Positions 1-37,480 of a DNA stretch of 37,480 nt are shown one piece after another. Each line of letters begins with the position of its first letter. The stretch's first letter is position 1. The DNA comes from an uncultured SAR116 cluster alpha proteobacterium (lineage in GTDB: Bacteria; Pseudomonadota; Alphaproteobacteria; Puniceispirillales; Puniceispirillaceae): assembly GCA_902623185.1 (NCBI GenBank), contig CACNSW010000018.1:1-37480 (forward strand). Direction: 5' to 3'. The position numbers were made by a program, and so were the translations under genes. The notes beneath the pieces were generated by a model, which saw nothing but the letters and a program-made list of their open reading frames with translations, searched no databases and was not told the origin of the DNA.

Positions 1-388
1 AACTTATTGCCTTTTAATTTTAACATGGTTTGTGAAGGGATTCTGGTGGAGAAATCTAGATAAACAGTCGCCTAAAAGTACGCTTGAATCTGCAACGGGG
101 CTCGGAAGCTTCGGAAAAGTTAGACCCCTAATGCCCCCGCATACTTCAGAAAATTATTTACAAAAAGAGATGGGATTTGTTGTTGCACGCAAACATGCAC
201 TTAAATTGCGCGTGCTTTCTTTATTTTCGGGCGGCTTGATACCGCTCGTACTTTTAATTTGCTATCCCTCATCTCCTGTCATCCTTGGCCTAGCATTAAT
301 TTTTCACTTTGTCGGAGTTTTAATTGAACGTTGGTTATTTTTTGCCGAGGCAAAACACGTAGTGTCGCTTTACTATGGGGACGCATAA
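1..388 (+). CDS. dmsC: DmsC-type DMSO reductase membrane anchor subunit, C-terminal part (5' end outside window)
   Basis: The reading frame is open from the left edge (frame of base 2) to a TAA at 388, so the gene starts outside the window; the GTG at base 32 is only an internal codon. The visible part carries the conserved end of the DmsC family: an ESATGLG segment, a PPHTSENYL segment, KEMGF followed by ARKHA, two hydrophobic helices, and the closing ERWLFFAEAKH and LYYG motifs. In this family the protein anchors a molybdopterin oxidoreductase and its Fe-S subunit to the inner membrane and passes quinol electrons to DMSO or a similar oxidant. The catalytic and Fe-S subunits should lie just to the left. 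A bidirectional hairpin follows the stop, so this is probably the last gene of its operon. Family assignment is confident; the true substrate cannot be told from this fragment. Confidence 0.85.
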   Translation, partial: TYCLLILTWFVKGFWWRNLDKQSPKSTLESATGLGSFGKVRPLMPPHTSENYLQKEMGFVVARKHALKLRVLSLFSGGLIPLVLLICYPSSPVILGLALIFHFVGVLIERWLFFAEAKHVVSLYYGDA

Positions 389-405
389 TAAGGTGTTATC
401 AGGAA

Positions 406-429
406 AAACCGGCCAGAAAAGGCCGGTTT
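406..429. terminator. Bidirectional rho-independent terminator between dmsC and hppA
   Basis: A perfect 9-bp stem (AAACCGGCC / GGCCGGTTT) encloses a six-base loop (415-420). Read on the minus strand the stem is followed by a T-rich tail, and on the plus strand by TTTCTT. It lies between the convergent stops of dmsC (388) and hppA (454) and probably serves both. Confidence 0.85.
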
Positions 430-453
430 CTTATCGTTTGAGTGATTCAGCAA

Positions 454-2463
454 TTAAACTAGTAGAGGCGCGATCACTAAGCTAACAATTGCCATTACAT
501 TAATTAGAATATTCATTGATGGACCAGATGTATCCTTCAGTGGATCACCAACTGTGTCACCGACTACAGCCGCCTTATGAACATCGGATCCCTTGCCGCC
601 AAGATTGCCCTTTTCGACATGTTTTTTGGCATTGTCCCAGGCGCCACCGGCGTTGGCCATCATCAGTGCCATCATTACGCAACAGATCAGTGCACCTGCG
701 AGCATTCCACCAAGTGCCTTCGGTCCAAGCACAAAACCGATAATGACCGGTGCAAGAACTGCCATTGATCCTGGCAAAATCATCTTACGCAAAGCAGCGC
801 GTGTGGCAATGTCGACACAACGTGCAGTGTCTGGTTTACCTGAGCCTTCAAGAAGACCCGGGATTTCCCTGAACTGACGACGAACCTCAACGATCATTTC
901 AAAGGCTGCGTCACCGACTGCAGTCATCGTCATCGCACTTACCAGAAATGGGAAGATACCACCGATGAACATACCACATAGAACCATCGGGTCATTGATA
1001 GCGAGGACAAATTCGGGGTCGCCATTACTGACTTTGGCTATATAGGCACTGATGAGAGCGAGCGCAGCCAGCGCAGCAGCGGAAATCGCAAAGCCCTTAC
1101 CAATGGCTGCGGTGGTGTTCCCAACCTCATCGAGGGAATCAGTAATCTGACGCGTTTCTGGTCCCATCTCTGCCATTTCAGCGATACCACCGGCATTGTC
1201 TGCAACGGGCCCATATGCATCAATTGCCATGGTGATACCAACGGTTGACAGCATGCCAACGGCTGCAAGACCAACACCATAGAGACCGGCAGCGGCGTTT
1301 GCGCAGAAGATGATAGCAGCGATTGTCAGAACCGGAATAGCAACAGACTGCATCCCTGTTGCGAGACCGGAAATCATCACCGTCGCTGGGCCGGTCTCGC
1401 CATCCTTAGCAATTTTGCGGATTGGTGCTCCACCAGTGTAATATTCGGTTACAAGCCCAACGATGATGCCACCGATGGCACCAACAAGAACGGCAAACCA
1501 AACACCCGATGTTGCTCCCATCGCCTGAATAACGACATAAGCAGCTGCTATGAAAATTACAGATGACCCTATTGTGCCGAAACGCAAAGCTACGTCAGCG
1601 CTTTTCCTAGAGAACATCTTCACGGCGAGGATGCCGATCAGCGAGCATACGAGGCCAGTTGATGCCAGAGCTAGCGGCATGAATTGCAAAGCACCCTGAT
1701 TGCCACCTAGGCCGTTTACCATTTCTATTGACATTGAAGCAGCCAGTGCAATTGAGGCAATCATTGAACCACAATATGATTCAAAGATATCCGACCCCAT
1801 GCCAGCAACGTCGCCCACATTGTCACCAACATTATCAGCAATCACAGCAGGGTTGCGGGGGTCATCCTCAGGAATGCCAGCCTCAACCTTGCCAACTAGG
1901 TCCGCACCGACGTCAGCAGATTTTGTAAAAATGCCCCCACCAACACGGCTGAACAGGGCAACGGATGAGCCACCCATCGCAAAGCCCTCAATGGCCTCAA
2001 CACCATGTGCAGTGCCGCCCATGAAGTGGTAGAGGATACCAATGCCCAACAGGCCCATTGAGGCAACTGTCAGGCCCATGATCGACCCACCGAAAAAAGC
2101 CACATTAAGTGCAGCAGCGGCGCCCTCTGAATTAGCCGCGACGGCTGTTCTGACATTGGCCTTCGTTGCAGAATACATGCCGATATAACCTGCAACACCT
2201 GAGCAAAGTGCTCCAAGCGTGAATGAAATAGCTGTATCAGCACCTAGACCCAAATAAAGGGCAGCGATACAGATCAGACAAAAAATAGCTAGGCGTTTAT
2301 ATTCACTGGCCATAAAGACCATAGCGCCAAGGTGAATCTCATCCGAGATTTCCTTGACTCTGCCTTCCCCGGCGGGGGTCTGCAGAATTTTCGCATAGAC
2401 CAGAAAGGCCGCGATCAAGCCCAGGATGCCAAGGCTAATCGGCAAAACTGCGGAAGTAAGCAT
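454..2463 (-). CDS. hppA: Membrane-bound proton/sodium-translocating pyrophosphatase, K+-dependent type
   Basis: This 669-residue polytopic membrane protein hydrolyses pyrophosphate and pumps H+ or Na+ across the inner membrane. Signature motifs are [11 protein letters not shown] (184-194), the Asp-rich DNVGDNVGD (210-218), SDIFES (224-229) and [15 protein letters not shown] (635-649). In [10 protein letters not shown], Ala452 and Gly455 match the K+-dependent subfamily; K+-independent enzymes have Lys and Thr there. Asp225, Glu228 and Ser229 match the Asp/Glu/Ser of Na+-pumping enzymes such as Thermotoga's. The Lys normally found in the last helix (NILIK) is Asn655 here (NILIN). The start is supported by AGAGGAAA about seven bases upstream, and a good sigma70 promoter lies at 2544-2572. 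The family is certain; ion specificity is inferred from alignment by eye. Confidence 0.96.
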
Positions 2464-2543
2464 GAAACTTTCCTCTTAATTATAATGAAAAAGCGGCGTT
2501 TTTGTGTGTTTGTCTTTCCGTTGAACCGCGTAAAATCGCGGCG

Positions 2544-2572
2544 TTTATAGAACGAATGCCATTGAGTGTAAA
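2544..2572 (-). promoter_or_regulatory. Sigma70-type promoter of hppA with a hairpin at the predicted mRNA 5' end
   Basis: On the minus strand TTTACA (2567-2572) is followed by exactly 17 bases and then TATAAA (2544-2549). The expected transcription start near 2537 gives a leader of about 75 nt. A small hairpin, CCGCG / CGCGG (2526-2530 and 2537-2541), falls at or just inside the predicted 5' end. Confidence 0.6.
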
Positions 2573-2751
2573 GCAATGAGTGGCATAACCTCCCACGCGC
2601 AGATCAAGCGTTGAATTCCTGTGTTGCATGGTAACAAATGAGATTGGTGAAAGAAAATCAGCTTCTGATTGTTTTGACTGTTTTGCTGAAGGGAGGTAAC
2701 AGCTAAACTGCGACAGCTAATTGAAGCGATAAAACGTAAACTGGAGGAATG

Positions 2752-3117
2752 ATGCAGAAGATTTCTGAGGGAAAAAGACGTGTTGTGAATCTACGCGAAG
2801 CAGTTTTTGAACAGTTGGAAGAGGAGGTTGGAACAGGAATTTTGCAATTGAACACTAATGTAGCGCGAGGAACTGGTTTTTACATATATCGAATGGAACC
2901 GGGCGCTTCCTCGTCGCCACACAAGCACATTGGGGTGGAAGAGTTCTACATTATCGAAGGTGAATTGATTGACAATGATGGCACCAAATATAATACCGGT
3001 GATGTCGTCTGGCTGGATGCGGGCACGGAACATAATTCGACCTCGCCAGCAGGTTGTACCATAGTGGTGTTTTCTGAAAAGGGCGAGTTGTCGCCAATGA
3101 ATAAAATTAGAGAATGA
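2752..3117 (+). CDS. Small single-domain cupin protein
   Basis: About 121 residues forming one cupin beta-barrel. The first metal motif is HKHIGVEEFYIIEGE (His, His, Glu and the closing Gly); the second is GDVVWLDAGTEHNS, which supplies the last His. All usual metal ligands are present. There is no helix-turn-helix, so it is not a full PuuR-like regulator. Two ATGs are adjacent (2749 and 2752). GGAGG at 2743-2747 is one base from the first and four from the second, so the second is preferred. The gene lies between divergent hppA and the amine-oxidation locus but is separated from the next gene by nearly 300 bases, so a role in amine metabolism is only a guess from position. The ligand or reaction cannot be assigned. 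Confidence 0.8.
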   Translation: MQKISEGKRRVVNLREAVFEQLEEEVGTGILQLNTNVARGTGFYIYRMEPGASSSPHKHIGVEEFYIIEGELIDNDGTKYNTGDVVWLDAGTEHNSTSPAGCTIVVFSEKGELSPMNKIRE

Positions 3118-3410
3118 TGCCGTACTCCAAATGGCTCAATACTATTTGAGCATCAGTTTAGATCCGGGATTTATTGATTGAGCCCTTTCTATTTTGGAAA
3201 AGAGAATGTGTTATTTGAAAAGCTCGTCGATACGTGCCTTCTCTTGGGTAAAGACGTCCTGCAGAGAGCTTTACAGATGTCCGTAATGCAATCGGCCGCC
3301 TTTTAAAATAAGTTAAGCTTGGGCGACTCGTTTACGATGGACATAAGCGATGTTGAAACAATCAGCCTGCGATAGACTGATTTATCACGTTGTATCAGTG
3401 GATTTTATAT
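3118..3410. other. Intergenic region; possible degenerate gene end, no intact gene
   Basis: No convincing intact ORF was found. A weak 6-bp hairpin (3134-3139 with 3146-3151) follows the cupin stop and lacks a T-run. On the minus strand, 3211-3270 reads as a protein-like tail ending ARIDELFK and a stop. An adjacent frame just upstream reads ADCITDICKAL. Together they resemble the frameshifted end of a lost gene, of unidentified family. Confidence 0.3.
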
Positions 3411-4748
3411 ATGCGTGACCAAAATGCTCTATCTGTTGATTTCAAGCCTGAACCCTATTGGTGGGATCATGCACCGCCAAGCTTGTCTAACGAGGCTGAA
3501 GGTGATTTGCCTGAACGATGTGATGTGGCTGTGATTGGTTCAGGGTATGCTGGGCTTCATGCTGCTATCGTTTTGGCACGTGCAGGGATTGATGTCCTTG
3601 TCATTGATGCTGAGGTTCTTGGGTATGGTGCTTCCTCGCGTAATGGGGGGATGGTGTCAGGTGGAGTGAATGTTGGCAAACATGTTGACCTCGATCGTGA
3701 CCAAGAAAAGACAATGCTTTTAGAAGCGTCGCTTTCCTATACCTGGTTTGAAGACTTTATTCAAACCGAGGGAATAGATGCTGATTATCGACGGACAGGT
3801 CGGTTTGTTGGCGCACATTGTTCTGACGCTTGGAGGATGTTGGCCAAGCGGATGGTGATATTGAATGAGGTTGCCGACTCCTCGGCCTACATGGTGCCAG
3901 CCACGCGGACCCGAGAAGAAATAGGGTCGGACTATTACAAGGGCGGAATGGTTCTCGAGCGGTCAGGTGGAGTTCACCCGGGCAAGTTGCATCAGGGTGT
4001 CCTGCGTGTTGCAAGCAATGTGGGTGCGAAGCTATTTGGCAATATTCGCGCTGGTGCCATAATCAGGAAGGCAGAAGGGTTGCGGTTGGAAACAAGCCGT
4101 GGGCCGGTGACGGCAGACAAAATCATCATTGCAACAAATGGCTATACCGGTGATTTGAGTAAATGGCATCAACGGCGCCTTGTGCCAATTGCCTCATATC
4201 AGGTAGCAACAGAGGAACTTGGCCTTGACGCCGTAACACAACTTTTCCCGAAGCACCGGATGATTGCCGATACCAAAAGACTGCTTTACTACTTTCGTCC
4301 GTCGCCTGACGGAAAGCGGTTGCTCTTTGGTGGTCGTGCCCGTTATCTGCTCCATGACCCCATTGCTGGGGCATTGCATCTTCGGCGCAAGTTGATAACA
4401 GTTTTTCCACAGTTGGCCGGGGTGAAGTTGTCGCATGGATGGTGGGGTAATGTAGCCTATCTGCGTGGCGGTGTGCCCAATATCGGTGAAGGCCAGCCAG
4501 ATATACTACCCGGTGTTTATCATGCACTAGGTTGTCATGGCAGTGGTGTTGTGATGATGAGTTGGTTAGGTTACCAAACGGGACTGCTCATCTCGGGCCA
4601 GACCAACAGCCACAGTGCCTTCTCGCTGGGCGGGATGGCCCCGTTCCCTCTCTATCTTAAGAAACCCTGGTTTCTGCCGGTGGTTGGTGCCTATTATCAG
4701 CTTCGTGATTGGGCAGACCACCATTTAGACAAGAAATCTTCTAGATAA
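3411..4748 (+). CDS. FAD-dependent amine oxidoreductase, PuuB/OrdL-like (copy A)
   Basis: A 445-residue member of the DAO/PuuB family, which oxidises gamma-glutamylputrescine or related amines to the aldehyde with FAD. The N-terminal dinucleotide fold shows VAVIGSGYAG (about 39-48), then the ASSRNGG segment typical of the OrdL group (74-80). The C-terminal half has GWWGNVAYLRGGVPNIG and ALGCHGSGVVMMSW, the usual FAD-contacting end. A longer reading from a TTG at 3390 exists, but the ATG at 3411 is preferred; neither has a clear ribosome site. It starts the plus-strand run of oxidase, synthetase, aminotransferase and binding protein. A paralogue lies at 15379-16710. Membership is clear; the exact amine is not known. 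Confidence 0.88.
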   Translation: MRDQNALSVDFKPEPYWWDHAPPSLSNEAEGDLPERCDVAVIGSGYAGLHAAIVLARAGIDVLVIDAEVLGYGASSRNGGMVSGGVNVGKHVDLDRDQEKTMLLEASLSYTWFEDFIQTEGIDADYRRTGRFVGAHCSDAWRMLAKRMVILNEVADSSAYMVPATRTREEIGSDYYKGGMVLERSGGVHPGKLHQGVLRVASNVGAKLFGNIRAGAIIRKAEGLRLETSRGPVTADKIIIATNGYTGDLSKWHQRRLVPIASYQVATEELGLDAVTQLFPKHRMIADTKRLLYYFRPSPDGKRLLFGGRARYLLHDPIAGALHLRRKLITVFPQLAGVKLSHGWWGNVAYLRGGVPNIGEGQPDILPGVYHALGCHGSGVVMMSWLGYQTGLLISGQTNSHSAFSLGGMAPFPLYLKKPWFLPVVGAYYQLRDWADHHLDKKSSR

Positions 4749-4830
4749 GATCGTTCCTGACTTAATATCACATGAAGCTTGTGTTTGAGCGCCACCGGCT
4801 GCAGAGTTTTGAGATGTTGAAAGGGGATTT

Positions 4831-6201
4831 ATGATGGACAAGGCAGCCCTATCCTCCTGGGCAGAGTCCTGGCTTGGGGAACACCCAGACATCGAAAGCC
4901 TGCGTGCGGTTGTTTTTGATATCAATGGTGTCATTAGGGGTAAAAGGGTGCCTGTGGACCAACTTGCGAAAATCTGCGGGGGCGGCATGCGTATACCTCT
5001 ATCGTCGGCGAATGTTGATATTTGGGGGCGCGATATCGAGGATAGTAAATGGGTATTTGAGACGGGTGACTCAGATGGGCGCTGTGAATGGACCGGCCGC
5101 GGCCCTTTAATGATGCCTTGGTCTGATCGCGGTGCTGCTATGGTGCCACTGGTTTTGAAAAACGAGGATAAAACGCCTTTTGAAGGTGATACGCGCAATG
5201 CCCTTGCTTTTGTTTTGGATCGCTTTGCAAGGCAAGGGCTTCGACCGGTGCCAGCTTTTGAACTGGAATTCTACCTTGCTGACCCAAAAGCCGTTGATGG
5301 TGTGTTGACCAATCCGCAGACCGGAGCGGCGGTAATTCGCGACGGCGTGCTCTCGCTTGACGATTTGGATGATTTTGAAGTCATCCTTACCGACATTTAT
5401 GACGCCTGCAAAATCCAGTCGGTTGCTGCCGATGCGGCTATAAGCGAAAGCGGTATTGGCCAGTTTGAGGTCAATTTACGTCATTGTGATGATGCTATGA
5501 AGGTTGCTGATGACGCGATGCTGTTTAAAAGTATCGTTAAGTCAGTTGCTCGCAAACACGGCCTCGCGGCGAGTTTTATGGCTAAACCATTTGCTGACAG
5601 ACCAGGCAATGGTCTCCATATGCACCTCAGTGTTCTCGACAGCAATGGGGAGAACATTTTTGATAATGGTGACGCTGAGGGCAGTGAAATGCTACACTAT
5701 GCGGTAGCAGGAGTGCTACACGCGATGCCAGAATCGATGCTTTTGTTTGCACCACATCTCAACTCCTATCGCCGTTTTACTCCAGAACAGCACGCCCCTA
5801 TGGCTGCATGCTGGGGTTATGAGAACCGGACGGCTGCGGTGCGGATACCGGGTGGCCCATCCTCACAGCGTCGGATCGAGCATCGTGTCGCTGGAGCTGA
5901 CACGAATGTCTATCTCGTGATGGCGGCGATACTCGGCGCAGTTCTTGGCGGTATTGAGCGCAAAATGGGGCCGCCCACACCGATAAAGAACAGTGCCTAC
6001 GACAATAACCATAGAAATATGACGACACTGCCGCTCTCATGGCAGGACTCTGTGGATGCCTTTGTCGCAGGGAAAATGCTAAACGAGTTCATTCCCGATT
6101 TACTGCGTGATATGATGATTAAAACAAAAAAGCAGGAAATGCGGCGGTTTACTGCGCTGGTTACGCCATTTGAATATCAATCATATCTTGATCAGGTTTG
6201 A
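4831..6201 (+). CDS. Glutamine synthetase family protein, PuuA-like gamma-glutamylamine synthetase (copy A)
   Basis: A 456-residue glutamine synthetase homologue of the PuuA type, which ligates glutamate to an amine with ATP. The N-terminal beta-grasp part includes the DINGVIRGKR turn (30-39). The catalytic domain shows FELEFYL (Glu144, Glu146), SESGIGQFEVNL (Glu206, Glu213), GLHMH (His263, His265), RIPGG (Arg338) and RRIE (347-350). The usual NPYL near the end reads NVYL. AAGGGG lies four bases before the ATG at 4831 and seven before an adjacent ATG at 4834, so either may be used. It is 82 bases after the oxidase and 45 before the aminotransferase, which suggests co-transcription. A role in gamma-glutamylation of a polyamine or other amine is inferred from family and context; ordinary ammonia assimilation is unlikely. 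Confidence 0.9.
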   Translation: MMDKAALSSWAESWLGEHPDIESLRAVVFDINGVIRGKRVPVDQLAKICGGGMRIPLSSANVDIWGRDIEDSKWVFETGDSDGRCEWTGRGPLMMPWSDRGAAMVPLVLKNEDKTPFEGDTRNALAFVLDRFARQGLRPVPAFELEFYLADPKAVDGVLTNPQTGAAVIRDGVLSLDDLDDFEVILTDIYDACKIQSVAADAAISESGIGQFEVNLRHCDDAMKVADDAMLFKSIVKSVARKHGLAASFMAKPFADRPGNGLHMHLSVLDSNGENIFDNGDAEGSEMLHYAVAGVLHAMPESMLLFAPHLNSYRRFTPEQHAPMAACWGYENRTAAVRIPGGPSSQRRIEHRVAGADTNVYLVMAAILGAVLGGIERKMGPPTPIKNSAYDNNHRNMTTLPLSWQDSVDAFVAGKMLNEFIPDLLRDMMIKTKKQEMRRFTALVTPFEYQSYLDQV

Positions 6202-6246
6202 CTGACCATTTTTTTGATCTAACAGGAGTAGCAATGGAGCCAGATT

Positions 6247-7626
6247 GTGACAAAATTGAATTCGCCCTCGCCTGATGATATTCGTCTCTGGGATAATCGG
6301 AACCTCATGCACCCTTGGCATTCCATGGGAACGTTGGACGCCGATTACATGATCGCCTCAGGTGCTGAGGGCATTTATATCTATGATGAATCTGGTCGTC
6401 GCTATATTGATGGGCCTGGGGGAATGTGGAGTTCGCAGATTGGCTATGGCCGCCAGGAAATGGCGGATGCAATCGCTGCACAAGTGCTCAGATTACCCTT
6501 TAACACGCCGTGGACCTCGACATCGGAGCCAGCGGCACAGCTTGCAGCGAAAATCGCAGCTGAGTCACCGGGTGATCTTAACAACATATTTTTCACCACA
6601 GGAGGATCAACCGCTGTGGACACAGCGTTGCGGTTCGCCCATTTCTACAATAATCTTCGGGGTAAGCCCAAAAAAAAGCACATTATTGCTCGGCAAAAGG
6701 GATATCACGGTTCAACCTTTATGTCTGCCAGCGTCTCCGGAAAGGAACGTGACAAGAGCTTCCTCGACACCGATACCAATCGCGTACATTTTGTGGGAAA
6801 TGTAAATCCTTACATCCGGCCTGACGGTATGAGCGTCGCGGCCTGGTGTGATGAAAAAACAGCTGAATTGGAGGCGAAAATTATCAATGTTGGCGCCACC
6901 CGAGTCGCTGCCTTTATTGCTGAGCCAATTCTAGCGTCAGGCGGTGTGATTGTGCCGCCGGAGGGCTATCACAAGCGCTGCTTGGAAATCTGCCGCCGAC
7001 ATGACGTGCTGTACATTTCTGATGAGGTGGTGACCGCCTTTGGGCGTTTGGGTGAATTTTTTGCGTCCGAGAGCGTGTTCGGCATCGTTCCGGATATTAT
7101 CACTTCAGCAAAGGGTATTACTTCAGGCTATGTGCCGCTGGGCGCAGTGTTGATTTCAGACCGTTTAATGGCTGAACTTACCGCTGATGACCGTTCGGAG
7201 GTGCTGTTCTCGAATGGCTTTACGTATTCGGCGCACCCCGTCTCTTGTGCAGCGGCGTTGAAGAATATCGAAATTATGGAGCGGGAGGAAATCTTTTCTC
7301 ATGTGCGTGCTATTACTCCCCATTTTCAGGCTCGCTTGCAGGAACTGCGGCGTCATGAAATTGTTGGTGATGCCCGGGGCATGGGGCTTCTGGGCTGTGT
7401 TGAAGGCGCGGCGCCATCTGACAGTGGTGAGGAAAAAAGGCTGGCCGTGGACAAAGAATTTGGCTATCGGCTAGATGCTAAATGTGAGGAGAGGGGCCTG
7501 TTGCTGCGGCCCTTGATCAATATGTGTGTGTTTTCACCACCACTAATTATCAACCTGGACGAGGTTGATATTATGTTCGACATCATTGACAGTGCGCTTA
7601 GCGAGGTTAATGCAGAAATGTGCTGA
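6247..7626 (+). CDS. Class III PLP-dependent aminotransferase (copy A)
   Basis: A 459-residue fold-type I omega-aminotransferase, the family of putrescine/spermidine:pyruvate and beta-alanine:pyruvate aminotransferases. The PLP lysine is Lys289 in TSAKGITSGY and the pyridine-contacting Asp is Asp259 in ISDEVVTAFGR. The phosphate-binding loop, usually SGSEANDTA, reads GGSTAVDTA (119-127), which is unusual and differs from copy B. The start is GTG at 6247 with GGAG seven bases upstream; an ATG at 6234 is out of frame and opens only a 13-codon reading. It is third in the plus-strand module and probably moves the primary amine of a diamine or omega-amino acid onto pyruvate or a similar acceptor. 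The substrate is unproven. Confidence 0.9.
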   Translation: MTKLNSPSPDDIRLWDNRNLMHPWHSMGTLDADYMIASGAEGIYIYDESGRRYIDGPGGMWSSQIGYGRQEMADAIAAQVLRLPFNTPWTSTSEPAAQLAAKIAAESPGDLNNIFFTTGGSTAVDTALRFAHFYNNLRGKPKKKHIIARQKGYHGSTFMSASVSGKERDKSFLDTDTNRVHFVGNVNPYIRPDGMSVAAWCDEKTAELEAKIINVGATRVAAFIAEPILASGGVIVPPEGYHKRCLEICRRHDVLYISDEVVTAFGRLGEFFASESVFGIVPDIITSAKGITSGYVPLGAVLISDRLMAELTADDRSEVLFSNGFTYSAHPVSCAAALKNIEIMEREEIFSHVRAITPHFQARLQELRRHEIVGDARGMGLLGCVEGAAPSDSGEEKRLAVDKEFGYRLDAKCEERGLLLRPLINMCVFSPPLIINLDEVDIMFDIIDSALSEVNAEMC

Positions 7627-7652
7627 AAAAATTTTGACAAATACGCAAATCA

Positions 7653-7680
7653 TTGACTTCTGATGCTAAGCATCTTCATA
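7653..7680 (+). promoter_or_regulatory. Possible promoter and small palindrome before the PotD-like gene
   Basis: TTGACT (7653-7658), a 16-base spacer and TTCATA (7675-7680) resemble a sigma70 site. The spacer contains a perfect inverted repeat, GATGC-TAA-GCATC (7662-7674), where a repressor could bind. This is a weak match and was judged by eye. Confidence 0.3.
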
Positions 7681-7755
7681 GTTGAGAGCCAATAAAGGAG
7701 ACTGTGCCTCCCGTGGTTGTACGCGAGGTGTCATCAACAAAAGGGGAGGGTTACT

Positions 7756-8811
7756 ATGAAAACCACCGGAATTATTTCTGCTTTGACTGCTGCGACCATG
7801 TTGGTGGGCGGATTTGCGGTTGCCGCAGATAAGGATCTTGTCATTTTTGACTGGGCTGGATATGAAGACCAGAACTTTTATCTGAGCTACATTGAAAAAC
7901 ATGGAGATCAACCGACCTACTCCTTCTTCAGCGACGAAGAAGAGGCTTTCAACAAGATCCGTGCCGGGTTCAAAGCCGACATGGCACATCCGTGCTCGCA
8001 GTCGGTCATCAAATGGCGGGAAGCGGGTATTATTGAGCCTTTCGATACATCAAGGATTCCAAATTGGGGAGATATATCTTTCGGTGACGCAGAGGGCTTT
8101 ACGGTAAACGGTGATGTATATGTTGTTCCAGTTGATTGGGGTTCAACAGGGCTTGCTTACAGAACCGACTTGGTTAGCGCGGCTGACGCTGCAACGCTTC
8201 AGTCCTTTGCTGACCCCAAATTCCAGGGGCGCATTTCGTTGCCTGACAACGTTGATGATGCATATGCCCTGGGATATTTAGCAAATGGTATAACAGATTG
8301 GAACAAGGGCACAGATGCTGATTTTGAGGCAGCGTCTGATTTTCTCCGAAAGGTGCATGCCAATGTCAGAACATATTGGGCTGATGGAGCTGAATTGAGC
8401 CAACTTATGGCGTCAGGTGAGGTCTTGATTTCCTGGGCTTGGAGTGAAACCCCTGTGACTATGCAAGCCGAGGGTCACCCTGTAGAGATGAACTTAAAAA
8501 CTAAAGAGGGTTCATCAACTTGGGTTTGTGGCTATGTTAACATGGTAGATGGTCCTGGCTCTGAAGACAAAATGTATGACTTCATAAATGCTTGGTTAGA
8601 ACCGCGTTCAGCAGAATATATTGTCACTGAGTGGGGATATGGTCATTCCAACTTAAAGGCTATGCTTGCGCTTGGCCAAGACACTCTGGATGGGGTAGGC
8701 TTTTCTAATTTTGAGACATATACTGACGGTACTTTGCAACAGGCACCGTTGCCCTTTGAATTAAGGGAAAGGATGATCGCTGAATTTGAAAAAATTAAAG
8801 CTGGCTTCTAA
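7756..8811 (+). CDS. Periplasmic polyamine-type ABC transporter substrate-binding protein, PotD-like
   Basis: A 351-residue PotD/SpuD-type binding protein (family 1 extracellular solute-binding). The start at 7756 is set by GGGGAGGG (7743-7750). It opens a typical signal peptide with cleavage expected after AVA (about residue 23). The mature part begins DKDLVIFDWAGYED, like PotD proteins, and has an acidic and aromatic content suited to cations (FFSDEEEAF, VDWGSTGLAYR, YWADGAELSQL). It probably delivers a polyamine or other cationic amine to the PotABC-like proteins encoded convergently just downstream. A terminator is shared between them. The ligand cannot be read from the sequence; putrescine, spermidine, agmatine or an N-methylated amine are all possible. 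Confidence 0.9.
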   Translation: MKTTGIISALTAATMLVGGFAVAADKDLVIFDWAGYEDQNFYLSYIEKHGDQPTYSFFSDEEEAFNKIRAGFKADMAHPCSQSVIKWREAGIIEPFDTSRIPNWGDISFGDAEGFTVNGDVYVVPVDWGSTGLAYRTDLVSAADAATLQSFADPKFQGRISLPDNVDDAYALGYLANGITDWNKGTDADFEAASDFLRKVHANVRTYWADGAELSQLMASGEVLISWAWSETPVTMQAEGHPVEMNLKTKEGSSTWVCGYVNMVDGPGSEDKMYDFINAWLEPRSAEYIVTEWGYGHSNLKAMLALGQDTLDGVGFSNFETYTDGTLQQAPLPFELRERMIAEFEKIKAGF

Positions 8812-8850
8812 AATTTAGAACATTGAAATTCGTGTTTGGGCGATAAAGTG

Positions 8851-8883
8851 GCCATCAGCTTTTAAAGCTGGTGGCTATCTTTT
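8851..8883. terminator. Terminator between potD-like and potA-like genes
   Basis: An 11-bp stem (8851-8861 with 8865-8875, one G-T pair) has a three-base loop and is followed by TATCTTTT. It lies between the convergent stops at 8811 and 8892 and likely stops transcription of the plus-strand module, and perhaps of the minus strand too. Confidence 0.75.
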
Positions 8884-8891
8884 GACAAATT

Positions 8892-9995
8892 TTAGCCGTC
8901 CAATACCGTAATTGACTCATATCCCCAGCCTATACGTGTTTCGGTTCCTGCACGCAAAACAGGCCTCCCAGCAGTGTTGCGCATAGATACAGTCGCTCTA
9001 ATGGCAGTATTCCCCAACTCGACCTCATAGTAGGTCATATCGCCGTAATATGACGCACTGACTATAATGCCACTGAAAACATTATCGGCGTCATCAGTTT
9101 CTTCGTATAGGATGGTTAGCATCTCTGGTCGAATGCCGACCGTAATTTTTTCACCCGACTTTATGGTATCCGAGGCCCCCACATCCACTTTTCCCAAAGC
9201 CTCAACATCCAATGAAAGTTTTGTTTTCGTACTCGCAATAACTTTCGCTGGTATGAAATTCATAACCCCGATAAATGAAGCCACCCGCTTGGTTTTGGGA
9301 CGTTTGTATAAACCTTCGGGCGTATCAAGCTGGGCGATTTTCCCGTCAAACATAACTGCTATCCTGTCGGACATTGTCAACGCTTCCTCCTGATCATGTG
9401 TTACCAGAACAAAAGTGATTCCAACCGTGCGTTGAAGCTTTCGGAGCTCGCCCTGCATTGTCTCCCGCAATTTTTTGTCAAGTGCAGACAATGGTTCATC
9501 CAAAAGAAGCACTTTTGGCTTCATAATAAGTGCTCTAGCTAGGGCGACACGCTGTCGTTGTCCGCCTGAGAGGGCATGAGCCTCCCTAGCGCCGTACCCT
9601 TCAAGGTCTACTAGGGCGAGCGCTTCTTCGACACGAAGTTTAATTTCGTCCTTGGGCAATTTTTGCTTTTTAAGCCCATAGCCCACATTTTCAGCAACAT
9701 TTAGATGAGGAAAAATTGCGTAAGATTGGAAGACCATATTGGTTGGACGTTGGTTTGGAGGAACATTGGTCATATCTGAACCGTCAATGTAGACACTGCC
9801 AAGATTCGGGCTATCAAACCCAGATATCATCCGCAATAAAGTAGTCTTTCCACATCCCGATGGGCCAAGCAGAGAAAAAAATTCTCCCTCCTTAATAGTG
9901 AGGGAAACGCCGTTTAGTGCAGTGACGTCACCGAATTGCTTTTCCACACCTTTTATGTTGATTATTTGTTTATTTGTTTTTTGTGGTCTCTTCAT
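8892..9995 (-). CDS. potA: Polyamine-type ABC transporter ATPase, PotA-like
   Basis: A 367-residue ABC ATPase of the PotA/FbpC group that powers import through the two permeases encoded upstream. It has Walker A GPSGCGKT (44-51), the signature LSGGQRQR (142-149), Walker B VLLLDEP (162-168), and a switch His in VTHDQEEA. A C-terminal TOBE-like regulatory domain covers roughly 290-365, the usual length and layout for this group. Its start overlaps the end of the preceding permease gene by four bases (ATGA), so translation is probably coupled. It is the last gene of the minus-strand run. Transporter class is confident; the transported compound is inferred. Confidence 0.92.
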   Translation of the reverse strand: MKRPQKTNKQIINIKGVEKQFGDVTALNGVSLTIKEGEFFSLLGPSGCGKTTLLRMISGFDSPNLGSVYIDGSDMTNVPPNQRPTNMVFQSYAIFPHLNVAENVGYGLKKQKLPKDEIKLRVEEALALVDLEGYGAREAHALSGGQRQRVALARALIMKPKVLLLDEPLSALDKKLRETMQGELRKLQRTVGITFVLVTHDQEEALTMSDRIAVMFDGKIAQLDTPEGLYKRPKTKRVASFIGVMNFIPAKVIASTKTKLSLDVEALGKVDVGASDTIKSGEKITVGIRPEMLTILYEETDDADNVFSGIIVSASYYGDMTYYEVELGNTAIRATVSMRNTAGRPVLRAGTETRIGWGYESITVLDG

Positions 9996-10816
9996 TGAAA
10001 TATCCCATCATTAGATTGGGAATGGCCGCCAGTAAGGCGGTTGGCTCGGCGTCGAAAATACTCAGCAGTTAGCAGCAGAAAAAAGGATAGACTGACCATT
10101 AAAAACCCAAGGGCCATGATCGCAGGTAAACGAGCTGGAAACCTCAGTTGACCCCATATGTAAACTGGAAGGGTTACGTCTGTTCCGGTGAGAAAAAATG
10201 CGATGATAAATTCATCTAGTGAAATAGTAAAAGATATCAAAAGGCTTGAGATGATGCCTGGTGTTACCAAAGGCAAAATGACACGAAAAAATGTGCCAAG
10301 CTTGTTCTCACCTAAGTCCATGGATGCTTCCTCTAGACTCCGGTCCATATTATTGAAAGCTGACTGGAGGATGGCAATCGAGAAAGGTGTGCAGATCAGA
10401 ACATGGCCAATAATGACGGTCCAAGCGGACAGCGATAGGCCAAGCTGTATGAGCACGACAATTAGAGCCACGCCGACAATGATTTCTGGCAGGACAAGCG
10501 GGACCATAATAAAGCCAACTATGCCACGCTTACCCGGAAACTCATACCGTGCCGCGGCACGAGCCGCAAAAATGCCCAGTGTCGTACTTCCGACTGCTGT
10601 GATCACAGCGATCAAAAGCGAATTATAAAGAGCTTCATGTAAGGCCTTTGTTTCCCACAACAAGCCAAACCAATGAAGTGTGAAACCAGAAAGTGGTAGT
10701 GCAATGATGGCGCTATCATTAAATGCGAAAAGCGGCAACAGCATTACGGGTGCATACAGAAAGATGAGATAGAAAACGGCGTAAGTAAAAAGGCTTTTAG
10801 GTGGTTTGCTGGACAT
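9992..10816 (-). CDS. potC: Polyamine-type ABC transporter permease, PotC-like
   Basis: A 274-residue inner-membrane permease with about six helices. The FNDS motif after the first helix is typical of PotC. The cytoplasmic EAA loop is present as LEEASMDLGENKLGTFFRVILPL, here in its usual position about 100 residues from the C terminus. It pairs with the PotB-like subunit to form the channel, driven by the PotA-like ATPase. It follows the PotB-like gene after 12 bases and overlaps the ATPase gene by four, a tight operon. Confidence 0.9.
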   Translation of the reverse strand: MSSKPPKSLFTYAVFYLIFLYAPVMLLPLFAFNDSAIIALPLSGFTLHWFGLLWETKALHEALYNSLLIAVITAVGSTTLGIFAARAAARYEFPGKRGIVGFIMVPLVLPEIIVGVALIVVLIQLGLSLSAWTVIIGHVLICTPFSIAILQSAFNNMDRSLEEASMDLGENKLGTFFRVILPLVTPGIISSLLISFTISLDEFIIAFFLTGTDVTLPVYIWGQLRFPARLPAIMALGFLMVSLSFFLLLTAEYFRRRANRLTGGHSQSNDGIFQ

Positions 10817-10828
10817 CTTAATGACCCT

Positions 10829-11752
10829 TTAGCCTTTTACTTTTAGAAAGCGCCTGTTGAGTAAGACAAATACAATAGATATGGATGCAACAATGACCAT
10901 TGCTGACACAGCTAGGGCTGATCCCAGCGGGGCGTTGTTGGCTTTTCCAAATTGTATTTGTATCATGTTGGCAATCATCAGACCGTCAGTGCCGCCGAGC
11001 AGTCTTGGTGTTACGTAATCACCGACAGTTGGAATAAACACTATTAATGAGGCAGCAACAACGCCAGGCATTGAGAGTGGTAGCGTTACCCGTAAGAATC
11101 GTCTTAAAGGTCCATCGCCTAAATCTCGTGCAGCTTCCAGAAGGCTTTTGTCGATGCGCGAGATGGAGACAAAAATTGGTAGAATAGCGAAAGGTGCCCA
11201 AGCATGCGCCAAGGTTATTACTACTGCGTTAGCATTATATAAAATGAATGTAAGTGGCTCTTCAATGAATCCCATTCCAAGAAGGCTGCCATTTACAACA
11301 CCGTTGTAACCCAAAATTACTTTCCAAAGGAAAACTCTTATAAGGTAACTTGTCCAAAACGGAATGGTAATCAGAAGTAGCCAAATCGCTTTTCGCTTGC
11401 CGCCAAAAAATGCAATGTAGTAGGCGATTGGGTAGGCGAGTAGCACAGTAACTATTGTAACAATTACAGATATGACAACTGAACGTGCCATTAGAACTTG
11501 ATATAGTTTTTCAGATGCCGCTTCCTTGTAGTTGGTAATGGTAAATGTGCGGTCAAGTTCCAGATAATTCTGTGTCCACATGCTGAGCAAGAACACTAGC
11601 AGCAAGGGCGCGGCCAGCATTAAAAGCGAATAGGCGAATGGCGGGCTGATTAATGCCAACCCACTCCACCCGCCAGGTTGCATTGAAGGAAAAAAACGCA
11701 GTTTACGCCATGGCTTTACTGGATTTTCCTCGGATGGAGTTTCATGTCGCAT
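10829..11752 (-). CDS. potB: Polyamine-type ABC transporter permease, PotB-like
   Basis: A 307-residue permease with an N-terminal cytoplasmic tail of about 30 residues and six predicted helices. The ATPase-contacting EAA loop reads LLEAARDLGDG, followed by RVTLPLSMPGV. The PTVGDYVTPRLLGG segment is characteristic of PotB proteins. Its ATG directly abuts the stop of the Rieske oxygenase gene (11753), so the two are almost certainly translated from one message. It acts with the PotC-like, PotA-like and PotD-like proteins of the same locus. Confidence 0.9.
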   Translation of the reverse strand: MRHETPSEENPVKPWRKLRFFPSMQPGGWSGLALISPPFAYSLLMLAAPLLLVFLLSMWTQNYLELDRTFTITNYKEAASEKLYQVLMARSVVISVIVTIVTVLLAYPIAYYIAFFGGKRKAIWLLLITIPFWTSYLIRVFLWKVILGYNGVVNGSLLGMGFIEEPLTFILYNANAVVITLAHAWAPFAILPIFVSISRIDKSLLEAARDLGDGPLRRFLRVTLPLSMPGVVAASLIVFIPTVGDYVTPRLLGGTDGLMIANMIQIQFGKANNAPLGSALAVSAMVIVASISIVFVLLNRRFLKVKG

Positions 11753-12964
11753 TTAGGGACCTATTAACGCTGCATTTTGCGCCGCAAGCGTTCCCAATTT
11801 TGGTGACTGTTTGAGCGATAAGACCGGCATTAGATCACGCAAATGATTGTGGAAACTGCTAACACCGTATTCCAAATCCGAGAGGATAATCCCATCAAAG
11901 CCACTCGAGAGTGGAGCTTCATCTGTCCAGCGGGTTAATTGTAAGTCCTCGTCTGCAGTCAGACCATCAATGCGCCCAGATAAGTACCGGGCCGCACGCA
12001 TCGCACGCGTTTCCTTACGATGTCGATAGACGGCGCCACGCTGCAAGGTGTGCTTTGTACCGACAGGTACTTCCTGGTAGAAAATGATTGAGTCCGGGTA
12101 AAGCCCAATTACTGCATTTGGGAAGATCCCGATATAAAGCCACGCAGCATTCAGCGGATCTGGCAAATGGGTGAATTGAGAGACAAGAGCACGATAGGCC
12201 TTGACGCTCCACAATTTGGAGGGTGAGCTGTTGAATTTGCCAAGGCTACGAGAAGTACCATTAATATAAGGCTCATCGATATAGGCCTTACCATATAGAT
12301 CCTGAAGGCTCGGATGGGCTTTGGCGACATGGTAACCCTCGTTGTCGACATCTCGCATGGATTTCCAGTTCACTTCCGCCTCGGCAAAGATGAAATCACC
12401 CGCGACACGTTCCATATCGGCAATGTTGTAGGGTGCAATTTCACTGTCGAAACGTCGCAACATTTCGGCCACGCTGCCCTGTGGGCCGGTCTGAAAACGT
12501 ATGAAAATAAACCCATTCCATATCTCGAGTTCAACCGGTTTTAAACCCCACTCTATTGAATTTAGCTCCGGAAAGGTTGATGGCTGTGCTGCGCTTCTTA
12601 GCGTGCCATCAAGATTGTAAGTCCAGCCGTGAAAAGGGCATGTCAGCGCTGATTTACAGACACCTCTCTCATTGTCAACCACCCGGCTGCCCCGGTGTCG
12701 ACAAAGGTTGTGAAAGGCACGAATCACTCCAGCCTTGTCACGAAGTATCAATGCTCGTTCATACCCCATGTCAAAGGTGACATAAGCGCCAGGCTCGGCA
12801 AGGTCACTAATATGACAAGCAAGTTGCCAATGCGCACGAAAAACAAGGTCCTGTTCCAGCGCAAAAAGCTCATCATTGCTGTAGGCCCAACCAGGCAAGC
12901 CTTGCCTGTCCCAATTGCCAGGGTTCGTGTTTTCTAAGTCTGATAGAGGCAAATCACCCACCAT
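11753..12964 (-). CDS. Rieske-type oxygenase alpha subunit, quaternary/methylated-amine oxygenase-like
   Basis: About 403 residues. The N-terminal Rieske domain binds a [2Fe-2S] cluster through CRH (Cys88, His90) and CPFH (Cys109, His112). The C-terminal domain holds the mononuclear iron with His212 and His217 in EGYHVAKAHP. The residue linking the two centres, three before His212, is Glu209 rather than the Asp of aromatic dioxygenases, as in CntA (carnitine) and GbcA (betaine) type enzymes. The ATG at 12964 has AAAGGGA seven bases upstream and is preferred over an ATG at 12988. No reductase or ferredoxin partner lies in the window. Fusion to a polyamine importer operon suggests the substrate is imported by it, possibly an N-methylated amine. 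Family certain, substrate inferred. Confidence 0.88.
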   Translation of the reverse strand: MVGDLPLSDLENTNPGNWDRQGLPGWAYSNDELFALEQDLVFRAHWQLACHISDLAEPGAYVTFDMGYERALILRDKAGVIRAFHNLCRHRGSRVVDNERGVCKSALTCPFHGWTYNLDGTLRSAAQPSTFPELNSIEWGLKPVELEIWNGFIFIRFQTGPQGSVAEMLRRFDSEIAPYNIADMERVAGDFIFAEAEVNWKSMRDVDNEGYHVAKAHPSLQDLYGKAYIDEPYINGTSRSLGKFNSSPSKLWSVKAYRALVSQFTHLPDPLNAAWLYIGIFPNAVIGLYPDSIIFYQEVPVGTKHTLQRGAVYRHRKETRAMRAARYLSGRIDGLTADEDLQLTRWTDEAPLSSGFDGIILSDLEYGVSSFHNHLRDLMPVLSLKQSPKLGTLAAQNAALIGP

Positions 12965-13081
12965 TACTAAATCCCTTTGATTGCACATTTTTTTCCCATT
13001 GATATCAAGTAAAAAGACAGTGGTTCCCAGCGCGCGGTTCTTATTCGAAGTTTTATTGTGAAGGATGCGCTTGTGGCTGTA

Positions 13082-14254
13082 TCAATTTGGATTGGCATTA
13101 CGCCGAAGCCATGAAACCAATAGATAAAACAGACCAACACTAACTAGAAAAATTGGGAGTCCTAGCTGCATATTGACGTCTAGCAGAACCCCGGCAAGGG
13201 TAGGGCCAATCAGATTAGAAAGCTCGAAAATAATCACAAAGCCGGCATTTGCTGCAATGATTTCACCGCCAGTAAAACGTTTTGATAGCATTGCAAGACC
13301 GATCGAATACAGTCCATAAACAAGCCCTGCACCTAAAAAGGCAAGTAGCAGTGCAGCAATGGCGGAGGTAAGAAAAAATGGGATCATGCTGCATAGGGCT
13401 AAGCCAATTGTGGCGATAATCATACCAATTCGTCGAAGACCAAAACGATCAGCCAGAATGGCAATTGGATATTGCAAAATGACATTACCAATCGCCATCG
13501 CAGGCACAATTGCCAGTGTAAGAATTGATGCTGCTTCGGGCGTACGCGCAACGATTACCGGCACTAAAGTAATCAGTGCAAGGTCGGCCCCACCAGCAAC
13601 GACACAGGCCATAGCAACCGTCGGCGCCCGGCGGATTAGTAATAGGGGTGAGCCGCCACCACAAAAAGTAATTTCTGGTTCATGCTTTCGCAGCGCAAAA
13701 ATTGGCAAAGCGCCGATTAGTGGCAAGATGGCAATGACAAAAAAGGGAGTGGTTGTCTCAAATCCAAATATCCAGATAATTCCTGGGCCAGCTGCAAATC
13801 CGAGGCCAATAGCGGTTGCATAGAGTGCCATCACCCTGGTACGCCCCTTATCGGAGGCTATTCTTGTGAGCCACGCCTCGCTAAGCACCCAATGTAACCC
13901 TAAGCCAAGGCCAGCGATGAAACGAATGACAAGCCAGAGCAAAATTGACTCCGTAAAGCGCAGTGCCACCATCATTAATGCGGCTAGACACAGGCCAATA
14001 TTGATGACCAGGATATTGCCGTACCTTGCGACCAGGTGCGGAGCAAAATAGGCGCTGGACACTATGCCAAGCGCAGCCATTCCGCTAACGATACCGATTT
14101 TTTGAAAGGAGATGCCAAGCGTTTCCAGCCAAAGTGAAATCAAAGGCAGGTAACCACCAAAAGCAGCACCAAGCGCGATTGATGAGAGCGTGATCATAAA
14201 TAGACCGGGCGCCGTAGTTAGTTTGTCAGAGGTGGTGAGAAAATTGCGAAACAT
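13082..14254 (-). CDS. Major facilitator superfamily transporter, YcaD-like
   Basis: A 390-residue MFS protein with about 12 transmembrane helices. It resembles the YcaD group: an early GGYLPLISLWLE segment, the helix 4-5 region with LGLHWVLSEAWLTRIA, and the cytoplasmic KGRTRVMALYATA loop. Direction and substrate are unknown. It lies 117 bases before the Rieske gene on the same strand and may be the first gene of a five-gene operon ending with the PotA-like ATPase. It is divergent from agmatinase across a 147-base control region. A role in amine or drug efflux, or amine uptake, is possible but not shown. Confidence 0.85.
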   Translation of the reverse strand: MFRNFLTTSDKLTTAPGLFMITLSSIALGAAFGGYLPLISLWLETLGISFQKIGIVSGMAALGIVSSAYFAPHLVARYGNILVINIGLCLAALMMVALRFTESILLWLVIRFIAGLGLGLHWVLSEAWLTRIASDKGRTRVMALYATAIGLGFAAGPGIIWIFGFETTTPFFVIAILPLIGALPIFALRKHEPEITFCGGGSPLLLIRRAPTVAMACVVAGGADLALITLVPVIVARTPEAASILTLAIVPAMAIGNVILQYPIAILADRFGLRRIGMIIATIGLALCSMIPFFLTSAIAALLLAFLGAGLVYGLYSIGLAMLSKRFTGGEIIAANAGFVIIFELSNLIGPTLAGVLLDVNMQLGLPIFLVSVGLFYLLVSWLRRNANPN

Positions 14255-14280
14255 TCAAAATATCCGGCAAAAATGATGCT

Positions 14281-14304
14281 CCCACACTGCACGTTATCTG
14301 TGGG
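14281..14304. promoter_or_regulatory. Inverted repeat in the agmatinase / MFS divergent control region
   Basis: CCCACA (14281-14286) and TGTGGG (14299-14304) form a 6-bp inverted repeat with a 12-base spacer. The spacing suits a dimeric regulator operator or a small hairpin. It lies 27 bases upstream of the MFS start. The match is short and may be chance. Confidence 0.25.
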
Positions 14305-14401
14305 TGGGTAAATCCAAAAATAGACTTAATCATTGGTTTGCCTTTCGGTGACTGCTTGAGGATGGTAACAAAAGACTAAGTCGTAGCGACAGGAGACAAA
14401 T

Positions 14402-15373
14402 GTGACCGATAAACTTGGTGATCAGACGTTTAGAGCAACCGGCAATAAAGAATGGTGGCCGGAGATGACATATGGTGGCGCACTGAGTTTCGGCCGCCGT
14501 CGGTACAGCCGTGATGTCACGGATGTTGATGTTGTGATCAGCGGTATTCCCTTTGACAATGCTGTGACCTACCGACCTGGCACACGACTGGGCCCCCGCG
14601 CCATTCGTGCTGGTTCAGTACAATTGACTGAACTAAAGCATTTTCCATCAGGAGTTGAACCGTTTGAGAAAATGTCAGTCATTGACTACGGTGATTGCAT
14701 GATAAATCCACATGACCCGACAAGTGTCTTTAAAACAATTGAGACCCATGCAGATTATATTCTGGCATCAGGTGCGAAGATGCTGAGCCTAGGTGGTGAT
14801 CACTCAGTAGCTTATCCACTTCTCAAGGCACATGCTAAGAAATACGGGCCTGTTGCATTGATCCAATTTGACGCTCACTGCGACACCTGGGAGGATGATG
14901 GCGTCCGATTTGATCATGGCACAATGTTTGCCAGAGCCGCTAATGAGGGAATTGTTGATGTGTCAAAGTCTACTCAGGTTGGATTACGCACCTATAATGA
15001 CACCGACTACGGTTTTGAGATACTTACAAGTCCATGGGTGCATCGCAATGGAATTTGGGCAGCACTGGAAATTGCTATTGATCGGGCGGGTGACGTGCCG
15101 GTCTATTTGTCCTTTGACGTTGACGGCTTTGACCCGGCATATGCTCCTGGCACTGGAACGCCAGTCTCTGGTGGACTTGCCAGTTGGCAGGGGTTGGAAT
15201 TTATACGCGGCCTTGAACCATTAAATTTGGTTGGGATGGATATCGTTGAGGTGGCTCCCGCTTATGATCATGCAGAGATTACTGCGATTGCTGCTGCAAG
15301 CGTTGCTTATGACTGGCTGGCCGTTCTGGCTAAAAAGCGAGGGGCGATGACAAAGCCTGTAGGGCGAGTTTGA
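14402..15373 (+). CDS. speB: Agmatinase / ureohydrolase family enzyme
   Basis: A 323-residue ureohydrolase; agmatinase converts agmatine to putrescine and urea. All manganese-binding motifs are present: GGDHS (131-135, His134), QFDAHCD (Asp157, His159, Asp161), and SFDVDGFDP (Asp239, Asp241) followed by APGTGTPVSGG. The GTG start at 14402 has AGGAG six bases upstream; the overlapping ATG at 14400 is immediately followed by a stop. It stands beside two sets of polyamine-processing genes, which fits agmatinase, but related guanidino-acid hydrolases such as guanidinobutyrase share these motifs. The family is certain, the exact substrate likely but unproven. Confidence 0.9.
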   Translation: MTDKLGDQTFRATGNKEWWPEMTYGGALSFGRRRYSRDVTDVDVVISGIPFDNAVTYRPGTRLGPRAIRAGSVQLTELKHFPSGVEPFEKMSVIDYGDCMINPHDPTSVFKTIETHADYILASGAKMLSLGGDHSVAYPLLKAHAKKYGPVALIQFDAHCDTWEDDGVRFDHGTMFARAANEGIVDVSKSTQVGLRTYNDTDYGFEILTSPWVHRNGIWAALEIAIDRAGDVPVYLSFDVDGFDPAYAPGTGTPVSGGLASWQGLEFIRGLEPLNLVGMDIVEVAPAYDHAEITAIAAASVAYDWLAVLAKKRGAMTKPVGRV

Positions 15374-15378
15374 CCCGA

Positions 15379-16710
15379 TTAAATTTTCAGCCGGTCCCGT
15401 AATTTATAATAGGCCATGCCAAGTGCAAGTGCTGGTATTCGCAACGGTCCTCCCGGAAACGGCATATGGTTGAGACTGCTAAGGACATTGAAACCTGTTT
15501 GATCGCCAATTACAGCCTCTGCCAGCATCACCCCAGCCTGACCCGTCAGGGCCACGCCGTGGCCAGAAAAACCCTGCACGAAATAAATGTCATCTGGCGT
15601 GCGGCCAAATTGTGGAATGCGGTTAACGGTGATACCAATCTTGCCCGACCATACAGCTTCCTTCTCAGCATTTTTCAAAATTGGAAAGATTTTGACCATG
15701 CGGCGGCGCAGATCAGCCTCGACATCACCAAAATGGATATTCGTGTAACTTGCCCTTCCTCCAAAGATCATCCTTCCCTTTGCATCAATTCGGTAATAGT
15801 TCAAAGCAGCGTTACAATCGGCAACCGCGGCACCGGTTGGCATCAAGTGCCTGATCACATTGGGTGAAAGGGGTTTTGTCGCCAGCACCGAGGATGTAAC
15901 TTGTGCTAAACGTGATTTCATGCTCGGCAGGCCAACATCAGCCAAATAAGCGTTGCCACAAAGCAGTAGGATTTTTGCTCGCACAACTTGGCCGGATCGG
16001 GTGTGAAGATGCTTATAGCCATCAAAGTGGTTGGTTTTGATTTTCACAATTGGCGTGTTTTCATAGATTAATCCGCCCTGTTTAGCCGCGGCAGCGGCAA
16101 GACCATGAAGATATTTTAAGGGCTGCATATGCCCAGACTTACTATCAAATAGGCCGCCTACATAAGCGTTTGTGTCAACATGGGCGTTGAGCGCAGTCCG
16201 ATCCTCTAGACGGATGAAAGCATCATAGCCACGTGCCTCCCACTCGCGCTGCATTTCATCAAGAGACTCCATCTGTCGCTTGTGATAAGCGGCCTCTACA
16301 TAGCCAAAGGTGAGCTCACAATCAATTTTGTATCTGTCCACCCTATCTTTTACTAAATTAACAGCCGCCATGCCGCTATCCCAGGCAACCTTGGCATCCT
16401 GCTCGGATAGCTGGCGCTGGATTTGGTAAAAATCATTTGGCCAGCCCTGGCAGACATGCCCGCCATTGCGTCCTGAACCGCCAGTGCCGAGCTTGCCAGC
16501 CTCCAGTACCATGGCTGAGTAACCATTCTCGGCAAGATGCAGTGCTGCGGAAATGCCGGTCAAACCCCCACCGATAATCGCTATATCTGTATCTGCTGAC
16601 TCCTCAAGGATTGCATATTGCCTCCGCTCGGAAAACTCAATTTCATAAATGGAACTCTCGCCAGACAAATTGACCTCCCGAATTATGGCCCCCTTCTGAG
16701 AGGTGCGCAT
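15379..16710 (-). CDS. puuB: FAD-dependent amine oxidoreductase, PuuB-like (copy B)
   Basis: A 443-residue PuuB-family flavoprotein, probably oxidising gamma-glutamylputrescine or a related amine. The FAD fold shows IIGGGLTG (45-52) and SGRNGGH (79-85). The C-terminal half has WSGKIGITVNRIPQFGR and a VQGFSGHGVALTGQAG segment, both typical of PuuB. Its stop is five bases from the agmatinase stop (convergent), and its start is 109 bases from the divergent aminotransferase gene, so it probably shares a control region with that operon. It is closer to classical PuuB in its motifs than copy A. Confidence 0.9.
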   Translation of the reverse strand: MRTSQKGAIIREVNLSGESSIYEIEFSERRQYAILEESADTDIAIIGGGLTGISAALHLAENGYSAMVLEAGKLGTGGSGRNGGHVCQGWPNDFYQIQRQLSEQDAKVAWDSGMAAVNLVKDRVDRYKIDCELTFGYVEAAYHKRQMESLDEMQREWEARGYDAFIRLEDRTALNAHVDTNAYVGGLFDSKSGHMQPLKYLHGLAAAAAKQGGLIYENTPIVKIKTNHFDGYKHLHTRSGQVVRAKILLLCGNAYLADVGLPSMKSRLAQVTSSVLATKPLSPNVIRHLMPTGAAVADCNAALNYYRIDAKGRMIFGGRASYTNIHFGDVEADLRRRMVKIFPILKNAEKEAVWSGKIGITVNRIPQFGRTPDDIYFVQGFSGHGVALTGQAGVMLAEAVIGDQTGFNVLSSLNHMPFPGGPLRIPALALGMAYYKLRDRLKI

Positions 16711-16819
16711 TGATTGCGCCTGACAAAGATTGAGAGTAGTCTGTAATGAACGGGGTGATCAAGCCAATCGGAGAAATTGTGCTGTGGTTTGTCAAAATTC
16801 CTAAAACATCAGAACTGAC

Positions 16820-18202
16820 ATGAGCAAGACAATGACACCAGATGATCTATCGACCAAGGAGTGGCAGAATCTCGACTCGGCCCATCATATGGCGCCGTTT
16901 ACTGATTATGGTGAGCAGCGCAAGCATGGAGCACGCATCATTACCCATGCAAAAGGTCATTATATCTATGACTCCGACGGAACACGCATTCTTGATGGAA
17001 TGGCTGGTCTGTGGTGTGTGAATGTTGGCTATGGAAGAAAGTTACTTGTGGAAGCAGCGGCCCAACAAATGGCGCTACTTCCGTATTACAATAATTTTTT
17101 CAAGACCAGCAACAAGCCTGTGGTAGCCCTGTCTAAACGGTTGGTTGATATAAGTCCCGACGGTCTAAACAATGTTTTCTATGCCAATTCAGGCTCTGAG
17201 GCAAATGACACTATTATCCGCATGGTCCGTCATTTCTGGGCTCTTGAGGGGCGGCCAGAGCGCCGGGTCATCATTGGTCGGCAACATGGGTATCATGGTA
17301 GCACAATTATGTCTGCAAGCATGGGCGGCATGTCAGGCATGCATGATCAGGCTGCTAATGAGGCGGATTTTGCGCATATTCGCCCCCCTTACGGGTTTTT
17401 GTATCAGGGCAATCAAGACGATGCTGTTTTTGCGGCGAATGCGGCGTCGTGGCTAGAGGATAAAGTCATCGAGATTGGTGCAGACAAGGTTGCTGCCTTT
17501 GTGGCCGAACCGGTGCAGGGTGCGGGTGGTGTGATTATTCCACCCGACGATTATTTTCGACATATTCAGAACATCTGTAATCGATATGACATTTTATTTA
17601 TTGTCGACGAGGTGATCACTGGTTTTGGACGCACCGGCGAATGGTTTGCTAGCAAGAGAATGAACCTGTTGCCAGATATGATGACAATGGCTAAAGGCCT
17701 GACATCAGGATATATGCCGATGTCAGGCGTCATGGTAGGTGACCGTGTTGCCGACAGAGTTATCGCGGATGGGGGAGAGTTCTATCACGGTTTCACTTAT
17801 TCTGGCCATCCGGTCTCGGCTGCGGTGGCTTTGGCCAATCTCGATGTGATCGAGAATGAAGGGTTAATTGAGCGTGTGCGAGAGGATACCGGTCCCTATC
17901 TGGGAGAGGCATTGAAGCCGCTTAATGATCATCCTCTTGTTGGTGAAGTTCGTACCTTTGGATTGCTAGCGGCCATCGAACTTGTTAAAAAAAAGGACGG
18001 CCCCGTGCTCTTTGATAACTTAGGTCACGCGGGTGGGCTTTGCCGAGATTATGCTCTTTCACACGGGTTGATGATGCGTGCAGTTCGTGACGGGATGATT
18101 CTGTCACCACCATTAACTTACACGCGTGATGACATCGACGCCACTGTGGCAATTGCCAAGACAGCGCTCGACGCTACTGCGGCGGATCTAGGAATCTCAT
18201 AA
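16820..18202 (+). CDS. Class III PLP-dependent aminotransferase (copy B)
   Basis: A 460-residue omega-aminotransferase of the SpuC/putrescine-pyruvate type. It has the canonical phosphate loop NSGSEANDT (123-131), Asp263 in IVDEVITGFGR, and the PLP lysine Lys292 in MAKGLTSGY. The opening LDSAHHMAPFTDY is common in polyamine and beta-alanine aminotransferases. It starts an operon-like run with the PuuA-like gene (54 bases later) and dihydroorotase. Compared with copy A the active-site loops are standard, so the two probably act on different amines. The specific donor is not determined. Confidence 0.92.
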   Translation: MSKTMTPDDLSTKEWQNLDSAHHMAPFTDYGEQRKHGARIITHAKGHYIYDSDGTRILDGMAGLWCVNVGYGRKLLVEAAAQQMALLPYYNNFFKTSNKPVVALSKRLVDISPDGLNNVFYANSGSEANDTIIRMVRHFWALEGRPERRVIIGRQHGYHGSTIMSASMGGMSGMHDQAANEADFAHIRPPYGFLYQGNQDDAVFAANAASWLEDKVIEIGADKVAAFVAEPVQGAGGVIIPPDDYFRHIQNICNRYDILFIVDEVITGFGRTGEWFASKRMNLLPDMMTMAKGLTSGYMPMSGVMVGDRVADRVIADGGEFYHGFTYSGHPVSAAVALANLDVIENEGLIERVREDTGPYLGEALKPLNDHPLVGEVRTFGLLAAIELVKKKDGPVLFDNLGHAGGLCRDYALSHGLMMRAVRDGMILSPPLTYTRDDIDATVAIAKTALDATAADLGIS

Positions 18203-18256
18203 TAACGCATTTGCAAACAGGGCATTTCTGTTTTCGTTTGGCTCGATGGGGGGCAT

Positions 18257-19597
18257 ATGAGTATCGACATTAAGGAATGGCTGCGCGAAAAGTCGATCAC
18301 TGAGGTTGAATGTCTGGTGAGTGATATGTCGGGTATTCCACGTGGCAAAATTCTGCCTGTTCACAAATATGTATCGGCAATAGAGACAGATGGCCTGCGT
18401 TTGCCAGAATATGTTTTTGGCCAGTCTGTCACTGGCGAATATTACGATAGTGACGTTTTGAATGAAATTGGCGCGGATATCGTGTTGAAGCCCGACCCCG
18501 CAACTTGTCGACTGGTTCCTTGGTATGCGGAGCCAACTGCACAAATCATCCATGACGCTGTCGACAATAAAGGCAAGATCGTGCCATTTGCGCCGCGCGC
18601 CGTTTTGGCGCGTGTGCTAACGCTGTTTGATGAGGCCGGTTTGAAACCAGTGATTGCACCAGAACTAGAATTCTTTCTTGTTGAACAGAGCGCGGATGCC
18701 AACAACCCTCTTGTTACTCCAACCGGTAAATCAGGCCGGGCTGAAAAGGCGCGGCAGGCATATGGTATCGACGCGGTGAACGAATTTGATCCACTTTTCG
18801 AGGAAATTTACGACCATTGTGATATGCAGGGGCTTGATATAGACACTTTGAGCCATGAGGCCGGTGCGGCGCAGATGGAAATCAATTTCAATCATGGTTC
18901 AGCTATGGATCTCGCTGACCAGGCATTCTTATTCAAGCGAACTGTAAGGCAAACGGCATTGAACCATAAAGTACATGCGACTTTTATGGCCAAACCAATG
19001 CAAGACCAACCTGGCAGTGCGATGCATGTTCACACCTCGGTCAGCAACAAGAATTCGGGAAAAAATATATTTGTGGATGATAATGGTGAACAAACCGATG
19101 AATTTTTGCATGCCATTGCCGGAATGCAGCGTTATCTGTCGGTGGCGATGGCTTTGATGGCGCCTTATGTCAATTCCTATCGCCGCCGCACAGGGGCGGA
19201 GGATGCGCCGACCAATTTGGCCTGGGGAATGGATAATCGCACTGTCGGTTTGCGCGTTCCTCTTGGCAACCCAAAAAGCCGTCGTATCGAAAATCGTCTG
19301 CCCGGCGCTGATGCAAACCCCTACCTTGCTATTGCCGCTACACTGGCCGCAATTTGGCTTGGACTTGAAGAGAAAAAACGGCCAAGTAGGCCCTTGAAAG
19401 ATAGTGGGGAGGATCTCGAAACCCTTCCAAAAAATCTGGACATTGCCCTTGATGCTCTAGAAAAAGCTAGCCCATTGCATGCCGTACTTGGGGAGGATTT
19501 TGTTCGTTTATTTATCGAAGTCAAACGTGCTGAGGCAGACGCCTTTCTCGAAGTGATCAGCCCGTGGGAGCGGGAGTATCTGTTATTGAGTGTCTGA
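18257..19597 (+). CDS. puuA: Glutamine synthetase family protein, PuuA-like gamma-glutamylamine synthetase (copy B)
   Basis: A 446-residue PuuA-type ligase that attaches glutamate to an amine using ATP. Motifs are MSGIPRGK (24-31), APELEFFL (Glu136, Glu138), MHVHTSV, LRVPLG, RRIENR and the canonical NPYLAIAAT. The ATG is preceded by a G-rich ribosome site. It lies between the copy B aminotransferase and dihydroorotase on one message. It retains NPYL where copy A has NVYL, so it is the more standard family member. A gamma-glutamylputrescine synthetase role fits the nearby PuuB-like oxidase and agmatinase; ethanolamine or other monoamines are alternatives. Confidence 0.9.
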   Translation: MSIDIKEWLREKSITEVECLVSDMSGIPRGKILPVHKYVSAIETDGLRLPEYVFGQSVTGEYYDSDVLNEIGADIVLKPDPATCRLVPWYAEPTAQIIHDAVDNKGKIVPFAPRAVLARVLTLFDEAGLKPVIAPELEFFLVEQSADANNPLVTPTGKSGRAEKARQAYGIDAVNEFDPLFEEIYDHCDMQGLDIDTLSHEAGAAQMEINFNHGSAMDLADQAFLFKRTVRQTALNHKVHATFMAKPMQDQPGSAMHVHTSVSNKNSGKNIFVDDNGEQTDEFLHAIAGMQRYLSVAMALMAPYVNSYRRRTGAEDAPTNLAWGMDNRTVGLRVPLGNPKSRRIENRLPGADANPYLAIAATLAAIWLGLEEKKRPSRPLKDSGEDLETLPKNLDIALDALEKASPLHAVLGEDFVRLFIEVKRAEADAFLEVISPWEREYLLLSV

Positions 19598-19616
19598 CGC
19601 TAGAAGGAGTTGAGCC

Positions 19617-20660
19617 GTGAATAGGCTGAGAATCCCGCGACCTGATGATTGGCACCTCCATCTTCGCGATGGTGATATGCTGGCCAGTGTCCTTGCAGAC
19701 ACAGTTGCCCATTTTGGCCGAGCGATCATTATGCCTAATATATTGCCTCCAGTTTTAACAGCGGCTGATGCGCAATCCTATCGGTCTCGCATTCTTGCTG
19801 CTATTCCGGCTGGATTAGATTTTCAACCTCTAATGACGTTATACCTGACTGAAACTACTGATCCGGATGATGTTATTTCCGCAGCAGCTTCGGGCCAGAT
19901 TTCTGCCGTTAAGTTATACCCGGCTGGGGCAACAACAAACTCAGGTTCTGGAGTGCGTGATTTTGATAGGGTGACACCGGTCCTGGACGCGATGGCAGAT
20001 AATGGCATTCCGCTTTGTGTTCATGGCGAGGTTACTGATCCTGATATAGATATTTTCGACAGGGAGGCGGTTTTTCTAGAACGAATTTTGGATCCCCTTC
20101 GTGAACGGATAAAAGGTTTGAGGGTTGTGCTTGAGCATGTGACAACCTGTGAGGGTGTTGATTATGTACGACAGGGTGGCAATGACCTTGCCGCAACAAT
20201 CACAACGCATCATCTGTTTATCAATCGGAACCACATTCTGGCAGGTGGTATTCGCCCTCATAATTATTGCCTTCCTGTTGCAAAGCGGGAGGTGCATCGT
20301 CTCGCGCTGGTGGCCGCTGCAACGTCTGGTGACCCCTCTTTCTTTCTGGGAACTGACAGTGCTCCCCATGTTGATGCGGCTAAGCAATCGGGATGTGGGT
20401 GTGCGGGCATTTTTACTGCGCCAATAACCATGTCTTGCCTTGCCACTTTGTTTGAGAGCGAAGGTGCCTTGGAGAAATTGGAGGGATTTGTTTCACGCCA
20501 TGGCCCCGCTTTTTATCGGTTGCCTATCAATACGGAGACACTTACGCTGGTTAAACGCGAGGCTCCGATTAAAGTTCCAGAAAAGCTCAAAACTCCAGAT
20601 GGGCCGGTAACCATTTTTGATTGCGGACAACCGCTATATTGGGCTGTCGAGACTTCCTAA
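19617..20660 (+). CDS. pyrC: Dihydroorotase, class II (PyrC type)
   Basis: A 347-residue zinc amidohydrolase that closes carbamoyl-aspartate to dihydroorotate in pyrimidine synthesis. Ligands are visible: HLH (His13, His15), the carboxylated Lys99 in [13 protein letters not shown] (His136), LEHVTT (His174) and GTDSAPH (Asp247). The length equals the E. coli PyrC type. The GTG start at 19617 has AAGGAG about nine bases upstream, only 19 bases after the PuuA-like stop, so it is probably co-transcribed with amine catabolic genes. No other pyrimidine gene is near. Its stop overlaps the convergent EamA gene by four bases. Confidence 0.94.
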
Positions 20661-21571
20661 AACGGTGACTTTATCTTGCCATGATTGGGTTGGATTAGCC
20701 GGTTGGCAATCGCTTCACGTCTGGTGATATATGCTGTGGCGGAAAAGATGATTGCCCCACCTATCCAGATCCAGACACCCGGCCATTCGCCAAAGACAAT
20801 CCAAGCGAGAGTGACGGCGAAGGGCAGCTTAACAAATTCCATTGGCTGCAGACTCGTGATTTCCACAAGGCTACAGGCACGAGTGAAAAGCACATGTGCG
20901 ATGGTACCGCTAATGGCAACGCCCCAGAGGTAGAGCCACCCAGCTGGGCTTGGCCATTGCCAATCAAGCAGCGCCGGCACAAAAGCGATAGGCGCCTGCA
21001 TCATCACCATCCAGAAAACAATCGACATTGATGTCTCTGTCTCGGTCATTTTCTTTACCAATAGAACCGCAAGGGCAATTGACAATGAGCTTGCAAGTGC
21101 CAGCAAAGCGCCAAGTGAGACTTCAGAAAACCCCGGTCGCAGAATGACAAGTGCCCCAGTAAATCCAACAAGGATCGCCAGAATTCGTCTCAACCGTATA
21201 ACTTCGCCAAGGAAAATGACCGCTCCGATGGTAACAAAAATGGGGCTGGTAAAGCTCAGCGCGGTGTTTTCCGCAAGGGGAATCATTGTTACTGACGTAA
21301 AACCAAGGAACATCCCAATAAAATTTATGACCGCTCTTCCGATAAATAGCTTTGGGCGGTTCATTTTTATCTCTGAAAAACCGGTGCGAAATAGAAACGG
21401 ACCAATGATCAGCAACGCAAGAAAATTCCGAAAAAACACAATCTCCATTACGGGTACGTGCTGGGCTGCCAGCTTTATAAAAATCCCCATGCCGGTGAAC
21501 GCTAACATTGCGACAAGCATCATCAACATCGCGCGAACACATGATGATGGGAATTTGTCGGTGAGAGACAT
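20657..21571 (-). CDS. EamA-family (DMT) transporter
   Basis: A 304-residue drug/metabolite transporter with about ten helices in two EamA repeats. The first repeat ends with [25 protein letters not shown]; the second contains a shorter [12 protein letters not shown] segment in the same place. The family moves metabolites, amino acids or nucleotide-like compounds; the substrate here is unknown. It lies 86 bases after the glutathione S-transferase gene on the same strand and its 3' end overlaps pyrC by four bases. Confidence 0.85.
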
Positions 21572-21657
21572 TGAATTGCAACTTTCAGGTCGCGCATAAA
21601 TGACGCTACGGCATTAGCGCACAGCCGCCCAGAAATTGCAAATTTATGAGAGCTAAT

Positions 21658-22308
21658 TCAGCCTGCAAGTTTGGTAGCTGCCCAGGTTGCAAGTGCGTTG
21701 TAGTAAGCCGTGCTCTCGGCAGCAACAGACGGATGAGTGGCAAGCACGCGTTCATAGGCTTGCAGTCGCTCTGGAACTCCTAGATCAAGGTCAAGAATAT
21801 CCCGTAAAGTGCTAATCAGTGCGAAGCTGGCAACAAATCCGCAATCGGCGATGGTTAGCTGATTGCGGAAAAGTAACGGTGCCGGGTTTGCGATCCGGTC
21901 CAGCTGGTGCAAACGTTTTTGAAGCAACGCTGAATTGTCTTTGACAAAATCATTATCGCGCGAATTGGGTGAGACATGTGAAAAAAAGGCTCGCAATAAT
22001 GGCTCCAACCTTGTGTCATGAAAACGCGAAATCTCTCGCACGCGCGCGCGATCTTGTGGATCATCCGGCAGCATGGGTGGGCTAACGATAATTTCATCAA
22101 GATATTCAGCGATAGCTTCCGAGTCAGCTAGAAGAAATCCGTTGTGATCAATCGCTGGAATGGTTCCGGCTGGAACAATTTTGCAGTAGGCCGGGCTACC
22201 ATAACCATCAGGTGGCGTTACGCTTCGCCAATTAATTTTTTTATGGGTCATTAATACACGGATTTTGCAGCCATAGCTGCTTATTGGAAGATCGTACAAG
22301 GTTATCAT
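21658..22308 (-). CDS. Glutathione S-transferase family protein
   Basis: A 216-residue protein with the two-domain GST layout. The N-terminal thioredoxin-like domain (1-75) has the ISSYGCK segment near the catalytic position, GTIPAI with the cis-proline, and DSEAIAEYL, which binds the glutathione gamma-glutamyl group. An all-helical C-terminal domain follows. It is first of two minus-strand genes and divergent from the ABC importer. The reaction is not predictable; detoxification or a stress role is possible. Confidence 0.85.
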   Translation of the reverse strand: MITLYDLPISSYGCKIRVLMTHKKINWRSVTPPDGYGSPAYCKIVPAGTIPAIDHNGFLLADSEAIAEYLDEIIVSPPMLPDDPQDRARVREISRFHDTRLEPLLRAFFSHVSPNSRDNDFVKDNSALLQKRLHQLDRIANPAPLLFRNQLTIADCGFVASFALISTLRDILDLDLGVPERLQAYERVLATHPSVAAESTAYYNALATWAATKLAG

Positions 22309-22528
22309 ACTATATCCTGTCTGAAACTTTCGCTGATCATCAAAACTTACCTGCGTTTCTCAGTTTTTTTTGGTTAAACACCATCATTGAAATATCATGA
22401 TCCAAATCGCCTAGATATACACAACAACATCTGGACAACTATGACTAATATCCTAGTATTGGATTGGGTATCTTTTGAACAGCGCTACCCAAATGCAGGC
22501 TTATATAAAAATGCAAAGGGATAGGAAA

Positions 22529-23344
22529 ATGAAAAAACTTAAATGTTTGTTTTCAGCGATTGCCATGGTGGCAATTGCTTTGGGCTTAACGTCTCCAGCA
22601 ATGGCCGATAGCGTCATTGATGACGTGGTCAAACGTGGAAAGCTAGTCGTAGGATTAGCAACATTTGTGCCGTGGGCGATGCGAGATAAAAAAGGTGACT
22701 TGATAGGTTTTGAAATTGATGTTTCAAACCAGTTGGCCAAGGATATGGGCGTCGACGTTGAGCTCGTGCCGACAGCTTGGGATGGAATAATACCCGCACT
22801 TCTAGCAGGCAAATTTGATGTCATTATCACGGGTATGGTTCACAAACCTGCTCGAAATTTGACGATTAACTTCTCAAAGCCCTACGCCTATCTGAATGTT
22901 GGAATGGCTGCGAATAAGGCTCTTGCTCAAAAAGATGGTCTAGAGTCGATGGATGACTGGAATAGCAGCAAAGTTACACTGACAATAAAGCGGGGAACTG
23001 CGCCAGGAGAGACCGCCTCTAGATTATTCCCAAAAGCAAGAGTTCGACAGTTTGATGATGATGCTCAGGCATTGCAAGATGTGCTGAATGGAAATGCGCA
23101 TGCATTTCTGACCTCTGAGCCAAAGCCTGCCTACTATGTAATTGATAACCCAGATGTTCTTTATCACCCATTTGGTGTTGGGCCTTTTGATCCATCTGCT
23201 TCAGCTTTTGCTGTTCGAAAGGGTGATCCAGATGCTCTCAATTTCTTTGACAATTGGATCCAGTATAGGACCCTTGATGGCTGGCTGGAAAAAACACACG
23301 CAAAGTGGTTCCAGTCCCGTGATTGGAAAGATCAAGTCAACTAA
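22529..23344 (+). CDS. Amino-acid-type ABC transporter substrate-binding protein (SBP family 3)
   Basis: A 271-residue periplasmic binding protein. The ATG at 22529 has AAGGG eight bases upstream and opens a signal peptide ending at AMA (about residue 26). A longer frame from 22475 has no support. The mature part starts VIDDVVKRGKLVVGL, followed by GDLIGFEIDVSNQLAKDMG and AWDGIIPALLAGKFDVIITGM, the classic polar amino acid binder pattern. It is followed at once by two permease genes. The ligand may be an amino acid or related organic acid and cannot be read directly. Confidence 0.92.
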   Translation: MKKLKCLFSAIAMVAIALGLTSPAMADSVIDDVVKRGKLVVGLATFVPWAMRDKKGDLIGFEIDVSNQLAKDMGVDVELVPTAWDGIIPALLAGKFDVIITGMVHKPARNLTINFSKPYAYLNVGMAANKALAQKDGLESMDDWNSSKVTLTIKRGTAPGETASRLFPKARVRQFDDDAQALQDVLNGNAHAFLTSEPKPAYYVIDNPDVLYHPFGVGPFDPSASAFAVRKGDPDALNFFDNWIQYRTLDGWLEKTHAKWFQSRDWKDQVN

Positions 23345-23377
23345 TCAAGAAGTTACACGGGCTCGTGCTGAAAGGTT

Positions 23378-24259
23378 TTGATCTTGATTAACAAAAAAAG
23401 TGGTGAGCCATTGCTGAAGGTAGTGAATGGCTCTCCAAAGAGCAGAGACTGGCTCTCAAAAAATAACCTTTATCAAAGAAGTAGCTTATCGATTTTATTG
23501 GATTTGCTACAATTTCTTCTGTTGATGATGTTTTTTGTCTGGGTCGGCTGGCGCGGTGTTGATGCCATGGAATACCGATGGCAGTGGTACCGTGTACCAA
23601 ATTTTTTCTTCAAAACAATCGATAGCGAAATTATTTGGGGGCCCCTCATTTATGGTCTCCAAATCACGCTTTATGTATCTGCGTGGGGAATGCTGCTTGC
23701 ATTGCTGATAGGGTTAATTACTGCTTTTTTACGTCTATCAAATTCGTTATCTGGGCGAGGGGTGGCTCGCGTTTATCTTGAGTTGATTAGAAACACTCCC
23801 CTTCTTGTTCAGGTTTCTATTTTTTACTTTGTTTTACAACCCATACTAGGGATCAATAACCCGCTATGGACTGGAATTCTGTGCCTGGCTTTCTTTGAGG
23901 GTTCATTCGCATCCGAAATTATGAGGGGGGGGATAGTTTCGGTTGAGAGGGGTCAGTGGGAGGCCGCAAAAACCATTGGTTTGGGTCGCTGGAAAACATA
24001 TGTCTACGTCATATTACCCCAGGCAATTCCAATTATTTTGCCGCCGTTAACGGGTATCTTGGTGAACCTCATTAAACACTCCGCAATATTGAGTTTCGTT
24101 GCTGTTTTTGAGTTGACTACTGAAGCGAGGAATTTGATCGCTGATACATTTATGAGTTTTGAAATTTGGATGATAGTTGGTGGTATGTATCTTGTTATGA
24201 CAATAACTCTCTCAACCCTAGTCGGATTCTTTGAACGTCGCTTTAGGGTAATTCGCTGA
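23378..24259 (+). CDS. Amino-acid-type ABC transporter permease 1 (HisM/GlnP-like)
   Basis: A 293-residue permease of the His/Glu/Gln/Arg importer type. It has an N-terminal tail of about 40 residues, a first helix, and a core with LIRNTPLLVQ and the EAA loop WEAAKTIGLGRWKTYVYVI. The first frame codon is TTG at 23378, two bases from AAAGG; a second TTG at 23384 has better spacing (eight bases), so that start is possible. One base separates it from the next permease gene. The two form the membrane channel of the importer. Confidence 0.9.
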   Translation: MILINKKSGEPLLKVVNGSPKSRDWLSKNNLYQRSSLSILLDLLQFLLLMMFFVWVGWRGVDAMEYRWQWYRVPNFFFKTIDSEIIWGPLIYGLQITLYVSAWGMLLALLIGLITAFLRLSNSLSGRGVARVYLELIRNTPLLVQVSIFYFVLQPILGINNPLWTGILCLAFFEGSFASEIMRGGIVSVERGQWEAAKTIGLGRWKTYVYVILPQAIPIILPPLTGILVNLIKHSAILSFVAVFELTTEARNLIADTFMSFEIWMIVGGMYLVMTITLSTLVGFFERRFRVIR

Positions 24260-24260
24260 A

Positions 24261-25142
24261 ATGGGTCCAGATAATCATAAATTAAAATGGGGCTTAATCG
24301 ACGTCATAGTCATTTCTTTGCTAGTTGGGTTTGGCATCTATGTCTTTCACAGAATAGACTCTGTTTTAATTTATAAATGGGATTGGTCGGTAATTCCTGG
24401 TTATCTTTTTCGTTGGGATGAAGAGGCCAACAGAATCTTACCAAACCTACTGATAAAAGGGCTTATAACTACACTTAGAATTTCATTTTGGGCCTTAATT
24501 CTAGCCTCTTTTTTTGGTGTTTTTCTTGGTATCGCAAGAACAAGTCGGCGTCTGCTTCCCCGCATGATCGGTTGGGTATATGTTGAATTTATTCGCAACA
24601 TTCCCCCTGTTCCCTTCTTATTTCTGTTTTATTTCTTTATCAGTAGTCAGGTTATCCCCCATTTGGGTCTTAGAGATGGAGTTGAGGATTTAGAGCCATC
24701 GGCAAAAGCTATCGTGGAAACGCTTTTTGGGCCTTCAAACCTGATAGAAAACTTTTTTTCTGGAGTTTTAAGTTTGGCTCTTATGGCAGCAGCTTACATT
24801 GCTGAAATTGTCAGAGCGGGAATTCAGTCAATTCCAAAAGGTCAAATTGAGGCTGGAAAAACTGTTGGACTGTCACCCAGTCGGATCATGCTTTATGTCA
24901 TTTTACCACAGTCTATCAGAAAAGTGCTTCCTCCATTAGCCGGGCAGTTTATAACTTTGATAAAAGACAGCTCTTTAGTGGCGCTAATCTCAATACAAGA
25001 ATTATCTTTTCTTGCAATGGAAATAGCGATTTCAGAGCAAAGATTTTTTGAAGTATGGATTTCAGTGGGAGTAATGTATTTTTGTATTTGTTTTATTTTT
25101 GCACTGGTGTTCAGACGGTTGGAATTACGTTGGAGTAGCTAA
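24261..25142 (+). CDS. Amino-acid-type ABC transporter permease 2
   Basis: A 293-residue permease partner of the preceding gene. The ATG begins one base after its stop, so translation is likely coupled. It has FIRNIPPVPFLF in place of the usual RNTPLL motif and an EAA loop reading IEAGKTVGLSPSRIMLYVI, then VLPPLAGQF. A relatively long insert (about residues 135-160) lies between core helices. Base composition is AT-rich; a hand count of 24901-24960 gives 24 G/C of 60. The cognate ATPase is probably the convergent gene just downstream. Confidence 0.9.
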   Translation: MGPDNHKLKWGLIDVIVISLLVGFGIYVFHRIDSVLIYKWDWSVIPGYLFRWDEEANRILPNLLIKGLITTLRISFWALILASFFGVFLGIARTSRRLLPRMIGWVYVEFIRNIPPVPFLFLFYFFISSQVIPHLGLRDGVEDLEPSAKAIVETLFGPSNLIENFFSGVLSLALMAAAYIAEIVRAGIQSIPKGQIEAGKTVGLSPSRIMLYVILPQSIRKVLPPLAGQFITLIKDSSLVALISIQELSFLAMEIAISEQRFFEVWISVGVMYFCICFIFALVFRRLELRWSS

Positions 25143-25173
25143 AAACCTTCGTTTTATACATGGAAGTTTTTTT
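25143..25173 (+). terminator. Weak terminator after the permease genes
   Basis: An imperfect 8-base stem (25143-25150 with about 25162-25169) runs into seven T residues ending at 25173. It sits in the 57-base gap between the convergent permease and ATPase genes. Stem quality is poor, so this is tentative. Confidence 0.35.
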
Positions 25174-25199
25174 GACTGGTTCTTTGAAGTAATGAGGAC

Positions 25200-25961
25200 T
25201 CAATGTCGGAGGATTTGGCTTAAAAAATTTTTACATCGCTCAGTTTTGGGTGTTTTGAAAAAATATTTTGGGGCTTCTGTTTCGACAATTTCACCCTCAT
25301 CCATAAATACCATCTTATCAGCTGCTTCTTTTGCGAACCCCATTTCATGAGTGACGCAGACCATAGTCATCCCATCCTTGGCTAAGTCAATAATAACATC
25401 TAGTACCTCTGCAATCATTTCTGGATCAAGGGCGGATGTTGGTTCATCAAAAAGCATAATTTTTGGTTCCATGCAAAGGGAACGAGCGATCGCAACACGC
25501 TGTTGTTGGCCGCCAGACAACTCATTTGGCTTTTTGCCAGCCTGGTCGGGTATCCTCACTCTCTCTAAATATTTCATCGCAAGATTTTCAGCGTCTTGTT
25601 TCGACATCCCTCGAGCTTTTACGGGTCCCAAAGTTAAGTTTTGTAGAATCGTTAGGTGGGGAAAAAGATTAAATTGCTGAAAAACCATTCCAATTTCAGA
25701 TAGCAGGTTTTTATTATTTTTATGAACTTCCGGAAGGGAGACACCAAACAACTCAATGTTGCCTGAGTCATAGCTCTCTAGTGCGTTCACACAGCGAATC
25801 AAGGTTGACTTTCCTGAGCCAGATGGTCCGCAGATTACAACTCGTTCTCCATGTTTAATTGATAGGTTGATATTGTTTAATGCTTGAAAGCTACCAAACC
25901 ACTTGTTGAGACTAGTGATCTCAATTGCATTTTTGTTTGAATCTGTAATTTTGGTTGCCAT
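25200..25961 (-). CDS. Amino-acid-type ABC transporter ATPase (GlnQ/HisP-like)
   Basis: A 253-residue ABC ATPase with Walker [10 protein letters not shown] (45-53), signature [15 protein letters not shown], Walker [13 protein letters not shown] and the switch His in VTHEMGFA. It lacks a TOBE domain, as expected for the polar amino acid group. AAGGA lies eight bases before the ATG. It is on the opposite strand to its likely binding protein and permeases, which is unusual, and follows the DUF6282 gene in the same direction by 111 bases. Confidence 0.92.
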
Positions 25962-26072
25962 TTTTTAGTCCTTAAGGGTTTGGTGGACGCGAGCAAGATA
26001 ACCAATTTATCGGTAATCACTGGAGAGTAATGGACTAATTTTTTTAAATTTTGGTGTAAGCACAAACTTATT

Positions 26073-27029
26073 TCACGTATCCAGGCCGAGTAACCTTGCA
26101 GGTGTCGTTTTAGTCATCTTATCTATATCAACTTGGTTGAAACCTTGTGACCGCATGTGACTTATCCATAATCGGATGGCCTCTATTGGCATTGCTGTGG
26201 ATAATTGTCCAGTGTCTGATGTTAACACAACGTTCTCTGGCCCAACTAATCGTATCATGTCCCCAACATCTTGTACGGAGATCAATCTTTTGTGATCAAG
26301 GGGATCCCAAATGCCATTCGGTATGGAGCTAAAACCCATTTCTAAGACAGCACCATACTCACTTACCATTTGTGCTAAATCCGAATTAGGATACTTCATC
26401 ACGTGGTAATTTGCGGTGTGGACAACAGTTTTGCTTATGCCCCTTTTTTTGGCTTCGGACAGCAAAAGATGTGCCTCATCGATACGCAGGTGCCCAGTCG
26501 CCAACATCACGTCCGCTTCTGCGACAAGGTCAAGAATATGTTTCACTTCATCTTTGAGCTTGTTGTCGCCATTCAAGATGGTTAAGCCCTTACCTTCTTG
26601 TGGAAACTCCATGCCCAACGTTTGATAACCCATGCCATGACCCTGTGACCTCACGTACGCAGCATGATTTTCAGACCACATCGATGGCATCCACACGGCG
26701 CGTACTCCATTATTGAGAGCTATTTTTACTGCCATTGGGTTAAAGCCGCCCACAGACGGGTTAAGGCAGATCAGACCAAATACATTTATGCCGCCACCCA
26801 CGACTTTCTCGGCGAGATATGCACGTTCGTGTGTTGATGAAAAATGACTTTTCATCATTACTGCTCTCATTCCAACTGCTTTCGCTATCGCCACCAAATC
26901 AGTGTCGTCAAGTAACCTTTTGCAAAAATCAGGATTAGGATGACAGTGAATATCTATAGTACCCTTTAGGTCGTCGTATACCCCTGAGTTGATCAATATT
27001 TCCCAAACAGGCTCATGGGTTTTTTCCAT
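26073..27029 (-). CDS. DUF6282 family amidohydrolase-like metal enzyme
   Basis: About 318 residues. The pattern matches the metal-dependent amidohydrolase fold: an HxH motif in DIHCHPN, then MMKSHF, ATGHL, VVHTANYH and TSDTGQL, giving a complete set of His and Asp ligand candidates. I assign it to the DUF6282 group by overall resemblance; no reaction is established for the group as far as I know. Three in-frame ATGs occur; the one at 27029 has GGAG six bases upstream and is preferred over 27041. It lies upstream of the ABC ATPase gene and is divergent from the FAH-family gene, so it may hydrolyse a compound taken up by that importer. Confidence 0.72.
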   Translation of the reverse strand: MEKTHEPVWEILINSGVYDDLKGTIDIHCHPNPDFCKRLLDDTDLVAIAKAVGMRAVMMKSHFSSTHERAYLAEKVVGGGINVFGLICLNPSVGGFNPMAVKIALNNGVRAVWMPSMWSENHAAYVRSQGHGMGYQTLGMEFPQEGKGLTILNGDNKLKDEVKHILDLVAEADVMLATGHLRIDEAHLLLSEAKKRGISKTVVHTANYHVMKYPNSDLAQMVSEYGAVLEMGFSSIPNGIWDPLDHKRLISVQDVGDMIRLVGPENVVLTSDTGQLSTAMPIEAIRLWISHMRSQGFNQVDIDKMTKTTPARLLGLDT

Positions 27030-27112
27030 AGTCATCTCCATTTTTTTAAATTCTTCAAAAACAGTATTATTTTTAAATGAGACCGAAATTTGGTCGTGTG
27101 AGATTCGGCTTT

Positions 27113-27152
27113 TTGATTACTTCTTTTGAAGGTCTTATTTTATTGAAAATAA
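27113..27152 (+). promoter_or_regulatory. Possible promoter with overlapping inverted repeat before the FAH-family gene
   Basis: TTGATT (27113-27118), 17 bases and TATTTT (27136-27141) resemble a sigma70 promoter. An exact 7-bp inverted repeat, TTATTTT and AAAATAA (27135-27141 and 27146-27152) with a four-base spacer, covers the -10 box and could be an operator. The region is AT-rich, which raises the chance of a false match. Confidence 0.3.
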
Positions 27153-27207
27153 CTCAAGCAAATACCATTTGTCAGCTATTAGATAAGTGTCAGTAGGCCT
27201 TTGTGGT

Positions 27208-28059
27208 ATGAAATTAGTAAGATTTGGTGGGATAAATGCCGAAAAACCTGGATTAATTGATCCGGATGGTAATATCCGTGATTTAAGCGCTCAGATCCCT
27301 GATGTAGATGGTACCACGCTAACTAGCCCATCTATCGATCGTTTGAGGAAGATAAATGTAGAGCTTTTACCGATAGTATCAGCGTCATCGCGATTGGGTG
27401 CCTGTGTTGGTTCAGTTGGCAAGTTCATTTGTATTGGCCTAAACTATCACGAACATGCCAAGGAAACCGGCAATTCTATACCAGAGCATCCGATTGTTTT
27501 TATGAAGGCGACATCAGCAATCAATGGCCCGTATGATGAAGTCGTTCTGCCACGGGGATCACAACATACAGATTGGGAAATTGAGCTTGGTGTTGTCATC
27601 GGCGAGAGGGCAAAATATGTGCTATTGGAAGATGCGCTTGACTATGTTGCCGGCTACTGTGTGGTCAATGATGTTTCGGAGCGATACTATCAAACTAAAC
27701 TTAGCGGCCAATGGACAAAGGGTAAATCCTGCGACACTTTTGGTCCTCTTGGGCCTTGGCTTGTCACCGCTGATGAAATTCCTGAGCCACAGAACTTGAC
27801 TATGACGATGGATGTGAATGGAAAGCTAATGCAGTCAGGTAATACTAATGACATGATTTTTACCGTGCAAGAAATCATCCACCATCTCTCAAGCCTGATG
27901 ACGTTGCATCCGGGTGATGTAATTGCCACAGGGACACCGGCGGGTGTTGGCAGTGGTAAAAAGCCAGATCCTATTTTTTTGTGTGAGGGCGACAAGATGG
28001 CTGGTAGCATCGAAGGTTTAGGTAGACAGGAGCAGGTGGTGGTCCGTGAGTTGGTTTGA
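27208..28059 (+). CDS. Fumarylacetoacetate hydrolase family protein
   Basis: A 283-residue FAH-superfamily enzyme, a family that includes hydratases, hydrolases and lyases acting on 2-oxo acids. It starts MKLVRFG, the standard opening, so the ATG at 27208 is preferred over an in-frame GTG at 27187. Metal-binding acids lie in HTDWEIELGVVIG, and the core has FICIGLNYHEHAKE, NDVSERYYQ, GKSCDTFGPLGPWLV and GDVIATGTPAGVG. It is divergent from the DUF6282 gene, suggesting a shared catabolic pathway for a ring or oxo-acid compound. The reaction is not determined; ureidoglycolate lyase and 2-hydroxyhepta-dienedioate isomerase are common annotations for such proteins. Confidence 0.9.
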   Translation: MKLVRFGGINAEKPGLIDPDGNIRDLSAQIPDVDGTTLTSPSIDRLRKINVELLPIVSASSRLGACVGSVGKFICIGLNYHEHAKETGNSIPEHPIVFMKATSAINGPYDEVVLPRGSQHTDWEIELGVVIGERAKYVLLEDALDYVAGYCVVNDVSERYYQTKLSGQWTKGKSCDTFGPLGPWLVTADEIPEPQNLTMTMDVNGKLMQSGNTNDMIFTVQEIIHHLSSLMTLHPGDVIATGTPAGVGSGKKPDPIFLCEGDKMAGSIEGLGRQEQVVVRELV

Positions 28060-28158
28060 TCAGCTAGCTTTCAAACGTGGTTGTGTCATTAAGGGGGAGC
28101 TTTTTTGCATAACAGGTAAACAGGGCAGACCCATAAAGGTCTAGTTATTTGCATCAAT

Positions 28159-29595
28159 ATGAAAAGCTCTCCAAACATACATTGGTTCCGTCAGGACCTT
28201 AGACTGTCGGATAACCCGGCATTCAGTGCAGCCTGCGCTGCGGGCAATGTCTTTCCAATTTATATCCTCGACGACGATAACGCTGGACCTGATCGGATGG
28301 GTGACGCCAGTCGTTGGTGGCTTCACCAATCGCTGAATGTTCTCCATTTGGCTCTTGGCGGTAAACTGCGTGTCTTCAAGGGAAGCCCATTGAAGATTAT
28401 ACCTTCCCTGGCCAACGCTATTGAAGCTGGTCAGGTTTGCTGGAATCGCTGCTATGAGCCTTGGCGCATTGCTCGTGACACAGCTTTGAAAGCCGAGCTG
28501 GAAAAGCAATCAATAAGCGTACAGTCTTACAACGGTTCGTTACTTTGGGAGCCATGGGACATCAAAAAGGGCGATGGCACGCCCTACAAAGTGTTTACAC
28601 CCTTTTACCGGCGTGGATGTCTTTCTGCATCCTCTCCAAGGGTTCCCCTGCCAGCCCCTGATGTTGTTGCTCCCTGGGTTGCCGGTGATTATTTGGGTGA
28701 TGTGTCGATTGATGATCTTGGTCTTCTCCCTAACCAAGATTGGCATCATCAACTATCTGAACACTGGACCCCTGGAGAGGCTGGTGCCATTCAGAAGCTG
28801 GAACAATTCATAAGCTCAGGACTTTGCGGATATAAAGAAGGGCGTAATTTTCCAGCGCGCTCCAACACATCACGCCTTTCAGCCCATTTGCATTGGGGTG
28901 AAATTTCGCCAAATCAGGCGTGGTACGCTGTGCATAATGTTATGGATGCCGGAGGGTTGGAGGATGATGCTGATAATTTCTTGTCCGAATTGGGATGGCG
29001 GGAATTTTCATACTCCCAGTTGTTCCATTGCCCTGATCTACCACGCCAAAACCTCCAACAAAAATTTGATCACTTTCCATGGGAGCAAAATGCCAATCAC
29101 CTTCGCCGCTGGCAAAAAGGGCAGACTGGGTACCCCATTGTTGATGCAGCGATGCGCGAACTTTGGCAGACAGGTTATATGCATAACAGGCTACGTATGA
29201 TCGTTGGCTCGTTTTTGGTTAAAAATCTTCGGCTGCATTGGCATCACGGTGAGGCATGGTTCTGGAATTGTCTGGTTGACGCGGATCTCGCCAGCAATAG
29301 CGCTTCTTGGCAATGGATTGCAGGCTGCGGGGCAGATGCGGCGCCTTATTTCCGTATTTTCAATCCTGTCACGCAGGGCCAGAAGTTCGATCCAGATGGA
29401 CATTTCACTAGACGGTTTCTTCCGGAGCTGTCTGCATTGCCAGCAAAATATCTTTTCAACCCATGGGAGGCGCCACCGCAAATTTTGTCCAAGGCTGGTG
29501 TTGAGTTAGGCGTAAATTACCCCCATCCGGTTGTTGATTTAAAACTTTCACGCGAGGCAGCATTAGCAGCTTTTGCAAGTTTAAGGCAGATTTAA
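28159..29595 (+). CDS. phrB: Deoxyribodipyrimidine photolyase (CPD, class I type)
   Basis: A 478-residue light-driven DNA repair flavoprotein that splits cyclobutane pyrimidine dimers. The N-terminal antenna-type domain begins IHWFRQDLRLSDNP; a helical FAD domain begins near residue 210. FAD and DNA contacts are in the TSRLSAHLHWGEISP, WREFSYS and LRMIVGSFLVKNLRLHW segments, and in WQWIAGCGADAAPYFRIFNP. The start at 28159 fits the family although no good ribosome site is seen. The stop overlaps the next gene's ATG by one base (TAATG), so both photolyases are probably translated together. Confidence 0.93.
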   Translation: MKSSPNIHWFRQDLRLSDNPAFSAACAAGNVFPIYILDDDNAGPDRMGDASRWWLHQSLNVLHLALGGKLRVFKGSPLKIIPSLANAIEAGQVCWNRCYEPWRIARDTALKAELEKQSISVQSYNGSLLWEPWDIKKGDGTPYKVFTPFYRRGCLSASSPRVPLPAPDVVAPWVAGDYLGDVSIDDLGLLPNQDWHHQLSEHWTPGEAGAIQKLEQFISSGLCGYKEGRNFPARSNTSRLSAHLHWGEISPNQAWYAVHNVMDAGGLEDDADNFLSELGWREFSYSQLFHCPDLPRQNLQQKFDHFPWEQNANHLRRWQKGQTGYPIVDAAMRELWQTGYMHNRLRMIVGSFLVKNLRLHWHHGEAWFWNCLVDADLASNSASWQWIAGCGADAAPYFRIFNPVTQGQKFDPDGHFTRRFLPELSALPAKYLFNPWEAPPQILSKAGVELGVNYPHPVVDLKLSREAALAAFASLRQI

Positions 29596-31121
29596 TGAGC
29601 AAAACTTTGCGTCTAATTCTCGGCGACCAATTGAGCCATTCCATAAGCAGTCTTGGTGACATTAACCGGGAAAGCGATACCGTCCTGATGTGCGAGGTCA
29701 TGGGTGAGGTGACTTATGTACGCCATCATAAGAAAAAGGTTGCCTTTATCCTTTCTGCGATGCGGCATTTTGCTAAAAGATTGTGCGAGCAGGGCATATC
29801 GGTTGATTATGTTACACTCGACGATCCCGAGAATAGTGGCAATTTTGCCGGTGAGGTCGCACGCGCTGTCACCCGGCATAACGCCACACGTTTGATTGTT
29901 ACCGCACCTGGAGAGTTTCGGGTTTTGGAGGACATGAAGAATTGGGAGACGGATCTTGGTATTTTGGTTGAGATTCGGGAGGATGAACGCTTTCTTTGCT
30001 CACCCGAAATGTTTGAGAGCTGGGCTAATGGCCGAAAGCAGCTTCGCATGGATTTCTTCTACCGTGAGATGCGACGACATCATGACGTTCTGATGGTTGA
30101 TGGCAAACCGGTTGGTGGCAAATGGAACTTTGATGAGGAAAATCGGGAACGGCCAGATCCATCATTGAAGGTGCCTGCACCGCTTCAATTCCCGCCTGAT
30201 GAGATTAGTACGGAAGTTTTAAATCTAGTGGGACAACATTGTGCGGACCATTTTGGAGAGCTTGAAAATTTTGGTTTTGCGGTCACGCGTGAGCAAGCGC
30301 TTCAGGTTCTGGAGCATTTTATCGCTAATCGACTTCCACTTTTTGGCGCTTATCAGGATGCCATGATACAGGATGAACCATGGATGTACCATAGCCATAT
30401 CGGGTTCTATTTAAATATTGGTTTGCTGGTACCGGCCGAGGTAATCGCGACCGCGCAAAATGCCTTTGATTCAGGGTCAGCTCCGCTTAATTCGGTTGAG
30501 GGGTTCATCCGTCAAATACTTGGATGGCGGGAGTTTATACGAGGGATTTATTGGTTAAGGATGCCTGCCTATGCGACCGAGAATTTTTTTCGCGCGAACC
30601 GACCGTTACCAGAATTTTTTTGGACTGGCGATACGCCTATGAATTGCCTAAGTCAATCCATAGGCCAGACAAGGCAATATGCCTATGCACACCATATCCA
30701 ACGTTTGATGGTCCTTGGCAATTTTGCATTGCTTGCCGGATTGGCCCCCAAATCTGTCAATGAGTGGTACCTTATTGTATACGCTGATGCGTTTGAGTGG
30801 GTTGAATTGCCGAATGTCTCCGGAATGGTTCTGTTTGCTGATGGAGGCTATCTGGCAAGCAAGCCGTATGCGGCCGGTGGTGCCTACATAAACCGTATGT
30901 CGAACTATTGCCAAAAGTGCCGGTACAAGGTGGCGGAGAAAACAGGCAGTGATGCATGCCCGTTTAACTATCTTTATTGGCATTTTCTTATCAAGAACCG
31001 AGACAAGCTTGGCACAAATGCCCGTCTGGGAATGATTTACCGCTCACTTGACCGTATGAGTGAAGAAAAGCAGCAAACAATCATGAATGATGCCCTTCAG
31101 TTTTTGGATGCCCTTAACTGA
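29595..31121 (+). CDS. Fe-S cluster (6-4) photolyase / bacterial cryptochrome (FeS-BCP)
   Basis: A 508-residue member of the iron-sulfur bacterial cryptochrome/photolyase group, which includes Agrobacterium PhrB and Rhodobacter CryB. It opens RLILGDQLSHS, typical for the group. The four cluster cysteines are all present at Cys351, Cys439, Cys442 and Cys455, matching PhrB positions 350, 438, 441 and 454. The region near 395-435 (ADAFEWVELPNVSGM, ADGGYLASKPY) is the conserved FAD and DNA face. It likely repairs (6-4) photoproducts or senses light. It directly follows and overlaps the CPD photolyase gene, so the two photoproduct types may be handled from one message. Confidence 0.92.
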   Translation: MSKTLRLILGDQLSHSISSLGDINRESDTVLMCEVMGEVTYVRHHKKKVAFILSAMRHFAKRLCEQGISVDYVTLDDPENSGNFAGEVARAVTRHNATRLIVTAPGEFRVLEDMKNWETDLGILVEIREDERFLCSPEMFESWANGRKQLRMDFFYREMRRHHDVLMVDGKPVGGKWNFDEENRERPDPSLKVPAPLQFPPDEISTEVLNLVGQHCADHFGELENFGFAVTREQALQVLEHFIANRLPLFGAYQDAMIQDEPWMYHSHIGFYLNIGLLVPAEVIATAQNAFDSGSAPLNSVEGFIRQILGWREFIRGIYWLRMPAYATENFFRANRPLPEFFWTGDTPMNCLSQSIGQTRQYAYAHHIQRLMVLGNFALLAGLAPKSVNEWYLIVYADAFEWVELPNVSGMVLFADGGYLASKPYAAGGAYINRMSNYCQKCRYKVAEKTGSDACPFNYLYWHFLIKNRDKLGTNARLGMIYRSLDRMSEEKQQTIMNDALQFLDALN

Positions 31122-31161
31122 CACATTCAGGACGAACTCGAATTTGATGGAGTTGAATGTT

Positions 31162-31788
31162 ATGAACACCAAGCTATCTTCTTTCAGCCGATTTGGCCAG
31201 CTTTTATTGGCTCTTTCTCTTTTGGGCGGCTTGTCAGTTGGCCTTTTGGCATGCGCTCGCAACGGCGGTGACGTGCTGGCTGATCGCACGCCAAGGCTAG
31301 ATTTGCAGACCTTTTTTGCTGGGCAGACTATTGCTCTTGGTATTTTTGAGGACAGATTTGGTAATTTACGCCGTCAATTTAGGGTGGTTCTTGAAGGCGC
31401 GGTCGAGGGCGAAGTTCTAACGCTTAATGAAACCTTTCTTTATGATGATGGAGAGAAAGATTTCAGGAAATGGGTCATCCGTAGAACGGATCTGGGCACA
31501 GGCGGTGAAGCTCTTTATGAAGGTAGTGCCGATGATATCACGGGTGTCGCCAGAGGTGCTGTTTCTGGCAATGCCTTGAACTGGCAGTATGATGTTGTGT
31601 TGTCAATTGGTGGACGTGAGGTCGAAGTGCATTTTGACGATTGGATCTATCGACAGCATGAGGATGTTGCAATCAATCGCGCCTACGTCAGCAAGTTTGG
31701 TATCGACATTGGGTCGGTAACCATTGTATTCCTGCGCGGAGATGCTGTCGACGCCCTTAGACCCCTTGATCTGGAAAGGTGGTCCTGA
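31162..31788 (+). CDS. DUF3833 family lipoprotein
   Basis: A 208-residue protein. The ATG at 31162 has GGAG nine bases upstream and opens a signal peptide with a lipobox LLAC (Cys about residue 31), so it is probably lipid-anchored; a longer frame from 31087 overlaps the photolyase and is unlikely. The body shows the DUF3833 pattern with LDLQTFFAGQTIALGIFED, the RQFRV strand and VHFDDWIYRQ. No function is established. In other proteobacteria DUF3833 genes accompany photolyase and light or singlet-oxygen response genes, and the location here agrees. Confidence 0.8.
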   Translation: MNTKLSSFSRFGQLLLALSLLGGLSVGLLACARNGGDVLADRTPRLDLQTFFAGQTIALGIFEDRFGNLRRQFRVVLEGAVEGEVLTLNETFLYDDGEKDFRKWVIRRTDLGTGGEALYEGSADDITGVARGAVSGNALNWQYDVVLSIGGREVEVHFDDWIYRQHEDVAINRAYVSKFGIDIGSVTIVFLRGDAVDALRPLDLERWS

Positions 31789-31847
31789 TAAGCATCTTGC
31801 GGTAACGCGGGCGCTGATTTCTGCTTGGGCTTAAGACTGGTTTTGTT

Positions 31848-32375
31848 ATGGTGAAGTGCACCTTGGGCGCGCTGGTAGCGTTCTTTCTAATTGTTGCGAA
31901 CGGTTTTGCCGCTGCGCAGACAGTCATGATCGAGACGTTCGTGCCTGAGGCCGCGCTTGTGGGTGAGGCTCGTTTCAAAGTTTTGCTTTTTCCAGTATAT
32001 GACGCATCGCTCTACGCTCCAAATGGTGAATTCGAGAAATCTGGCCCTTTGGCGTTGGTGCTAAATTACGTGTCCGACCTGAAAAAAGAGCGAATTGTGA
32101 ATACTACTGTCAAAACATTTGAAAGGCGTCAAATGGGTTCACCTGCAAATATAGAAAAATGGCGAAAGATTATGGCTAAGCATTTTTCAGACGTAAAAAA
32201 GGGCGATCGGATAATGATTGCTTTCCCCGATCTGCAAAGAGTGGTTTTCTCAACAAATGGGAGCCAGCCTACATTTGTTTCGGATGAAGGATTTGCCGCG
32301 GCGTTCAAAGATCTTTGGCTTGGTGATAACGTAAGAAACAAGGGGTTTCAAACCAAATTGTTAGGTTTGAAATAA
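31848..32375 (+). CDS. Chalcone-isomerase-like domain protein, exported
   Basis: A 175-residue protein with an N-terminal signal peptide ending near AAA (about residue 23). The rest resembles the bacterial chalcone-isomerase-like domain: an early ARFKVLLFPVYDASLYAP strand pair, LNYVSDLKKERIV, then FSDVKKGDRIMIAF and LWLGDN near the end. These bacterial proteins are not known to act on flavonoids. They often sit with DUF3833 and photolyase genes, as here. The start lacks a clear ribosome site. The family call is fairly firm, the function unknown. Confidence 0.78.
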   Translation: MVKCTLGALVAFFLIVANGFAAAQTVMIETFVPEAALVGEARFKVLLFPVYDASLYAPNGEFEKSGPLALVLNYVSDLKKERIVNTTVKTFERRQMGSPANIEKWRKIMAKHFSDVKKGDRIMIAFPDLQRVVFSTNGSQPTFVSDEGFAAAFKDLWLGDNVRNKGFQTKLLGLK

Positions 32376-32435
32376 TCGGTTGTCTTACAAGCGTCATGCT
32401 GCGCACTATCTGATGGTAAAGAAAGAGAATGTGCC

Positions 32436-32993
32436 ATGAGACTCGGGGCTTTTCTATTTGAGATCCTCCCGCTGGCCGGTTTTTTTATCGCTTTTCATTC
32501 CTTTGGTCTAGTCGTTGCTGCGGTGATTTCAGTTGGCCTAAGCCTACTTGTTTTGCTTATTGCGCGATTGCGTGAACGACGATTTGCAAAATTTCCACTG
32601 TTCTCACTGATTATTTCTGCACTTTTCACTTTGGCAGCTTTAATCTTTGATGCGGCTATTTTTGTAAAAATTCAGCCCACTCTGTTCAATGGAGCTTTTG
32701 CGGCAATCCTGTTTCTGGGTCTTTTTAGGGGGCGGGCAATGATGCGGGAGTTTTTTGGTGATCAGTTCGACCTAACTGACCCCACTTGGTATAAGCTGAG
32801 TTTTCGGTGGGCATTTTTCTTCTTACTTTTGGCACTTGCCAATGAATTGGCCTGGCGTCTGATGGATGAGGCTGGCTGGGTGGCCTACAAGACATTTATT
32901 GCTGCCCCGGCAAGCATGATTTTCATGGCGATGCAAATACCGTTGACTCTGCGTGGCAGACGCGACGTTGATAAGTGTTTTAAAAGGGAATAG
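32436..32993 (+). CDS. Septation-associated inner-membrane protein, IspZ/YciB-like
   Basis: A 185-residue protein with about five or six transmembrane helices. It matches the IspZ/YciB family: FEILPLAGFFIAF at the start, then IFVKIQPTLFNGAFA, a short loop FDLTDPTWYKLSFRWAFFF and NELAWR. YciB is linked to envelope integrity and cell division in E. coli. The gene is 60 bases after the CHI-like gene on the same strand. Its 3' end overlaps the convergent SDR gene by 14 bases. Confidence 0.85.
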   Translation: MRLGAFLFEILPLAGFFIAFHSFGLVVAAVISVGLSLLVLLIARLRERRFAKFPLFSLIISALFTLAALIFDAAIFVKIQPTLFNGAFAAILFLGLFRGRAMMREFFGDQFDLTDPTWYKLSFRWAFFFLLLALANELAWRLMDEAGWVAYKTFIAAPASMIFMAMQIPLTLRGRRDVDKCFKRE

Positions 32994-33714
32994 ACGTGCC
33001 GTCATAAGCGTAAAAACCGCCTGTCTCCGATGGCCTTAGCTTGTCTAGGACAGACCACAGCATGGTCGCACTATCCTCGCTTTTGAAAAGGCTACCTGCA
33101 GGAACATGCGTCTGAAATGGTTTTGATAGAGCTGTATCAACGGTGCCGGGATGAAGAGTGGCGACGCACGCATTCGGGTTGTAACGTGCCATCTCAATAG
33201 ACAGGGTGCGCATCAATTGGTTCTGTGCAGCTTTGCTAGCTCGATAGGAATACCAGCCTCCCAGCTGATTGTCGCTTATTGATCCGACACGTGCGGAGAT
33301 TCCAGCAAATTGGAGCCGATGATTACCACGAAGTGCTGGCAAAAGTGCCTTGGCAAGTAAAATTGGGCCTGTGGCATTAACCTGATAGGCATAAGTTAGG
33401 GCACTTGCATCAATGTCAGCGAGGCGTTTTTCTGGCTTGATAACTTCGTCCCTAAGAACTCCCGAGCAGCAGATTACGCGATCAAGCTTGTCGATCTCTG
33501 ATAAAATTGTTTCGCCCGCCTTTTCAATACTGCTGGGAATAAGATTGTCAAGGGGAAGCCAAGTAATGCTGGGTCCCGGCGGTAAATGCTTAAATCCCTC
33601 TGCCACTATAGGGTCTCGTGCTGTCAGGAATAAGTGATTTATTTCGGATTTCTTAGCTATGTTTGCAAGGGCTAGACCAATGCCACGACCTGCTCCCTGA
33701 ATTACCACGTTCAT
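32980..33714 (-). CDS. Short-chain dehydrogenase/reductase, CsgA-like
   Basis: A 244-residue SDR. The cofactor turn is QGAGRGIG (6-13), a variant of TGxxxGIG. Ser140 in GISARVGS, Tyr157 and Lys161 (YRASK) form the catalytic set, and NATGP is present at about 113-117. The C-terminal half resembles the C-factor (CsgA) subgroup found beside photolyase and DUF3833 genes in other bacteria. It is convergent with the IspZ-like gene, overlapping by 14 bases, and divergent from the DUF4864 gene. The substrate is unknown. Confidence 0.88.
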   Translation of the reverse strand: MNVVIQGAGRGIGLALANIAKKSEINHLFLTARDPIVAEGFKHLPPGPSITWLPLDNLIPSSIEKAGETILSEIDKLDRVICCSGVLRDEVIKPEKRLADIDASALTYAYQVNATGPILLAKALLPALRGNHRLQFAGISARVGSISDNQLGGWYSYRASKAAQNQLMRTLSIEMARYNPNACVATLHPGTVDTALSKPFQTHVPAGSLFKSEDSATMLWSVLDKLRPSETGGFYAYDGTSIPF

Positions 33715-33857
33715 ACTTTGGTCCGTTTCTGGGTATAATTAAATGATGGAGTGTATCACTTTCGGGATGGATGAGGTATTATTTGTGACTTAACGGTATT
33801 GAAGAGTTATGGTAACGCAACTATTTCTGGTGGGCTACAAAATCAAGGAAAGTTGTC

Positions 33858-34346
33858 ATGGTGTCGGCAAAACTGCAAAGAACCTTCCCAATCAGATTGT
33901 TTTTAATAACGATAGCAGTTTGCATGGGGTCGATTGGTGCAAAGGCAGAGTTGGTCAGGCCTGACCCTTCCATCTCACCGGTTGAGGTTGTAGCCATTCA
34001 ACTCAAGGCTCTGCAATTTAACGACAATCCTGAGCCTGATTTTGGCATTGTTCAGACATGGGCCTTCGCACATCCGCGAAACCGTGCAGCAACAGGCCCT
34101 CTTCCCAAGTTTGCTTTAATGCTTAAAGGGCCATCCTATGGCGAAATGCTGAATCACAACCGGCATGAAATTTCTCCGGTTATGATCGGGCAAGATACTG
34201 CACAATTTGATGTAATGCTAGAAACTAAAGGTGGCAAAATCCTGTTGTTCCAATGGGGAGTTGAAAAGGTCAAATCTGGTGAATTCGTTGGCAGTTGGAT
34301 GACAGTCGCTGTCTCAATGCCCAGACTTGCGGGTCAGGGGAGCTAG
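33858..34346 (+). CDS. DUF4864 family exported protein
   Basis: A 162-residue protein with a signal peptide (about 1-30, ending AKA). AAGGAAAG precedes the ATG. The mature part opens with SPVEVVAIQLKALQFND and has AFAHPRNRAATGP, a pattern I associate with DUF4864. No function is known for the group. It stands alone between a divergent SDR gene and a hairpin that overlaps its stop codon. Confidence 0.65.
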   Translation: MVSAKLQRTFPIRLFLITIAVCMGSIGAKAELVRPDPSISPVEVVAIQLKALQFNDNPEPDFGIVQTWAFAHPRNRAATGPLPKFALMLKGPSYGEMLNHNRHEISPVMIGQDTAQFDVMLETKGGKILLFQWGVEKVKSGEFVGSWMTVAVSMPRLAGQGS

Positions 34347-34361
34347 GGAGTCTAGCTCCTT
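34339..34361 (+). terminator. Hairpin overlapping the stop of the DUF4864 gene
   Basis: A perfect 8-bp stem, GGAGCTAG (34339-34346) with CTAGCTCC (34352-34359), includes the TAG stop codon and has a five-base loop. Only two T residues follow, so termination may be weak or rho-assisted. Confidence 0.45.
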
Positions 34362-35063
34362 CACACAGCGGACGGCCATCAAATTTAATCAACATCCGCA
34401 GAGGGCAACCAAAAAAAAATTGGCCGATCAGGCTTGCCCTCAAGTGCCTTCAGTTTATAGTTAAATTACAATTGCTTCAGCAAACAAAAGATGCGCCGCA
34501 CTTCTTGTTAGCGAATTAAAGGTGACATTACGCAGAGTGCTGAAAATTGGAAGTAATGTGTTCAAATCGAGAAAGATAGCGCCTAGCCGAGTTGTGATGA
34601 TGTGTCCGCAAAACCATGCAACGACTGCTGCCCAGCGCCACCCTTCTGCATATTCTCCTAGAAAGAGAGTAGACATAAGAGTGTTGGTTAGGGGGTAACT
34701 TTTAAGTGCTGATTGAAGCTCGCCTTGCCCAAAAAGATGGATAATTAAGTGGTGATACATTTATGAATACCAAGAATAACCTCGTGCCTCATCTGGAGAA
34801 TGGACGGGTTTGTACTAGCGAGCTTGCCTGCACCCCTGACTATTGCTCTGCGTCATCAAACAAAGTAACAATAGCCAATACCGGATCATTACGATTGTCA
34901 GGACGTTAAATTTCTCGCTTAGATAATATGAAACACTATCCTCAATGGTAAATACCATCTTTGGCAGAACCACTTATGTGGTACCACCCGTTGGCTTACT
35001 TTTGGGGATGGATTTGGTTTTCATCTGCCAGGACCTAGGCCCTGATCATCCTTAATGCATGGC
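34362..35063. other. Gene-poor gap of about 700 bases, possible transporter remnant
   Basis: No confident gene was found. On the minus strand, 34461-34760 is open for 99 residues; its middle part (LFLGEYAEGWRWAAVVAW) faintly resembles the C-terminal end of an EamA-type transporter, so it could be a decayed copy. A 48-residue plus-strand reading at 34763-34909 has a weak ribosome site and no recognisable motif. A short ACCAC-TTAT-GTGGT hairpin lies near 34970. The rest shows nothing that I can name. Confidence 0.3.
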
Positions 35064-35741
35064 CTAATTTAGCTGCCAGTTAATCGGTTTGACACCTTTG
35101 CTGGTCAGATATTTGTTTGCCTGCGAAAAAGGGGCGGATCCAAAAAATCCATTATGTGCCGACAGGGGAGAAGGATGGGCGCTGCTTATCACAAGGTGTT
35201 TTTGCTGATTAACGAAACGTCCTTTTTGCATTGCTTTGCGACCCCAGAAAATGAAGACAATGTTGGACCGTTCCTTATTTACAACATCGACCACTGCATC
35301 GGTAAATGGCTCCCAACCTCTGTTCTGGTGTGATCCAGCCAGTGCGTTTTCGACAGTCAAGCAGCTATTCATTAGCAGTACACCCTGCTTCGCCCAGGCG
35401 GTGAGGTTACCATGCGGTGGCGGTAGTAGACCTAGATCGGCGTATAGCTCTTTATAGATATTTTTAATCGATGGTGGTATGGCTACATTTGTCTCAACGG
35501 AAAAGCTCAAACCGTGTGCTTGTCCCGGCCCGTGGTAGGGGTCTTGACCAAGAATTACGACCTTCACATTGTCAAAAGGCGTAAGTGCAAAGGCATTAAA
35601 TATTTTGTCTGAAGGGGGATAAATTAACTTTCCAGCCATTTTTTCTTTGAGAAGAAAAGTGAATAAATCCTTCATTTCTATGGTGTCAAAGTGTGGCGCA
35701 AGCCGCTTATGCCAGCTGGGTTCCAGTTTCATTTCAATCAT
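35064..35741 (-). CDS. ung: Uracil-DNA glycosylase
   Basis: About 225 residues of family 1 UDG, which removes uracil from DNA to begin base excision repair. The water-activating loop GQDPYHGPGQAHGL contains the catalytic Asp, LLMNSCLTVE is the uracil-binding segment, and AHPSPLSAHNGFF is the DNA-intercalation loop. The frame can extend to an ATG at 35774, but family proteins begin near the MKLEPSW segment, so the ATG at 35741 is preferred; neither start has a good ribosome site. It follows the azoreductase gene closely on the same strand and may share its message. Confidence 0.94.
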   Translation of the reverse strand: MIEMKLEPSWHKRLAPHFDTIEMKDLFTFLLKEKMAGKLIYPPSDKIFNAFALTPFDNVKVVILGQDPYHGPGQAHGLSFSVETNVAIPPSIKNIYKELYADLGLLPPPHGNLTAWAKQGVLLMNSCLTVENALAGSHQNRGWEPFTDAVVDVVNKERSNIVFIFWGRKAMQKGRFVNQQKHLVISSAHPSPLSAHNGFFGSAPFSQANKYLTSKGVKPINWQLN

Positions 35742-35807
35742 AACGGTGGTCCGCACGGGGCAAGTGGCGGACATCCTTTATAGTTGTATTCTTTATCTTG
35801 CGTTTTC

Positions 35808-36449
35808 TTATTCAGCAGCAGACAGGTTACGTTGTGCACCGCTTGCAATTTCACCAATCTTTGCAATCTTTTTACTAGCGTCAGCGATTACTTTGCGCCT
35901 GTTTTCACTAAGCCCTGTAGCGTCAACAAAAGTAGTGTTTGTAATACCAAGGAACGACAAGATGTGTTTCACGTATCCACTGCTGGAGTCGATTGCGGTT
36001 CCTCCCAAGGTTCCACTGGACGTCATTACCACGAATGCGCGCTTACCTATGAGCAGCCCGCGAGCCTCATTATTTTCTGTGGCGTATGTAATGTCAGTGC
36101 GACAAACAAGATCAATCCAAGCTTTGAAGGCGGCAGGCACGCTGAAATTATAAATTGGTACCGCGAGAACAATGTCGTCCGCGGTTTGCAGTTCAGAGAC
36201 CAATGCATCTGATTGCGCCAATATAACACGCTGATCCTGCGTTCGGCGTTCTTCCAACGTCCTGTCGCTGTCGATCCATGCATCGTTAACGAGGCCAATT
36301 CCGTAACTAAGGTCACGGTTAATAACATCTACCCCACGGAGTTTCCCGCCAAGTGCCACAACCATCTCATCCGCAAGTAACCTGCTAACTGACTGTGCCT
36401 TTCGCATACTCGCGTCAACGCGAAGAATAGTTTTGTTATTTCCAGACAT
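35808..36449 (-). CDS. azoR: FMN-dependent NADH-azoreductase / quinone reductase
   Basis: A 213-residue flavodoxin-like protein of the AzoR family, which reduces quinones and azo compounds with NADH and bound FMN. FMN contacts are in the VDASMR start region and in VPIYNFSVPAAFKAWID, the family hallmark, with TSSGTLGG further on. It is divergent from a LysR regulator gene, a frequent pairing in which the regulator controls the reductase. A terminator-like hairpin lies in its predicted leader (36502-36532). Confidence 0.92.
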   Translation of the reverse strand: MSGNNKTILRVDASMRKAQSVSRLLADEMVVALGGKLRGVDVINRDLSYGIGLVNDAWIDSDRTLEERRTQDQRVILAQSDALVSELQTADDIVLAVPIYNFSVPAAFKAWIDLVCRTDITYATENNEARGLLIGKRAFVVMTSSGTLGGTAIDSSSGYVKHILSFLGITNTTFVDATGLSENRRKVIADASKKIAKIGEIASGAQRNLSAAE

Positions 36450-36501
36450 ATTATACAGACGCTCTCCATGCTAATATCCAGCGTCAACCGAGGGAAAGAA
36501 A

Positions 36502-36532
36502 AGCCATGGGAGGGGGGAGGACCCCCATGGCT
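36502..36532 (-). promoter_or_regulatory. Terminator-like hairpin in the azoR leader, possible attenuator
   Basis: A perfect 9-bp stem, AGCCATGGG (36502-36510) with CCCATGGCT (36524-36532), is followed on the minus strand by TTTTCTTT. The loop is purine-rich on the plus strand and could alternatively pair within the stem (GGGGG with CCCCC), giving a second fold. It lies 52-83 bases before the azoR start, so any azoR transcript started farther upstream must cross it. Confidence 0.5.
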
Positions 36533-36585
36533 ACTGCCAACGTATTTATTGCGTGTCTAAGAAAAAAGGCGTTAATTAAACAAAA

Positions 36586-36591
36586 TATAAT
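36586..36591 (+). promoter_or_regulatory. Possible -10 box of the lysR gene
   Basis: A perfect TATAAT lies 36 bases before the lysR ATG within a very AT-rich stretch (36571-36615). No good -35 box is seen at the usual distance. Divergent minus-strand boxes are also possible here. Confidence 0.3.
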
Positions 36592-36627
36592 TCTAAATTT
36601 ATCAATAATGATATAAACTGCGACATA

Positions 36628-37480
36628 ATGAGCCAGATAGAAGAAATTCGCGCCTTTGTTATGGTGGTTGAAACCGGCAGCCTGACCCAAGCGGCGGAGC
36701 GCCTTGGTATAGCTGTCTCAGCTGTTAGCCGACGCCTAAAAGATTTGGAACTTCGTTTAGGGGCACCCCTCATTCAGCGTACGACCCGCCGCATGTATTT
36801 GAATGAGGTAGGCCAGGCTTTTTATGACCGTTGCAAAGCCGTTCTTGATGAGCTTGAGGCAGCCCAGCAGGAGGTTCTAAATTCTGGAGGTGCACTAAAT
36901 GGAGTATTGCGAATAAGCACACCACTCTCCTTTGGCGTTGCCCACATGTCGGCTGCGATTGCCCAATTTATGCACGCACATCCTGAAATTCGTATAGAGA
37001 TGGATTTATCCGATAAGCGTGTTGATCTAGTCGCAGAAGGATTTGATTTGGCTATTAGAATCGGTGTCCTTTCAGATTCGAGCCTGATCGCCAAAAAAAT
37101 TTCATGGGTGAAAAAAATTCCCTGTGCGGCGCCCGACTTTCTGGATCGGTATCCGAAAATTAACAAGCCGGAGGACCTAATAGATGCTCCTGCACTCGTT
37201 TATTCAAATGACAAAACCCCGGCAGATTGGAACTATACAGCTCCAGACGGGAAGTCCGGTGTAATGCGGGTAAATGCAAAATTAACGGCGTCAAATGGCG
37301 ATGTACTCCGCGAGGCAGCGATTGCCGGACTTGGTATAACTTGTCTCCCTAGCTTCTTGCATTACGATGCTATTAACAATGGGTTGTTGCGTCCTGTTTT
37401 GTCCAACTATGACTGGACGGGTTTTGATGTGTATGCGGTTTATCCAAAGACAACAATTCTGCCAAAGCGAACGCGTGCTT
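36628..37480 (+). CDS. LysR family transcriptional regulator (3' end outside window)
   Basis: The ATG at 36628 opens a frame that stays open to the window edge, giving about 284 residues and lacking only the last few. The first 60 residues form the winged helix-turn-helix: FVMVVETGSLTQAAERLG, then VSAVSRRLKDLE and IQRTTRRM. A linker helix and the two-lobed effector domain follow, with GVLRISTPLSFG and DLAIRIG. It is divergent from azoR, which it likely regulates, and may regulate itself. The effector is not known. Confidence 0.92.
   Translation, partial: MSQIEEIRAFVMVVETGSLTQAAERLGIAVSAVSRRLKDLELRLGAPLIQRTTRRMYLNEVGQAFYDRCKAVLDELEAAQQEVLNSGGALNGVLRISTPLSFGVAHMSAAIAQFMHAHPEIRIEMDLSDKRVDLVAEGFDLAIRIGVLSDSSLIAKKISWVKKIPCAAPDFLDRYPKINKPEDLIDAPALVYSNDKTPADWNYTAPDGKSGVMRVNAKLTASNGDVLREAAIAGLGITCLPSFLHYDAINNGLLRPVLSNYDWTGFDVYAVYPKTTILPKRTRA

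Follow-up and report, generated by a model that had tools for sequence, protein, structure and literature searches.

A conserved Rieske oxygenase, Pot-type importer and aminotransferase cassette of Alphaproteobacteria, with a probable role in the N-demethylation of an imported cation

The window, the whole 37,480-nucleotide stretch of SAR116 DNA analyzed here, contains a cassette in which a Rieske oxygenase gene is coupled to genes for an ABC importer of the Pot type, a periplasmic binding protein and a class III aminotransferase (AT1). Its gene content, order, conservation, co-occurrence and active-site residues were observed directly, and these data strongly support the cassette as a real, co-inherited functional unit. 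With moderate confidence, we suggest that it serves to take up an organic cation that is N-methylated, probably quaternary, and to remove N-methyl groups from it oxidatively; we infer the substrate class, the reaction and the order of steps from these features. The binding protein and PotABC would import the compound, and the Rieske enzyme, supplied with electrons by an unlinked reductase, would hydroxylate an N-methyl group, which would leave as formaldehyde. Flavin- and folate-dependent enzymes, linked in many lineages and unlinked in the window's genome, would then strip further methyls, and AT1 would transaminate the freed amine.

A preliminary description of this DNA had the Rieske gene abutting potB, with potB, potC and potA following tightly, and the ORF coordinates and Pfam domains bear this out (Table 1). 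Both on the minus strand, the Rieske gene (ending at 11753) and potB (starting at 11752) have 0 nt between them; potB and potC are 12 nt apart, and potC and potA overlap by 4 nt. The binding-protein and AT1 genes run convergently to this operon, preceded by genes for a PuuB-like oxidase (PuuB1) and a glutamine-synthetase-like ligase (GS1). Starting at the first ATG, the Rieske frame would instead span 11753-12988 (minus strand, 411 residues). We prefer the start at 12964 because an AGGG lies about 8 nt upstream of it, and because codon 4 of the frame from 12988 is a TGA in another genome of the genus. The MFS gene upstream of the Rieske gene is found in the window's genus and one other genus. 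Promoter and terminator scans returned no more sites than were found in shuffles.

Table 1. The cassette and its flanking genes in the window (feature, position, strand, remarks; scores in bits).
Rieske oxygenase alpha subunit	11753..12964	-	403 residues; Pfam Rieske and Ring_hydroxyl_A
PotB-like ABC permease	10829..11752	-	BPD_transp_1; PotB model 195 bits, equivalog cut-off 348
PotC-like ABC permease	9992..10816	-	BPD_transp_1; PotC model 167 bits, cut-off 326
PotA-like ABC ATPase, TOBE domain	8892..9995	-	ABC_tran and TOBE_2; TIGR01187 381 bits, cut-off 355.6
PotD-type periplasmic binding protein	7756..8811	+	convergent with potA; 351 residues
Class III aminotransferase AT1	6247..7626	+	PRK07036 650 bits, cut-off 618
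Glutamine-synthetase-like ligase GS1	4831..6201	+	SAR116-only local neighbor
DAO-family FAD oxidase, PuuB1-like	3390..4748	+	local neighbor only
MFS transporter	13082..14254	-	directly upstream of Rieske gene, same strand
Agmatinase-family ureohydrolase	14402..15373	+	divergent from Rieske-potBCA operon

A GTDB genome scan for relatives of the Rieske protein matched hundreds, of which 80 were retained; with six plasmid loci, these make up the 86 relatives' loci underlying our linkage counts. The relatives share 48-92% identity and come from marine SAR116, Rhodobacteraceae and soil Rhizobiales. The distribution thus extends beyond marine alphaproteobacteria to soil Rhizobiales. The Rieske-potBCA order is not peculiar to one genome and recurs in dozens: potB lies on the Rieske strand at 68 of the 86 loci and is directly adjacent at 34, while AT1 and the binding-protein gene are found near the Rieske gene at 62 and 52 loci, respectively. 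Annotated plasmid copies of the cassette occur in Shinella, Rhizobium, Parasedimentitalea and Fuscovulum. Of 61 genomes sampled around the SAR116 MAG, 17 possess the Rieske gene. Fifteen of the 61 carry both it and the binding protein, two the Rieske gene only (both being incomplete genomes), four the binding protein only, and 40 neither (Fisher p = 6e-9). Moreover, divergence of the Rieske protein parallels that of the Pot proteins, the binding protein and AT1 (mirror-tree r = 0.82-0.89), a correlation confounded by species descent. Ten proteins were scanned near Rieske genes that have no Pot set, and no betaine/choline transporter was found among them.

Other lineages add further genes to the cassette. 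These encode a BetI-like TetR regulator (a repressor), two FAD oxidoreductases related to CrtO, OYE-type flavoproteins, methyltransferases, second Rieske proteins and, in some, a flavin amine oxidase. A folate-binding protein of the GcvT type is added as well, and the model that fits it best is that of the C-terminal region in TMAO demethylase. Flavin and folate enzymes of this sort act in the demethylation of tertiary and secondary amines, as in dimethylglycine and sarcosine metabolism. Import followed by oxidative N-demethylation had been proposed as the simplest reading of the window, and it is supported by these linked demethylase-type genes; the BetI-like repressors and second Rieske paralogs strengthen it further. 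Against it stand the absence of the flavin/folate demethylase cluster beside the Rieske gene in the window's genus, two features of the enzyme described below (a missing cysteine pair and the fit to terephthalate dioxygenase) and the range of ligands taken by PotD-type binding proteins. Within the order, the full FAD1-FAD2-GcvT set stands beside the Rieske gene in only one family (genomes G038, G041 and G047), and the window's own genome (G000) yielded neither the FAD1 nor the GcvT-like genes that Rhizobiales carry in their cassette. This genome encodes five FAO_M proteins, of the dimethylglycine/sarcosine-dehydrogenase type, elsewhere. In Parasedimentitalea, gcvT and lpdA adjoin the Rieske gene (L102, 8138-15182), and Planktomarina loci feature gcvP and gcvT downstream of the binding-protein gene (L036, 16503-20853); such neighbors may indicate glycine or methylene-folate as a product.

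The Rieske protein displays the alpha-subunit signature, with [2Fe-2S] ligands in CRH and CPFH (C-x-H / C-x2-H) and a mononuclear iron site comprising His212, His217 and Asp340 (403-residue numbering). All 40 aligned homologs share the cluster ligands, the RDVDNEGYHV motif, the second His and the Asp ligand without exception, and this Asp (348 in the 411-residue numbering) aligns with Asp323 of the carnitine monooxygenase CntA. With the 403-residue start, the bridging Glu209 indeed lies three residues before His212, as first described. This Glu is a mark of group V oxygenases; it falls within DNEGYH in all 40 homologs and aligns with Glu205, which has the bridging position in CntA (PMC10952381). 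CntA and the stachydrine demethylase Stc2 also carry a Cys-x-x-Cys pair beside the mononuclear iron (PMC10952381). This pair, which marks some of the group V enzymes, is absent from the window's protein and its family, where EGYHV replaces ECYHC and Gly and Val stand for the two cysteines. The second Rieske paralogs at the same loci retain ECYHC. A further locus in the window's genome (L003, 1084-2172, contig C47) encodes a 362-residue match to the Rieske catalytic domain in which the usual C-x-H / C-x2-H motif is not visible.

The best PDB sequence matches are CntA, at the top, and Stc2. CntA, a group V enzyme, has in common with the window's protein an alpha-only Rieske fold, the Glu bridge and the His-His-Asp iron site, but the two are only about 25% identical, and the window's enzyme lacks the cysteine pair and a linked reductase and resides in a cassette with a Pot-type importer and an aminotransferase. 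Stc2, compared by protein rather than by gene context, likewise has the Glu bridge, with 24% identity in the structural alignment and the same difference in the cysteine pair. The AlphaFold model (pLDDT 87) matches Stc2 (Z 34.3, rmsd 2.9 over 351 aligned residues), 3n0q, CntA (Z 33.5) and terephthalate dioxygenase (Z 33.2); Stc2 is the top match but tied with the others, as Z differences of about 1 are too small for a ranking. Structural matching thus failed to tell quaternary-amine oxygenases from terephthalate dioxygenase. The best NCBIfam model is that of the glycine betaine monooxygenase GbcA, to which the protein scores 139 bits against an equivalog cut-off of 670; a second Rieske paralog at the Parasedimentitalea locus is nearer to GbcA (304 bits). 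Assignment of the Glu bridge to the carnitine and betaine type thus holds in its alignment with CntA and Stc2, but is weakened by the absent cysteine pair and by a terephthalate dioxygenase that fits the model about equally, and the bridge alone falls short of proof for a quaternary-amine substrate.

These same two features would suit an enzyme that hydroxylates the ring of an N-heterocycle or another ring (homarine, trigonelline and other N-methylpyridinium compounds would be examples), with the flavoproteins acting on ring-opened N-methyl products. A 2026 study in Nature Microbiology reportedly describes a homarine catabolism pathway conserved in environmental bacteria, and N-methylglutamate dehydrogenase genes are said to be tied to homarine use. 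No N-methylglutamate dehydrogenase genes were seen among the annotated cluster genes, ring hydroxylation has no obvious need for the linked class III aminotransferase, and the Glu bridge is that of CntA and Stc2. We therefore regard ring hydroxylation as unlikely.

The importer has the fold and gene set of the PotABCD and YdcS-type polyamine importers, and its ATPase exceeds the polyamine ATPase subfamily cut-off. Its PotB, PotC and PotD, however, score far under their equivalog cut-offs, the binding protein reaching 64 bits against 582 for PotD. YdcS and PotD fit the model of the binding protein (pLDDT 87.7) equally well, both with Z 34.1. An aromatic box of W33, Y36, W229, W256 and Y295 is kept, aligning with PotD W34, Y37, W229, W255 and Y293, and the equivalent of Y37 is conserved in 26 of 27 relatives' binding proteins. 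In all 27, PotD D168 is replaced by N165, E171 by D168 and D257 by C258, such that two of the three acidic residues of PotD, D168 and D257, are lost. In PotD, the residues compared here contact spermidine. This pattern would suit a cation held by aromatics and by fewer acidic contacts than polyamine binding calls for. GABA and opines are also ligands of PotD-type binding proteins, which means that an importer of this type is compatible with more than one substrate class. C80 and C258 of the binding protein (351-residue numbering) do not vary among the 27 relatives; their counterparts in PotD are S83 and D257, and they lie close to where the ligand binds.

Could the substrate instead be an ordinary polyamine or diamine, hydroxylated by the Rieske enzyme beside a Puu-type polyamine pathway? 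The importer is of the PotABCD type, and in SAR116 two sets of genes for PuuA-like ligases, DAO-type (PuuB-like) oxidases and aminotransferases, together with an agmatinase-family gene, flank the cassette on both sides; agmatinase relatives of 51-52% identity also adjoin it at L056 and L059. Yet the ligases GS1 and GS2 score 217 and 212 bits, far from the 650-bit cut-off for gamma-glutamylputrescine synthetase, and the Puu-like genes are unlinked to the Rieske gene elsewhere: GS1 occurs in 3 and PuuB1 in 2 of the 86 relatives' loci, and relatives of GS1 with at least 55% identity occur in four genomes of the family that lack the Rieske gene. GS1 and PuuB1 are local company, outside the conserved cassette, and PuuA/PuuB-like genes were dropped as pathway members because they are unlinked outside SAR116. 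Taken with the Asn and Cys that replace D168 and D257, the low PotD score, and the fact that putrescine and spermidine offer no N-methyl group to the linked demethylase-type genes, this makes a polyamine substrate quite unlikely. The initial proposal that the cassette feeds the adjacent ligase, oxidase and aminotransferase sets survives for the aminotransferase, which is widely linked, but not for the ligase or the DAO oxidase. The second polyamine-like set of the window (14402-19597) comprises an agmatinase-family gene, a DAO oxidase, a class III aminotransferase scoring above the PRK07480 cut-off and a glutamine-synthetase-like ligase, and lies next to the dihydroorotase gene pyrC.

The position of CntA as best sequence match, together with the common Glu bridge, would also accommodate a CntA-type C-N cleavage, in which hydroxylation of the carbon beside a trimethylammonium group releases trimethylamine and an aldehyde. 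The FAD, GcvT-like and OYE genes linked in other lineages suit stepwise N-demethylation better, and the annotated neighborhoods showed no trimethylamine monooxygenase; we consider cleavage of this kind about as unlikely. It is highly improbable that the Rieske gene simply rides along in a transporter operon without sharing a function with it: AT1 does sit divergently between the Rieske gene and potB in most Rhizobiales, and the gene is patchy, occurring in 2 of 288 other Alphaproteobacteria genomes drawn evenly from the class (about 1%), but its strong co-occurrence with the binding protein, a tight adjacency repeated in distant lineages and its placement beside a second, more diverged Pot set at four loci (L033, L055, L077 and L096) all argue for a shared role. 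The 2 of 288 mark the cassette as an accessory trait.

Oxidative N-demethylation by the Rieske enzyme would call on the unlinked reductase proposed above. The window had been described as having no reductase near the Rieske gene, and none of the window proteins that were scanned proved to be one; a reductase from the same genome, used as a query against the window, likewise gave no significant match. Elsewhere in the genome, contig C5 carries a 317-residue ORF with NAD-binding and C-terminal 2Fe-2S domains, relatives of which are present in genomes G003 and G007. Its domain composition resembles that of oxygenase reductases, and we propose it as a candidate for this role.

A literature search for a described pathway combining a Rieske oxygenase, a Pot importer and an aminotransferase found none; the genes of the published homarine pathway lay outside this comparison. 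More tentatively, then, the cassette could represent an undescribed pathway of marine and soil Alphaproteobacteria, in which an importer derived from PotABCD but adapted to a quaternary amine, a subfamily of Rieske demethylases with the RDVDNEGYHV motif and no cysteine pair, flavin/folate demethylation and transamination would together consume an abundant N-methylated cation. If so, it would constitute a new and testable sink for methylated nitrogen. Pot-type importers in marine and soil bacteria are commonly taken to denote polyamine uptake, a view that would be partly wrong if this one carries N-methylated cations. The cassette is also found in cultured strains of Shinella, Rhizobium, Mesorhizobium, Phyllobacterium and Sulfitobacter, which would permit tests independent of the uncultured SAR116.

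Two other regions of the window merit brief description. An amino-acid-type ABC importer lies at 22475-25961, whose plus-strand genes encode the binding protein and a pair of permeases and whose ATPase gene is on the minus strand; it adjoins genes for a DUF6282 protein and a member of the FAA-hydrolase family. At 28159-31121, a DNA photolyase gene is directly followed by a gene for a photolyase-related protein (DPRP).
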